Source: Medakamo hakoo (Eukaryota; Chlorophyta; Trebouxiophyceae; Coccomyxaceae). From it: a stretch of DNA of 64,000 nucleotides. Below are positions 1-64,000 of this stretch, piece by piece. The notes below the pieces were generated by a model, which was not told where the DNA came from, made no database searches, and saw only the letters and a list, made by a program, of their open reading frames with translations. The DNA lies in assembly GCA_026636295.1 (NCBI GenBank), contig CP089463.1:434001-498000 (forward strand), written 5' to 3'. Both the position numbers and the translations under genes were made by a program. The first letter of the stretch is position 1. The number at the start of each line of letters is the position of its first letter.

Positions 1-2
1 TG

Positions 3-644
3 GCCTTCTGCTTCCACAAGCTGGGCCTGCCCGTCCTGGGCGCCATCGCGCCGCCCGGCTACCTGGAGGGCGGCGACTTTTTCCCCGCGGGCAAGGGCCT
101 GGCCCTGCTGGGGGTCGGCCTGCGCTCCAACATGGACGCCGCCCGCCAGCTCATGGACAACGACTGGCTGGGCGGCGTGGGCGCGCTGGCGGTCGTGCGC
201 GACGACTTCGACCAGGCCCAGGACCGCATGCACCTGGACTGCGTCTTCTCCCTGCTGGGCGACGACGTGTGCCTGATGCTGGCCGACATGATGGGCGAGG
301 CCTCGCCGACGCGCCGCCTGGTCGACGAGTGGGTCCGCGACCCGGCGACGGGCCGGTACTCGCTGTCCTCCTCCGGCACGGAGTTCGCGGCGTACATGCG
401 GCGCCGCGGCTTCCACATCATCCCCGTCCCCGGCCCCGACCAGCTGGCGTACGGCTGCAACTGCCTCAACCTGGGCGGCGGCAAAATCCTGTCGGTGCAC
501 GCGGGCACGGCGCGGGCCATCGTCCGCGACCCGCACTTCCGGGGGGACGTCCAGGTCGTGGACTTTGGGCCCATCACGTCCATGTATGGGGCCGTGCACT
601 GTGCGAGCCAGGTGGTGAAGCGGACGCCGCGCGGCGGGGAGTGA
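3..644 (+). CDS. ADI1: Arginine deiminase (5'-truncated by window edge)
   Basis: Predicted to hydrolyse L-arginine to citrulline and ammonia. The open frame runs from the window edge without a start, so the N-terminal half is missing; 213 residues are visible. Family signatures of the ADI/amidinotransferase fold are clear: LEGGDFF near visible residue 22, MHLDCVFS near 76, the Cys-bearing stretch YGCNCLNLGGGKI near 155, and MYGAVHCASQVVKR close to the C-terminus. The catalytic cysteine is probably in GCNCLNLG, inferred from family layout. Green algae are known to carry ADI, unlike land plants. The gene ends tail-to-tail with the Aha1-like gene across a G-rich spacer. Confidence in the family is high; compartment cannot be judged without the N-terminus. 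Confidence 0.9.
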   Translation, partial: AFCFHKLGLPVLGAIAPPGYLEGGDFFPAGKGLALLGVGLRSNMDAARQLMDNDWLGGVGALAVVRDDFDQAQDRMHLDCVFSLLGDDVCLMLADMMGEASPTRRLVDEWVRDPATGRYSLSSSGTEFAAYMRRRGFHIIPVPGPDQLAYGCNCLNLGGGKILSVHAGTARAIVRDPHFRGDVQVVDFGPITSMYGAVHCASQVVKRTPRGGE

Positions 645-864
645 AGAGAGGTGGGTCGGATCGGGGGGGGGAGTGGTGGTGGTGGTGGTGGGGGGGGGGG
701 GGTGAGGGGGGTCGGGGTGGGGGTGGGGGGTGAGGGCGCCCCGTGTGTGAAGGCGGGCCTCCCCCAGGGACGCGCCCCCATTCTTTTTCCCCGGCGCAGT
801 CACACGCACTCCCCCCTCTCCCTCGCTCTCTGCGTTCTGCTCCCATGTTCTGAATTTTTTTTTT
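645..864. other. Convergent 3' spacer with G-rich quadruplex-prone tract
   Basis: Positions 662-733 on the + strand are almost pure G with T spacers, giving many runs of three or more G separated by short loops, the pattern expected of a G-quadruplex. It lies between the stops of arginine deiminase and the Aha1-like gene. A T-run follows at 855-866. No gene is seen here. Confidence 0.6.
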
Positions 865-1552
865 TTACAGGTCCAGCCCGTCCAGCGCGGCCGCGTACGC
901 CGCCAGCGCGCCTACAATCTCGCACTTCAGCGCTTTGATCACGGCCGCGCCCACGTCGGGCGGCCCACTCGACGCCTCAAACAGGATGTCGTCGCCGTCG
1001 TGGCCCGTGGACACTTCCGACAGTTTCAGCGAACCCGTCGTCGTGGTGGGTGGCGGTGGGCTGGTCGTCGCGTCGTCGCCGCCGCCGCCACCATCCCCGG
1101 CTGGCACCACCTCCCAGTCGAGGGCCAGGGTCAGGTCGTACGCCGCGAATTTTTTGCCGCCTTTGCGCGTGGAGATGGAGGCCTGCGCGCGCGTGTGAGG
1201 GGGGTGGGGGTGGGGCGGCCGGGGCGGCCCGCCGTGAGATGGATGGATGGATGGATGGATGGATGGATGGATGGAAGGGAAGAAGAAACGGGCAGGGACC
1301 GCCGCGAAAAAAAAACACGCACGCCAGAACCACGCCACTCCCAGTCCGCACCTCGCCCTCGATGGAGGTGACCTTGGTCACGAGCGCGCGCCTGCCATCG
1401 GCCAGGTCGGCCTGGACGAGGAGCCGGGACGCCAGGTCTTCCTTTGTCCAGGCAAACGCATTCTTCTCTGCCCAGTGCCACCCGTTCGGGTTCCGGCCGT
1501 CCTCCCTGTCTTCAACCAGCCAGCGTGGGTCGCGGGCTTCCCACTGCGCCAT
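865..1552 (-). CDS. Aha1 N-terminal-domain protein (Hch1-like Hsp90 co-chaperone)
   Basis: Two exons, 1552-1352 and 1182-865, encode 172 residues. The donor GAG|GTGCGG and acceptor CAG|GCC keep the frame. Exon 1 holds the Aha1 signature NPNGWHW at residues 21-27 (canonical NxNNWHW), which in the family contacts Hsp90 and speeds its ATPase; exon 2 begins ASISTRKGGKKFAAYDLTL, the usual strand after it. Full-length Aha1 is about 340 residues with a C-terminal SRPBCC domain; here the stop follows the N-domain directly, as in yeast Hch1. The ATG at 1552 is the first before the motif. It is head-to-head with CP12 (217 bp apart). The intron carries a tetranucleotide repeat. Cytosolic role inferred. 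A separate C-domain gene elsewhere cannot be excluded. Confidence 0.85.
1238..1275. repeat. (GATG)n tetranucleotide microsatellite
   Basis: About nine GATG units in the intron of the Aha1-like gene, flanked by a G-rich stretch. No coding role is seen. Confidence 0.95.
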
Positions 1553-1769
1553 GGGCGTCTCTGTCACGCGTCGCCTGGTTGGGGACGGGCAGAGGAAAAG
1601 AGGGGTCGAGGGCGCGCGCGCGCGCGCGAGTGGAAAGAGAAAGGCGCGGCTTTCCGCGCGAGCGCGCGCGCGGAGCGGAAAAAACTTCGCACTGCCTAGC
1701 CTCTCCTCACTCTCGCTTTTCCACCGTCGCTCCAACACCCCAAACAAAACACCCAAACACACCGCCGCC
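1553..1769. promoter_or_regulatory. Divergent intergenic region, Aha1-like / CP12
   Basis: A 217-bp gap separates the two start codons. It contains alternating CG runs (1613-1630, 1662-1673) and a pyrimidine-rich stretch before the CP12 ATG. No clear TATA box. A shared promoter is inferred from orientation only. Confidence 0.5.
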
Positions 1770-2797
1770 ATGCTGTCCCTGCGCGCCTCCGTCCGCCCGG
1801 CCCCGATCTCGGGCGTCCGCCCCGCCCGCCGCGCCGTCCGCGCCGTCGTCGTCCGCGCCGACCCGGCCGGCAAGTCGGCCGTCGAAAAGGCCATTGAGGA
1901 AGCCAAGGAGACGTGCGCGGACGGCACGTCGTCCGAGTGCGCGGTGGCGTGGGACACGGTAAGTCTTGTGGGGGGCGCGTGTGCTGAGGGATGGCGGAGG
2001 GCGCCCGCGTCCTGTCGCCCCTGCGCGAATTCCCTTCTCTCGCGGGGCGCGAGAGCGTTGGGTGGTTGCTTTTCTCCGGGGGCCCGGGCCCGCGTTTCCC
2101 TCCCTCGAGGTCGCGGCCGTCGTTCGCGGGACGCGAGGTAGACCCGGGCCCTGCCTCTTAGTGAGGCAGGCAGGGGAGGCGGCGGCGGGGCTCGGGCCGT
2201 GGAGCCGTCCCCCGTCTGGCTGTGCGCCGGCGCTTCTCCCCGTGGCGCTGCCGGCGCCTTTCCGCGCCCGCCCAGGGATGCAGGCACGCCGCACACCCGC
2301 CCTCGCCCGGTAGTCGGGCAGGCGTGGGCCCTGGCCGTGCTGTGAGCAGGGCGCGATCCTAAAAACATCACTCCCTCGGCGCCCCCACGCCCGCACGCCG
2401 CACTTGTGGTTGCTGTCTCTCGTGCCGGGGACTGCCCGACCCTCAATCGAGGCACGAGGCCCCCTCACGTCCCCTCCCCCCTCTTCCCCCCACACGCACG
2501 CAACCCAGGTCGAGGAGATCTCCGCCGCCGAGTCGCACAAGAAGGCCAACCAGAAGAAGCAGGACCCGCTGGAGGTGAGCTTTGGGTGGGAGGGAGGACG
2601 GGGGCGGGGGCGGGGCGGTGAAAGCAGAGCGAACAAGGCGGCGGGCGACTGCCGCGCGCGCGAGCAGAGAGGCGCCGGGCCACGCGTGGCTCCACCCTAG
2701 GCCACCCCCCCCCTCTCACCCTCCCACCCGCCACCACCAACAGAACTTCTGCAACGACAACCCGGACGCCGACGAGTGCCGCGTGTACGAGGACTGA
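1770..2797 (+). CDS. CP12: CP12, chloroplast Calvin-cycle redox linker
   Basis: Three exons, 1770-1958, 2509-2574 and 2744-2797, encode 102 residues; all junctions are GT-AG and phase 0. Residues 1-30 are Arg/Ala/Val-rich and look like a chloroplast transit peptide. The mature protein has the family core AWDTVEE at 60-66 and both redox cysteine pairs, Cys49/Cys57 and Cys88/Cys97, ending CRVYED. In the family, the oxidised disulfides let CP12 bind GAPDH and phosphoribulokinase into an inactive complex in the dark. The length matches canonical CP12. It is head-to-head with the Aha1-like gene. The last exon is only 18 codons. A TGTAA, the usual green algal poly(A) signal, occurs at 3003-3007, far (about 205 nt) from the stop. 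Confidence 0.95.
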
Positions 2798-3143
2798 GGC
2801 CAAGGCGTGCACGCGCGCGCCTGGGGCCCCGACCCCCTTTTCCAGGGGGTGTGCCAACCCCTCGCCCCCGCGCGGAGGTGCCTGGGGGGAGGCCCGTTTG
2901 TCCTGGAGAGAACCGAAAACATCCAAAAAAACACAAAACATCGTGGTGTGCGCATGTGTGAACGCGTGTGCGGTGCCGTGAGCGTGGGCTGGGGCGACCG
3001 TGTGTAATTGACGAAGCGCGCGCCCAAATCCCCGCTCCCACGGAGAAGCACGCCCCAAAAAAACTGTGCCCTCCGTTCCCACACCTCGCAACCATCCGCC
3101 CACCGAAAAGGCGACGACAAAAAAAAGCACGCACAAAAGCAAA
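2798..3143. other. Spacer between CP12 and four-TM protein gene
   Basis: This 346-bp stretch should hold the CP12 3'UTR (possible TGTAA signal at 3003-3007) and the promoter or leader of the next + strand gene, which becomes A-rich just before its ATG. No open frame or RNA gene is evident. Confidence 0.5.
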
Positions 3144-3362
3144 ATGGCACGCGCCGGTGAAGCCTTCCTCTCCTTCGTCGTCAAAATCCTGATGATCGGG
3201 TCGGGGATGTGCGTCGGCCCGGCCCTGGTCGCGGCGGGCGCGATCCTGCAGGTGCGCGGGGGAAGGGACGCGCTGGGCCTCTCTTTTTTTTTTTGTCTCC
3301 CCAGGCAGCGGGCGCTGGTCAAACCTGCCCTCCCTCCGCGCACGCCCCCCTCACGGGCCCAC

Positions 3363-3442
<80 letters not shown>

Positions 3443-3997
3443 CAGTCCCCGCCCACCGCCCCCGTCCCCGCCGGCTTGGTCGCCGTCGGCGTGTTGACAG
3501 CCCTGTCCGCCGCCCTGGGTTTCGCCGGCGTCCGCCGGTCGCGCGCGCTGCTGGCGTGCTACCTCGCCTTTGGCTCACTCGCCACGCTCGCCCAAGCCCT
3601 CCTCGTCGGCGCGGCCTTTGCCGACCCGGACCGCGTGTGCGCCACCATCTCCGCCTCGCACACCAACCCGGCGATGGCCCACCTGGAGGCGGCGGCGCTG
3701 CGGACCAAGCTCGCGGCCTTCCGCTGGATTTTTGTGTGGGTCGTGCTGGCGGAGGCGGGCGGCCTGGCCGTCGCGGCCGGGCTGTTCGTCCTCTCCAAAC
3801 CGGGGGCGGGGTGGGAGTACGCGGACATGGCGCCGGGCGACGCCCAGGCCGCCCACCTGGCCGCGATCCGGTCCGTGGGAGACTTGAAGGGCGCCGCCCG
3901 CCGCGCCGGCGCGGGCGCGGCGCGCCTCGCCGCGCGGATGGAGCGCCGCTACGGAGCCGCGGGGGCGGGCGGCGCGCCGGCTGGGGCGGTGGTGTGA
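3144..3997 (+). CDS. Four-transmembrane (tetraspanin-like topology) protein
   Basis: Exons 3144-3251 and 3446-3997 give 219 residues. Donor CAG|GTGCGC; the acceptor is aacag right after a long CA repeat. Four hydrophobic segments are visible at about residues 8-35, 45-66, 70-95 and 128-155, followed by a basic, Ala/Gly/Arg-rich tail of about 60 residues. The spacing TM1-TM2-TM3-loop-TM4 resembles tetraspanins and related plant membrane proteins, but the loop before TM4 lacks the CCG motif of true tetraspanins, so the assignment is topological only. There is no obvious cleavable signal peptide apart from TM1. I do not recognise a specific function. Tail-to-tail with the next - strand gene. Confidence 0.75.
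3361..3442. repeat. (AC)n microsatellite abutting a 3' splice site
   Basis: About forty AC units with one interruption near 3366 end three bases before the AG acceptor at 3444-3445. The repeat occupies over a third of the 194-bp intron and replaces the normal polypyrimidine tract. Confidence 0.95.
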
Positions 3998-4155
3998 CCG
4001 AGAGCGGGCTGCCTTGTTTTTTCGTGGGCGTGCGAGGGCAAGAGTAAGAAAAAAGGACGGGGGGTGTGTATTGGGCGCACCAACAAAGATAAGGGGTTTC
4101 CCCACACTGCACCCCGTCCCCCCCCCACACCCCTGTCTCCCACCATCCCATCCCT

Positions 4156-5455
4156 TCACTGCCCACCCCCGCCGCCGCCGAGCAACCCGGCCAGCAGCGC
4201 GCCCGGCGACTCCCCACCGCCCAGGCCGCCCACCCCACCCACGCCCGTCGCCGCCGCCCGGGCCGCCCGGCGGGCGTGCCAGGCCGCGTGCGCCGCGACG
4301 GCCGCGCGCTCCGCCCGGGCCGCCATCGCTTCCGCGCCCGCGACCAGGGCGGCGAGCGCTTCGACGCGCGCGGCCAGGCGGCAGCGGGCGGCGGCGGCCG
4401 CGGCTTTCAGGGTCCCTGCTTTGCACACGGTCGCGGCGCCGTCGGCCGCCTCGTCGTCCGCCGCCGGCGGTGGGGACGGCGCGGGCGCGGGCGTGGACGC
4501 GGCCGTGCCCTTTGCCCGCTCCAACAGCGACGCCCACTCGCCTTCCTCGGTCGCCAGCGCGTCCAGGCGCCCGCGCGCCCGGCGCTTGGCCGCGGCCAAA
4601 GCCGCCGCCGCGTCGCGTGGGGCGGCGGCCGTCGCGGCTGCGAGCGCGGCCGCGGCAGACCCGCACACGAGCGTGCCGTCCGCGAGCGCGGCCGCGACCG
4701 CGGGCACCGTCGCGCGCAGGGCGGCCGCCACGGCGGCGGCGGCGGCGGGACCGGTCGCAGACCCGGGCGCGGCCGCGGCCTGGGCCAGCCGCCCGGCCTC
4801 CCCCTCCACCAGGCCCTCCCACAGCGCGCACAGCTTCGCGGCCTCGGCCGCGTCGCCCGCCGCCGCGATGGCCGCCGCCGTGTCGGCGCGGGCGGCAGCC
4901 TCGGCGCGGGCGGCCGCGGTCGACCGCCGGGGTTTGGGCCGGGGCGCGGGCGCCGCGCTGGTCGGGGCGGCGGCAGCGACGGACGGGTCGCTGGTCGCGG
5001 CGGGCGGCGCCGGCGGCGCCAGGGACGCGGCGCGCGGACCGCCGCCGCCCGGCACCAGCGTGGCACGGCGGCGCTTGAACACGATGCCGTCGGCTTCCAC
5101 GACTTCGAAATCGCCTTCCACGGCGCGGACGACTTCGGCGGCAGGGGCCTGCTGGGGTGGGGTGGTGGTGGTGGTGGTGGGGGGTCGGTCCGCGCCGGCG
5201 CGAGGGATGGCGCGCGCGAGAAAAAACTCCACGCCCACCGCGCCCGCACGCCCACAGGCAATTCTCACCTGCTCCGCCACGTGCGGCACCGTGCCTGCCG
5301 GCTTCAGCGGCGCGCCGGCGGCGGCCCAGGCGGCGGCGTTGGGGCTGTTGTGTGTTGGGAGGAGAGGCGTGAGACACTCGGTCGCCACCGCACGACGCCG
5401 TCGGGCATTGTTCGTGCCGCGGCCCCTTCCACCAAACTCACGTATAGTTTTCCAT
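4156..5455 (-). CDS. Hypothetical Ala-rich coiled-coil protein
   Basis: I do not recognise this protein. Three exons are read: 5455-5442 (14 nt), 5344-5269 and 5151-4156 (or 5148-4156 if the next AG is used), giving about 361 residues. The start MENYT is split by a canonical GTGAGT donor; the second intron begins CAG|GTGAGA and ends at tandem CAG. After exon 2 comes an acidic-to-basic stretch, EGDFEVVEADGIVFKRRR, which looks conserved rather than low-complexity, then Ala-rich helices with heptad character to the C-terminus, which ends in a Gly run. No TM segment or signal peptide. Without the tiny first exon the frame has no good start, so that exon is likely but not proven. Confidence 0.6.
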
Positions 5456-5594
5456 GGTCGAGACCCGTCAGTGGTATGCGCTCTCCTCAGGCGGCAAGCG
5501 GCCTGACAAAAAGACAGGTGTGAGGCGCAGTGCGGGGCGCCGAAAATTCAAAGACGGCGCGAGTGAAAGTTTTCGGCTCAGTCCCCACTGCTGC

Positions 5595-5726
5595 TCAGGC
5601 CACAATGCCGCGGATGAGGGCGGACGGAGACGTGGCCGACAACACGGCTTTCAGGCCGGCTAAAGCAATGCAAAGGGCGCCGACGTATGCGTACGAAAGG
5701 GCGAGGAGGGCCAGCGCGCCGGGCAT
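5595..5726 (-). CDS. Possible 43-aa membrane microprotein
   Basis: A short frame MPGALALLALSYAYVG...ending SALIRGIVA is strongly hydrophobic through about residues 3-33 and could form one or two TM helices. Its codons mostly end in C or G, as in this genome, whereas the opposite strand over the same bases uses many AGG arginine codons that are rare elsewhere here; that favours this strand as coding. The ATG at 5726 follows a non-coding-looking leader. It does not match any small subunit I know. It may instead be the last exon of a longer gene. It would be head-to-head with the exonuclease gene. Confidence 0.35.
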   Translation of the reverse strand: MPGALALLALSYAYVGALCIALAGLKAVLSATSPSALIRGIVA

Positions 5727-5799
5727 CGGACAAACGGCGGAGTGTGTGCGGGCGTGGGCCGCGTGTTTTTTTTTGGGCTCCTCACACACGAGCGGCCCC

Positions 5800-7608
5800 A
5801 TGCGCTGGCCGCCTCCGGCACGCCCAGTCCGGCGTGCGATGTTCTCGCCGCCGACCTCTCCACCACCAGCGGCCAGGCGGCGCTCCCGGCCTTGCCCTTC
5901 GTCCGCGTCAAACCCAGATCCGGGCGTGTCCGAGGCCGCGGCGGCTGCGGTGACAGCGCTCACGGCCAGCGACCCCGACCTGCCCGCGCTCGTGTCAGCC
6001 GGCAGCACCGCTGCCGCCGGCCGGGGCCACGCCGCGCTCGTCGCCGCCCTGACTGACGCGCTGGCAGGCAGGCCAGATGCGGCCGCACTCGTCATCCAAG
6101 GCCTGACCGCCGCGCTTGGCCCGCCAGCGCCGTCGGCCGCCCTGGGGTCGGCGCTGCTCGCCGCACTGCCACCGGCCGCGGCCATCCCGCCGCCCGCCCG
6201 GGCGGCGGCGGCGGCCCTCCTGTCCCAGGTCCTGGATCTGACAGGTCCAGGGTCACATCTAGGGCCAGGCACCACCCGGCTGGCGCCAAGGATAGCGGCG
6301 GCCTTTGGACTGAACGCGGCAGACGCAGGAGGCGGTGCGGCCGCGACCGCCGCCTTGCTCGGCCTGGCGGCCACGCCCGCCGGCGCGGCGCCCGCGGCCG
6401 CCCTCCTGGCGTCCTTGCCGGGCCTGGACCGCGGCGCACCCGGCTTTGACACGGCGGTCATCGCTGTCTTGCTCTCCTCCGGCCCGGGCGGCGAAGCGGC
6501 CGCGGCCGGCTTCGCGGCCGAGCGCGGCCCGGGCTCGCCCGCGCCGGCCGCGCTCGTGGACGCGTGCCTCACCGCCGGGCGCCTCGCGCCCGCCGCGGCG
6601 GCCGTCCGCCGCTTCAACCTGCGTGCGGCCTACCCGACTGTCGAAGCCGACGCCGCGGCGGCCGCTATAAAGGGCGCGGTGGCGCGCGGCGCCTGGGACG
6701 CGGCGCTCGCGATGGCGGCGTCGCCGCCCCCGCCCTCCCACCCGGTCGACTGTTTGACCGCTGTCGCCACTGCTGCGGAGGCTGCCGGGCGGCCGTGTTT
6801 GGCCCGGGATGTGCGCGACCTGGCGGCGATTGTGGCAGACCCGGCCCGCCACCCGCCGCCGTCCACGTCCCGGACCTGGGGCGGCGGCGGGCGCGGCGGG
6901 CGGCTGCGTCCGCGCTTGCCGCCCACGGACGCCGGCTTCCTGGACGTCCCGCCCCACGTGACCGTCACCCTGGTGTGTGATGGCGCTGGCTTGAGCGCTG
7001 CGGCCGCCCAGTTGGCCGGCGCGGCCGTGGTGGGCCTGGACGTGGAGTGGGACAGCCGCCACGGAAGCAGCAGCCCGGGCGAGGAGCCAGGAGAGGAGGA
7101 AGGCAGCGCTGAGAGCGGCGACGCCCGCCCGCCGTCCCCCTCCTCCCCTCCTCCACTGGCGACGGTGCAGCTCGCCACGGCCAGCCACGCGTTTGTGCTG
7201 GACGTGCCGGCCCTGGCCCGCGCAGGCCTGGCCGGTGAAGCCGCCGCGCTGGCGTCGGCCCTGCTCTCCGACCCGTCCACCACCGTCCTGGGCGCGGGCC
7301 TGAGGCCGGACTTGGCCCGCCTGCGCGCAGGCCTGCCTGGGGCCGTGCCGGACGGGGGCGTGCGTGCGACGTGCGTGGAGGCCGGCGCCCTCATGCCGCC
7401 AGGGGTGGTGGGCGCGGGCGCGCCCACCAAAAAACGACCCGCGGTGGGGCTGTCGGCGCTGGCGGAAGCCCTCCTCGGCGCCCCACTGGACAAGGCGCTC
7501 CGGTCCAGCCCCTGGTCGCGCCGCCCGCTGAGCGAGGGGCAGGTCCGGTACGCGGCCCTGGACGCGTTGGTGCCCGCGCTGGCCTGGGAGGGGAGGGGCG
7601 TGTGTTGA
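5800..7608 (+). CDS. DEDD-family 3'-5' exonuclease (Mut-7/EXD3-like)
   Basis: About 602 residues from the ATG at 5800; an ATG at 5839 (589 aa) is equally possible, and in-frame ATGs further 5' (such as 5606) would overlap the putative microprotein. Residues roughly 40-380 are Ala-rich helical repeats of unknown kind. The C-terminal 230 residues form a DnaQ-like exonuclease domain with the three motifs in order: VVGLDVEWD (Exo I, D-x-E), GAGLRPDLARL (Exo II) and RYAALDALVPA (Exo III, Y-x3-D). This is the DEDDy layout of WRN, RNase D and Mut-7 exonucleases. Helical N-terminus plus exonuclease suggests Mut-7/EXD3. The substrate, DNA or RNA, cannot be told. The first 40 residues are low-complexity, and the true 5' end is uncertain. 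Confidence 0.75.
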   Translation: MRWPPPARPVRRAMFSPPTSPPPAARRRSRPCPSSASNPDPGVSEAAAAAVTALTASDPDLPALVSAGSTAAAGRGHAALVAALTDALAGRPDAAALVIQGLTAALGPPAPSAALGSALLAALPPAAAIPPPARAAAAALLSQVLDLTGPGSHLGPGTTRLAPRIAAAFGLNAADAGGGAAATAALLGLAATPAGAAPAAALLASLPGLDRGAPGFDTAVIAVLLSSGPGGEAAAAGFAAERGPGSPAPAALVDACLTAGRLAPAAAAVRRFNLRAAYPTVEADAAAAAIKGAVARGAWDAALAMAASPPPPSHPVDCLTAVATAAEAAGRPCLARDVRDLAAIVADPARHPPPSTSRTWGGGGRGGRLRPRLPPTDAGFLDVPPHVTVTLVCDGAGLSAAAAQLAGAAVVGLDVEWDSRHGSSSPGEEPGEEEGSAESGDARPPSPSSPPPLATVQLATASHAFVLDVPALARAGLAGEAAALASALLSDPSTTVLGAGLRPDLARLRAGLPGAVPDGGVRATCVEAGALMPPGVVGAGAPTKKRPAVGLSALAEALLGAPLDKALRSSPWSRRPLSEGQVRYAALDALVPALAWEGRGVC

Positions 7609-7716
7609 GACTGTTGGGATGTTGTTTTGAGGCAGGGTCAGGCTAGTTTGCTTGAGCACACTCACACCCTTTTTTTCCCGGCCTCACCGCGGTTTTCCCC
7701 CACCTCCACTCGACCC

Positions 7717-8929
7717 ATGCTGACCCTGTCCACCACCCGGTCCGGCACTCGGCACGCGGCGGCGGCCCGTCCGGCCGTGTCGTGCGCGGCCCGGCGCGCC
7801 GCGGTCGCCGTGCGCTCTGCTCGCCGCGCCAAGACAGTCGCGGCCGCCGTCGCCGCGCTGCCGACGGAGGCGGAGCTCATGGCGCCCGCGCCCGTGCCCA
7901 AGTCTGGCGAGAAGGTAGGACTGGAGTGCGGGGCTGCTTGAGAGGGACTAGTGGGCTGTGGGTGCGGCTGCGTGCGGGGGGCGGACGGCGGTTTTGGGCC
8001 AGGCCCGTCGCAGAGAGCGCGCTGCGGCCCGACACCGATTGGGCCGCCTTGCCGGGCGACGGCGCCGCCCAGACCGCACGTCTGCCCTTTTCTTCATGTC
8101 TCGAGGAGGCCAAGGCCTCGCTCAATGCTCGCGTGGGGGTGGTGGGCGCAGGCATGCCCGGAGATCTCTCCCATCCGCCGACGGAGCCAGGCCTTGCGGC
8201 GTCGCGCGGCGTCGCTGGCGCGCCGTCGCTGCCGGCTCTATCCCGACGCTATCCCGTTTCGCAGGGGGGGCCTAGTGCGGGCTGTGCAGGCAAGACGGCG
8301 ACTCCTTTCGCCCGCCGTTCTTCACCACAGCTGAGCGGAGGTGCTGCACTACGCTGATGCCTGAAATTGGGCGAGAGGCGTCTTCTCCGCAGCCGGCCGC
8401 GGCGCTGCCGCCAAGAAAGGCTCAAGCCAATGCTCTCGGGCCAGGCCCCCGACCCTCACCCCCGACTGTCTGCTAACACACACACACACACCACCCTCTC
8501 CACCTCCAGGTCGAATGGTACGCCGTCGTCGCCAACGCCGAATTCATGCTGCACGACGTCCAGAATGAGGCCTTCCCCGAACAGCTGCGCGAGCGGGTGC
8601 GCCTGTTCAAGGAGGCGGGCAAGCCCGTCGACTTCTTCCTGACGTGCGAGCCCGCGTGGCTGGCCAAAGCGCCCGGCGCCGAGAAAGTCGGCCGCCCGGC
8701 CGTCGCCCTGATCTCCACGGACAAGACGTGGATCACTTTCATGAAACTGCGCTTGGACCGCGTGCTGAAAGTGGACGTGGGTTCCCTGACGCCCGCGGAA
8801 GCCCTGAAATCCGGCGCGCCCGTCCCGGACTTTGCGCCGCTCGACCGGTCGGCCAAGGGCGGGTGGACCGCTCCCTACTCGCCGTACAAGCCGGGGTGGT
8901 GGGAGGCGTTCATGGTCGAGGATGTGTGA
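7717..8929 (+). CDS. YCF54: Ycf54 (LCAA), Mg-protoporphyrin ester cyclase accessory factor
   Basis: Exons 7717-7914 and 8510-8929 encode 205 residues; donor AAG|GTAGGA, acceptor CAG|GTC. Residues 1-45 are Arg/Ala/Thr-rich and fit a chloroplast transit peptide. The Ycf54 (DUF2488) domain begins at exon 2: VEWYAVVANAEFM, a helical stretch ERVRLFKEAGKPVDFF, then STDKTWITFMKLRLDRVL. In cyanobacteria and plants this protein stabilises the oxygen-dependent MPE cyclase that forms the fifth ring of chlorophyll. A C-terminal extension of about 35 residues ending WWEAFMVEDV goes beyond the cyanobacterial form (about 106 aa). The 595-bp intron separates targeting peptide from domain exactly and has a CA repeat near its 3' end. 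Tail-to-tail with the FAP-like gene. Confidence 0.9.
8476..8493. repeat. (CA)n run near a 3' splice site
   Basis: A short CA run upstream of the Ycf54 acceptor, followed by a pyrimidine stretch and CAG at 8507-8509. Confidence 0.85.
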
Positions 8930-8938
8930 GAGGGAGGG

Positions 8939-9030
8939 CGGTGTGTGTGTGTATGTGAGAGAGAGAGAGAGAGAGAGAGGGAGGGAGGGAGGGAGGGAGG
9001 GCGGCGTGTGCGTGTGTGCGTGTGTGTGTG
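8939..9030. repeat. Compound GT/GA/GGGA/GT microsatellite
   Basis: Adjacent blocks of GT, GA, GGGA and GT repeats fill the convergent spacer just after the Ycf54 stop and so lie in its 3'UTR. Confidence 0.9.
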
Positions 9031-9101
9031 AGAGGGGGGCGGGGTGTGAGAAAAAAAGAGTTTTCTGCATCCAACAAAAAAATTTTTACATGCTCGACAC
9101 T

Positions 9102-10160
9102 CTAACCCAGCGCCGCGACGCACCCACCCGCCCTCCCGCACACCAGCTCGCCCGCCAGCGGGCCCGGCTCGTGGTCTTCCTCGTCATTGTCGCTTCGCAC
9201 CACCCATTGCTTGACGCGCTCGCAGCCCGCCCGCGCCGCCGCAGGGCACGCTGGCAGGTCACGGCCGAGGTAAATGTCGTAGACGGCGGCCGACAGGGGC
9301 TTGGATTCGACCTCACCGATGGGCACGCCGTCCAGGGCGATGGACAGGCGCCCACCCGGCGCCCGGCCGAATTCCAGGACAGTCCCCGCGCGGACCATGC
9401 CGGCGGGCCCGCGGGCGGACGGTGGAAGGACGTCAGACCGGAACAGGGAGATGACGGTTTGCAGGGCGCCGTCGTCCGGCGACCCGCCCACCGTCACGAT
9501 CCTGCGAGAGAGGATGCGCGCGTACTCGGCCTTCATGAGGGGCAGGGGCAGGGCGCGCCGTGTCCGGACGACGAGCGTCTTCGGGACGTCGTCGGCGGAG
9601 CGCAGGGCGCGCGAGAACTCGAGGCCGGCCGGCCCTTTGGCGGCCGCCTTCAACGCCGCCGACTTTTGCGCTTCTTCCGGCTTGACGTACACAGCAAAAT
9701 CATAGATTCTGAGGGACGCTCCCATGAGGTTGAAGGCGCGCGTCCCCACCGCCGCCAATTGGTGGGAGGCCGCGCCGCGCCCGCCGTCGCCCGCGGCCGG
9801 TGGCGCAATGCGGGAAGGGAAGCACGACGTCTCTCGCCACGCCGCGTCGACGGGGGAGAGCGTGGAGTCTTGAGACACGGCCACACCGCGGAGCCAGGGC
9901 GGGAGGGCGGAGGCCAGGGACGACGCGAGGCCGTCCACAAAGGACAGGGCGGCATCCAGCGGGGTTGGTTCCGGCAGCGGTGGAGGCGGCGCCGTCGAGG
10001 CGGCCAGCGCGTCGGCCGCGGACGCGGACAGGGATGCCAGGCCCGCGCCGCCGTTGCCGCCGTCACGCCGACCGCGTCGCCGCCATGGGCGTAGCCGGCC
10101 CGGCCGGACGATGGCCCGGAAGAGGCCCCGGCGTGGGGGTGGGGACTCGTCCGGCTGCAT
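9102..10160 (-). CDS. Chalcone-isomerase-like fatty-acid-binding protein (plastid FAP type)
   Basis: Single exon of 352 residues from the ATG at 10160. After about 125 low-complexity residues that include an Arg-rich N-terminus (possible plastid targeting), the CHI-like fold begins: VGTRAFNLMGASLRIYDFAV, then PKTLVVRTRRALPLPLMK, followed by SLFRSDVLP, GTVLEF and the strand GRLSIALDGVPIGEVESKPL before AVYDIYLGRD. This order is the one seen in plant FAPs, CHI-fold proteins that bind fatty acids in plastids and lack chalcone isomerase activity. True CHI catalysis is unlikely since algae of this kind do not make flavanones by that route; this is inference. About 50 residues after the fold are unassigned. 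Head-to-head with the GNAT gene. Confidence 0.85.
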   Translation of the reverse strand: MQPDESPPPRRGLFRAIVRPGRLRPWRRRGRRDGGNGGAGLASLSASAADALAASTAPPPPLPEPTPLDAALSFVDGLASSLASALPPWLRGVAVSQDSTLSPVDAAWRETSCFPSRIAPPAAGDGGRGAASHQLAAVGTRAFNLMGASLRIYDFAVYVKPEEAQKSAALKAAAKGPAGLEFSRALRSADDVPKTLVVRTRRALPLPLMKAEYARILSRRIVTVGGSPDDGALQTVISLFRSDVLPPSARGPAGMVRAGTVLEFGRAPGGRLSIALDGVPIGEVESKPLSAAVYDIYLGRDLPACPAAARAGCERVKQWVVRSDNDEEDHEPGPLAGELVCGRAGGCVAALG

Positions 10161-10434
10161 TCGCGTCCGGTCAGCCTGCGCGAGTCGGCTGTCTCGGAAA
10201 AACGGGAGGAGTGGGAGCGCAGCGCCGCCTCCTCGGGACTGTCAGACTAGAGCTTGATGCGCCTGGCGAGAGGGTGGTGTGGGTGTGGAGCGCGCCCAGC
10301 CGTGCGTGAGAGAGCACGGGGAAAGGGGGGACCGCGCGCGCTGTCTGCGAGAAACAACTCGCCTCTGCATCGCAGTCGGCCTGGCACAATGCGTTTGTTC
10401 TTTGGGGGCTGGAAAGCCTCGTCCTCACACAGAG

Positions 10435-11163
10435 ATGCGTCTCCACCTCGAGCTCGCCGGACCAGGCGCCCCTCTGCGGGCCGCGGCGGCTGTGCGTGCC
10501 GCCGCGTTTGGCTCGCAACTCCCTCCAGGCCGCTCCGCCTGGGCCCAAGCCGCCTTCATCCGCGGCAAGACGGGCGACGCGTGGACAGCACTAGAAGCCA
10601 AGATTGCTGGAACAGACGCCGACTGGGCCGGGGTGCGGGTGGTCTGCCTGCTGGCGTCCGTGTTTGAGGTGGACGGGCAGCGGGCAGGCGGCGAGCCGGC
10701 AGGTCTGTCCAGTGCCGTGGTCGACCTGCCGTCCCTCCCGCCCACCGTGGCCGCCGCCTTGGCCGCCGCGACCGACCCGTCCTGCTGCCTGCCAGGGCCT
10801 CTCGGCTCGCAGTCCAGGCGGTGGGCTCTGGGCACGCTCGACGTCAACGTGGGCCCAGCCCTGCCGTCGGAGCGGCTGCGCGCCCAGCCCCCGCCCGGCG
10901 GGGGCGCGCTCGCCTACCTCTCCAACGTGTCCGTCGCGTCCCCTGCCCGGCGGGCCGGCGTCGGGTCCGCCCTGGTCAGGCATGCTTTGGACGTGATCGC
11001 TCCCAGCCTGGGTGTGACCAGGGTCGCGGTCCACGCGGCGACGGCGGCGGCGGACGCGCTGTACGCACGGGCCGGGTTCGCGCTGGCGGGGGAGGAGGGA
11101 CGCGCGGCGGCGCGGGCGCGGTGCGAGGAGCCGCGGAGGCTGTTTGTGATTGATGTCAGGTAG
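10435..11163 (+). CDS. GNAT-family N-acetyltransferase
   Basis: Single exon, 243 residues from the ATG at 10435 (MRLHLELAG); the frame is open further upstream, so a longer form is possible. The C-terminal half has the GNAT core: the strand AYLSNVSVASPARR, the acetyl-CoA pyrophosphate loop RRAGVGSALVRHA (R-x-x-G-x-G/A pattern), and the C-terminal ADALYARAGFALAGEE, the usual Y-x-x-x-G-F helix-strand. The N-terminal half, including AAFGSQLPPGRSAW, resembles plastid-type plant GNAT proteins. Substrate unknown. The final residues RRLFVIDVR fit a last beta strand. Tandem with, and 295 bp upstream of, the CHD gene. Confidence 0.8.
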   Translation: MRLHLELAGPGAPLRAAAAVRAAAFGSQLPPGRSAWAQAAFIRGKTGDAWTALEAKIAGTDADWAGVRVVCLLASVFEVDGQRAGGEPAGLSSAVVDLPSLPPTVAAALAAATDPSCCLPGPLGSQSRRWALGTLDVNVGPALPSERLRAQPPPGGGALAYLSNVSVASPARRAGVGSALVRHALDVIAPSLGVTRVAVHAATAAADALYARAGFALAGEEGRAAARARCEEPRRLFVIDVR

Positions 11164-11458
11164 ACCAGCGTGCGTAGAGCTATCCAACGGTGGCAAAACG
11201 GAGAGCAGTGAAGCCATAGCCGATTTACCCGTATTACCGCCGCTGATTTGACACACCGTCCTACGTGGCGGCGGGGTGGGTGAAACACAAGCGGCACCGC
11301 GCGGTGTTGTGTGTCTCTGCATTCTGGAGACAAAAACAAATCAGAGGGGGTGAGGGGGCCCGCGCTTCCCCTCCTCCTCTTCACCCCGCGGGCTGCACGA
11401 GCCCACGTGTGCCGCCGTGCCCGGGACCCTCCTCCCCGGCGCCCACACACGTGGGATC

Positions 11459-12481
11459 ATGCGGACAAAACCGCACTCGCCGCGCAAGCGGCAGCTCCCA
11501 GCCAACGCGCATGCGCAGGACCACCGGTCCCTCTCCGCGGACGACGGCGGCGCCGAGCTGTCCTCGCGCGACGACACACCGGCCCGGGACGCCAAGCGGG
11601 CGCGGCCGGGGGGTGGGGGTGGGGGCGGGCCGGGGTTGCGCCCCCCGCCGCGCGCGCCACCGGCCGGCCGCGGCCGTGGCAGCCTGCGCCGTGCGACCCG
11701 GCCCTTCCCGCCCGGCTCCCGCCGTCCGCCGTCGTCGGACGGCGAGGGCGGCAGCGCGTCCCCCTCGTCCTCTGACGCAGAAGAAGGGGAAAAGCACAAG
11801 AATGACGTCGACGCCGCCGCGCCCTCGTCGTCCTCTCCTTCCCCCTCGGACGACGACGACGGCGGCGGCGGCGAGCCCCTGCCGCGCCGCGGCCACCGCC
11901 CGCCGCCCCGCCCGCCGCCCCGCCCGCCGCCGCCGCGCTCCACCCGCCTCCCGCCCGCCCGCAAACTCATTACAGGCCGCAAACGCATCGTGGACGCCGA
12001 GACGAGTGAGTCCGACTCCGGCTACGAGGAAATGGAGGACGACGAGCCGGGCGGCGGCGGCGGCGGCGGCGACGGCCACGACGACGCGTGCGCCGCGTGC
12101 GGCTCGGCCGCGGGCGCCGACTCCCTCCTGCTGTGCGACGCCTGCCCGCGCGCCCTGCACGTCGCCTGCCTGGAACCGCCGCTGGCCAAGGTGCCGGCAG
12201 GCGACTGGCTGTGCCCGGCGTGCGCGGACGAGGCGGCGCTCGGGGCGGGCGTGCGCGCGATCGCCGCGCACGTCGGCGGCCCGGCCACGGCCGCGGGCGC
12301 GGGTGCGGGCGCGCCGCCCTACGCCGGCCGCCGGGCCGCCCGGTCGGCCGTGCGGCCCGCCCTGGCGCTGCCCTCGGCGGCGGGGCCGGCGGCGTACTGG
12401 GCCGGGCCCCTGCGTGCGACGGTGGCCGAGGGCCGCGGCACGGGCGAGCCGGCTGCTGGCGGCACGCCCGGCAGGGCGGCG

Positions 12482-12515
<34 letters not shown>

Positions 12516-12739
12516 TGCCCGCGGCCGCGTTCCTGCCCGCGCACCAGGGCGACCGCGCCGCGGCCGGGCCCGCCGTCCCGGCCCCTCCCTACCCGCCGCC
12601 TGGCCGGCCGGGCGCGCCCCGCCTGCGGTCGACGGCGGAACTGCACGCGCGCGCGCCCGCGGGCGGGCCGGCGGGCGAGGTCGCCGGCGGCGGCCTGGCG
12701 TCCCCGCCGGCCGTGCGCTCCCCGCCCGGGAGGATGCGC

Positions 12740-12779
<40 letters not shown>

Positions 12780-15700
12780 AGCCTCTTGGAGGCACGCAAG
12801 GTCTGACCTACCTCGTCCTGTGGAAGGGCAAGTCGGCCCTGCACGCGTCCTGGGTGCCGGGCGCGGTGCTGGAGGCGGCGTCGCGGTCCAGCCCGGGCCT
12901 GCGCCGCCGGCTGAAAGCCTATCAGGAGGCGGCGGCGGCGGGCGCGGACGCGGCGGGCGGCGGCGGCCGTGGCGGCGGTGCGCACCACCACCACCACCGC
13001 CCGACCAGCCCGGCCGCGCCGGCCGCGCCCGCCGACGCCGCCCCGACCGCCGACGCGGTGTGGGCCGCGTCGTCCGCCGCCGCCATGGCGGGCGCGGCCG
13101 CGCTCGGCCTGCCCGGCATCCCGCACGCCGACCTGGTCGTCTCCCGCGCGCTGGCGTCCCGCCCGGCGCCCGCCGTGGGTTACGGCCGCCACGCCCGCCG
13201 GCCTGCCTGGGGTGTCGAGGTGCTGGTCACCTGGGCGGGCGCGGGGTACGAAGCCGCGACGTGGGAGGCCGAGCCGGACGTGGCGGCCGCGCCCGGCGGC
13301 GCCGCGGCCCTGGCGGCCATGGCCGCGCGCGCGCCCATCGCCGACCGCGCGCCCGGCCTGCAAGCCGCGGCGGCCGCCCTTCAAAAAGCCGCGGCAGGCG
13401 CTGCTGCGAGCGACGGCGGCAAGCGCGGACCCACCGGCGGCGGCGGGCGGTTTGCCGACACGCCGGCCTACCTTGGCGTACCGCTCCTCCCTCCACCGCC
13501 GCCGCCGCCGCCGCCTGGACGGGGTGGGCGCCCGCCCGGCCGCCCGCCCGTGCCCGCCGCGCCCCATCCAGGCCCGCCCCGCCGCCTGCACCGGTACCAG
13601 CTGGACGGCCTGAACTGGCTGCAAGAAAAACACGCGGCGGGCGTGAACGTGGTGCTGGCGGACGAGATGGGACTGGGCAAGACGGTCCAGGTGAGGGGAG
13701 GACGGGGGGGGGGGGGCATGGGCAAGGGGAGGGGAGGCGCGGCGCCTTGTGTTTTCCCCCTCACCCCGTCGCTCACACACACGCACACACACACATACAC
13801 ACACACACAACCAACCCAACAGGCCGTCGCCCACATCGCCGTCCGGTCCCTGGGCGCCGGCTCCGGCGCCCCCCACCTCATCGTCGCCCCGCTGTCCACG
13901 CTGGCGAACTGGGCGCGCGAGCTGCGCGCGTGGGCGCCGTCCCTCAACGCCGTCGTCCTGGCCGGGTCGCGGGCGGCCAGGGCGCTGGTGCTGGAACACG
14001 AGCTGGTCGCGCCCACAGCGGGCGAGGTGGAGCGGGTTGCAGCGGCTCGCGCGGCGGCGGCGGCGGCGGCGGCGGACGAAGCGGTCGGTGGGGGTGGCGG
14101 GCGCCGCCGTGGTGGCGGGCGGCCGCCACCCCAGCGCCCGCCGTCCCCGCCCGCGCCCGCCGCCTCCGACTCCCGCACCCTGACCGCGCCCATGGACGCG
14201 GGCGGCGGCGGCGGCGGCGGCGGCGAAGAAGTCGCCCAGCCCAGCGCGGCCGCCGGTGGCGCCGGCCGCCGGGTGTCCTCCGCCCTGGCCGCGCGCGTGA
14301 CGCCGCACGTCGTCCTCGCCTCTTACGAATCCGCCGTCGCGGAAGCCGCCTCCCTGGGCCGCCTGGCCTGGGACTGCCTGGTCGTCGACGAAGCCCACCG
14401 CCTGCGCCGGCGCGAGTCCCGGCTGTTTGCCGCGTTGGGCGGCCTGTCCGCCGCGCACCGCGTGCTGCTGACGGGCACGCCCGTCCAAAACGGCGTCGCG
14501 GAACTCTTTGGCCTGCTCCACTTCCTGGACCCGGCCCGCTTCCCGACGGAGTCGGCCTTTGACGCGGAGTTCCACATCCCCTCCGCGCCGGCTGCTGCTG
14601 CACCGCCGGGTGCGGGTGAAGGCGCCGGCGGCGGAGGCGCGGCCGCCCCGGCCGCGCCCGACCCGGCGGAGGTCGACGCGGCCGTCGCCCGGGTGCGCGC
14701 TGCGCTCGCGCCCCGCCTCCTCCGCCGCCGCGTCCGGGACGTGGCCACCCAGCTGCCGCCCAAACGGGAAGCCCTGGTCCGTGTCGAGCTGTCCGCCGAA
14801 CAAAAGACGTTCTACCGGGCGTTGCTGACGCGGGCGTACCCAGCGCTCGCCGCGGGCGCGCGCGCGGCCGCAGCGGCTGGCCAGCGCGAAGAGCAGAAAG
14901 CGCCGGCCCGCGGCGACGGCTCGCGCGCCGCGGCCGCGACCTCCCTGTCCAACGTGCTCATGCAGTTGCGCAAGGCCTGCTGCCACCCATACCTGTTTGA
15001 GGGCGCGGAGGGCGAGGCGGACACGGAGGCCGTGCGGGCGGCGTGCTCTGCGGCCGCCGCCCGCACGCCCGCCGACGCGCCGCCCGCCGTCGCGGCGTCG
15101 GCCGCCGCCGCCGCGACCGAGGCCGCCCTCTCCCCCGCCGCCCGCCTCGACCGCCTCGTCCGCTCCTCCGGCAAGCTCGCCCTCCTGGACAAGCTCGTCC
15201 CCAGGCTGGCCGCACAGGGGCACCGCGTCCTGGTCTACTCCCAGTTCACGCGCGTCCTGGACATCCTGGAGGACTGGGCGGCCGGGCGGGGCCTGGGCTG
15301 CGTGCGCGTGGACGGGTCCACGCCCGGCCCCGCCCGCCAGGCCGCCATCGACGCGTTCAACGCCGCCGGCCCCGCTGACCCGGCGCACAACGACCGCGGG
15401 CCCGCCGCGTCGCCGCCCTCCTCCCTCCCGCTCTTCCTGCTGTCCACGCGCGCGGGCGGCTTGGGCATCAACCTCGCGTCGGCCGACACCGTCATCCTGC
15501 ACGACGCCGACTGGAACCCGCACGCGGACACGCAGGCCGCCGCGCGGGCGCACCGCCTGGGCCAGACGCGCCCGGTGCTGGTGTTGCGCCTGGTCGCGCG
15601 GGCGACGGTGGAGGAGCGCATGGCGGCCCAGGCCCGGCGCAAGCTGGTGCTGGGGCGCCTCGTCGTGCGGGGGGCGGGCGCGGGCGCGGGCGGTGGCGGC

Positions 15701-16498
15701 GGCGGCGGGGGGCGCCGCCGCGGCGGCGGCGGCCCGTCCGACCCGTCCGATCCCGCGGGCGCGCATGCCCCACCCAACCTGGCCGAACTGAACGACCTGC
15801 TCCGGTACGGCGCGGCCGACCTGTTCCGGGATGACGACCTGCCGGACGGCGGGGAGCAAGGCGGTGGCGGCGGCGGTGGTGGTGAGGACGGCGGCGGCGG
15901 CGACGCAGCCGCCACCGCCGAAGGCAAGCCGCCCGTCGATGGCCAGGCCGCCACCACGCGCGTCGCTCGCACGGGCGGCATCGCCCACGCCGAAGCCGCG
16001 GCTGGTCGCACGGGCGGCGCCCTGGGCGGCCGGGCGGCGGCCGTGCGCATCGTATGGGACGAGCCTGCCATCGAGCGGTTGCTCGACCGCAGCGACCTGG
16101 AGGCAGCGGCGGCGGACGCCGCGGCGAAAGCGGCGGCGGCGGTGGAAGGCGACACGCCTGCCGAACCGGAGGATGACGACGACTTTCTGGCCGCCTTCCG
16201 CGTCGCCCGCTTCCAGACGGCGGCGGGCGGGCCGGGCGAGGACGAGGCGGCGGCCGCCGCCGCGGCGGAGCGCGCGGCTGAAGCCGCGGCGGCCGCGGCC
16301 GCGGCCGCCGCCGCCACGGCCGGGGCGGAGGAGGCGCTGCGCGAGCCTTCCCCTTCCCGCCCCGCCGACCCGGCGTTCTGGGACGCCCTGTTGGCCGACC
16401 AGCACGCGGCGTTGCTGGCGGCGGAGGGCGGCGGCGGCGACCTGGGCAAGGGCGCGCGCGGGCGCGGGCGCGGCAAGGTCAATTATGCGGAAGCGCCG

Positions 16499-16530
<32 letters not shown>

Positions 16531-17962
16531 GTTTGAAGACCAGGAGGAGGAGGAGGAGGAAGAGGAGGAGGCAGGTGAGGACGACGGTGACGAAGGCGCC
16601 GCCGAAGCCCAAAAGCGGGGCGGCGTGCCGGCGCTGCGGGCGGAACCAGCGCTGGCGGCGTGGGCGGCGGCCCACGCCGCGCGCGTCCAGCGCGCCTCGC
16701 CCCACCCCCGCCCGCGCGGCCGGCCGGGGAGGCGGGCCGCGGGCGCGGCCGACCCGCTGACCGACGCGGCCCGGTCCCTGGTCCTGGAGCCGGAGACCGG
16801 GCGCCCGCTCTCCGTGTGCGGCGTGAGCGCCGAGCAGGGCACCGTCCTGCTGGCGGGGCTGCTGTCGCTGGGTGCGGCCGCGTTTGCCGACGCGGCGGCC
16901 CGCGCCCGCGTCGCGGCCCGCGCGTCCGTCTCGCCGCCCACCGCCCGGCGGTGGGCGCGCGCCGCCATTGCGGCGCTGTCCGTCCTGGCCGCGGCCCCGC
17001 CCCCGCCGCCGCAGGCGCGGGCGGGCAACGAGTCTCCACCGCCGCCGCCGCGCCTGCCCGACCCCCTGGTCGTCGCCCTGTTTGGCAGCGCGTCCACGGC
17101 CGAAATGACGGTCGAGCACGTCGGCCTGATGGACGCGGTGCACGAAGCGGGGCGGCGGGCGGGCGCCGCCGCCGCCGTCGCGGAGGCCCAGCACCGGGCG
17201 GGCGGCGGGCGGGGCGAGGGCGACCCCGCCTACGTGTGGGCCGCGCTGCTGGGCCTGCCGCCCGGCCCCGGCGGGGCGCCGCCGCCCCTCCCGCCCGGCG
17301 CGGCCATCGACCCGGGCCCGCCCGGCTGGTCGCCCGTCCACGACGCCGCACTCGTCCGGGGCGTGTGCGCGCACGGGTGGGGCCGGTGGGCGGACGTCGC
17401 GGCCGAGGTGGGGTTGGAGCTCTCGGGGGGCGCGCCCGGGTCCGAGGTGTCCGACTTCTTGCGGGCGCGCCTGCGGGAGGTGGCGGGCGCGACCGCGGCC
17501 GCGGCCGCCGCGTCCGCCGCCGCCGCCGTCAGCCGGGGCATCCACCTGTCCGGCAGCGTGCGGAGTGGGCCGGGGTGGGGCTCGGCGTCCGCGTGGGCCG
17601 ACCGCCTGCCGTGCTTGAGCTCCCTGGCGCTGGAGCGCCGCCGCCGCGCGGTGCAGAGCGCCGTCGACGCCGCCCGGCGGCGGCAGGCGGCCGTGGCGGC
17701 GCGCGCGGCGGAAGACAAGGCGGGGCCGGCGGCGCTGGCTCAAGCTCACCAGCGCCAGGCCGCGCTGCAAGCCGCGGCGGCGGCGGCGGCTGAAACGCCC
17801 GAGGCAGCGGCGGCCGCGGCCGGTGGCCAACCACCCGAGGCAGTTGCGTCTCCACCGCCACCGGGTGGCGCCGCTCTCCAGCTGGAGGACGACGGCGCGC
17901 AGCAGCAACGCGCGTCGCCCTCCCCACCGAACAATGGCGCCATGGCCTGGCAGTCAATCTGA
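11459..17962 (+). CDS. CHD3/PICKLE-type chromatin remodeler
   Basis: Exons 11459-13690 and 13823-17962 give 2123 residues. The 132-bp intron (CAG|GTGAGG ... CAACAG) is a multiple of three and stop-free. Domain order: PHD finger at about 210-257 (CAACGS...CDACPRALH...CPACAD), two degenerate chromodomains at about 446-494 and 557-610, SNF2 ATPase from about 710 with DEMGLGKT (motif I) just before the intron, DEAHR (motif II, about 932), TGTPVQNG (motif III), and helicase C through STRAGGLGINLASAD and HRLGQTRPV near 1350. The remaining 770 residues include acidic, Ala-rich and SANT-like Trp-containing stretches. PHD-chromo-chromo-SNF2 is the CHD3/Mi-2/PICKLE layout; these slide nucleosomes and, in plants, silence developmental genes. 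Nuclear. Long Pro, Gly and Ala runs are genome-typical. Confidence 0.93.
13774..13809. repeat. (CA)n run at the 3' end of the CHD intron
   Basis: CA repeat with two variant units, ending 13 nt before the acceptor CAACAG at 13817-13822. Confidence 0.85.
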
Positions 17963-17973
17963 TTCTTTTTTTA

Positions 17974-18017
17974 GTGTGTGTGTGTGTGTGTGCGCGCGCG
18001 CGCGCGCGTGTGTGTGT
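17974..18017. repeat. GT/GC alternating purine-pyrimidine tract
   Basis: A (GT)n-(GC)n-(GT)n run in the convergent spacer right after the CHD stop, a sequence type able to adopt Z-DNA. Confidence 0.85.
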
Positions 18018-18144
18018 TCTGTAGGCTTTATGCTTTGCGCTCTGTTTTTTCCACCTCCCGCCCCTCTCTCCCTCTCTCCAAGTGAGACAAACATGCACGC
18101 ACCGCGCGCGGGCGTTCCCCTCACCCCCTTCCCTCCTCGCCCCC

Positions 18145-21001
18145 TCAAGGCTCCGGACCCGGCACGTCGACCCGGCGGAAAAGGTACAGGTACGCCAAGT
18201 CCAGGGGCGGGCCCGCGGCCGAGGCGGCGACCTTGTCGTCGTTCAGGATGACCCACCGCCCGCCGCGCAGGGCGTGGGCCACGTAGTGCCCGCAGCCCGT
18301 GTGGGCGCCCAAGTGGGAGACGGTGGCGACGAGCGTGTACTTGGCCGGGCCGTCATCGGGCGGGGAGGACGGCTGGGCGGAGGCGGGCGCGTCGGCGGGC
18401 GCGTGCCCGCCCCCGCCGCTCACTGCCGCGACCGCGGCATCCAGGTCGTCCGCGTGCGAGAACAGCCAGTCGCCCGCGCGTTCGGCGGACCCGCCGGTGG
18501 CGGCCAGGGCGGCCGTGGCTTGGACGGCCGTGAAACCCATGGCCGTCAGCATTTCCACGGCGGCCGGGTCGGCGGCGGGCGCGCCGCCGCCGCCGGCGCC
18601 GCCAGCTGGCGGCGCCGCCGGCGCAGCGGGAGGGGAGTCAAAGTCCGCGTCGCCCGCGTGTTCGAGCGCCCACTCCACCGCGGCTTCGGGGCCACGACCC
18701 GCCGTCGCTAACGCAGCGCGGGCCGCACCATTGGCAGAAAAGCCCATGCCTTCCACGGCCGCAACGACGGCGGCGTCGGTGGTTGGGGCGGGCGGACCGG
18801 GCGCGGGCTCGGCCGCCGGCCCACCATCCTCGGGCTGCAACACTTCACCCGGCTGGGGCCCGCCCGGCGCCCGCAGCCCGCTCAGGTCCAGCTTCGTGGG
18901 GACGGGCACCAACGCTTCCAGCTTGCGCGGCCGCCACTGGTCGTCCACGTAGTACCGGCGCAGCGAGACGGCCAGGAAGGGCGGGAAGGTGGCAAAGCGC
19001 GCGCGCCGCGTCGCGGTCACGGCCTCCCCCCCCGCCGCCGCGGACAGGTAGCCGTCCACGGGTTCGTCGGCCGCCCAGGCGCTCAGGCAGGCGTCAAAGG
19101 GGACGATGGGCAGCACAGGCGGCTTGGGGCTCGTGGACGGAGCGGCGGCGTCGGCTGCCGGCGCGCCGCCGGCGGCGGCCGTGCTGTCGCCCCCTTCCGC
19201 GCAGATGAACGCGTCCGCGCCCGCTTCCGCCATCTTGGCGCGTTTGGCCTCCCGGTCCGCCGCGGCCGCCACAGCGTCAGCATTCGTGGCCGCAGACAGC
19301 GGAATGTCCAGGGACAGCACGTTGTGGCCGTCCGTCGTCGAGTAGCGGACGGCGCCCGTCTTGCCACAGGCAATCCGTTCTTCGACCGCAAAGCGCAGCG
19401 CGTCGGCCGTCGGGCGCTGGCCGGCAGGCAACCGCCCGGCCGCCACCGCCCCACGCTCCGCCCGGGTCAGGGCGTTGAGCAGGTGTTGCAAGAATTCCAC
19501 CGCGTCCTGCTGGCGTGACGACGAAAACTCTGGGTGGCCTTTCCCGATCAGCGTTTTGAAGGCGGCCGGGCGAACGGCGTCGGCCGCGGCGGGCGGCGCC
19601 TTGGGGCCGGGAGCGGCGGACGCGTCGGCGGGCTCGGCAGGCGAGGACCGCACGGGCGCCGGCGCGGCCGCCGTGCGGGCGGTGGCCAGGGCGACGCCGA
19701 CCTTGGCGAGCTGGGACGGCAGGTCGCCGGCCAGGTCGGGCGGCGCGGCGCCGAAAATCGCGGACGCCGCGTCCGCGCTCCCGTACCGTTCCCGCAGGCC
19801 CGGCACCGCCCACAGGGCTTGCAACACCGAATTCATGTAGCAGGAATTGCCCAGGTTGACAAAGCCGACGTGGCCCGGGCCGGACAGGGGTTCCAGGGCC
19901 CCGCCGCCCCCCTCCGTGATGCGCGCGCTCTCAAACGCGAGGTTCGCGTCGACGCTCAGTTCAGCCATCGTCTTCTCCGTCTTTTCGCACGCCTGGCGGT
20001 TGATGCCCCACCAGGCCAGGTGGTCCGCCAGCTGCGGGTCCGTCACCAGGTCGTCCTCGTCCGCCGCGTAAGAATAGACGTCCGCGCCCGACGCCGTGAT
20101 GGTCCCCAGCTTGACGACCAGCGGAAACTTTTTGCCGGTCGCTTCGTAGTGGCGGAGCGCGGCGCCGTTCCCGCCGCTCCCGTCCCAGTTGGCCCGGCCC
20201 GACCCAATGAAGCCCGTGGACAGGTTGAGCCACAAGTTGTCCGTGACGCCCGTCTCATCGCACTTCCAGCACGCCGGGTCGGACGGGATGCGGCGGCCGT
20301 GGGCGCCCAGCCCCTCCTCCAGCTGGCGCAGGTCGGCCGCGTAGCGGGACACCTTGCGCGGCTCGTCGTCCTCCCAGGCGGCGACGGCGTCGAGCGTCCC
20401 CGCGTCGTCCGCGGACGCGACGGCCGCCAGGACGGCCTGGATGTCGTCCGGTAAAGAAGGGCAGGGCAGGGGCAGGGCCACCCGGCCGGGCATGGCAACC
20501 AGGGCGGCGCTTTTCAGCGTGCGCGTGGGCGGCCCGCCCTCCGCGGAAAACCCGCCCGGCAGCCCGATGGCCAGGCGTTCAGGCTTCGCCGCCGCCGCTT
20601 CGGCTTCTTCGTCCACGACTTTGGTCCAGGCCTCGTGCAGGTACAGGCGGGCGCCGGACCGGGACGCGTCCAGGGCGAGGTGGTCGGCGCCGGCGGACTG
20701 TGAGTGTGTGTGTGTGTGGTGAGGGGATGGATGGGCGGGTGAGGAGGGTGGAAGACACCCGAACGAATGCAATCGGGCAAGTTTTTGCGACGCACCGCAC
20801 GCCCTTCACACTGCCACGCCTCCTTACCTGCCACGTGCTCAGGTTCAGATACAGCCCACCGGGCGACAGCGGGGTGTCAAAGCCGTAGACAGACTCGTCC
20901 TTGTGGACGCGGGCGCCAGGAGGTGGGGCGCGCAGCGGCGTGGCCGCAGCGGCTTCAAGGACGGCGGCCAGGGCCGCGTCGGTGGAGGTGGTGGTCGCCA
21001 T
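18145..21001 (-). CDS. UBP14: Ubiquitin-specific protease, UBP14/USP5 (isopeptidase T) type
   Basis: Exons 21001-20828 and 20697-18145 encode 908 residues. Exon 1 (MATTTSTDAALAAV) carries DESVYGFDTPLSPGGLYLNL, the N-terminal UBP14/USP5 block. The zinc-finger UBP domain follows at about 190-260 (CWKCDETGVTDNLWLNL...YEATGKKFPLVVKL), which in the family grips the free C-terminus of unanchored ubiquitin. The catalytic Cys box is NLGNSCYMNSVLQ near 340, two UBA domains lie near 640-780, and the His box GHYVAHALRGGRWVILND is near 858. All hallmarks of isopeptidase T, which disassembles free polyubiquitin for recycling, are present. Cytosol or nucleus. Donor CAG|GTAAGG; acceptor CTCACAG after a CA run. 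Head-to-head with the HAD phosphatase. Confidence 0.93.
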
Positions 21002-21317
21002 GGCTTGTGGGGTAGGGTGGGGCCTCACGCAGCAGGGCCTGGTGTGTGCGCTGTTCCCGGCGACCCGCGGGACAGGCGCGCGCCAGTGCGTGTGTGTCTC
21101 CCCTTGCGCCGAAGAGAGCACTGATGGGAGCGCGCGTGCGACGCGTCGTCCAAAGCACACTTGGTTTTTCTCGCGACGTCCGTCCCAACTGCCCAGGCGA
21201 CCGCGAAAACTCGCACTCTGCCGCTCTCCTGCAGATCTGCAAGAGAGCGACACGTGGCCTTGGCGTGCAGCAGAATCCCACGGGCGACGGACGCCGGCCC
21301 ACGCACGGCGTTGAGCA
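21002..21317. promoter_or_regulatory. Divergent intergenic region, UBP14 / HAD phosphatase
   Basis: The 316-bp gap between two opposed start codons holds no open frame of note and no clear TATA box. It contains two similar copies of a CTCTC-TGCAGATCTGCAAG-like segment around 21220-21245, a short palindrome (CTTGCAGATCTGCAGG-type on either strand). Confidence 0.4.
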
Positions 21318-22322
21318 ATGGCCACCACCACGGCCGTCGCGGCACAGGCCTCGCCCTCCACCGCCGCGCCGCCACCGCCCTCCACCGCCGCGCCGCCGCC
21401 CTCCACCCGCCCCATCACGCTCGTCACCTGGGACATTGACGGCACGTTGCTGAGGGCGACCGGCGACAAGGCCAACGCCCTGCACCGGTCGGCCTTTGAA
21501 GCGGCCTGGGCGGCCGTGTACGACGGCGCGAGGGTCGACCTGGCCTCCCTCCCCCACCAGGGCTCGACCGACCCGCTCATCCTCATCAAGGGCGCCGTCC
21601 ACGCCGGGCTGGCGAGTGGGGCGGGCGAAGTCATGGGAGGCGGCGGCGGCGGCGGCGGCGGCGACGGCGGCGGCCCTGCCGAGCCGGGGCCGGCTGCTGC
21701 GCCCCTCCCGCCCACGGCCGTGGCGGGCTCGGCCCTGGCCCGGATGGTCGAGTCGATGCTCTCCCACTTCCGCGCGAACGAGCACACGGTCGCGGACGGG
21801 CTGGAACTGCTGCCGGGCGTGGAAGACCTGCTGCACGCCCTGGCCGCGAGGGAGGACGTGCTCGTCGGCCTGGTGACGGGCAACCTGGCGCCGATCGCGG
21901 CCGCAAAGGTGGCCGCGCTGGGCGTCGCGCGCCACTTTGCGACGTCCGACGACGGCGGCGGTGGCCGCGACGGGCCGGCGCCGTCCGGCTCCACCCCGCC
22001 CCCGCCCTTGGGCGGTTTTGGATCGGACCACTGTTCGGGAGGGTTTGAGTCGCCCGCCGCGGACAGGGCGGAACTGATTCGCGTGGCGGCCCGCCGCGCG
22101 GCGGCGGTCGTGGGCCTGGAGCCGGGCGGTCTGAGGATCGCGCACCTGGGCGACACGCCGTACGACGTCCGCGCGGCCCTGGACGCGGGCGCGACGCCGG
22201 TGGGCGTGGCGACGGGCGTGCACAGCCGGGCCGAGCTGGAGGAGGTGGGCGGGGCGGGAGTCGTCGTGCTGGACGATCTGACGGACACGGCGGCCGCGCT
22301 GCGCGCGCTGGGGCTGGCGTGA
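21318..22322 (+). CDS. HAD-superfamily phosphatase
   Basis: Single exon, 334 residues. HAD motif I is TWDIDGTLLRAT with the nucleophile pair Asp39/Asp41; motif II is GLVTGNLAPIA (threonine in the loop); motif IV is AHLGDTPYDVRAALDAG with the acidic Asp. A helical cap containing a long Gly-rich insertion (near residues 105-135) sits between motifs I and II, giving the C1-cap layout of phosphoglycolate-phosphatase-like enzymes. The first 30 residues are Thr/Ala/Pro-rich and could be a targeting region or low-complexity. Substrate cannot be read from sequence. Tail-to-tail with the hydrogenase gene, 75 bp between stops. Confidence 0.85.
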   Translation: MATTTAVAAQASPSTAAPPPPSTAAPPPSTRPITLVTWDIDGTLLRATGDKANALHRSAFEAAWAAVYDGARVDLASLPHQGSTDPLILIKGAVHAGLASGAGEVMGGGGGGGGGDGGGPAEPGPAAAPLPPTAVAGSALARMVESMLSHFRANEHTVADGLELLPGVEDLLHALAAREDVLVGLVTGNLAPIAAAKVAALGVARHFATSDDGGGGRDGPAPSGSTPPPPLGGFGSDHCSGGFESPAADRAELIRVAARRAAAVVGLEPGGLRIAHLGDTPYDVRAALDAGATPVGVATGVHSRAELEEVGGAGVVVLDDLTDTAAALRALGLA

Positions 22323-22397
22323 GATGGACAGGTGTTTTTTTTTGTCTGTGTGAATTTTTGCTCGCTTTCATTGTCATCTCTAACACTCACGCCCCTC

Positions 22398-24536
22398 TCA
22401 ATAACGCCGGTGGAAGAACCCGGCCGCCGCGGGGCTGCCAATGCCGCCCCCCACCCGGTCGTACAGCGCCTTGACGGCCGGGTTGTCGTGCGCGGCCTGG
22501 ACGGCCGCGCGATCCCCGGCCGCGTGCACCGCGTCCGCCCGCCGCGCCAGGATGGCCGGGTCGGCCGACCGGGGCTGGCCGCCGCCGCCGACACAGCCCG
22601 CCGGACATGCCATCACTTCCACGAAATGGTAGGGCGTCGACGCACCTTCCGCTTGCAGCCGTTCCAGCAGGTCGCGCGCGTGACCGACGCCCGCGACGAC
22701 GGCGGCGCGGAGCGTGCGCGGCACGCCCGCCGCCGCCGCGGCTTCGGTCGGCAGGTCCAGGCTTATCTCCTTGACGCCGGCCAGGCCGCGCGCGGAGTTC
22801 AGGGCGCCCGGAGGCGGCGGCTTTCCAGTGATCCAGGCATACACGGAGCGGAGCGCGGCTTCCGTGACGCCGCCGGATGCGCCGAACAACGCGCCGGCCC
22901 CGCTCGCGGCGCCCAGCGGCGAATCAAACGGTTGGGGCGGCAGGTCGGGGAGCGACAGCCCCGCCGTGCGGGCCCTCACCAGCCGGCCGAGTTCCCGGGT
23001 GGTGAGGACCGCGTCCACAGGCGGGCGCCGGGCCCCGCTGCCTTTGGGCGTCGTGTCCAAAAACAGGCGCTCGTCCGCCGCCTCGATCTTTTTGGCCGTG
23101 CAGGGCATGGCCGAGACGAGGAAGAGGGAGGCCAGGTCGGACGGGGACAGGCCCGCGGCCGCCGCGCCGACCGCCAGGGCGGGCGTTTTGGCGACCACGC
23201 CCAGCGCGATGTGCGGGCTCTTGGTCGTGGACAGGTGCGGGAGCAGGGCGGGCGCGCCACGCTCCACCATGCCGACCCACCCCGGGCAACAGGACGAGAG
23301 GAGCGGCAGCGGGCCCGGCGCGGCGGCGGCGGCGGCGCGGTCGGGGGCGCGTCCGCGGCCGCCGGCCGCGCGGACGCGCGCCACCAGCTCGGCCGCTTCC
23401 TCGACCGCGACGACGTCCGCCGCCAGCCCCGTGTCGAAGACGAAGTCAAAGCCCGCGGCTTTCAGGGCGGACACAAGCTGGCCGGGCGCCAGCGCGCCCG
23501 GCGCGCCGCCCAACTCCTCGCCCAGCGAGACGACGACCGCGGGCGCGAGCTGGACGGCGACGGGTGTGCGCCTCGCGTCCAGCACCTCGGCCACCCCCCT
23601 CCACGCGGGCGTCGCTTCAATCGCGCCGGTGGGGCAAAAGGACGCGCACTGCCCGCACGACGCGCACGCCCACTGCTGGCCGGCGGCGGGCGGAGACGGC
23701 GGGGTGTCCACCAGGTCGGACCCGCCCACCGTCGCGGGGCCTGACCCGCCCCCCCGGCCGGCCATGCCCAGCACGCTCGCGCCGGCCAGGAGCGAGCACG
23801 CGCTCACGCACCGCCCGCAGTGGACGCACTTGTCCAGGTCGATGGTGATGGCCGGCGAGTGGTAGGCAGTGCGCGGGGCGGCGTGCTGCCCGCGCCCCCC
23901 GCGCCCGCGGCCCCCGGCCCCGCCCTCGTCCCCGTCCGTCTCGTCTTCCCACTCGTGGTGGAGGGACCTGGGCAGCAACGCCCGCCCGCCGCCCACGTTG
24001 AACCGCGCCAGCAGGGCCGCCAGCTCGCAGTGGCCGGCCGCCTCGCAGCGCGGGCAGTCCGAGTGGTCGCCCTCGGCCTTCAACAGCTCCAGGACGGCGC
24101 GCACGGCGTCGCGCACGCGGCCGCTGTCCGTCACGACGGCCGACCCCTCCACGGCCGGCGTCCTGCACGCGGGGACCAGGCGCCCGTCGCCCGCTTCGAC
24201 CAGGCAGACCCGGCACGTCCCGCCGGAGCCGGGCAGGCGCGGGTGCGCGCACAGCGTGGGGATGGACACGCCTGCAGCACGCGCGGCTTCCAGGATGGTG
24301 AGGCCGGCGGGGATGGTGGTGCGAATGCCGTTGACGGACAGGGAGATGAGCGGGTGGGTGGTGGTGGTGGTGGCCGACGGCGGCGCTGGTGCCGCGGTGG
24401 TCGACGTGCCGCGACGACCACCGTGTCGTCCGCGACGAGACAGGAGAGGGCATGCGTCGCCGCCCGCAGCCCACGCCGCGCGTTCCAGCTCCTTCGCCCA
24501 CGCGGGGCTGTGTAGCAGGGACAAGGCTCGCCTCAT
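22398..24536 (-). CDS. HYDA: [FeFe]-hydrogenase with full NuoG-like N-terminal FeS module
   Basis: Single exon, 712 residues from the ATG at 24536; the first 45 residues (MRRALSLLHSPAWAKELER...) are Arg-rich, amphipathic and lack acids early on, so an organelle presequence is likely. Domains: plant-ferredoxin-like [2Fe-2S] with C96, C108, C111, C124; His-ligated [4Fe-4S] with H158, C161, C164, C170; a two-[4Fe-4S] domain with CVHCGRCVSAC (237-247) and CASCGQCASFC (291-301); then the H-cluster domain with L1 SSCCPGWV (C416 proton relay, C417 ligand), L2 MPCTAKK (C479) and L3 FVEVMACPAGCVGGGGQP (C644, C648). All catalytic ligands are present, so it should make or oxidise H2. The modular layout is that of clostridial CpI (M3 type); Chlamydomonas-type HydA lacks the N-terminal clusters. 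Head-to-head with NF-YB. Confidence 0.93.
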   Translation of the reverse strand: MRRALSLLHSPAWAKELERAAWAAGGDACPLLSRRGRHGGRRGTSTTAAPAPPSATTTTTHPLISLSVNGIRTTIPAGLTILEAARAAGVSIPTLCAHPRLPGSGGTCRVCLVEAGDGRLVPACRTPAVEGSAVVTDSGRVRDAVRAVLELLKAEGDHSDCPRCEAAGHCELAALLARFNVGGGRALLPRSLHHEWEDETDGDEGGAGGRGRGGRGQHAAPRTAYHSPAITIDLDKCVHCGRCVSACSLLAGASVLGMAGRGGGSGPATVGGSDLVDTPPSPPAAGQQWACASCGQCASFCPTGAIEATPAWRGVAEVLDARRTPVAVQLAPAVVVSLGEELGGAPGALAPGQLVSALKAAGFDFVFDTGLAADVVAVEEAAELVARVRAAGGRGRAPDRAAAAAAPGPLPLLSSCCPGWVGMVERGAPALLPHLSTTKSPHIALGVVAKTPALAVGAAAAGLSPSDLASLFLVSAMPCTAKKIEAADERLFLDTTPKGSGARRPPVDAVLTTRELGRLVRARTAGLSLPDLPPQPFDSPLGAASGAGALFGASGGVTEAALRSVYAWITGKPPPPGALNSARGLAGVKEISLDLPTEAAAAAGVPRTLRAAVVAGVGHARDLLERLQAEGASTPYHFVEVMACPAGCVGGGGQPRSADPAILARRADAVHAAGDRAAVQAAHDNPAVKALYDRVGGGIGSPAAAGFFHRRY

Positions 24537-24886
24537 GTCGGAGCCGTGGCCGAAACGCACGCCGAACGCCTTCGAATTGGGCGTTCCCCGCGAGCCGTGC
24601 GGCTCTTTGCGGGAGTGAGGGCGGAGCGCGAGCGCCGCGCCGTCTGCTGCACACTGCTCAGTTTCGCACTCGGACGGACAACGAGGGCGACCAAGCGCGC
24701 TCTCCCTGCACCTCGCCGCACCCACGCGCGAGCGCCTGGTCGTGTGCGACTCTCGCCGACACCGGCCGAGGGACAGGCGGTGCACGCGTACCTCGCACGC
24801 TGCCGCACGACACACACCTTCCCCGGCTAGTGTGAATTCTCTTCACACGGCTGGCGCCGCACAAGCACACTCGCCCGCACAAAGCC
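24537..24886. promoter_or_regulatory. Divergent promoter region, hydrogenase / NF-YB
   Basis: 350 bp between two start codons. On the - strand a CCAAT pentamer lies at 24580-24576, 40 nt upstream of the hydrogenase ATG; a GTAC, the core bound by the Chlamydomonas copper/hypoxia regulator CRR1, lies at 24788-24791. Either could be chance. A near-palindromic GTGTGAATTCTCTTCACAC lies at 24831-24849, just upstream of the NF-YB ATG. No TATA box. Confidence 0.45.
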
Positions 24887-25440
24887 ATGGGCGACGCCGG
24901 CGAGGGCGGCGACGCCCGCGAGCAGGATCGCTTCCTGCCGGTGAGTTCCTGAGCGTGTGGGGGCGGGTGTAGGGGTTGGTTTGCTGCGGCGGCGAGGAGA
25001 AGAGCGCGCGGCGCACAGTCGCTTGCTCGCTCGCTCGCCACCACCACCCACCACCACCACGCCCCTCATCCACCCACCCCCACCGCCCCCCCCTCCCCCT
25101 CCCAACCTAGATCGCCAACATCTCCCGCATCATGAAAAAAGGCTTGCCCGCCTCCGCCAAGATCGCGAAAGACTCCAAAGAGTGCGTCCAAGAATGCATC
25201 TCCGAGTTCCTGTCCTTCGTCACGTCCGAGGCGTCGGACAAGTGCCAGCGCGAAAAGCGCAAAACCATCAACGGCGACGACCTGTTGTGGGCCATGTCCA
25301 CGCTGGGCTTTGAGGATTACGTGGAACCGCTGAAGGTGTACTTGGCCAAGTACCGGGAGGCGGAGAAGGCGGCCCTGCCGAACAAAGCGGGCGCGGGTGG
25401 GGCCGGGGCGTCGAGCTCCGGTGCGGTGGATGGAGAGTGA
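24887..25440 (+). CDS. NF-YB: NF-YB (HAP3), CCAAT-box histone-fold subunit
   Basis: Exons 24887-24940 and 25111-25440 give 127 residues. The core starts at DRFLP (end of exon 1) and continues [20 protein letters not shown], then [20 protein letters not shown] and [21 protein letters not shown], the three-helix histone fold that pairs with NF-YC and then NF-YA to bind CCAAT. The residue that is Asp in LEC1-type NF-YBs is Lys here (KIAKDSKE), so it is the general rather than LEC1 class. A short Gly/Ser tail follows. Intron of 170 bp, phase 0, placed between the first two core residues blocks as in many plant NF-YB genes. Nuclear. Head-to-head with the hydrogenase. Confidence 0.95.
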
Positions 25441-25741
25441 TGGGGACAGAGTGTTTTTTTTGGGCGTGTTTCTTTGCTCCCACGACAAAAGCAGCTGATC
25501 CTTGTTTTCCTCTTCTATTCTTTTGTGTGTAGGCGGGTATTTGCAAGCGGGGCGGGGGCAGAGAGAGAGAGAGAGAGAAACAGAGGCGTGCGCGCCCCGA
25601 GTTCCCTCCCCCTTTGCAAAATGGAAAAAACAAACACATCGAGGTGGGTGCGCTCGCGCCGTCTCACTGTCGCTCTTTCTTCGCTCGCACTCGTTCTTCC
25701 TTTCTCCCTCGCGGGCCGCGCGCCCGCCAGGACCCGCCCCC
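25441..25741. other. Spacer after NF-YB
   Basis: About 300 bp holding the NF-YB 3'UTR, a (GA)n run at 25560-25579 and the leader of the small membrane-protein gene. No gene or RNA seen. Confidence 0.5.
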
Positions 25742-26128
25742 ATGGCCTGGTCCAATTTCATGCTGACCCTGGGTGAGCTAGCAAGAGTGCTGGGCAGGGG
25801 AGGGTGCGAGGCGACGGGCGGGAGCGCCCGAAAAACGAAGGCCCCATGCGCGGACGGCGACGGACGCCAACCCACCACCTCCCTCTCCACTCATCCATCC
25901 GCCCCGGAACCACCAAACACAGTCGGCGTCTCCACCGTCGTTTACCTCATGCGCCGGGACGTCCGGTCGGGGACCGCCCAATTCCGGCGCAACGTGCGCC
26001 ACATCCGGGAGGCGATCGAGGAGGAGGCGGCCGCGGCCAAAGCGCGGCGAGAGGGTGGGGGCGGGCATGGTAGCGGTCAGCCGCCGCTGCCGCCGCCGCC
26101 ACAGCAGCCGCCCACGAAAACGTCTTGA
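25742..26128 (+). CDS. Small single-pass membrane protein, 78 aa
   Basis: Exons 25742-25772 (31 nt) and 25923-26128. The first exon encodes MAWSNFMLTL and splits the valine codon; donor G|GTGAGC, acceptor AACACAG. One TM helix spans about residues 5-20 (formed across the splice junction, which supports the model), then a basic-amphipathic segment RRDVRSGTAQFRRNVRHIREAIEEE, then a Gly/Pro-rich tail. Short proteins of this shape, N-terminal TM anchor plus charged helix, are common in mitochondria and plastid membranes, but I do not recognise a family. Tail-to-tail with the IRE/MAST-type kinase, 69 bp between stops. Confidence 0.6.
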   Translation: MAWSNFMLTLGELARVLGRGGCEATGGSARKTKAPCADGDGRQPTTSLSTHPSAPEPPNTVGVSTVVYLMRRDVRSGTAQFRRNVRHIREAIEEEAAAAKARREGGGGHGSGQPPLPPPPQQPPTKTS

Positions 26129-26197
26129 AGCGTCTATAGATTTGTTGTTTTTTACTGAGTAAAAAAAAAACTGTGTTGGTGCGCGCAACTCTCTCTC

Positions 26198-29100
26198 TCA
26201 ACCACCACCACCGCCGCCGCTGCTGCAGCCGCTGCTGGTGCTGCCCTGCCCATCCTCTTCCGCACCATCCCCGCCGCCGCCGTCGACACCACCCCCGTCC
26301 CCATTCCCAAATTCGGCCCTCAACGCCTCCAGCGCGCCCGCCACGTCCGCATTGGCCGCGCCCAAGCCCGCCACGTTTTTAAAGGAGAAATTCAGAAACG
26401 CGTTGCCGGGCGCAAAGGCAGCCGCGGCGGCGGCGGCCGCACTGGAGTCAGTGCGGACCAGGTGTGGAGGCAGCGAGGACGCGGCCGTGTCGGCGGGCGG
26501 GTCGGTCTCACTGCCGGCCGGGTGGACGGCCGAGGCGGCGGCGGCGATGGAAGGCAGAGGCGGCGCCGCGGCCGGGCGTCCCTCCCCTCCCACGCCCGCG
26601 CCCGCCACCACGGCCAGCGGGGGAGGCGGCGCGCGCAGGGCGCCCCGGGCGGCCGTCCACGGGGTAGGCGCGCCAAGGATGGAGGCGGCGGCCGGCGCCG
26701 CGCCACCTCCACCACCCCCTCCACCTCCACCACCGCCACCACCGACGCCGGCGCCGTCCGCGTCCAGGGCCATGGACCCCGCCGTCACGCCCCGCCGGGG
26801 CGCAAAGTAGGCCGTGTCCTCCTCGCACGCCAGGTCGGGGACAAAGGGCGGGGACAGCGCGGCTTTGGACGCCGCCAGCGCGGCCCAGTCCACGCCGTCA
26901 AACCAGGGGTGCGCCTGGACGGCGGCCGCGCCGGCCGGGCCCGCGCCCAGGCGGGCGCACGGGTCGGGGTCCAACAGGCGGTCAATCAGGTCGACGCACT
27001 CGGGGCTGAGTTGGACGGCGTCCTCGCCGCTCGGCCAGCGAATGGCGCGCGCTAACACATTGGCGAAGACGCCCTCCGGCGTCTCGGCCGCAAAGGGCGG
27101 CACGCCCGCCACGCACTCAAACAGGACCGCGCCAAGCGACCACCAGTCGGCCGACGGGCCGTGCGAGGCCGACCCGCCCAGCAGGAGTTCGGGGGCCAGG
27201 TAGTCGGGCGTGCCGACGGCGCGTGGGTTGTGTGGGGTGGGCGGCGCGGGCGCGGGCGCGGTCGCCGCGCTCGCGCCGCCGGACGGGGGTGAGCGCCGGC
27301 GCCGGGCAGGCGCGGCCCCCGGCGGACCGGCCGGTCCGCCGTCCCCACCACCCCCGTCCAGCCCGGCCGCCCGGTCCACCACGCCCACCGTCGACAGCCC
27401 AAAGTCCGCCAGCTTGACGTGGCCGTCCCCGCCGATGAGCAGGTTGTCCGGCTTCACGTCCCGGTGCACAATGCCCCGGGCGTGGCAGTAGGACAGGGCG
27501 AGGACGGCTTCCGCGATGTACGGGCGGGCCGACCGCTCGTCCAGCGCGCCGACGCCGGCCAGCAGGGACGCCAGGTCCCCGCCCGCCGCGTACTCCATGA
27601 CCAGGTACACGGCCGTCGGACTGGTGAACGCCCAGTAAAACCGGACGACGAACGGGTTGTCCGCCGCCGCCAGGATGTCCCGCTCCGTCACGACGCCCGC
27701 GACCGCGTTTTTGCGGACGAGGTCGGCCTTGCGCATGACCTTGACGGCGTACAGGTCGCCCGTCGCGCGCTTGCGGGCCAGGTACACCCGGCCGTACGCG
27801 CCGCGGGAGATGGGTTTGAGGACCTCGAAGTCCGCGATGGAGACGCCGGCGCCGGTGGTGGACGGCGTCGGGAGCGGTGCCGGGGACGGGGGGGGTGGGA
27901 GGGCGCACGGCGGCGTGGGCGACGGCGGGCCGGGCGTCGGTGCCCGGCCGCCCGCCGCGCGGCGCGCGGAGCGAGCAATTTTCAGCGCCCGCCGGCCCAG
28001 GGCGTCCGCGACGGAGTGGGGCGGGGACGCGGCCACGGCGGCCCGCAGGCCGGCCACCGCGGCGTCCAGGGGCAGGCCTCCAGCGGCGGCGGCCGCAGCA
28101 GACGCCACGCCCGCCCGGGCGGCGGACGCGGCGGCCGCGTCCACGCCCGGCCCGCCTTCCGTGCCCCGCCACTGTGCGGCCAGGTCAGCTAGGGCGGACA
28201 GGGCTGCTGCCGCCGCCCCTGTGGCGTCGGGCGACGGTGAAGCCGGGCCGGGCAGCGCCACGCCACTCGCCGCAACGACCGCCGCCACCACCGCCGGCGG
28301 CAGGGCCGCCTCCACCGCCGCGCACGCCGCGGTGTGGGCTGCCAGGGCGGACGCAGGCCGGACGCGGTCCTCGCAGATGCGGCAGACGGGCGCGGGTCGC
28401 AGGCCGGGCGAGGGCGACGCGGACCGAGGGTGTCGCGGCTGAGGGGTGGTGGCCGTGGCCGTGGTCGCGGGCCGGCCGCCGCCGCCACCACCGCCGCGTG
28501 GGGAGGAGCCGGCCGACCAGGTGGGGGCGGCCGCCACGGCGGGCGAGGCCGGGGATGGCAAGGCTGCGCCCAGGGCGGCCGCCACGGCCAGCGGCGGCGG
28601 GCGGCGGGCGGTGGGTGGTGGCGGCGGCGCCGCGGCTGTTGCGGGAGCAGCAGCAGCCACCGCGGGCGACGCGGCGCGCGGCGCGTCCGCGGGCCGCAAC
28701 CGCGACGGCGGCGGCGCCCGGGCCGCGTTTCCCGGTAAAGCAGACGGAGGCGGCGTGCGTGGCAGGCCCGCTGGCTCGGGCGACGCGGGCAGGGAGCGGC
28801 TCGGCGGCCGCGGAGGGGGGAGGGCGGGCAGTGGGGGCGGGGAGGGCGTCGCCGTCGGCGGCCGGATGGCGGGCGCCCCATCCTCGCTCGCCCGCGCAGC
28901 AGCAACGGTGGCCGCTCTCCGAGCCCCGGGCGACACAGTCAGCGACCGCAGGGCCGCCGCCAGGCGGGCGGTGAAGGGCGTGGGCGGGGTCGGGCGGCGG
29001 GGCGCGGGCGTCGCACCGCTGCAGCTCCCGCGCCCGCCACCGCCGGACGACGACCGCCGGCCCGTCGCGGCCGCGTCCAGGGCGGCTTCCAACGTCGTGA

Positions 29101-30414
29101 CAACGCCGCGCGAGGTGGGAGACGCCGGCGAAGCGCTGGGGTGGAGGGCGGCGGGCGCGGCGGGACCGGGCGGGCGGGGCGGGCGGAATGCTGCGGGCTG
29201 CCCCTGCGCCGCCGCCCCCGGCCGGGACGCCGCCCGGCCGCGGCTCCACCAAGACGGCTTGCGATGGCGTGGTGCAGGGCTGGCCGATGAGGTTGGCTGC
29301 TGTGGCGCCGGCTGGGGTGCGGCCGTGGCGGGCGCTGCAGGCCGCGGCGCGCGCGCCAGGTGCGGCCGCGCCGCGGCTGCGACCGTGGCTGGCGCAGCCA
29401 CAGCCGCAGCGGTCGGACCTGGCACAGGCCACGCGACGGCCACCCCACGCGTCGGCGCGACCAGGCGGGACACCCGGGACAGCGCAAACAGCAGGCGGGT
29501 AGCGGCGGACCGGACGGCCGCGCCGTCCTGCCCCGGCGGCGCGGCCCGCCGCTCCGCGTCCGCCGCATCCACCGCGGCCTGGACGCGCGCTCTGAGAGTG
29601 GACGCCGGCAGGCCGGCTGTCTCAGCCGCTAGTGCAGCCAGCCGGCCCAGCGCCGCGTGGGTGCCGGCCCCCCCCGCCCCGAGACCGGCCACAAAGGCCC
29701 GCAGCTCGGCGTCCAGGCGCGCGTGCGCAGCACCGAACGCGGCCGACCCCAGGCGCGGGCCCCACACCGCTGACGCGGGCGAGGCGGGAGCAGCAGCAGT
29801 CGCCGCCTGCTGTTGGTGCACCGTGCGCCTGGCGGGCGAGCCGGCCGCCGCTGTGGCGCCGCGCGGGCCAAAGGGCAGGGCGGGGAGGGGGGTCGGCGCG
29901 GCCGCGACGGCAAACCGGCCCGACGGCGACGGCGACATGCCGGCGTCGAGGGCGATGCCGCACCGTGGTGTCAAGCCGCCGGAACCGGATCCAGACCCGC
30001 CGCGGGGCGTGGAGGCGGGCGACCGTGGCGTGGCGGGCGTGGCGGCCTTTTTTGGATGGAGGGGGAGAAAGTTTCTCGTGAGGTCGAGAAAAATTTTCAA
30101 GATTGGGAGCCTGGCGCCCACCCCATGACAGCCCTCTCTCTCACCTCCTCGCTGCCGGCCGACCCGCCGCGCGTGTGGCGGGGCGTGCACGCCCCGGAAG
30201 ACGGGCGGTCCACGTCGCCCGCCGCGCTGGGCGGGCGGGGCGACGCCGGCGCGGCGGGCGCGGCCGGCTCCAGCGCCAGCGGCGGCACGGCGCTCGCGTC
30301 CGCCACAGCGCGCAGGGCGACGATGGCCGCGCCTGTGGGGTGGGGACTACAACTCGCGCCCAGAGGCTGCTCCTCGCCCGCCGGCGGCCGGCCGGACGGC
30401 GGGCGGGACGCCAT
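26198..30414 (-). CDS. IRE/MAST(Greatwall)-class AGC protein kinase
   Basis: Two exons, 30414-30145 and 30046-26198, give about 1372 residues; the donor GAG|GTGAGA is canonical, the acceptor AAAAAAG|GCC is weak but is the only one restoring frame. A long Ala/Pro-rich N-terminus precedes a small zinc-finger-like motif CRICEDRV...AAHTAAC near 640, found in plant IRE kinases. The kinase domain starts near 822 (FEVLKPISRGAYGRVYLARK) with AVKVMRK, HRDVKPDNLL (near 953), DFGLST and TPDYLAPELL. The DFG-APE segment is about 67 residues, longer than usual; MASTL/Greatwall and Rim15 have even larger inserts here. Family members phosphorylate endosulfines, and the plant members (IRE, IREH1) affect root hair growth. 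It is head-to-head with an endosulfine gene. Confidence 0.88.
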
Positions 30415-30631
30415 CTCGCTTTCGCTTTTTTTTTTCGTTTTTCGGACTGAGCCGACAGACGCGCTTTCTTTTCTTTCGCGACCAAAAAAATACAAGCGCC
30501 GGCCTCCCCGCGCTTCCTCACACACGCGACCGCCGCGCCCGACCCGCTCCTTGACAAGCGCACTGCGATAAGAAAGGAAAAAAGCCGCGAGCTTTAGGCC
30601 GAGTCTCTCCCACTCTGCCACGCGCGAACGC
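30415..30631. promoter_or_regulatory. Divergent promoter region, Greatwall-class kinase / endosulfine
   Basis: 217 bp between opposed start codons. Contains a T-run at 30425-30434, an A-run at 30483-30489 and an AT-richer stretch at 30564-30596. A shared promoter is inferred from orientation and spacing. Confidence 0.5.
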
Positions 30632-31205
30632 ATGCAGCAGCCGGGCCCGCCCCACGCCCCACCGCCGCCTCCCGGCCCGGCGGCGGGACACCAGGTGCGT
30701 GGAGGCGTCTTGAGCACGCGTGCCGAGTGAATGAACGACAAACCGCCGGCCAGCTCGTTCCGTTGTCTCCTGCTCCCCCACGCGCGCACCTGAACCTCTC
30801 TCCCCCCGTCCCCCCACCCCTCCATCCCCACAGCCCCCGCTCGATGAGGAAGCCGCCCAGGAAGCCGCCCTGCGGGCCAAGTACGGCGGCCTGATCCCCA
30901 AGAAAATCGGCCTGCCCAAAGACCACCGGTTCTTCGATTCCGCGGACTGGGCGCTGTCCAAGCAGCAGCAGCAACAGGCGGCGGCGGCGGCGGCGGCTCC
31001 GCGCCCGGCGGCCGTCCCGCTGGGCGCCCTGCCGCCCCGCTTGGCGCCGTCCCACGGCCCGGGCCCGGGCGCCCCTGCGGCGGGCGCTGGCATGCCGGCG
31101 TCTGTGCTCGCCCCTCCCAAGCTGGAGCCCGTGACCCGGCCGCGGCCCGGGCCCTCGCACCTGCACCCGCACCTGGGCGGTGGTGGGGGTGGGGGTGGGC
31201 ATTGA
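30632..31205 (+). CDS. ENSA: Endosulfine (ENSA/ARPP19/Igo-type phosphatase regulator)
   Basis: Exons 30632-30694 and 30834-31205 give 144 residues; donor CAG|GTGCGT, acceptor CCCACAG. After a Pro-rich start the endosulfine core runs EEAAQEAALRAKYGGL (residues 26-41), then PKKIGLPKDHRFF and FDSADW at 55-60. This is the plant-type form of the FDSGDY box whose serine (here Ser57) is phosphorylated by Greatwall/Rim15 kinases to turn the protein into an inhibitor of PP2A-B55. The C-terminal half is Gln, Ala and Pro-rich with no conserved motif. Exon 2 has no internal start, so the gene is easily missed. Cytosol. Tail-to-tail with the PP2C gene. Confidence 0.88.
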
Positions 31206-31351
31206 GTGGTTGTGCGAGAAAAAAAAAAATGACACATGAAACCCACACCCTTTACACACACGCACGCACACACGCACACACACCGGCAGCAGAACAAACC
31301 ACAGGACAGACTCGCGCACAACCCCCGCTCTGAACACTCTCAACTCAGGCA

Positions 31352-32725
31352 TCATCCTGCCTCGCCGCCCCGGCTCACCCGGCCCAGCGGCCCGTCCGCC
31401 GACGGCGTGGCCGGCCGCGGCGGGCCCATGGAGATGCGGGCGGTGGCGGCGGCGGCAGCGGCGGCAGCGGCCGCCACGGGGTCCACCTCGCCGTCCGCGC
31501 CCGCCGCCACGGCAAACGGGTCCGGCCCGCCCGGCACGCCGTCGAAGCAGAGGATGAGGGCGGTGATGTCGTCCGTGCGCGTCTCGTTGGCCAGCCAGCG
31601 GCGGTACGCCTCGACGACGAGGGCCAGGGCCGCGGCCTGGGGGTCGGACGCCCGGGCCGCCACGAAGTCGACGGCTTCCTGGTTGCCGATGAATTCCCAC
31701 ACGCCGTCCGACGCCAGGATCAAAAACTTGTCGGCGGGCGTCAGGCCGCGGACGCGCACCTCGGCGTCCGGGATGACGCCGATGCGCTCGGCGGCCGCGT
31801 CGCCGATGCTCCGCGTGAACGCGGTGCCCGGGTACAGCGCGTCCGGCATCCACAGGCGCGGCGGGTCGGCGGAGTCGGTGTCCTCGTCCGTCCAGCACGG
31901 CGTGGTCGGGTCCTTCAGGCCTTCCATCTGGTCGAGGGTGAGGACGCGCGCGCCCGCCCTCAACACCCGCTCGTACTCGTCCTTGCGGAAGGGGGTGTGG
32001 TCCCACGACATGGCGACGGCGTCTATGGGACCGGACGGCGCGTGGCGGGAGGCTGAGGTGGACAGACCGGCCGCCGACTCGGACCGGGCCGTCCCCAAGA
32101 CCGCGCGCGAGTCGCCCACGTTGCCGACGTACAGGCGCCGCCCCCTGACCAGCGCCACCAGGGCCGTCGTCCCGCTCATGGAGTCGTCTATGCCACTCCG
32201 GTGCAGCTGGGCGTTGACGGCGCCGGACGCGTCGCGCAGCGCCAGCTCCGGCGCCGCCTTGAACAGGGCGTCCGCCACCAGCGCGGGCGGCAGCGCGGCC
32301 ATCGCAAACTGCGCGGCCGCCGCGCCCGTGGACCCGTGCCCGTCAAAGACGGCGGCCAACAGGGAGTCGGCGTCGCCATTGAACGACGCGTGCGCGCACA
32401 CGGCGTCCTGGTTCGGCTTGTCCGGCGCTTCCGGGTAGTAGCCGCGGAGGGACGCGAAAGCGTACCGCACCGAAAACCCGGACCCGGGCAGGTGCAGGCT
32501 TTGCGTCCCGCGCGAGGACAGCAGGCGCGCCCGGAACTCTGCGGGCGTGAGGGGGCCGTCCGCAGACGACGGCAGGAGGTGGGCGAGCGAGTCCGGGATG
32601 TCGAATGGGTTGGGCCCGTCAGCGTCGGCCTTGCCGTCGGCGCGGCGGCGGCCGCGGGTCGGGAGGCGGGCCAGGGCGCCGCCTGGGCCGCCGCCGCCCG
32701 TGGGTGCGGAGGGGGCGCAGCCCAT
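31352..32725 (-). CDS. PP2C (PPM) Ser/Thr phosphatase with N-myristoylation signal
   Basis: Single exon, 457 residues. MGCAPS at the N-terminus is a strong N-myristoyl/palmitoyl site, so plasma-membrane or endomembrane attachment is likely. PP2C motifs in order: PNQDAV, VFDGHGSTG (metal-binding Asp), MSGTTALVALV, VGNVGDSRAVL, SIGDAAAERIG, LASDGVWEFIGNQEAVDF and TDDITALIL. All metal-ligand aspartates expected for Mn/Mg-dependent catalysis appear intact. An insert rich in Ser/Ala follows DSRAVL. A low-complexity Ala tail follows the domain. Plant PP2Cs with this MGCxxS start are clade-E-like; I infer this only loosely. It is tail-to-tail with endosulfine (146 bp). Confidence 0.9.
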   Translation of the reverse strand: MGCAPSAPTGGGGPGGALARLPTRGRRRADGKADADGPNPFDIPDSLAHLLPSSADGPLTPAEFRARLLSSRGTQSLHLPGSGFSVRYAFASLRGYYPEAPDKPNQDAVCAHASFNGDADSLLAAVFDGHGSTGAAAAQFAMAALPPALVADALFKAAPELALRDASGAVNAQLHRSGIDDSMSGTTALVALVRGRRLYVGNVGDSRAVLGTARSESAAGLSTSASRHAPSGPIDAVAMSWDHTPFRKDEYERVLRAGARVLTLDQMEGLKDPTTPCWTDEDTDSADPPRLWMPDALYPGTAFTRSIGDAAAERIGVIPDAEVRVRGLTPADKFLILASDGVWEFIGNQEAVDFVAARASDPQAAALALVVEAYRRWLANETRTDDITALILCFDGVPGGPDPFAVAAGADGEVDPVAAAAAAAAAATARISMGPPRPATPSADGPLGRVSRGGEAG

Positions 32726-33505
32726 GGTTCCAAGGGATGGTGGGGAGAGTCACTCGGCCGCGCTGGCGGGCCTGCCTCCCTCTCTCTCTCTCTCCCGTCT
32801 TCCAGGCAGGGGAGGGTTGGCCGAAGCGATGGGCGCGGCACCGCGAAGAAAAGCAAAACGCGTTCCGGCACACACGCAGCACGCTGTCTCGCGCAGTGCG
32901 CTGCGCCTGCCGCGTGCCCGGCACACGCCTTGTCAGCGCGTGCCGGAGCGGAAAGGGGGTGCGTGCGCCACCTCGATGGCGAGGCGGAGAGAGGGGCCCG
33001 GCGGTGTGCGTGAGGGCGGCGGCAAGTCGGTTTCTCTCTCGTGCGTCGGCGTCCACGGCGCCCGGCGACCAGGCCTGCGTCACGCGGGCACGAGCACGGG
33101 AGCTTGTGCTCACGGATGGGGTAGCGTGCGTGTGGAAGCGGGCGGCCGCCTGCTCGCGCGGGCACGCCCCTCTTTCGGTTTGTGCGAGTGAGACGGCCCG
33201 CCGACCTGGCAACCAAGACGAGAGAAAACGGCGACCCCGCCCCTCTCTCTCTCTGTTGTTTTCGCCCGTCCCGCCCCGGCCTTCCAAACCGCGCGCGCGC
33301 TTCCCGCCAGCTTGTATACGTCAAGCCGAGAGACTGTCCGCCCGCGAAACGTTTTTGCTTTTTTGGTTTTGGTCTCTCACAACACACACCACCACCGACC
33401 GTCCCCGCTCCCCCACCCCCTCTCAGAAAAAAACAGCAGATGAAAACAAAAAACAAACGCCCGCCCCGGCAGCCGGATCCGACGCCCGCCAGAGCGACCG
33501 CCAGC
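32726..33505. other. 780-bp gene-free stretch between PP2C and eL42
   Basis: Longest gene-free stretch of the window. It should hold the PP2C promoter and leader (right of 32725) and the eL42 3'UTR (left of 33506). On the + strand a CT-rich tract ending TCTTCCAG at 32785-32811 mimics a 3' splice site but no matching + strand coding frame exists. AT content rises from 33320 to 33460. Frames on both strands here are short, Arg/Ala-rich and motif-free. No tRNA- or snRNA-like element recognised. Confidence 0.5.
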
Positions 33506-34505
33506 TCAGTACGCCGCGTTTTTGTTCTTCTTTTCTCCTCCGATCTCAAAGTGCTTGCAACGCTTGATCGCCTTCATGCACACGGCCTTGCACGACTGGC
33601 ACTGCAGGCGCAGCACAATCTTCTTCGTCGTCTTGGCTTTCTTGTGGAAGACGGGCTTGGTCTGGCCGCCGTACCCGGACTGCTTGCGGTCGTACCGGCG
33701 CTTGCCCTGGGCGAAGAGCGAGGCCTTGCCCGTCTTGTACTGCGTCACCTTGTGCGGCTGGTGCTTGCCGCAGGCCTTGCCCTTGCAAAAGGCCTTCTTG
33801 GTCTTGGGGATGTTGACCTGTGGGGTGGGGGAAGGATGGAGGCGGTGAGTGCAGGTTGGGAAGGGCGCCGAATCGTGGTCGCGGCTCCCTTCACTTCGCC
33901 CGGCGGCCGAGCGTAGCGCGTCGCAAGCGGACAACAAAGCTGCCGCAGTGTGCAGACAGTCGTTCAGCACCCGGCCGGCTTGGTCGCGTGGGAAGGCAAG
34001 GCCCAGGCCGTGCCACGGCGGCGCCAAACGCAGGCCCTGCTGCCGCCGGCGCGCGCACGGCCCCGCTTCGGCCGCCGCCACGCCCACAAACTGCGTGCGA
34101 CAACGCCGGCCTGCCCGTTCGGATTGACGCGCAAGGGCTGGAACCCCAGTCGCGCCTGGCCGCGTGCGGTGGCGTGAGGCAGATGCCCCGCGCAGCCGAG
34201 AGTGGCGGCGCTCGGATCGGGCCGGCACTCGGGCGGCGACGGCCGCGTCGTCAGACCGGCCGTCGGCCGACGGCGGCGACTGGTGCTGATCCTTCCACTG
34301 CGCCCAGACGACGGGTCCGATACCCGGGCATCACACGAGCGGAGAGGAGGAGGCGGAGCGTCCCTGCGCGAGGTGAACGGCAGCCCGGCCGGTCGCGCCC
34401 GCCGCGCGCCGCCGTGGCAGCAGCCCAGGCCGCCTTGCCGCCGTGCGGCCAAGCCTCGCCGAGCACTCCCCGTGGAGGGGTGTCGTGGAGAGGTCTACTC
34501 ACCAT
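33506..34505 (-). CDS. RPL44: 60S ribosomal protein eL42 (RPL36A/RPL44)
   Basis: Exon 1 is the ATG alone (34505-34503); donor ATG|GTGAGT. After a 685-bp intron, exon 2 (33817-33506) supplies 103 residues starting [19 protein letters not shown]. The 104-residue product matches eL42 almost throughout: [33 protein letters not shown], the second cysteine pair LQCQSCK and the C-terminal [13 protein letters not shown]. The two CxxC-like pairs bind zinc. Pro56 in QTKPVFH is the residue whose change to Gln gives cycloheximide resistance in yeasts; it is Pro here. eL42 sits at the ribosomal E site. Head-to-head with TFIIB. Confidence 0.95.
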
Positions 34506-34793
34506 GGCTGCTGCTGCTGCTGCTTCTCTCTACGCCGCCAACGGGGCTGTCAGAGGGAAAAAAATGTGAGTGAAGAGAGAGCTTTCTTTTTGGCCTGCAC
34601 TCCCACACTCGTCACAGCTGAGTTGTTGCGCTGGCACACAGGTGAACGGGCCGTTTCGCGCCCGCGGCCCAAGAGTGGCTGCCGCCCGGACTCCCCCGCT
34701 GCACACCACACGGCAGGCACCCCGTTGGCCGCTCCCGGCCTGGCGGGCGTGGCCTTCTCTTCGTCGGGTGCCCAGACACTCAGCCGCGCGACA

Positions 34794-36120
34794 ATGCAGG
34801 ACTCCACCCGCCTCAAATACTCGCGCACCTGCCCGGACTGTGGGGGCGCCGACTTTGTGGAGGACCATGCGGCTGGGGATCTCATCTGCACCGTGCGTTT
34901 TGGGGAAGAAAGAACGACCGGGGCGCCGGCAGTGACGTCGTCGTCATGTTTTCTCGTCTGGGCGTGTCGGTTTCGGCCCAAAACCGTCTCTCGCTCCTCT
35001 CACACATCCCGCCACCCTCTCTTCTTTTTGACACAGGGCTGCGGCCTGGTCGTGGAAGCGCACGCTATCGACGAGCGGTCCGAATGGCGGACGTTTGGCG
35101 ACGGGGTGAGTGCTTGGGCGGCGGTGTGGCGGGCCGCATGCGTTTCGCCCACCTCTCCTCCCGTCTCGCCCACCTCGCACACCCACTCCCATCCACCCCG
35201 CCGCCCTGGACACCCAGGACAAGGACCCGGCCGACCCCTCCCGCGTCGGCGGCCCCACCAACCCGCTCCTCAAAGACGGCCTGACCACCGTCATCGGCGG
35301 CGGTCCAGGCGCGGCGGGCGCGCTGGCCAACGCCCTGCGCCGCACGGCCGGCCGGGCCGGCGGCAATGAAGACAAGGCCCTGCTGGCCGCCTTCCGCGCC
35401 ATTGGGCGGCTGGCCGACGCCCTCGGCCTTGTCAGGGGCGTGCGCGACCGCGCGTGCGAGCTGTACAAGGAGGTGAACGAGGGCGGCAAGCTGCGGGGCC
35501 GGGGGCAGGCGGCCGTGTCCGCGGCCGTCATCTACGTCGCGTGCCGCCAGGAAGGCCACCCGCGCTCCTTCAAAGAGATTTGTGAGGCCTGCCCGCCCGG
35601 GTCCGTCGACAAGCGGGACGTGGGGCGGGCGTACAAAGCCCTGGTCCGCGAGCTGGAAGCCGCGGTGGAGAAGGGTGGCGGCAGTGCGGCCGCGTCGACG
35701 TCTGGTGGGGCGGGCAAGGCGTCGGTCGTCGGGCCCGTCGCCGTCGTGTCGGCCGCCCACCTCGCCCGCCGCTTTTGCTCCCGCCTGGGCTTGCCGCCCT
35801 CCGTCGCCAAGGCCGCCGAAGACATGGCGGAAGCCGCCTGCCCGCGCGACGGCGTGCGGCCCGGCAACGTCGTCAAGCCGTGGGACGGGCAGTCGCCGCT
35901 GTCGCAGGCCGCGGCCATCATCCTCGCGATCACGCGCCTGCCGGCCTGCCCGGGCGACGCGGCGCCCATCCCGCCCGACATCGCTGGCATCGCCGGCGTC
36001 ACGGACGCCACCATGCGCGTGGCGGCCCGCAACATGTGGCCGAGCCTGCACGAGCTGGTGCCGGGCTCGTACGCGAGCGCGGGCGAGGTGCGGGCGCTGA
36101 TGGAAGCGGGCGTGCCTTAG
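34794..36120 (+). CDS. TFIIB: Transcription initiation factor TFIIB
   Basis: Exons 34794-34892, 35037-35105 and 35218-36120 give 356 residues, all phase 0 with GT-AG. Zinc ribbon: CPDCGGADFVEDHAAGDLIC at residues 13-32 joined across the first intron to GCGLVVE. The B-reader/linker follows: IDERSEWRTFGDG, then, after intron 2, DPSRVGGPTNPLL. Two cyclin folds come next, the first with RACELYKEV and AVSAAVIYVACRQEG, the second with RRFCSRLGLP and AAAIILAITRL, ending MRVAARNMWPSLHELVPGSY. TFIIB bridges TBP-bound promoters and RNA polymerase II. An Ala/Gly/Ser-rich linker separates the two cyclin repeats. Nuclear. The split of the zinc ribbon by an intron is noteworthy but conserved cysteines are all present. 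Confidence 0.95.
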
Positions 36121-36245
36121 AGGACAGAGGGAGGGAGGGGGGGGGGGGGGGACGGGGGCGCGGAGAGGGCAGGGCGGTGTGTGTGTGTGTTAGCTTGCTG
36201 TGCTTCGTTGTATTTCTTCTACACTGGGACCCCCCACCCACCCCA

Positions 36246-37341
36246 TCAAAACCCAAAGCGGGCGCACCCCCACACCTGGTCCGCGAGCGCCCGGCGCAGC
36301 TTGCGCGCGTCCGCGGCGGCGTTGGCCGCGTCGGCGCGCGCGGCCAGGGCGGGCGGCGGCGGCAGCGACCCCGGCTTGGACGGCGGGCCCGCCAGGGCTT
36401 CGGGCGGCACACGCACGCCGCGCAGCTGTTCCAGGGCGGCAGCCGCCTCCTTCTCCGCGCCGGCCGCTTGGCGCTCCAGGGCCCGCAACCCCGACGCGGC
36501 GGTCGCCATCCCGGCGCGCGCCCGCTCGTACTCCGCGATCGCCGCGTCCGCCCGGGCGCCCGCCTTTTCCGCCGAGGCGCGGACGTTGGCCACGACGTCC
36601 GCTGCTGCGGCCGCGCGCGACAGGGCGGCGCGCGTCCGCGCCTCCTCGGACACCAGCCGGCCGAGCGTGGCGGCCCAGACCGCGCGGCGGGTGAGGGGCA
36701 GCGCCAGGACGAGGGCCGCGCCCGCCGCGATGGACGACGCGGTCGGGTGGTCGGCGGCGTACGTGATGCCGGCTGTTGTGGTGGGGGGTGTGCGTTGGGG
36801 GGGCGGGGCGTGAGCGTGGGCGCGGCGGCCGGCCGGATGGAGGCGGGTGGATGGGACGAGGTTGGGGGCCAGCGCCCCGGCGACAAAAACGAATGGCGCG
36901 CCCCCCCTCACCTTTCAACCGGTCAAACAGGGCGCTCTCCGCCGCGCCCGCGTGCGCGGCGCCCGTCTCCACGAAGCGGTGTGCCCGGTCCGCGGCGGCG
37001 GACGCGCCTTTACGCAAGGCGGTCACGCCGTGGGCGACGCTGTCGGTCGCCGCACCGGTCGACGCGTCGGCCGCGCGGCCCACTGCCGACAGTGCGTCCG
37101 CCAGCTTGGCCCGGGTGTCCAGACAAAACTCGCAGTCTGTTTCAGGCAGGACGTCGTCCAGGAAAGTGCGTCGGCGGGCGGGTAAAGGCGGGGCGGGCGG
37201 GGCGGCCGCGGCGTCGCCCGTGTCAAACGGCGGCGGGGTCGTGGGCGGTGCGGGGGGAGCGATCGGTTCGGCGACGCGCTTGCGCGGCGGCGGCTTGTCG
37301 TCGCCGCCGCCGGCGGCTTCGTAGGTGAAGGCAGGCTCCAT
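36246..37341 (-). CDS. Coiled-coil, single-TM protein resembling plant RHIP1
   Basis: Exons 37341-36912 and 36772-36246 give 318 residues; donor G|GTGAGG, acceptor ACAACAG, splitting an Ala codon. The N-terminal part includes a Pro-rich stretch and the block TFLDDVLPETDCEFCLDT; helical Ala-rich segment follows. Exon 2 starts GITYAADHPTASSIAAGA with one hydrophobic segment (about residues 157-170), then TLGRLVSEEARTRAAL and a long coiled coil. The TM-then-RxxVSEE-coiled-coil pattern recalls plant RHIP1 (RGS1-HXK1-interacting protein), my best guess only. The C-terminus could instead splice at GACCAG|GTGTGG near 36285 into an unseen exon. Tail-to-tail with TFIIB. Confidence 0.6.
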
Positions 37342-37550
37342 CCGGGCGGGCGCGCTGCGCGGGCGGGCAGGGACGAGGAGTGTGGGGCCCGGGCGCGGAA
37401 TGAAAGTTAGTGTGGAGCGCGCACACCCAGTGCCTTGGGCTTGCGTTTCTCCATCAATCCCATGGCTCCACCCCCCGCCACTCCCCCTCTTGTTTTAAGT
37501 AGTGTCCGCGCTTAGTTTTGCAAGTTAGGTAGTAGTACAGCCCCTTCTCC

Positions 37551-40500
37551 TCACGCCGCCTCCTTGTCGCCCGACCCTTTCTTCCCGCCACCACCCCAAA
37601 AACGCGACAGCACCGAGTTGTGCTGCGGCGCCGCGCCACTCCCGCCACCCGCACTCCCGCTCCCCCCACCGCCCCACCCACCGCCCGCAACAGGCGAGCC
37701 CACGGACGCGGCCGCCACGTCCGCCGCCACACGAGCCAAGGAAGACACGATGTCGCCAAAGGACGGGCGCAAGGCCGGCTCCGGGTCCGTGCAGGCTTTG
37801 ATGAGCGCGGCCACCGCGGGCGGCGCGTCCGTCCCCGCCGGCAGGCCCGGCCGCAGCTGGTCCGCCGCGACGGCTTGGGCGACCTGGACGGGCGTCAGCA
37901 GCGCGTCCGCGTACGGCAGGGCCTGGGCCATGATTTCGGCCAGCAGCACGCCGTAGCTCCACACATCCGACGGCGGGCCGTAGACCTCGTGCCGGAACGC
38001 CTCCGGGCTCATGTACTGATACGTCCCCGTCTCGCCTGTGAGGGTCGCCTCATCGCCCGGGCGCAGCCAGCGCGCCAGGCCAAAGTCGGCGATGCGGGGT
38101 TGGCCGCCGCCGTCGATGAGGACGTTGGACGGCTTGAGGTCGCGGTGGAGCAGGGGAGGGTCGGCGCCCGACAGGGCGGCCATGCCGCGGGCGACGCCGA
38201 GCGCCATGCGCAGGCGGGCGGGGAGCGACCGGCGCGGGGCGGGCGAGCCGACGATGCCAGACCCGGCGCCGCTGGAGCCGTGCAACCAGGTTTTGAGGGA
38301 GCCGCCCGGCATGAATTCAGACAGGATCAGGCAAGCGTCGGGCGGCTGCAGCGCCGCGCCCAGGAAGGGCAGCACGTTGGGGTGGCGCACAGACGACAGC
38401 GCCTCCACCTCGCGCAAGAAGCAGGACGCCTCGGACGGGCTGGCCACGCGCACGGCCTTGGACGCGACGTCCGCGCCGCGGTAGGTCGACCGGTGCGTCG
38501 CGCCAAACGCGCCCTCGCCCAGTTTGGCGCCTGTCACGACGGCGGCCGGGTCGACCAGCCACCCCGTCCGCGCGGCTTCGGCGCGGAGGGCGTCCCAGCG
38601 CGCGCCGCGCTGCGGGCCGGCCAGGTTGCCGGCCGCGGCGGCGGCGGCGGCGAGGAGGCGGGTGACGGCCGGGCCGGGCGGCGGCCGCCACGCGCCGCCT
38701 GCGCCGCCCTCGCCGCGTGGGGAGGCCAGCGTGGCGACGGCGACGGCAGCGGCCTTGCGGGCGGCCGCTTCCGACCCCGCGGCCGCTGCGGCGGCCAGGG
38801 CCTCGTCCCGCGCCCTGGCCAAGTCGCTTTCGCGGGCGAGCGCGCGCTGCAGGTCGGCCATCGCATCGTCACGGGCCGCCATCGCGGCGGCCGCACGAGC
38901 TTCCGCGGCCGCCGCGTCGGCTTTGGCAGCCGACGCAGCCGCGCGGGCGGCAGCCGCGTCCGCACGCAAAGCCGCGGCCGCGTCGGCGCCCGCGGCCGCC
39001 GCGTCGGCGCGCGCGCGCTCGGCCGCCGCCCGTCCCGCCTCGCGCAGTTCCGCCTCGGCGGCATCGGCGCGAGCCCGTTCTTTCGCGGCGGCCGTGGTGG
39101 CGGCCGCTGCGTCGCGGCGGGCCGCGTCCAAGTCGGCCTCCAGGCCGGCGACGCGGGCGAAGGCGGCCGCCTCGGCCGCCGCCTGGCGCCGCGCGGCCTC
39201 GCCCACCAACCCTTGCGCCGCGCTCGTCCCGCCCTCCACGGCCGCGACCGCGCGGGCGGCCGCCGCTTCGGCTTCGGCCAGGGCGGCTTCCGCGGCCGTG
39301 CGGGCGGCCGTGTCCCGGGCGGCGGCAGCTTTGGCGGAGGCTTCCCGGGCCAGGGCGTCGGCCGCCTCGGCGCGCGCGTCCTCGGCCGCGGCCTCGGCCA
39401 GGGCCGCCACCTCTTCCGCGTCGGCCGCCCGGGCGTTGGCCGCGGCCACACGCTTGTCGGCGGCGTCGCGGGCAGACCGCGCCGCTTCCTCAGCGGCGAC
39501 GCGGTCCGCCAGGGCAGCAGCCGCGCGGGCTTCGGCCGCCGCCACCGCTTCGGCCGCGCCGGCCTTTGCGGCCGCGGCTTCTTTCCGCGCCGCCGCGGCC
39601 GCCGCGCGCTCGCCCGCCAGCTCGGCCTCCAGGGCATCACGCCGGGCCGCCGCTTCCGCCAGGCCAGCGCCCGCTTCCTGGCCACGAGCCGTCGCGTCGC
39701 TGACGGCGGCTTCCGCGGCAGCCGCACGTTTCAGCGCGGTGGCGGTCTCGTCCTTGGCCGCGTCCCGTTCCTTGGCGGCTTGCCTGGCTGCGGCTTCGGC
39801 GGGGGCCAGCCGGGATTCGGCAGCCGCTGCTGCTGCCTTGGCCGCGGCGGCCGCGGCCTTGGCGCTGACGAGTTCCCCGTCCAGGGACGCCGCGCGGTCG
39901 GCCGCAACGGCCGCCGCCCTGCGCGCGGCAGCCAGCTCGGCCGCGGCTTCACGCGCCGCCGCGTCCGCGGCCGTGGTCGCCGCTTCCAGCCGAGTCGCCA
40001 AGTCCGCGCGCTCGGTTTCCAGGGCGGCCAGCCGGTCGCGGGCCGTGGCAGCCGCTTCTTCGGCGGCGACCAGGCCGGCCTCCAGCTCGGCCGCCCGTTG
40101 CGCGGCACCGTCCGCCCGCTGCCCGGCGGCCGCCGCATCCGCCCGCGCCGCGTCGACGGCGGCCCGTGCTTCCGTGGCTTGCGTCTCCGCTTCGGCCAGG
40201 GCATTGCGGGCGGCGGCAGCGGTGGAGCGGGCGGCAGCCGCGTCGGCGTCGGCCGCCGCGGCGCGCTTGGCGGCCGCGGCCGCTTCTTCCTGGGCAGCCC
40301 GCACGGCCTGCGCCGCGTCCGCGCCGGCCTTGTCCTTCGTCGCCAGCGAGGCCACAAGGGACGCGACTTTGCCTTCCAGGGCGGCGACCTGGGCGCGGCT
40401 GGCCGCAGCCGCCGCGTCGCCCGCTTCGGCCGCCCGGCGTTCGGCGTCGGCCGCGCGCGCGGCGGCCGCAGTGCAGTCCGCCCGGGCCAGGCGCAGTTCG

Positions 40501-42068
40501 GCCTCCAACCGGGAGACGGCCTCGGCATTTTCAGCCGACTCGCGCGGGCTGAGCAGGTTGGGCGTGGCGGCCGCGGACAGCGCGGCAGCGGCGCGTTCGC
40601 GAGCGGCTTGTTCGGCCCTCTCCGCCGCAGCCAGGCGGGCGGCCAGGGAACTCGCCTCCGCTTCGGCCGCGGCCTTGTCCGCGACGGCGGCCGCCAGGCC
40701 GGCCGTGGCCGCCGCCAAAGCCGTCGCTATGGCGTCCGCCTCCGCGTCGAACCGCACTTTCGCGGATGACGCGTCTTCCGCACGGGCGGCTGCGACGGCG
40801 GCGGCGGCCGCGTCTTTGGCAGAGGACACCGCGTCGTCTCGTTCCGCGCGCGCGCGCGCCGCGTCCGCTCGCGCCTCGGCCAGCTGGGCCGCCAGGCCGT
40901 CGCCGCCCGCAGACGCGGCGGCCAAAGCCGCCTCTGCACGAGCTGCTCTGTCGGCAGCCACGGCGCGGTCGTGGGCCAGGGTAGCAGCCCGGGCCCGGGT
41001 CTCGGCTTCCGCTTTTTCAGCGCCGGCCAAGCGGTGGGCGAGCGACTTTGCGTCCGCCAGCGCTGCCGCCGCTTCCTCCCGTGCCGCGTCGGCGGCGCGG
41101 CGGGCGTCGGCCAGGGCGCCCTCCATCGCCGCTGCAGCAGCCGCGGCCGCTTCTCCAGCCGTCGGACCCGCCGTCGCGGCCGCGGCGGCGGCAGCGCCGG
41201 CCGCGGCGGCCTCGGCGCGCGCGGCGTCTCGCTCCACCCGCGCCTGGTCGGCTTCGGCACGGACAGCCGCCAGCTGGGACCGCAGGGCTTCGACGGCGGC
41301 TGGACCGGACGACCCAGACGCCGCCGCCGCTTCCAGCTTGGCGACCGCGTCGTCGGCAGTCTTGCGGGCCGCGGCCTCGGCCGCGGCCGCTTTGGCCGCT
41401 TTGCTCTCTGCCACTGCCGCCCGCCCTTCGGCGGCAGTCAAGTCTTTTTCCACGGCTTCCCGCTCGCGGGCCGCCGCTGTTTTAGCGTCGGCCCGCGCGG
41501 CGATGAGAGCGGCGTTCAGGGCGTCAATTTTACGCTCGGCAGCTTCGGCGGCAGCAGCCGCGGCCGCGGCGGCAGCGCGCGCGTCCTCGACCTCTTTCCG
41601 CGCGGCCGACGCGTCGTGCGAGGACCGCCGTTTTTCAAGGGCGTGTGGCGTTACGGCGGGTGTGAGGGGCTTGGCCGCCGCTTGGGCGGCTGCCCGCTCC
41701 GCGGCCGCAGCGCGTGCTTCGGCCGCTTCGCGTGCCGCGACCTCGCGCGCGGCCGTGGCCAGCGCCGCGTCCCGCTCGCCTGCGGCTTCGGCGGCGACGC
41801 GCACCGCGTCGGCCAAGCCAACAGCAGACCCGTCCATGGCGGACGCGGCCGCGTCGCGGGCAGCCAAGGCGGCAGCAGCAGCGGCCCGGGCTTCGGCCGC
41901 GTCCTCGCGCGCGGCTTTGAGCGCGTTGCGGAGGCCGACGGCCGCGTTGGCCAGGGCGTCGGCTTCGTCGCGCAGGGCCACATTGACGCCCGTGATGGCC
42001 GCCACTTTGGTCTGGAATTCTTCCATGCTGTTTTTTGGGGGTGGGGCGGGGCGGCGAAAAAAAAAGCA

Positions 42069-42121
<53 letters not shown>

Positions 42122-42565
42122 CTGAGAGAGGTTGAGAGAGGTTGAGAGAGGGGAGGGCGGGCCTTCATGCGCGCCGGCGGTGTCCAGCTATCCTCCGCGT
42201 GCGTTGCGCCGCACTGCGCTGGACACTCTGGCGCCTCCCTCGCGCCGCTCCCACGTGCCGGGCACGCCGGGATCCTGGCCAGCCCACCGACACGTCGGCG
42301 GTGGGAGGGAGGCGACGCGTCGGGACGGCGCAGGCCGCGAAAAAAAAGCGGCGCGGAGCTCCGCATGTGCGAACCGCGCTCGCGACAGACTGGCGCGCCG
42401 AAGAGGGCACCCCCCCGGACAGGAAAACATCCACATCCCTCCTCCCACACGCTCCCTGACAAGTCCACACCCTGGCCAAGCTCACCGTTCCTTCAGGCGG
42501 GAGACCTCATCCGCGGACGACTCGCGGCGCAGCATGGAGCTGAGCGCACCGGACAAGCTCTCCAT
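37551..42565 (-). CDS. TKL-type protein kinase with 1,100-residue coiled coil
   Basis: Exons 42565-42486 and 42027-37551 give 1518 residues. Exon 1 (MESLSGALSSMLRRESSADE) ends CG|GTGAGC; exon 2 starts after AAAAAACAG and its C completes the Arg codon, giving a seamless coiled-coil start VSRLKERMEEFQTKV. Residues about 15-1130 are an almost unbroken Ala/Glu/Arg/Asp heptad-rich coiled coil. The kinase domain begins near 1189: GAKLGEGAFGATHRSTYRG, Lys in SKAVRV, HRDLKPSNVL (near 1325), DFGLARWL and TYQYMSPEAF. All catalytic residues are intact; the pattern fits tyrosine-kinase-like, Raf-like plant kinases rather than CDPK or AGC. The coiled coil implies dimerisation or a cytoskeletal scaffold. 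A Gly-rich tail ends KEAA. Head-to-head with the SDR gene. Confidence 0.88.
42072..42152. repeat. (GA)n microsatellite in kinase intron
   Basis: About 24 uninterrupted GA units at 42072-42120, followed by three degenerate GTTGAGAGAG units to about 42152, inside the 458-bp intron of the coiled-coil kinase (a CT tract on its coding strand). Confidence 0.95.
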
Positions 42566-42897
42566 TGTCGAGAAGACGCCGCCGTTCTCAGCCGCCGCCG
42601 TGGACGGCGGCGATATGGGCGTCACCTTCCTCGTGGTGGCGGGCTGACCTCCACCTGAGGTGAAGGAAAGAAGGGAGGAGAGCAGGTGTGGAGAGTGGCG
42701 GACGGGCGAAAAAAAGGAGTGTGTGAAGGGCGATGCGCACGCCTCAGACTCCTACTAGCAAAGACGAGAGAAAAACGTGCGCAACGGCAGGGCGCCCACC
42801 TGTCCTCGACCCACACTCCATCCTGCAGAGTAGCCAGGACCTTCACACACCAGGCCCCAGAGAGCGGAGCAGAGGGCACGGACCCAAGCGTGTCACC
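42566..42897. promoter_or_regulatory. Divergent region, coiled-coil kinase / SDR
   Basis: 332 bp between opposed starts. The kinase frame stays open for some codons upstream of 42565 (GQPATTRKVTPISPP...), so a more distal start or exon is possible. No TATA box seen. Confidence 0.4.
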
Positions 42898-43803
42898 ATG
42901 GCGTCCACCACCCCACCCTCCACCGCCTCCGCGGCTGCCGACCACGCGCTCGCCCGTTTCGGCCTCCTCCACAAAACCGCCATCGTCACCGGCGGCACCA
43001 AGGGCATCGGCAAAGCCTGCGTGGAGGAGCTGGCCAGGCTGGGCGCCTCCGTCTTCACCTGCGCCCGCACCCAGGCGGACGTGGACGCGGCGTTGGCCGA
43101 CTGGAAGGCGGCGGGCCTGGCCGTCGGTGGCTGCGCGGCCGACTGTTCGTCTCCAGCGGGCCGGGCCAACCTCCTTGCCGCGGCGGCGACCTGGCGCAGG
43201 ACCCAGGTTGGCAGGGGGGCGGGCGACCCGGGCCTGGACGTCCTGGTCCTCAACGTCGGCACCAACCGGGCGGCGCCCACGACGTCATACACCGACGCGG
43301 ACCTGGAGTTTATCCTCGACACAAACTTTGAGTCGGCTTTTTGCCTGGCGCGCGACGCGCACCCCGCCCTGAAACTCGCGGGCACGCGCGGGTGGGACGC
43401 CGCAGAAAACGACGACGGCGCCTCCCTCCCGGCACCGCGCGCGTCCGTCGTCCTCATGAGCTCCGTCGCGGGCGGGCCCACGTCCATGAAGTCGGGCTCG
43501 ATCTACGCCGCGACCAAGGCCGCGCTGGACCAGCTGGCCCGGAACCTGGCCGTGGAGTGGGCCGGGGACGGGATCCGGGTGAACGCCGTCAAACCAAGCT
43601 ACACAGACACGCCCCTGGCGAGCAGGGTGTTGGCGGACCCGGCCGGCCGGGCGTCCGTGCTGGCTGTGACGCCCTCTCGGCGCATCGCGGACCCGGCCGA
43701 CGTCGCGGGCGTCGTCGCGTGGCTGGCCGGGCCGTCGGCTGTCCATGTGAGCGGGACGGCGATTGCGGTGGATGGGGGTTACAGCGTGCGCGGGTTTTGG
43801 TAG
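42898..43803 (+). CDS. Short-chain dehydrogenase/reductase (tropinone-reductase-like)
   Basis: Single exon, 301 residues from the ATG at 42898. Classical SDR features: dinucleotide-binding TGGTKGIG at 31-38, NVGTN in place of the usual NNAG, catalytic Ser in SSVAGG, and YAATK with Tyr203 and Lys207. RVNAVKPSYTDTPL and the end VHVSGTAIAVDGGYSVRGFW match the C-terminal pattern of the tropinone-reductase-like SDR group, NADPH-dependent enzymes of broad substrate range; green algae do not make tropane alkaloids, so the substrate is unknown. A short acidic insertion lies before the catalytic Ser. No clear targeting peptide. Tail-to-tail with Mn-SOD. Confidence 0.9.
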   Translation: MASTTPPSTASAAADHALARFGLLHKTAIVTGGTKGIGKACVEELARLGASVFTCARTQADVDAALADWKAAGLAVGGCAADCSSPAGRANLLAAAATWRRTQVGRGAGDPGLDVLVLNVGTNRAAPTTSYTDADLEFILDTNFESAFCLARDAHPALKLAGTRGWDAAENDDGASLPAPRASVVLMSSVAGGPTSMKSGSIYAATKAALDQLARNLAVEWAGDGIRVNAVKPSYTDTPLASRVLADPAGRASVLAVTPSRRIADPADVAGVVAWLAGPSAVHVSGTAIAVDGGYSVRGFW

Positions 43804-44060
43804 AGCGCGCGCAACGGCGGAGGGGTTGCAAACTTTTTTTTCCATCCCTCCATCCGTTCCAACCTCTCCCGCCGCACCCCTCCCACCCGGCCCGCACACA
43901 GGAGGAAACACACACACACACACATCAATCGAACGCGCTTTCAACACACTGCGCACCAGCACACTGAAGAGGAGCGGGGAAGGGAGGGCGCACACCCGTG
44001 CGCGGGCGGCCTCCCCCCCAACCAACCCCGCCTGCCAGTCCCCATACACGCTCCCCGGCC

Positions 44061-45296
44061 TCACAACAGCACCTCACCCTTCTGCGCGGCTTCAAACGCC
44101 TCGCTCGCGCGCTCCCAGTTGACGACGTTCCAGAAGGCAGAAATGTATTCCGGCCGTTTGTTCTGGTACTTCAAGTAGTAGGCGTGCTCCCTGTGCGCGT
44201 GTGAATGGGATGGGATGAGGCGTGTGCGCGGGTCCTCCCTCGAGAAATGATGTGCCCCCCCCCCCTTTTTTTGTCCTCCGCCCCTTCACGCACCACACGT
44301 CCAGCCCCAGAATGGGAATGCCCGCGGCCTCGGCACCAACCACCGCCGCCATGAGCGGGTTGGCCTGGTTGGCGGACGACGTCACCGCCAGCTTGCCGTC
44401 GGGCTTCAGCACCAGCCACGCCCAGCCGGAGCCAAAGACGCCCGCGGCCGCGGCGTTGAAGGCCGCCTTGAACTCGTCCATCGACCCAAAGCCGTCGTCG
44501 ATGGCGGCCTTCAGCGCGGCGGACGGCCCGTTGGAATCCGTCGGGCCCGTCATCCACTTCCAGAACAGCGAGTGGTTGAGGACGCCGCCGCCCTGGTTTT
44601 GGACGGCGCGCGCGACCTCGGCCGGGACGGTGGGCGTGCCCACCGCTTTGTTCAGGTCGACGATGCCCAGGGAGGCGAGTTCCGGGAACTTTTCGAGGGC
44701 GGCGTTCAGGTTGTTGACGTACGCGGCGTGGTGCTTGCCGTGGTGGATCTGGTGTTGTGTGTGAGAGAGGACCGGGCGTTAGTTTTTTTTTTGTGCGGGC
44801 GTGGGAGGGGGGGTTGGAGGGTGGGGAGGTTTGTGGCGTGACGCCGATGGCGGTCGCTCCCTACTTCGGCGGCCGCCACGGCCAGGACCCCCTTTCTTTC
44901 GTCCTCTTTTCTTCACGCGAGCATACGCACGCGTGCTGGACTCTCGGAACGCGCGTGAAAGCCTCTGTGCGGCGCTCCGTGCCTCCGGCGGCGTGGGTCC
45001 ATGCATCGCTGCCGCGCGCGCCTGGCCATTGATTTTTTCACGGCGGTGCGACGGCGGGTTACGCCACCGCTCACTCGTCACTTCCATGCCCAAAGAGTCT
45101 GCATATTCTCAGCTCCAGTTTGGATCATAAAAGACAAGGAGGGTGGGCCGCCCACCGCCTCATCTCGCGCGTTTTCAAACCCCTCCACGCCAGAAAGAGA
45201 GGAGGGCCCAAAACCAAAACGCACCGCCATCGTCTCCGCGTCCACGTACGGCTCCAGCGCAGCGACATCGTACGGCAGGTCCGGGAGCGTAAACAT
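44061..45296 (-). CDS. MSD: Manganese superoxide dismutase
   Basis: Exons 45296-45225, 44748-44294 and 44190-44061 give 218 residues. Metal ligands are all present: H26 (IHHGKHH), H83 (LNHSLFW), D174 and H178 (DVWEHAY). Gly-rich [10 protein letters not shown] and Gln152 in NQANPL mark the Mn rather than Fe type, where the outer-sphere Gln comes from the C-terminal domain. The product converts superoxide to peroxide and oxygen. The protein begins directly with [10 protein letters not shown], the mature N-terminus of the family, with no room for a presequence, so it would be cytosolic unless a 5' exon exists. The last junction splits the Trp codon next to the metal ligands. Head-to-head with REV3. 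Confidence 0.93.
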
Positions 45297-45502
45297 GGTG
45301 TGATTCGGTGGGTGCTGCGAAGGGTTTGCTCTGGGCGACGGAAGGTTTTTTGGTGGAGTGACGGTGTGGAGCGCGCGCCGCAACAGAGCCAGACCTCTCT
45401 CTTTTTTCTCGTGCCCAACGGCGGGCATTGCTTGCAAAATGCCCGCCCCGTAGCACACCCGCGACCCTTGCACCCCGCTCCCAGAGAGCAGGCCTCCTCC
45501 CA

Positions 45503-48500
45503 ATGGCCGCCCTATCCCCAGGCCCCACTGCAACGGCGCCGCCCCTGTCCCTGCGCATCACCGCGCTCGACTACACGACGGCGCCCCCGACGCCGGGCTG
45601 GGATGCGCCGTGCTCCCTGCTCGACGGCTCGCCTCTGGCCTGTGCGCCCGTCATCCGGGTGTTTGGCGCGACGCCAGGAGGGCAACGGGCATGTGTGCAC
45701 GTGCACGGAGTGGGTTTGTCCTTGCTCGTGCGGCGGGGGTTGTTGCTGGCTTGCGCGTTCTCTTTTGGCTCCCTCTCGCCCAGCGCGCGTGTCGTTCACC
45801 GCCCCTCCCCCTCCCCATCCACCCTCCAACAACACTAGGTCTTCCCGTACTTTTACTTGCCCTGGGACGCCCCGCCCGACCCGGACCCGGCAGTGGAGCG
45901 AGCTGCGCGCCTGCGCCTAGCCCGGTCGCTGGAAGACGCCCTGGAAAACGCGCGGGCGCAAGCTTTTCAACAACCGCCACCCCAACGCCCGCGCCCAGCC
46001 TGGGCGCCGCCACTCGAGTCGTCCCAACCCCTGGCCTCGCCTGCCGTCGCCGCGGAAGAAGCCTGGCACCCCGGCCGCCGCCGCCGCAAAGCCGGGCGCC
46101 GCGTCGTGGACGTGGCCATCGTCCGGGCGACCGATTTCTATGGCTTCCACCCGACGGAGCGGGCGTGGGCGCGGGTGTCCTTGGCCCACCCGGGCGACTT
46201 GAGCCGGGCCGCGGCGGCGGCGGCGGCCGGTGCTCTGTGGTCACCCACGGGCGGGCCGGGCAGCGCCCCACCACCACCGCCCGGCGGCGCCCGGTCCATC
46301 CCCGGCACCATTCGCCCGCTGCAAGCGTACGAGGCCCACCTCCCGTACCTGCTCCAATTCCAGGCGGACGCCAACGTGGCGGGCATGGGCGTGATGAGCC
46401 TTGGGCGCGGCGTGTTTCGGAGCGGCGGCCTGCCGCGGGAGGACGACCGCGGCGGCGGCGGGGGCAGCGGCGCGTGGTGGCGGCCGCGCCGGCCCCCGGC
46501 GTCTCAACCTGCGCTGCCACTCGCGACCGCCAGCACGCCGACGGGCGACGACCCGGCCGCCCTGGCCTGGGTGTGGACGGAAGGGAACACGCCGCCGGCC
46601 TGGCTGGGGCAGGGAGGCGGTGGTGCACACCGCCCGCGCCTGGCCGCCGTCACCTGCTGCGCGTTGGAGGCCGACGTGTGCTGCACCTCCATCCTCAACC
46701 GCGCGGGCTTGAGGCGCGTCCCGATCGACGCCGCCACTGCCGCCGCCGCCGCGGCCGCCGCGGACAGGGAAGCAGCCGCACGCGCGGCGGTCGCAGCCAC
46801 CGGAGCGTCCCCAGCCCGCATGGCGCCCCCGCCCGCGCCGCTGGTGGAATCCCTGGCTCCGATGTGGGCGGAGGAGGCCGCGCGCGGCGGCGGCACCCTC
46901 CCACCCCGCCCCGCATCGCCGCCGCGCCACCCCGTGCCCTTGACCTCCGAGTCGGCGGACGCGACGCGGGCACGCATCGCCGCCATTGTCGCCGAAGCCG
47001 CTGCCGCCGCGGCGGCCCGCCCCCGGCAGCCGTCGCCGCCCCCGACCCAGCTGCTCCTCACGCTGTCGTCGCCCACGCCGCCCGCGCTGGCGTCCACGCC
47101 CGCGGCCAACGTGGTCGCGACGTCGCCCCGTCCTCTGGAAGCGCTCGTCGCGGACGCGGCGGCGGCAGCGGCTGCTGCTGCGGGCGTCGCCGCCGTTGCA
47201 GAGACGGGCGAGGGTGGCGGCGCCGCCGCCGAAACTGCGGCCGCCATCGCAGCAGCCGAAGACGCGGCCGCCGCGCCCGCTGCCGCGGGACTGGACTGGG
47301 CCCGCATCAAAGACGGAGGGGGTGAAGACGACGACGACGACGACAGCGACGACGACCTGCTGGCCGCCTTGGCGGAAGCGGCCGCGGCCACCGGCGCGTC
47401 CCAACCCTCCCAGCTGGAGGAGGGTGAAGGCGGGGGACCGGGGCCGCCCGCCTTGCCGGCGACCCAGGGCGGCGGGGGTGGCGGCCCGGCGGGCGACGCC
47501 GTGCTCACAGCTGCCGCGGTTGCTGGCCGTGCCGCCGCCGACCGCGTTGCCGTCGAAGTCGCGGGCATCCTGGCATGCACGCCGGGCGCGGCGGCGGACG
47601 TGGATGGAGAGGGTGGAGAGCCCGCCGCGCCTCGCCCGCCGCACCACTCGTCCGGCCCGGCCCGCCGCCTGGATGCCGCCCTGCGCGCGGCGGCACCCAC
47701 GCCACCCCCACCCGCCGCTGTGCCACCTCAGCCCGTCCCGCTGAGCGCCCTAGCCCGCGGCACCGGCATTTTCGCGTCGGACGAAGGCCGCGCGCCCTTT
47801 CCTTCCCCACCGCCCGCCCCGCCCCTACCACGGCCCACGCACTGGCCGCCGCCCGTCGACGGCGACGACGACGACGCGGCGGCGGAGCTCGCCATGTTTG
47901 AAGCGGTGGACGCGGCGCTAGCTGCCGAAGCGGTGGCGCGTGAAGCCGCGGCTGAAGCGGCGGCGGTGGAGCAACACACCAACGCCGGCCGCGGTCCGAC
48001 CATCCCGCAGCTCGACGGCGCGGCGGACGACGACGGCGGCGGCGCCGGCGCCGACACACGCGTTCCTGCCGACGCGGCGCCCTCCCGGCTGCCACCCTTA
48101 CCCGTCCCTGTCGCGGACGGTGGGGCGGCCGCGCCCTTCCGCCCGCCCCGCCGCACGGACGGCGTGGCGCACCCGCCGCCGCACCCGTCGGCCCTCGCGC
48201 GCGCTGCGCTGCTGGGGCCGGACGAGGACGACGACGACGGCGACGGCGGCGGTGACGGTGCGCCCATGGAGGTCGAGCCGACCGCGCCCCAGCCACCCCC
48301 ACCACCGCCACGCCGCCGCCGCCGCCGCCGGGCCCGCCCCACCCTCCTCGCCTTCCGCCCGGCAGAGCCGCCGCCGTCGCCCGCCGACCTCGCGGCCGAC
48401 GCCTCCATCCCGCCCGTCGTGCACACGGTTCCCTTTTACTCCAACCCGGCCGACGCGCCCAGCCGGGCCGCGGCCGCGACTGCGGCCGCGGGAGTGGCCG

Positions 48501-51500
48501 TCCCCGTCGTCGTGGACGACCCGGCCGCCCTGCCTTGGTTCAGTGCAGCCGCGGCCGAGCGCGCTCGCGCGGCACGGCGCGCAGGCCGCGCCCGGCGCTC
48601 TAAACCCGTCGCTCTCACGCCCGCTGCGACGCCTCCCACCCGCGCGGAGACGGACGCCTGGCTGGAGGCGGAGCGGGCGGCGGCGGCTGCGGCCCGGCGT
48701 GGGAAAAAGGGGCGCAGGGGCCGCGGCGGTGGGGGTGGTGGGGGTGGGAGCCCCGCGGCTGCCCACCTCGCGGCCGACGCCAACACGGGCGCCCTGGTCG
48801 TGGCGGGCGGCGGCGGTGGTGAGGTGATAGAAGAGCTGATGGGCACGCCCCGGGTGGGCACGCCCCGCGTGGATGGCGCGCCCGTCGCGAGGACGGGCGT
48901 GGAAGGCGTGGCGCCGGGCGGGTGGTTGTGGCCGTGTGCGCCCGGGCCCAAGCCACCACCACGGCCGCCCGCACCTCCTGCCGCCGCCGCCGCCGCCACC
49001 AGTCCACGGTGCCCGACCCGCCCGTCCCAGCAAATTCAGGCGGCTGACGCCGCCCCACAGCGGCCGTCCCGCCTGTCCCAGGTGGGCCGGCCGGCCACGG
49101 CGGCGGCGGCGGCGGCGGACAGTGAGGACGACAGCGGCGGCGGCAGCGACGACGACGGCGGCGGCGGCGGCCGCCGCGAACCAGCCGCCCTCACCACGCG
49201 CCCGGCCTCGCCCAAGTACGATGAGCGGTCCTTCTTCTACTCGACACCGGCGGTGGGGACTGGTGGTCAGGCGGCCGACCCGCGGCGGGCGGGCGATGGC
49301 GGGCCGTCCCAGCTCGCGCGCGCGGCCGCGCGCGCGGCAGCCACCGCAGCAGCAGCCACCGACACGCCGCCGAGCGCGGGTCCTCAAACAGCCGCGGCCA
49401 CGCCCACCACCGCGCCCTCGCCCGCCCGCTTTGACCGGGGCGGCCTGGTCGGCGGGCCCCAACACGTCGCCCTGCTGGCGGTGGAGGTGCACGCCGCGTC
49501 CCGCCCGGCCGCGTGCGGCCGCCGCCTGCTGCTGCCCGACCCGGCGCTCGACCCCGTCCGGTGCGTCGTGTTGGCCGGCGCGGACGACGGCGCGCCCGCG
49601 CCCAAGGCGTGGCGGTACCCTGCGCGCGCGCTGATGGTCGTCCCCGGGTGTGGCGCTGCTGCTGCCGGCCACGACGCTGTGCGCCCGCGCCCCGACGCCG
49701 ACGGCCTGGCCGCGGGCGGCGTCCAAGCCCTCCACTTCCCGTCGGAAGCGGCCCTGCTCGAGGGCGTCGCCGCGTCCATCACCGCGTCCGACCCGGACGT
49801 CCTGGTCGGGTGGGACGTCCAGGGCCCGTCCCTGGGCATGCTCGCGTCCCGGGCCGCGGCCGTTTTCCCGCCCGGCCACCCGGCGTCGGCTTTCCTGCTG
49901 GCCATCTCGCGGACGCCTGGCGCGGCGACGAGCGCGGCTGCTGCGGCCCTCGCCGCGGCCACAGCCGCGGAAAGCGGCGCGCCGCCGCCGCCCATCCCCC
50001 CGCCCCACCTCCGCCCACCCGACCCGTACGCCGCTGCCTCCGTCTCTGCGGGCCTGGCCGTGCCCGGCCGCCTCGTCCTCAACGGGTGGCGGGTCATGCG
50101 CACCGAGCTCAAGCTGACGTCGTACACACTGCCATCCTGCGCGGCCGCCGTCCTGCGGGTGCGCAGCCCGCAAGTCGGCCACGAGACGCTCGCGCGGTGG
50201 TGGGACGGCACCGCGCAGTCGCCCCCTCACACCACCAGGTGGCGCACGGTGTCGGCCCTCGCCCGCCGCGCCCGCCTGACGCTGGCCCTGCTGGACGCCC
50301 TGGACGTGGTGGGGCGGGCGGCCGAAATGGCGCGGACGTACGGCATCGACGCGGCGTCCGTCCTCACCCGCGGGTCGCAGTACCGCGTGGAGGCCGTGCT
50401 GGCCCGCCTGGCCCACGTCCACAACTACGTCCTGCCGTCGCCGACGCGGGCGTCGGTGGCGGGCCAGCCCGCCATGGAGGCCCTGCCCCTCGTCATGGAG
50501 CCCGAATCCCGGGTGTACGCCGACCCGGTCGCCGTCCTGGACTTCCAGTCGCTGTACCCGTCCATGGTCATCGCCCGCAACCTGTGCTTCTCCACGCTCG
50601 TGGGCCGGGCGGAGCACGTGGGCGCGGGCGCGGAGGGCGAAGCGGTGGCGCGGGAGGTGGAAGCCGGAGGGGCGGTCACTCGGCACGGCCCGCCGTCGCC
50701 CGGCGGGTCGTCCCAGCCCCGGCCGACGCCGGCGGCGCCGGTCGGCGGCGGCGGCGGCGCGGAAGGCGCCCGCCTCGGCGTCGGCCGCCTGGCCGTGCCT
50801 CCCTCCGCCCTGACAGGCCCCGCCGACCCGGCGGCCCTCATCATCCCGCCCAACGGCGTCGCGTTCGTGCCGCCGGCCGCCCGCGTGGGCGTCCTGCCGC
50901 GCATGCTGGCCGACGTGCTGGACGCGCGCGTGATGGTGAAGGGCGGCATGGCGCGCGCGCCGCCGGCCGCGTCGGCGCTGCGCCGCGCCCTCAACGCCCG
51001 CCAATTCGGCTTGAAGCTGCTGGCCAACGTGACGTACGGCTACACGGCCGCCGGTTTTTCAGGGCGCATGCCGTGCGCGGAGCTGGCCGACGCGATTGTG
51101 CAGAGCGGGCGGGCAACCCTGGAGGCCGCCATGGCGGCGGTGGAGCGCCCGGACGCGCCGTGGGCGCCCGCCCGCGTCGTGTACGGCGACACGGATTCGC
51201 TCTTTGTCCTGTTTCCCGGACGGTCGCCCGCGGCGGCGTGGGATGCGGCGGCAGCTGTCGCGGCGGCAGTGACGGCCGCCCACCCGCCGCCGGTTGCGCT
51301 GAAACTGGAAAAAGTTTACACCGGGTGCGCCCTGCTCGCTAAAAAACGCTATGCCGGGCTGGCGCACATGAGCCGGCCGGCGGATGTCATCCCGCGCGGG
51401 ATGCCCAACCCGCCGCCGCCGTCACCCCCGCCCGTCTTTGATGCCAAGGGCATCGAGACGGTGCGGCGCGACACGTGCCCCGCAGTCGCGAAAACGCTGG

Positions 51501-52450
51501 AAGGCGTCCTGCGCCTGTTGTTGGGCCGCCGAGACCTGTCGGCCGTCAAGGCGTACGTCACCTCCACGGCCGCCCGCCTCTTGGCGGGGCGGGTGTGCGT
51601 GTCAGACCTGGTGTTTGCGAAGGAAGTGCGGCTGGGGACGTATCGTGGCGCGCTGCCGCCGCCCGCGGCGCTGGTGGCTGCGCGCGCTCTGGCCGCCGAC
51701 CCGCGGGCCGCGCCGCGCTTGGGTGAACGTGTCCCGTATGTGGTCGTGTGTGGCGCGCCTGGGGCACGGCTGGCCGACCTGGTGGTGTCGCCGGCCGCGC
51801 TGGTGGAGGGGTGGGGTGGTGGCAGGGCGGCCGGTGACGGTGGGGGTGGCCCCGGCGGTCCGCCCCTTCCGCCCCCGCCGCCGCGCCTGCGCCCCAATGG
51901 CGCGTACTACCTGGCCAAGTGCGTCCTGCCCGCCTTGGACCGTGTCTTGGCCTTGGTCGGCGCGGACGTCCGGGCCTGGGTGGGGTCCATGCCCCGGCCG
52001 ACGGCGGCCGCGCGCACGGCCGGCGGCCCGCCTGCGCCACACAAGCGCGTGGGGGCGGCGGCGGGCCAGCAGCACCCGCCGCCCGCCGGTCACCAGGCGC
52101 GCCACGCGACCATCACGTCCTTTTGCCTGTCCCGGCATTGTGCGTCGTGCGACGGCCTGACCCGCCCGGACGGGGCGCTGTGCGACGGGTGTGCGGCCGC
52201 ACCACAAGCCGCCGCGGCTGCGATGCTCGGCCGGGTCGCGGCGCTGGACCGGCGGGTGGCGGCCTTGCGGGCGTTGTGTGAAGCGTGTGGCGGTGGTGGA
52301 GGCGGTACCGAACACGGCGACGGCATCGCGTGCGTGTCTCTGGACTGCGGCGCGTTTTACGAGCGGCGTAAGGCGGTGGCGGAGGCTGGCGCGGCGCGCG
52401 CGCTGGCGGCCGCGGGGTTGGCGGAGCTGGAGGGTGGGTTAGGTGATTGA
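45503..52450 (+). CDS. REV3: DNA polymerase zeta catalytic subunit REV3
   Basis: Exons 45503-45709 and 45839-52450 give 2272 residues. Exon 1 holds the REV3 start SLRITALDYTTAPP...PVIRVFGATPGGQRACVHVHG, joined by GTGGGT...CACTAG to VFPYFYLPWD. After the N-terminal domain comes a very long Ala/Pro/acidic region (about residues 220-1250), then the degenerate exonuclease-like domain (DPDVLVGWDVQGPSLG, lacking the usual catalytic acids, as in REV3), and the polymerase: DFQSLYPSMVIARN near 1635, LLANVTYGYTAAGFSGRMP, VYGDTDSLF near 1850 and KKRYAGL near 1903. The C-terminal cysteines CASC...CDGC (near 2165) and CEAC...CVSLDC (near 2216) bind zinc and the FeS cluster that recruits accessory subunits. 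Performs error-prone translesion synthesis. Nuclear. Confidence 0.95.
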
Positions 52451-52885
52451 TTTTATTTTTGGACCGTGGCCGCCACGCCTCAGCGGTGTGCGGCGCGGAG
52501 AGGAGCGTAGGCAGGGAGTGCGTGTGCGTTTGTTTAGAAAAAGGAGAGAAAACTTGCCAACAGAAACCCAAAACGAAAAAAGGAAATCCATGCCGTCTGT
52601 TTCTTCCATCCCGCGACCCACCGCCCCCGCCCCCGCCGCAAAGAAGAAACGAAAAGAAAAAGGGACCCCGACACGTACACTCTCTCAACGCCCGACGTAC
52701 AATTGTTGTACACACATACGCCCCCCGAACATACACACTCACACACACAAACACACATATACACTCGTGCACACGCGCACGAAAAGGTGGAAAAAAGACG
52801 CCACCCCATCCCATCCCATCCCACCACCGCGCACCACCACCCGCTCTCCCTCCTCCCTCTCTCTCGTACCATTGTTGTGTGTTTC
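52451..52885. other. Convergent 3' spacer, REV3 / Clp chaperone
   Basis: 435 bp, AT-richer than the rest, with CA repeats around 52735-52775 and a CATCCC repeat at 52804-52822. Presumed 3'UTRs of both genes. No gene or RNA seen. Confidence 0.5.
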
Positions 52886-55800
52886 CTAAGCATTCGCCTT
52901 GACGTCTTCCGCCTTTTTCTTGGCCTCTTCCTCCTTGGCCTTGCGGCGGGACGACAGCGACGAGTAGACGATCTCGGACCGGACTTCGCCGGTCAGGGCC
53001 GGACCGCCGTCGGACGCGCCAACGCCGCCGCCGCCGCCGCGCCGGCGGGACGGTTTCACCGCTTCCACCGTCGTCGCGCCGGTCTGGGCGTCGACGCCCA
53101 ACCGGGCAATGTCGCCCTCGACCAGCTCGCCTTTCAGCATGGCGTCGCTCAACGCGTCGTCCACCAGGCGCACAATGGCGCGCCGCAGCGGGCGGGCGCC
53201 GTACTCCTTGTCGTAGCCTTCGGACACGATGCGGTCCATGAGCGCGGCCGTGACCTCGAGGTGCAGGCCCTTGGCGGCCATGCGGGCCGCCGTCGACGCC
53301 AGCTCCAAGTCCGCGATGCGGCGGGCGTCTTCGGGGGCCAGCTGGCGGAAGACGACGACCTCGTCCAGGCGGTTGAGCAGCTCCGGCCGGAAAAAGGCTT
53401 TGAGCTCCTCCAGGACGAGGGACCGCACGCGGCCGTAGGTCGCCGCGTCGGGGTCGTCGCCGTCGTCGGCCAGGTCAAACCCGATGCCCCGGCCGCCGCC
53501 GCGCGCCACGACGGCCGAGCCGACGTTGGACGTCATGACGATGAGCGTGTTCTTGAAGGAGACGACGCGGCCGCCGGAGTCGGTCAGCCGGCCGTCCTCC
53601 AGGACTTGGAGCAGGATGTTGAAGACGTCCGGGTGCGCTTTCTCGATCTCGTCAAACAGGACGACGGAGTAGGGGCGCCGCCGCACCGCCTCCGTCAGCT
53701 TGCCGCCCTCGCCGTACCCGACGTAGCCGGGCGGCGCGCCGATCAGCTTGGCGACGGTGTGGCGCTCCATGTACTCCGACATGTCCAGGCGGACCATGGC
53801 GTCCCGCGCGCCAAACACGTGCTCGCACAGCGCGCGCGTCAGCTCCGTCTTGCCGACGCCCGTGGGCCCCGCAAACAGCATGCCCGCGATCGGGCGGTCG
53901 GCGTCCTTCAGGCCCGCCCGGGACCGCTGCATGGCGCGGGCGACGGCCGCGACGGCGGCGCCCTGGCCGATGACCCGGTCCGACAGGACGGAGCCGAGGC
54001 CCAGCAACCGCTCGCGGTCGTCGGGCTGCATCGCTTCGACGGGGACGCGCGTCCACTGGGCCACAATCGCTTCGATGTCGCGCCGCGTCACGGCCGGCAC
54101 GCCGGGCGCGGCGTCGGCCTCGCCCACCAGCCGGGCCCGGACGGCGCGCTCCCGGTCCGCCAGCACGCCGGCCTCCTCGTACAGCCCCGCCCGCGCCGCG
54201 TCCGCCGTCGCCGCCATCGACTGCTCCAGCTCCTCCCAGGGCGCGGCGCCGTTGGCGTCGAGGCCGCGCGCGCCCGCCGCGCGGCGGGCGAGGTAGGCGT
54301 CGATGCGCGCGCGCGACCCGGCCTCGTCCATCAGGTCGATGGCCTTGTCGGGCAGCTGGCGGTCGGCCACGTACCGGGCGGACAGGGAGACGCACGCGGC
54401 CAGGGCCCCGGGGGCGTACACGCACCGGTGGTGGCGCTCGTACCGCGCCGCCAGCCCCTCCAGGATGGCCAGGGCCTCGTCCTCGGACGGCTCGCCCACG
54501 ATGACGGGCTGGAAGCGGCGCTCCAGCGCCGGGTCGCGCTCGATGTGCTTGCGGTGCTCGTCCAGCGTGGTCGCGCCGATGCACTGGAGCAGGCCGCGCG
54601 CGAGCGGCGGTTTGAGCAGGTTGGCAATGTCCATGCCGCCGCCGCCGCCGCCGCCGCCGCGGCCGCCGATGGAGCCGGCGCCGACCAGGGCGTGGATCTC
54701 GTCGATGACCAGGATGACGTCGCCCGCCGCCTGGATCTCGGCCAGCATCTTGGTGACGCGCGACTCCAGCTCGCCGCGCTCCTTGGCGCCCGCCAGCACC
54801 AGGCCCAGGTCCAGGGACAGGACGCGCTTGCCCGCCAGGAAGGGCGGCAGGGGGTCGCCGTCGGGCAGGGTGCCGCTGACGATGGCGGTGGCCAGGCCTT
54901 CCGCGATGGCGGTCTGTGTGTGGGGGTGGGGGGCGGGGCGGGGGGGTGAGGGCATCAAAAAAGAGGGGGCCGCCCAATCACCCATCCATCCACCTGTGCC
55001 CCCTCCCCCTCCCACCTCCCCACCCTCTCTCCCCCTCCCACCCGCACCTTGCCCACGCCCGGCTCGCCCAGCAGGATCGGGTTGTTCTTGGACCGGCGCG
55101 CCAGGATCTGGACGACGCGCGCCACTTCCTTGGACCGGCCGATGACGGGGTCCGGGTGGCCCTCGGCTGCGTCGGCCGTCAGGTCGCGCGTGAGCTCCGC
55201 GAGAACTTTAGCGCCCTCGGCGCGCGCGGCGTCCGCCCCGCCGGCGCCGCCGCCGCCGCCGCCGCGGCCGCGGCGGCCGCCCTCCGCTTCGGCTTCGCCC
55301 TTGAGCTTGGCCAGGGCGGCGGACCGCAGCGCGTCGGGCGCGACGCCCAGCTGCTCGACGACGCGGCGCGCGCCGGAGCCGGACGCGGAGGCAGGGGAAG
55401 AGGAGGAAGAGGGAGAGGCGGACGACGACGCGCCGCCGGGCCCCGCCAGCAGGGCCGCCAACACGTGTTCGGGCGAGATGTAGTTCATGCCCAGGCGTTT
55501 GGAGTCCTGGTGAGGGGGGTGTGGGGGGCGGGCACGCGTCCATGTGGGGGTGTGCGCGGGTCGGGGCGGGGGCACACTGCCACACCTCACCCCCCCCCCT
55601 CAACCCTCAGCCCATCCACCCACCCACCAACCCCCTTCCATCCTCACCTGGACCGCCGCTTCGAACGTCTTTTTAGCCAGGTTGGAGAAGGGCAGCTCCG
55701 TCGGCTTGGCGTCCTGTTGTTGGGTGGGCGAGGCGTGGTGGTGTGTCAGAAGGGTTTTGAGCGGAGGGGGGGGGGGCATGGGCGCGGGGGTGGGGTGGGG

Positions 55801-56814
55801 TGGGGGTGGGGGTGGGGAAGCCACGACGAACCGATGTGGTGTTGTTGAGCGGCAAGAAAAAAAACGTTCTTACGCCCATTCCTGTCCGCAGACCGGCCGT
55901 CCGATGCGACACCACCATCCAAACCCTGCTCCGAACGCTCAAGGTCCGGTCTGGCCGGGTGGGAGGGTGGAAGCGCGCCCCGTTCGCCCGGGGCGGGCGT
56001 TGATTTCATCTCCCCACAACGGCAACGAACAAAAAAACCCCAGCCCGAACAAAAAAACACACGCACCGACTTGCGCGCCCGGCCCGTCAGCGCCGCGACC
56101 GCGGAACGGGCCGCTTCCAGCGTGATGCCCGTGCCCATGTAGCCGGCCTTGCTCGCGGGCTCTTCCGCGATGAGGCCGAGCAGGACGTGCTCCGTGCCGA
56201 CCTGTTCGCATGGGGGGGGGGGGAGGCAGTCAGTTTTTTTTGAAGTCGAAGCGGGGCGCCACACACACACCACCCCCACAACACGGAGGCGCGCGCAGTC
56301 GTGGCACGTCCCGCACGCCCCATCCGCCAGTGCAGGAGCATGCGTGACACTCCTGGGTCGCCAACGGCGGAGTTGGAAGGGTGGGCGTCACACAGCCGCG
56401 CCGTGCGGGCACGACCCTCGCACCCCCATGCGTGCTGTTTTTTTTTCGGCGCCCCCACGGAACGCGCCCATGCGCCCGTGTGCCCTCCCCCGCACACCAC
56501 CAACAACGCCGCGCACGCACCTCGTGGCTGCCCAGCGCTTTGGCCTCCTGCTGGGCCAGCATGACGCCCTTGATGGCCCGCTCCGTGAACCGCTCGAAGA
56601 CGGCGACGACGTGCAGGCCGGACCGGCCGCGGGTGGGCGGCGCGGTGCGCGCGCGCAGCGCGGAAGACCCGTGCTGCGAGGGGCGGAGCGGGGCCGCCAC
56701 CCGGCCGGACCGCAGGCCCAGAGCCGCGTGAGGGGCTAGGGCGGCCGCCCGGCCGGCCGGGCGGGCGGCCGCGGAGGACGCGGACGGGCGCAGGGAGGCA
56801 GTCGACGAAGCCAT
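52886..56814 (-). CDS. ClpC/ClpD-type Hsp100 chaperone ATPase, plastid
   Basis: Five exons, 56814-56521, 56201-56067, 55713-55648, 55506-55048 and 54913-52886, give 993 residues. Residues 1-68 are Ser/Ala/Arg-rich with one acid-free run: a chloroplast transit peptide. Clp-N repeats follow ([46 protein letters not shown]-like in exon 4). The first AAA module has [17 protein letters not shown] and Walker A GEPGVGK|T split by intron 4, then a short UVR-like linker, and the second module with [27 protein letters not shown] and the ClpP-docking IGF loop (GRGIGFDL). NNPILLGE and DPVIGR..EV resemble ClpD; the linker resembles ClpC, so I leave both open. It feeds substrates to ClpP in the stroma. Tail-to-tail with REV3. 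Confidence 0.92.
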
Positions 56815-57105
56815 TTGCTGCTGCGGCTCCGCGTATGTGTGATGGGAAGAGGGAATGACAGAGCACTCTCCCGCCCTCTGCGCGCTCCACCTCACCTAGC
56901 ACCAGGCAAACAGCCTGTGTTTTTTTTGCGGCACGGCGTTTCTTGTTTTCTCTACACGTCCACGGTTGCTTGGCGGGCCCGGCTCTCTCTCACTCACTCT
57001 CTCCACACACACGGGTGCGTGTGTGTGGACGCGCACATACACGCACTGACGAATCAACGCCCTTCCCTCTCCCTCCATTTTTTTGATTGCGTGCAAAACT
57101 TTCGA
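56815..57105. other. Spacer between Clp chaperone and SET-domain gene
   Basis: 291 bp holding the Clp gene promoter and the 3'UTR of the SET gene. CA/TG-rich around 57003-57045. Nothing else seen. Confidence 0.5.
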
Positions 57106-60100
57106 TCACTCGGCTCCAGCCGCGGCGGGCGGGTCGGCCGCGCCAGGCGGGGAAGGCTCGGCCGCCGCCGCCTCCGGCCCGGCCGCGGCCGGTTCGGCGT
57201 CGGCAGCAGGCACAGGATCGGCGGGAGCAGGCCCCTCGTCCGGCGCGGGCGGCGCCGGCAAAGGCGCACCCCCCCCTCCTTCCCCTACCGCCGCCTCGGC
57301 CGCCGGCGCTGGCGGCGGCGTGGGCGCGGCCGGCGGCGGAGCCGCCTCACCGCCCGCGGCCTCCCTCTCCGCTTTGGCCGCCTCCTCCGCCGCCAAGCGC
57401 TGCAACCACATCTTGTGTTTGGGCGGCGGCGGCGGCGAGGGCGGGCTGGACGCGGGAGGCGGGGGACCGACGTCCAGCGTGGCGGCCGCCAGTTCGGCCA
57501 GGCCTTCCAGCTTCACCGACGCCGAGCGCTGCGCGGCGGGGGCGGGGCGGGGGGCGCGCACCGCGCCGCCGGCGTCGCGCGGACGCTTGTTGCCACCAGG
57601 AGGCCGGCGCCGCCCGCCACCGCCGCCGCCCCGCGGCCGGGACGCGCCGCCGCCCAACCATTCGTGCTCCACGTCGCCCAGCCGCACGTCCTCCGTCGCG
57701 CCGTCGTCGTACAGGACCGTGTGCGTCCCGCGCCCCGCGTCGTACGCCAGCACGACCGCCGGGTACAGGGCGCCGTCGTCGTCCCAGCGCACGGCCAGCC
57801 GCCGTCCGACGTCCCGGCTGGCCGCACCCGCTGGAGGCGGGGGCGGCGGCGGCGGCGCCGCCCGCGCGTGCAGCGGCGCCCGCGCCTTGTCGATCGTGCC
57901 CCGGCAAGTCGGCGCGCCGCACTTGCACTCGTACCCGGCCGCCGCCGCCGCCAGGCCGCCGGCCGGGTCGAACGCGTAGTCGTACGCCAGTTCTTCGCCG
58001 GGCGCGATGTCCCGGCCCGCGAAAATGCCCACGCGCGGCTCGCCCGTCGACGCGTCCGTCCACAGCTGGGCCACGCAGTTGGGGTCGCACGACGAGTTGA
58101 TGAGCCGGGCGACGGACCCGCGCGTGCGCGCGTCGATCGCCAGGCCGGGCCCCAAGTCCATCATGTAGACGTCGGGTTCGCCCGCCGCGCGCGCGGCGGC
58201 CATGCGGGCCGCGCACTCCGCCGACGAGACCACCTCGCCCGCGTACTCGACGATGAAGGACCCCGCCGGGATGGGGGCCGTCGCCTTGACGCCCCAGCCG
58301 CACCGCTGCGTCAGGAACACGGCGATCGGAGGGCGGGGACACGCCTGAAATTCGGCGTTGGTGCAGGTCCGCCCGGCCGGGCACAGGCGCGGGTCGCACC
58401 GGATGAAGGAGAGGCGGTTGAGGCAGGCCTCGCCGCAGGCGACGGACGGCGGCGCCGCGGCGCCACGGCCGTCCGCGCCGGGCGAGCCGTCCGCGCCGGT
58501 GGAGCGGCGGGTGGACCGCGGGCGAGTGGGGACGGCGGCGGTAGCCGCGGCCGTGACGGCGGCGGCAACCGCGGCTTCGGCGGGCGGTGGCGAGGTGCGC
58601 GCCGCGGCCGCGGCCGCGTCCGCGGCGGCCCCGGGTTCACCGCCGCCCGCGGCCGGAGGCGCGGCAGGCGCTGCAGGCGCCTGTTCCGCCGCCGCGGCAG
58701 CAGCAGCTTCCATGACGGCCGCCACGGCGGGCGGGGGTGGCGCGGCGTCCCCGCCGTCCGCGCCAGCCACGACCACCGCGCCGACGGCCTCGGGCCCCGG
58801 CGCCGGCACGCACGCACAGACGGGGATGTCGTCGCGGGCGCACCGTTTGGGGCGGCGCCGGGCCAGCCACACGTTGCGGCGCACGCTCTCGTACTGGGGC
58901 TTGGCGCGTTTGGCCGGCTTTTGGGCGTCGCCTGTGGCGGGCGGCGGAGAGATGAGGGGCGGGGATGGTAGGCTGGCGGTGGCCGGCGCACCTCCCGCCC
59001 CCACCACCGGCCCGCCCGCCGCCGCCTCTGCCGCCTGGCGGGCCAGCTCGCGCCGCCGCTCCCGGCGGCGGGCGGCTTCTTTCGTCCGGTCCCGCTTGCG
59101 TGGGGGTGGGAGCGCGGCGGCGGCCGGCGCGGCGGCCAGCGCGGGTGCAGCAGCCGCGGCTGGCGCGGGCGCTTCAGGCGCAGCGGCCGCCGCCTCCACG
59201 GGCGTCGCCGCCGCCCCCTCCCGCTTCAACGGGGCGGGCGGGCGAGGGGCGGGCGCCGGGCCGGCGGACCGCTTCCGCGCGGCGGGCGGCGGTGGAGGCG
59301 CGGCTGCAGCGGCGGCAACCGCCGGTGCCTTGGCCTTGGCTTGGGAGGCTGACGCGCCGCGCGCGCCGCGCCCGCCCGCCGCGCCGTCCTCACACCACCA
59401 CCACCCGGCGGGCGGCTTCCCGCCCGGGGCCAGCAGGGCCGCCGCCACGCGGACGGCGCCCACAAACGCGGACCGGGACGCGGCGCGGCGCGGCAGGCCC
59501 GCGTCGCAGCCCGCGGCCCAGGGCGTGACATCACCCGGCGCGACCCACCCGTGGTCGCCCGTCCCGAAAAAGGACACGGCGACCGCGTTGGCGCCGCCGC
59601 GCGGGCGGGGGCCCGCGGACAGGGCGAGGGCCGCGCCCGGGCCGGAGCCGTCGGCGGGCAGGAGGGCGGCGGGCCAGGCGGGGAAGCCTTTCAAGCGCGC
59701 CCACACCACGCGCAGCGCGTCGGCGCGCGCGGCGGCGGCGGCGGCGGCGGCAGAGCCGGGCGGCCCGCCGCGGGCCAGGGCATCCAGGTCATCGCCGCCG
59801 GTGTTGCGGTTGTTGTTGTTGTTGTTTCCGGAAGGAGAAGGGCCGGACGCCGGGCGCTTGCGTCCACCTCCGCCGGTCGGAGGCGGCGCCGCCTTTTTGG
59901 TCGACGGCGCCGTCGGCGGGCGGGGTTTGCCCGCGATGGCGGCCGCGGCGGCGACGGCGGCTTTGCGAACGGGGTTGGGCGGGCTGGAGGTGACGGCAGC
60001 GGCCGTGGGCCGGGGGTCCCGGCTGGCGGCGGACGGCGACGGCTTGGGCGGCGCGACCGCAGGTGGTGGTGGGACGGCAGTGGCGGCGGCAGCACCAGCC

Positions 60101-60726
60101 TCCCGCTCGCCTTCTTTCGCGGGCGAGGCCGCAGGGGACGAATCCTGTGTGCGTGTGTGCGTGTGTGTGTGTGAGAGAGTGTGTGTGTGTGTGGTGAGGT
60201 GGGCGTGAGGGCCGTGTGTCGGGGTGTTGGAGGAGGCCGGGAGGAGCCCCCCCCTTCCGCGCTGTCGCGCGCATTTCGGTTCGACGCGACGCCGCTCCTT
60301 TCGCGGCCGCCCCACGCACGGTTCCGCCTTTGCGCCCGCCATGTTCCACCACCCAGGCGCATGGCCGACGCCGTGCAGGTACCGGACCCGCGTGAGGGTG
60401 CGCGCCCGCCCCCCGCCAACACTCACCTTGGCGTCCGAAGCCGGACGCGGGCATTCGACGCCGACGCCGTCCCCGTTGCCGGCGTCGCCCGTCGCCGGCT
60501 GGGGCGGCGCAGTCGTTTCGCCGCCCTCAAAGGCTTGCCCAGACGTCGGCGCGTCCGCCCCGCCATCGGGCGAGGGCCGGACGGGCGCGGCGGGCGGTGG
60601 GGACGGCCGCGCAGCGTCGGCAGCAGCATTCGCCACGCCGTTGGCGTCGCGCTTGCTCCCGTCCAGGGCCTGCGGCGGGGGGGGCGCGCCGCCCGCCGCA
60701 GCGACGGCGGGTGAGGCTGGCGCCAT
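57106..60726 (-). CDS. PWWP-SET-Tudor histone lysine methyltransferase
   Basis: Exons 60726-60427 and 60144-57106 give 1112 residues. The 282-bp intron (AAG|GTGAGT...CACACAG) is a multiple of three and stop-free. A PWWP domain begins near 245 (VVWARLKGFPAWPAALL), followed by a long Ala/Pro-rich region, a Cys-rich AWS-like segment (CGEACLNRLSFIRCDPRLCP) and the SET domain from about 700 (QRCGWGVKATAPIPAGSFIV; YAGEVV; YMMDLGPGLAIDA; LINSSCDPNC; GEELAYDY), then post-SET CKCGAPTCRGT. A C-terminal Tudor-like segment follows (VRWDDDGALYPAVVLAY, VLYDDGATEDV). AWS-SET-postSET with PWWP points to H3K36-type enzymes (SETD2/NSD/ASH1 group). The usual NHSC is NSSC here. Nuclear. Confidence 0.9.
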   Translation of the reverse strand: MAPASPAVAAAGGAPPPPQALDGSKRDANGVANAAADAARPSPPPAAPVRPSPDGGADAPTSGQAFEGGETTAPPQPATGDAGNGDGVGVECPRPASDAKVSVGGGRARTLTRVRYLHGVGHAPGWWNMAGAKAEPCVGRPRKERRRVEPKCARQRGRGGLLPASSNTPTHGPHAHLTTHTHTLSHTHTHTRTQDSSPAASPAKEGEREAGAAAATAVPPPPAVAPPKPSPSAASRDPRPTAAAVTSSPPNPVRKAAVAAAAAIAGKPRPPTAPSTKKAAPPPTGGGGRKRPASGPSPSGNNNNNNRNTGGDDLDALARGGPPGSAAAAAAAARADALRVVWARLKGFPAWPAALLPADGSGPGAALALSAGPRPRGGANAVAVSFFGTGDHGWVAPGDVTPWAAGCDAGLPRRAASRSAFVGAVRVAAALLAPGGKPPAGWWWCEDGAAGGRGARGASASQAKAKAPAVAAAAAAPPPPPAARKRSAGPAPAPRPPAPLKREGAAATPVEAAAAAPEAPAPAAAAAPALAAAPAAAALPPPRKRDRTKEAARRRERRRELARQAAEAAAGGPVVGAGGAPATASLPSPPLISPPPATGDAQKPAKRAKPQYESVRRNVWLARRRPKRCARDDIPVCACVPAPGPEAVGAVVVAGADGGDAAPPPPAVAAVMEAAAAAAAEQAPAAPAAPPAAGGGEPGAAADAAAAAARTSPPPAEAAVAAAVTAAATAAVPTRPRSTRRSTGADGSPGADGRGAAAPPSVACGEACLNRLSFIRCDPRLCPAGRTCTNAEFQACPRPPIAVFLTQRCGWGVKATAPIPAGSFIVEYAGEVVSSAECAARMAAARAAGEPDVYMMDLGPGLAIDARTRGSVARLINSSCDPNCVAQLWTDASTGEPRVGIFAGRDIAPGEELAYDYAFDPAGGLAAAAAGYECKCGAPTCRGTIDKARAPLHARAAPPPPPPPPAGAASRDVGRRLAVRWDDDGALYPAVVLAYDAGRGTHTVLYDDGATEDVRLGDVEHEWLGGGASRPRGGGGGGRRRPPGGNKRPRDAGGAVRAPRPAPAAQRSASVKLEGLAELAAATLDVGPPPPASSPPSPPPPPKHKMWLQRLAAEEAAKAEREAAGGEAAPPPAAPTPPPAPAAEAAVGEGGGGAPLPAPPAPDEGPAPADPVPAADAEPAAAGPEAAAAEPSPPGAADPPAAAGAE
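60145..60194. repeat. GT/GA repeat at SET gene 3' splice site
   Basis: On the coding (-) strand this is a CA-rich run with a short CT block ending directly in the acceptor CACAG of the SET gene intron. Confidence 0.85.
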
Positions 60727-61013
60727 AGGAAAAAAAGAGGGGAGCGTGTGCGACCGGAGGGAGCACGCGCGCTGGCGGTGTGTGGGGTGCGCGAGCGAGA
60801 ACGCGAGCGGCGCGCGCTTCGCTGGAGTGGGGGCGCGGTCGAAGCCTTGGGGGTGGGGGTGGAGACCTGCGCGCGGCCCGGCGCGGTTAGTGTTTTACAC
60901 CGAAACCCGCTCACAGCGCTCCCTCTCTCTCTTTGTTTCTTCTCATGCACACATGGCGGCGCGTCCCCGCCTCACCGCACACACACTTAACCATCCACCG
61001 CCCGCACCCGCAC

Positions 61014-62684
61014 TCACAGCGTGGGCGCGCGCTCGCCCTCGCCGCGCAGGATGGTCAGCAGGTTGTAGCCGAACGGGTCGGCGACGTGCTTGGACCAGTT
61101 GGCGTACGGGCCCTCGCCCGTGACGAGCGACTGCACCCAGAAGCCCAGGACGGACACCATGGCCAGGCGGCCGTTCTTGATTTCCTTGACCTTCAGCTCC
61201 TCGAAGATCTCCGGGTCGTCGGCCAGGCCCAGCGGGTCGAAGGGGCCGCCCGGGTACAGGGGGTCCAGGCCCGCGAAGATGGACGAGTCAAACTTGCCGA
61301 CGCCGGGCGCGAAGCCGGCCGGGCCCTCGCCGCGGGCGCGGTAGCCCTCGACGGCGGCCAGCAGGCCGACGTTGACGACGGCGACGGCGGCCAGGGGCAG
61401 CGGGTTGGTGATGACGCCCCAGGGGACGGCGAAGTAGTTCAGGGAGCCGGTCGACGCCAGCTCCGCCGGCGTGGTGAAGTAGGTGCCGCCGCGGATGTCG
61501 GCGCCGTTGGCCTGCAGGCCCTCCGGGATGATGATGCCGGCCGCGGCCAGCATGGCCCACCGGGCGTGCAGCAGCTCGTTGACGCGGTACTTCTCAACCT
61601 GCTCGACGGACTTGCCCAGGCCCAGGGGGTCGTAGCCGTAGCTGTTGGAGGGGGGAGTGGAGGGAGGGAGGAGGCGGGGTGAGAGGGGGGCAGTGGGGGC
61701 GGGGGCGGGTGGGGGCGAGCTCCGATCGACGGCCCTTGCCCACGGTGGGGGAGGCCGTGCGTGTGTCCACTGCCGACCCTCGACCAGGGCCGCAACCCAG
61801 CAGGCGCATGGCCAGAAATCTCAAGCCTGGGCCTGGGGCGGCGGCAGCGTCGGATGCGGTCGCTTGGGCCCCACGCGCGCCGCCCCCCGCCCACGACGGG
61901 ATAGCGCGGCCCAGCCCGACCCATTCGGCCGCGGCGCGGGCGACGCCAAAGAAAAGTCCCCCGCCCGCAACACGTCAAACTCACTCGCCGGGCAGGGTGC
62001 CGTTCAGGTAGGCGGGCACCTCGGACGGGTCCAGCAGGCCGCCGGGCAGGTACAGCTTGCGGTCCGGGCCTGGTGGGAGTGGGGGAGGGGGAGGTGCGTG
62101 AGCAGAGGCAGGCAGCGCCGTCGCGACCCTGAACAGTCTGGCGTTTGGGCCTCCGCGCGGAGGGCGCGGGAAGCGGGATTGGGCCGGCCAACCCATGGAC
62201 AGGCAGGACATGATGTGACACGCCCGCGCCGGGGAGCTGAGGGCGGGACGAGGGCCGCAGGGCGCGGCGGCACGCGCGCACAGGCGGCCCCTCGCGCTCG
62301 CTCGGCGCGGCGCGGTGGGATTGGCCAGCAGCCCGGGGCCGCGGCCGCTGGAGGAAGGCCGGCTTGGTCTTCTCCGTTTTGGGGCCTCCGCGCGGCAGGT
62401 GCGACGCCCCTCAACCCCCAACGCCCGCCCACACAAACCGACGAGTCAACGCACCGTACCACTTGGACAGGGCGGCGTCGGCGGAGCCGCGGAAGTAGTT
62501 GCCTGGAGTGGTTGAGAGGCGAGTGGGTGAGGGTCGGGCGTTCGGCCGCGCGTTTTTTTTTCGCCAGAGACCTTCACGAAACAAGCGCACCCTTGCCGCC
62601 TTTCGAGGAGGTCGACGCGGCGGCCTTCTTGGCCGGGGCGGCCTTCTTGGCCATGGAGACGCGCAGGGACATGGTGACCGGCAT
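61014..62684 (-). CDS. LHCB5: CP26 minor chlorophyll a/b-binding antenna protein of PSII
   Basis: Four exons, 62684-62591, 62502-62455, 62069-61985 and 61641-61014, give 284 residues; every junction is GT-AG and splits a codon consistently. Exon 1 is a Lys/Ala/Ser-rich transit peptide (MPVTMSLRVSMAKKAAP). The mature protein runs WYGPDRKLYLPGG, EVPAYLNGTLPGDYGYDPLG, then helix B NELLHARWAMLAAAGIIIPE, AVPWGVITNPLPL, the C helix, and helix A VKEIKNGRLAMVSVLGFWVQ with chlorophyll-ligand E/N/H residues intact, ending APTL. The path and the LPGGLL...VPAYL block are specific to CP26 (Lhcb5), the monomeric antenna bridging LHCII trimers to the PSII core. Thylakoid membrane. Confidence 0.96.
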
Positions 62685-62919
62685 GGTTGGTTGTTGTTTT
62701 TGGTTTTGACGGGCGGAAGAGAATTTTGGTGTGGAGCGCGAGAGGGTGAAGCGGAGCAAGAGACATGAAGGGAGAACACGCCCTCCCTCAACCTGCGCCT
62801 CATTCCATCTTCTCATTTCCGGCGCCGCTCAAACGGGCGGACCAACGGTTCTCATTTCTTTCTTACAAACACACGACGTCCTCAACTCTCTCTTCCCCCC
62901 AACAATCACCCAAGTCTCA

Positions 62920-64000
62920 TCACACATTCGCCGTCGCACCGCCGCCAGCCTTGCGCAGCGCCGGCGGCCGCGCCGAAATCGTGACGTCCCCGAATGCAAC
63001 AGCCTGCTCCACGTCCACAAAGCCGCGCGTGCGTAGGACGAGCGTCTCGAAGAACCAGCGCGCGGCTTCCAAGCGGGACGTGCCCGCGGTCAGAGAGTTG
63101 AGGGAGACGGGCCGGGCGGGCGACGACGGTCCGCCGCGTCCAAACTCGGCCTGCAGCCGGCCCAGCACAAAGCGCGTGCGCTTTGTGAACGACGCGCGGT
63201 TGGCGCTCGCCGCCGCCGCGTCCGCCGACTCCGGACCTCCTTCCTCGTCGCCCTCGCCCTCGGGCGCTTCGCCCATGACGCCGGCCGAGACGGGCTGGGA
63301 ACCCGCACCACCGCCGGGCAGGGAGACGCCGAGGTCGTCGTCGTCATCCGACCAGCCACCGCCGCCGCCCCAGCCACCACCGCCGCCGTCGTCGTCGTCC
63401 GAAAACTCGGCCAGTGGAGGCAGCCCGTCGGGCGAGCCGCGGGCGGTGGGGTCGCCGACGATGCCGGCGCCGAGGGAGGGCGAGGCCGGGACGGGCGGCA
63501 GGCCGCCGTCCGCCCCGCCGCCCAGGGAGCGGCGGCGGCGCGCCGCCGCGGCTGCCGCGGCCGCCGCCGCAGCATACGGCCCGGCCGCCGCCGTGACCGC
63601 GTCAAACAGCTCGCCCGCCATGTACGGGGCGAACAGGGGTACGGCCAAGGGTCCCGCGGCCCGGCGGCGGGAGGTGGAGGCGGCCAGGGCGGGGATCGCC
63701 AGGTCGGCGACGGCCGCGCCCAGCGCGGCGGTCGCGTTGCTGTGCAAAGCAGCCAGGCCCGCGCCACCGCGGTCGCGCAGCAGTGGCGTCCGGTCTTCCA
63801 GCAAGGCCCGAATGGCGGGCCCGGCCAGCTGGGTGGCAGGGCGGCGGGTGGCCGGGTCGATGTCCAGGCGCGGGCGCTTCAGGCGGCGGGAGGAGGTCAG
63901 GGCGGACGGGGACGGCGGCACGCCCGGCAGGTGCACGCCACCGCCGCCCTCGCTCTCTTCCGGGCCCGCACCCCAGGCGTCGCCCAGGCCGCCACCGCCG
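62920..64000 (-). CDS. Alpha-kleisin RAD21/REC8, C-terminal part (5' end outside window)
   Basis: The frame stays open to the window edge, leaving about 360 residues of the C-terminal part. The final 70 residues form the kleisin winged-helix domain that binds the SMC1 head: SLNSLTAGTSRLEAARWFFE followed by TLVLRTRGFVDVEQ and FGDVTISARP. Upstream are RLKRPRLDID and a long Gly/Asp-rich linker (FSDDDDGG and SDDDDDLG), where separase sites usually lie; none can be assigned. The C-domain alone does not separate RAD21 from meiotic REC8. Function: closes the cohesin ring. Nuclear. Confidence 0.85.
   Translation of the reverse strand, partial: GGGGLGDAWGAGPEESEGGGGVHLPGVPPSPSALTSSRRLKRPRLDIDPATRRPATQLAGPAIRALLEDRTPLLRDRGGAGLAALHSNATAALGAAVADLAIPALAASTSRRRAAGPLAVPLFAPYMAGELFDAVTAAAGPYAAAAAAAAAAARRRRSLGGGADGGLPPVPASPSLGAGIVGDPTARGSPDGLPPLAEFSDDDDGGGGGWGGGGGWSDDDDDLGVSLPGGGAGSQPVSAGVMGEAPEGEGDEEGGPESADAAAASANRASFTKRTRFVLGRLQAEFGRGGPSSPARPVSLNSLTAGTSRLEAARWFFETLVLRTRGFVDVEQAVAFGDVTISARPPALRKAGGGATANV

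What the first reader, a model, noticed from the sequence alone, without database searches (positions are those of the whole stretch)
26198..31205. Greatwall-class kinase and endosulfine share one divergent promoter
The - strand gene starting at 30414 is an IRE/MAST-class AGC kinase, the plant counterpart of Greatwall (MASTL) and Rim15, with a zinc-finger-like motif and an extended DFG-APE segment. The + strand gene starting at 30632 is an endosulfine with the FDSADW box. In animals and yeast these two are kinase and substrate and control PP2A-B55. Here they are head-to-head with only 217 bp between ATGs, so co-expression of an enzyme and its substrate from one promoter is plausible. I know of no report of this linkage in algae, but I cannot search.
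Basis: partly seen in the sequence, partly recalled or inferred. Interest (0 to 1): 0.75.

Follow-up and report, generated by a model that had tools for sequence, protein, structure and literature searches.

The report
Linked Greatwall-type kinase and endosulfine genes
In a tiny green alga the gene for a Greatwall-type protein kinase sits back to back with the gene for its expected target, endosulfine, and several related algae also seem to keep the two genes linked, which hints that green organisms use the same phosphatase switch as animals and yeast.

Summary
Observation confirmed. The window is Medakamo hakoo contig 4 (contig sizes match the published assembly). The minus-strand gene (30414-30145, 30046-26198; 1372 aa) is an IRE/MAST-lineage AGC kinase: best solved match human Greatwall, in a 100/99 clade with it, with the C2HC motif, DFG-APE insertion and hydrophobic motif of plant IRE kinases. 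The plus-strand gene (30632-31205; 144 aa) is the genome's only detected endosulfine (FDSADW, Ser57). The 217 bp between ATGs is ordinary: 8 of 24 other divergent coding gaps are shorter.

The new evidence is linkage elsewhere: in 5 of 5 decidable cases (four named trebouxiophytes and one unnamed Chlorella-like alga) both genes share a contig or have consecutive gene numbers; in 4 of 4 other green species they do not. Distance and orientation there are unknown, and promoter sharing is untested.

Best reading: kinase and substrate of a Greatwall/MAST-endosulfine-PP2A-B55 module (B55 is on contig 5), kept linked. A 2025 review calls it open whether plant MAST kinases act like Greatwall. All 121 listed endosulfine homologues carry alanine where Xenopus Arpp19 G72A gives a stronger, slower-released inhibitor; the searches favoured that word.

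The parts
30145..30414 (-). IRE/MAST-lineage kinase, predicted exon 1 (residues 1-90)
   Evidence: open frame, GT donor, best coding score of six frames
30047..30144 (-). kinase intron, 98 nt, predicted
   Evidence: GT..AG ends and frame continuity; no transcript evidence
26198..30046 (-). kinase exon 2 to the stop codon (residues 91-1372)
   Evidence: Pfam PF00069 192.5 bits
28322..28384 (-). C2HC (zinc-finger-like) motif, residues 645-665
   Evidence: pattern present in 119 of 121 proteins examined, the window's included
26792..27844 (-). kinase catalytic domain and start of the AGC tail
   Evidence: self-match of the 351-aa query at C4:460792-461844; 276 bits to human Greatwall
27188..27406 (-). 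extended DFG-APE segment, residues 971-1043
   Evidence: DFG to E of APE is 72 residues
30415..30631 (.). shared upstream region between the two ATGs, 217 bp, 57.6% GC against 74.2% in the window
   Evidence: promoter function inferred, not shown
30632..30694 (+). endosulfine, predicted exon 1 (residues 1-21)
   Evidence: slightly negative coding score, too short to judge
30695..30833 (+). endosulfine intron, predicted
   Evidence: GT..AG ends and frame continuity
30834..31205 (+). endosulfine exon 2 with the conserved region
   Evidence: PF04667 42.5 bits, cut-off 29.8; only match in the genome
30933..30950 (+). FDSADW core with Ser57, the expected phosphorylation site
   Evidence: site inferred from ENSA/ARPP19

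Best explanation
The locus encodes the kinase and the substrate of a Greatwall/MAST-endosulfine-PP2A-B55 module in Medakamo hakoo: its only detected IRE-type MAST-lineage kinase and its only detected endosulfine, physically linked as in other trebouxiophyte algae. Shown: the identity of both proteins, the head-to-head arrangement, a B55 gene elsewhere in the genome, and shared-contig or consecutive-number linkage in five other algae. Inferred from animal and yeast work: the kinase phosphorylates Ser57 of the FDSADW box, phospho-endosulfine then occupies the PP2A-B55 active site as a slow substrate, and PP2A-B55 is shut off at mitotic entry or on nutrient loss. Inferred more weakly: the shared upstream region helps matched expression, which would favour keeping the genes linked.
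For: Human Greatwall is the best solved match (276 bits; next, CBK1, 225). Tree clade 100/99 with human Greatwall, away from NDR, S6K and PKA. C2HC 119 of 121, GTPDYxAPE 121 of 121, hydrophobic motif 94 of 121, all three in the window kinase. Endosulfine above the Pfam cut-off and single. B55 at C5:1028207-1028698, 52-61% identical to a human B55 query. MAST-type kinases elsewhere phosphorylate endosulfines: Mast2 on ENSA S67 (PMC12732324, passages), worm KIN-4 on ENSA-1 (PMC11961639, passages).
Against: Linkage is not seen in Pedinophyceae sp. YPF-701 nor in three flowering plants (4 of 4). Symbiochloris tags are 11 apart, Myrmecia tags thousands apart on a 13-Mb contig. Spacing is ordinary. 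The ARPP19 helix that docks on B55 is absent from the 121 listed green-type endosulfines, so inhibition of B55 is not assured. No expression or biochemical data.
Confidence: 0.7

Rival explanations
1. Neighbours by inertia: the two genes became linked once in an early trebouxiophyte and have merely not been separated. They may act together in trans, but the arrangement brings no shared regulation.
For: 217 bp is ordinary here (8 of 24 other divergent gaps are shorter). Symbiochloris tags 11 apart and Myrmecia tags thousands apart speak for looser linkage. Gene order outside Medakamo was not available, so how often other pairs stay linked is unknown.
Against: Consecutive gene numbers in one Chlorella-like alga and head-to-head genes in Medakamo, from lineages whose kinases are far apart in the tree.
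Confidence: 0.45
2. The IRE kinase does another job (growth or cytoskeleton) and endosulfine is phosphorylated by a different kinase; the two genes are neighbours without being partners.
For: Plant IRE kinases are described in connection with root-hair elongation, and their equivalence to Greatwall is called undetermined. The T-loop is far shorter than Greatwall's.
Against: Linkage with endosulfine; MAST kinases of mammals and worm phosphorylate endosulfines. Of the best other kinase matches in the genome four were classed, as NDR, phototropin, S6K and PKA; the lower ones were not classed.
Confidence: 0.17
3. The linkage in other algae is partly an artefact: equal contig lengths with far-apart positions, or two EukProt species sharing a naming style.
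For: Only contig lengths and gene numbers were seen, no DNA. The Myrmecia contig is 16% of its genome.
Against: Contig lengths differ between the two proteins in four other species, so the value is not a per-genome constant. Both scaffold20 proteins are Chlorella-like. Random placement would give about 0.00026 for consecutive numbers and 0.017 for Symbiochloris.
Confidence: 0.12

Closest known systems
Greatwall/MASTL-ENSA/ARPP19-PP2A-B55 (animals) and Rim15-Igo1/2-Cdc55 (budding yeast)
   Same: MAST-lineage AGC kinase, endosulfine with an FDS-x-D core, B55 encoded in the genome.
   Different: DFG-APE segment of about 70 residues instead of several hundred; DSA instead of DSG; shorter spacer without the ARPP19 B55-docking helix. 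The two genes are linked here; that they are unlinked in human and yeast is recalled, not tested.
Plant IRE/IREH1/IRE3/IRE4 kinases (plant MAST homologues)
   Same: Kinase domain, C2HC motif, GTPDYLAPE, C-terminal hydrophobic motif; no PDZ match.
   Different: A Gly/Ala/Pro-rich, GC-driven N-terminus; the gene lies next to an endosulfine. Plant targets are not established in the passages read.
MAST kinases acting on endosulfines: mammalian Mast2 and MAST3, C. elegans KIN-4
   Same: Same lineage and expected substrate; KIN-4 shows that a MAST can do Greatwall's work.
   Different: Animal MASTs carry a PDZ domain; no match to one here.
Conserved linkage of circadian clock genes in the green lineage (PMC9516744, search listing and start of abstract only)
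   Same: Functionally related regulatory genes kept linked in green genomes.
   Different: Not an enzyme with its substrate.

Membership tests
MAST/Greatwall-lineage AGC kinase, IRE type | AGC kinase domain with intact catalytic motifs (VAVK-type lysine, HRD, DFG, APE) | tested here: met
   YAVKVMRK 856, HRDVKPDN 951, DFGLS 971, APELL 1041; Pfam 192.5 bits
MAST/Greatwall-lineage AGC kinase, IRE type | Groups with Greatwall and IRE kinases, apart from other AGC kinases | tested here: met
   30-row clade 100/99; long branches flagged; no MAST1-4 or Rim15 in the tree
MAST/Greatwall-lineage AGC kinase, IRE type | Upstream C2HC motif, GTPDYLAPE and C-terminal F-x-x-F-S-F motif | tested here: met
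   All three in the window; 119, 121 (as GTPDYxAPE) and 94 of 121 proteins
MAST/Greatwall-lineage AGC kinase, IRE type | DUF1908-like helical domain | not tested
   Not matched by Pfam; no structure was predicted
Greatwall/MASTL in the strict sense | T-loop insertion of several hundred residues | tested here: not met
   DFG to APE is 72 residues; 460-550 are quoted for MASTL
Endosulfine (PF04667) | Match above the curated cut-off | tested here: met
   42.5 bits against 29.8
Endosulfine as PP2A-B55 inhibitor | FDSGDY core | tested here: inconclusive
   FDSADW: serine, both aspartates and an aromatic kept, Gly replaced by Ala and Tyr by Trp
Endosulfine as PP2A-B55 inhibitor | B55-docking helix F-L-R-x-R-L-x-K before the core | tested here: not met
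   0 of 121 listed homologues; not in the window protein by eye; motif from PMC10765524 (passages)
Endosulfine as PP2A-B55 inhibitor | Phosphorylation by the kinase and inhibition of PP2A-B55 | not testable with these tools
   needs biochemistry
Bidirectional promoter pair | Both start sites in the shared region and correlated expression | not testable with these tools
   no expression data; spacing alone ordinary
Conserved linkage in Trebouxiophyceae | Kinase and endosulfine on one contig or with consecutive gene numbers in other members | tested here: met
   5 of 5 decidable, 1 undecidable (Nannochloris 'desiccata'); distance and orientation unknown

The most novel reading that the evidence does not exclude
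Trebouxiophyte algae keep the endosulfine kinase and its substrate as a selected, co-expressed gene pair, which makes IRE kinases the green Greatwall. The green DSA core makes phospho-endosulfine a naturally locked, slowly released PP2A-B55 inhibitor, so that matched dosage of kinase and inhibitor matters more than in animals.
Probability: 0.3. Interest if true: 0.78.

Novelty: new variant of a known kind. Interest (0 to 1): 0.6.

Why it matters
Whether green organisms have a working Greatwall-endosulfine switch is called undetermined in a 2025 review (PMC11829769, passages). Linkage of the one detected kinase of this lineage with the one detected endosulfine is independent evidence from gene order that they work together, and it offers a small, single-copy system for testing it. 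The DSA core is a second, sharp prediction: in Xenopus Arpp19 the same glycine-to-alanine change increases B55 binding, slows dephosphorylation in extracts and speeds oocyte maturation (PMC8196004, passages), yet it looks like the normal state in green endosulfines.

Tried and rejected
Scans for DNA holding the pair: viral contigs with endosulfine alignment A1 (137 pattern stretches, none confirmed) and with kinase P0054 (5 stretches, none confirmed); genome contigs with A1 (29 stretches, none confirmed). These collections hold viruses and prokaryotes, so the misses say nothing about algae. Promoter-like words in the 217 bp were counted and dropped as uninformative. NCBIfam gave nothing for the endosulfine or a B55 fragment. 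Papers on divergent promoters gave no usable background; the Chlamydomonas gene id Cre06.g307200 is in 0 papers. Considered and rejected: that the kinase is NDR, S6K or PKA; tight spacing as evidence; Nannochloris 'desiccata' as evidence, because the kinase and endosulfine tags come from two strains.

Rows dropped or unseen: P0041 was left out of the tree because only its first half aligned; 29 of the 120 listed kinases were chosen, 28 used. Only 120 of 345 kinases and 120 of 1647 endosulfines that passed are listed, so most species could not be scored. Of the other kinase matches in the genome (52 matches in all, some of them halves of one gene) only the best were looked at. The phototropin call (L004) rests on reading two LOV-like repeats by eye.
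Full report
What the window is. It is contig 4, 434001-498000, of a 15.64-Mb assembly in 16 contigs. The contig sizes (C1 1,473,234 bp; C6 1,246,908 bp) equal the maximum and N50 contig lengths of Medakamo hakoo, a trebouxiophyte alga with 72.7% GC and 7629 predicted nuclear genes (PMC9871001: outline, passages and section 7 read). The paper places Medakamo with Choricystis, sister to Botryococcus.

The observation. Kinase exon 1 has the best coding score of six frames. Endosulfine exon 1 is too short to judge and scores slightly negative, but exon 2 has no in-frame ATG before the conserved core, so an upstream exon is needed. A metagenomic relative of the kinase starts at an internal Met whose equivalent here is at 29938, which would give 693 bp. 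No transcript evidence was available.

The kinase. Human Greatwall is the best solved match (276 bits; CBK1 225). The named relatives among the 120 listed of 345 that passed are green algal and land-plant kinases, many named IRE or IREH1, plus a red alga. A tree of 37 kinase domains (28 listed homologues, the window, 5 solved kinases, 3 own-genome kinases) puts the window with green IREs, two identical red-alga-type rows and human Greatwall at 100/99, apart from NDR, S6K and PKA. Long branches were flagged and MAST1-4 and Rim15 are not in it. Of 121 proteins examined (120 listed plus the window) 119 have the C2HC pattern, 121 GTPDYxAPE and 94 the C-terminal hydrophobic motif; the window has all three. 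It is not Greatwall in the strict sense: DFG to APE is 72 residues, against 460-550 quoted for MASTL. Plant IRE kinases are described as MAST homologues from before the MAST/MASTL split (PMC12024977, passages). In this genome the best other matches are an NDR, a phototropin, an S6K and a PKA-type kinase; lower ones were not classed.

The endosulfine. It passes the Pfam cut-off and is the only match in the genome. Of the 121 homologues listed in two searches 120 have FDSADW and 1 FDSADY. Those searches were seeded with this word and many rows are unnamed metagenome proteins, so this is no census; all named ones are green. The animal and yeast core is DSG. In Xenopus Arpp19 G72A increases B55 binding, slows dephosphorylation in extracts and speeds oocyte maturation; the authors note that this mutant behaved somewhat differently between extracts and purified enzyme (PMC8196004, passages). 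That green endosulfines are natural locked versions is my inference. Against easy transfer of the animal mechanism, the ARPP19 helix F-L-R-x-R-L-x-K that docks on B55 is absent from all 121 (PMC10765524, passages), and the distance from KYG to the core is most often 15 residues against 22 in ARPP19. A C-terminal PKLxP..SxL pattern is present in 88 of 121. B55 itself is encoded at one locus on contig 5.

Is the closeness unusual? No. By a simple codon-score gene finder the coding-segment gap is 730 bp; 8 of 24 other divergent gaps are shorter and 1 ties.

Is the linkage conserved? This is the strongest result. Ten species or datasets appear in both lists by name or gene number. Linked, 5: an unnamed EukProt alga with kinase scaffold20.g7617.t1 and endosulfine scaffold20.g7618.t1; Chlorella vulgaris (both 1,096,452 bp); Micractinium conductrix (both 1,044,756 bp); Symbiochloris irregularis (both 1,085,900 bp, tags 009617 and 009606); Myrmecia bisecta (both 13,059,262 bp, tags 002570 and 007932). 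Not linked, 4: Pedinophyceae sp. YPF-701, Salvia splendens, Euphorbia peplus, Protea cynaroides; the last three may have paralogues that were not listed. Undecidable, 1: Nannochloris 'desiccata'. The scaffold20 proteins are Chlorella-like (kinase 51-55% to Micractinium and C. vulgaris; endosulfine 61-64% to Micractinium, C. vulgaris and C. sorokiniana); that they come from one species is inferred from the numbering. Under random placement the chances are about 0.00026 (consecutive numbers), 0.017 (Symbiochloris) and 0.16 (Myrmecia), product about 7e-7 (genome sizes from PMC11126685, passages). The three Chlorella-like cases are counted once there. Distance and orientation outside Medakamo remain unknown.

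How it most likely works. Shown: one detected kinase of the right lineage, one detected endosulfine, a B55 gene, linkage. Inferred: Ser57 phosphorylation, by analogy with Mast2 on ENSA S67 (PMC12732324, passages) and worm KIN-4 on ENSA-1 (PMC11961639, passages); then PP2A-B55 inhibition as in animals and yeast (PMC6941129, passages). Weakest: that linkage serves matched expression.

Novelty. No report of this linkage was seen in the listings of these searches: Greatwall + endosulfine + Arabidopsis + IRE (3 papers), Greatwall + Chlamydomonas + ENSA (4), endosulfine + green algae (4), endosulfine + head-to-head (5), and IREH1/endosulfine/PP2A/MAST kinase (20 of 204 listed). A synteny search was too broad to help: none of its 15 listed papers of 1,497 holds either endosulfine or Greatwall. 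The library lacks most subscription papers. A 2025 review says plants lack Greatwall homologues but have MAST kinases whose functional equivalence remains to be determined (PMC11829769, passages).

Verdict.

Noticed in passing
window 22398-24386 (-), frame open to 24815: [FeFe]-hydrogenase (Fe_hyd_lg_C 210.6 bits) with N-terminal 2Fe-2S and 4Fe-4S domains.
   Followed up: partly
window 25132-25440 (+): NF-Y/CBF-type histone-fold factor (PF00808, 69.1 bits), divergent from the hydrogenase with a coding-segment gap of 724 bp.
   Followed up: no
window 31352-32725 (-): PP2C-type protein phosphatase (121.3 bits), convergent with the endosulfine gene and ending 147 bp beyond its stop codon.
   Followed up: no
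window 11366-17821 (+): SNF2 helicase with PHD finger and chromodomain, a chromatin remodeller.
   Followed up: no
window 18184-20697 (-): Ubiquitin carboxyl-terminal hydrolase with zf-UBP and UBA domains.
   Followed up: no
window 37695-42161 (-): Long protein with a C-terminal protein kinase domain.
   Followed up: no
window 52895-54973 (-): ClpB-type AAA ATPase.
   Followed up: no
proteins P0001-P0003, P0006, P0041, P0042: Close relatives of both proteins in unnamed metagenome sets (kinase 62-72% identical), pointing to further Medakamo-like algae.
   Followed up: no
proteins P0038 and P0040: Two Haematococcus lacustris endosulfine entries are listed with the same 6,605,496-bp contig, perhaps a duplication or double annotation.
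   Followed up: no
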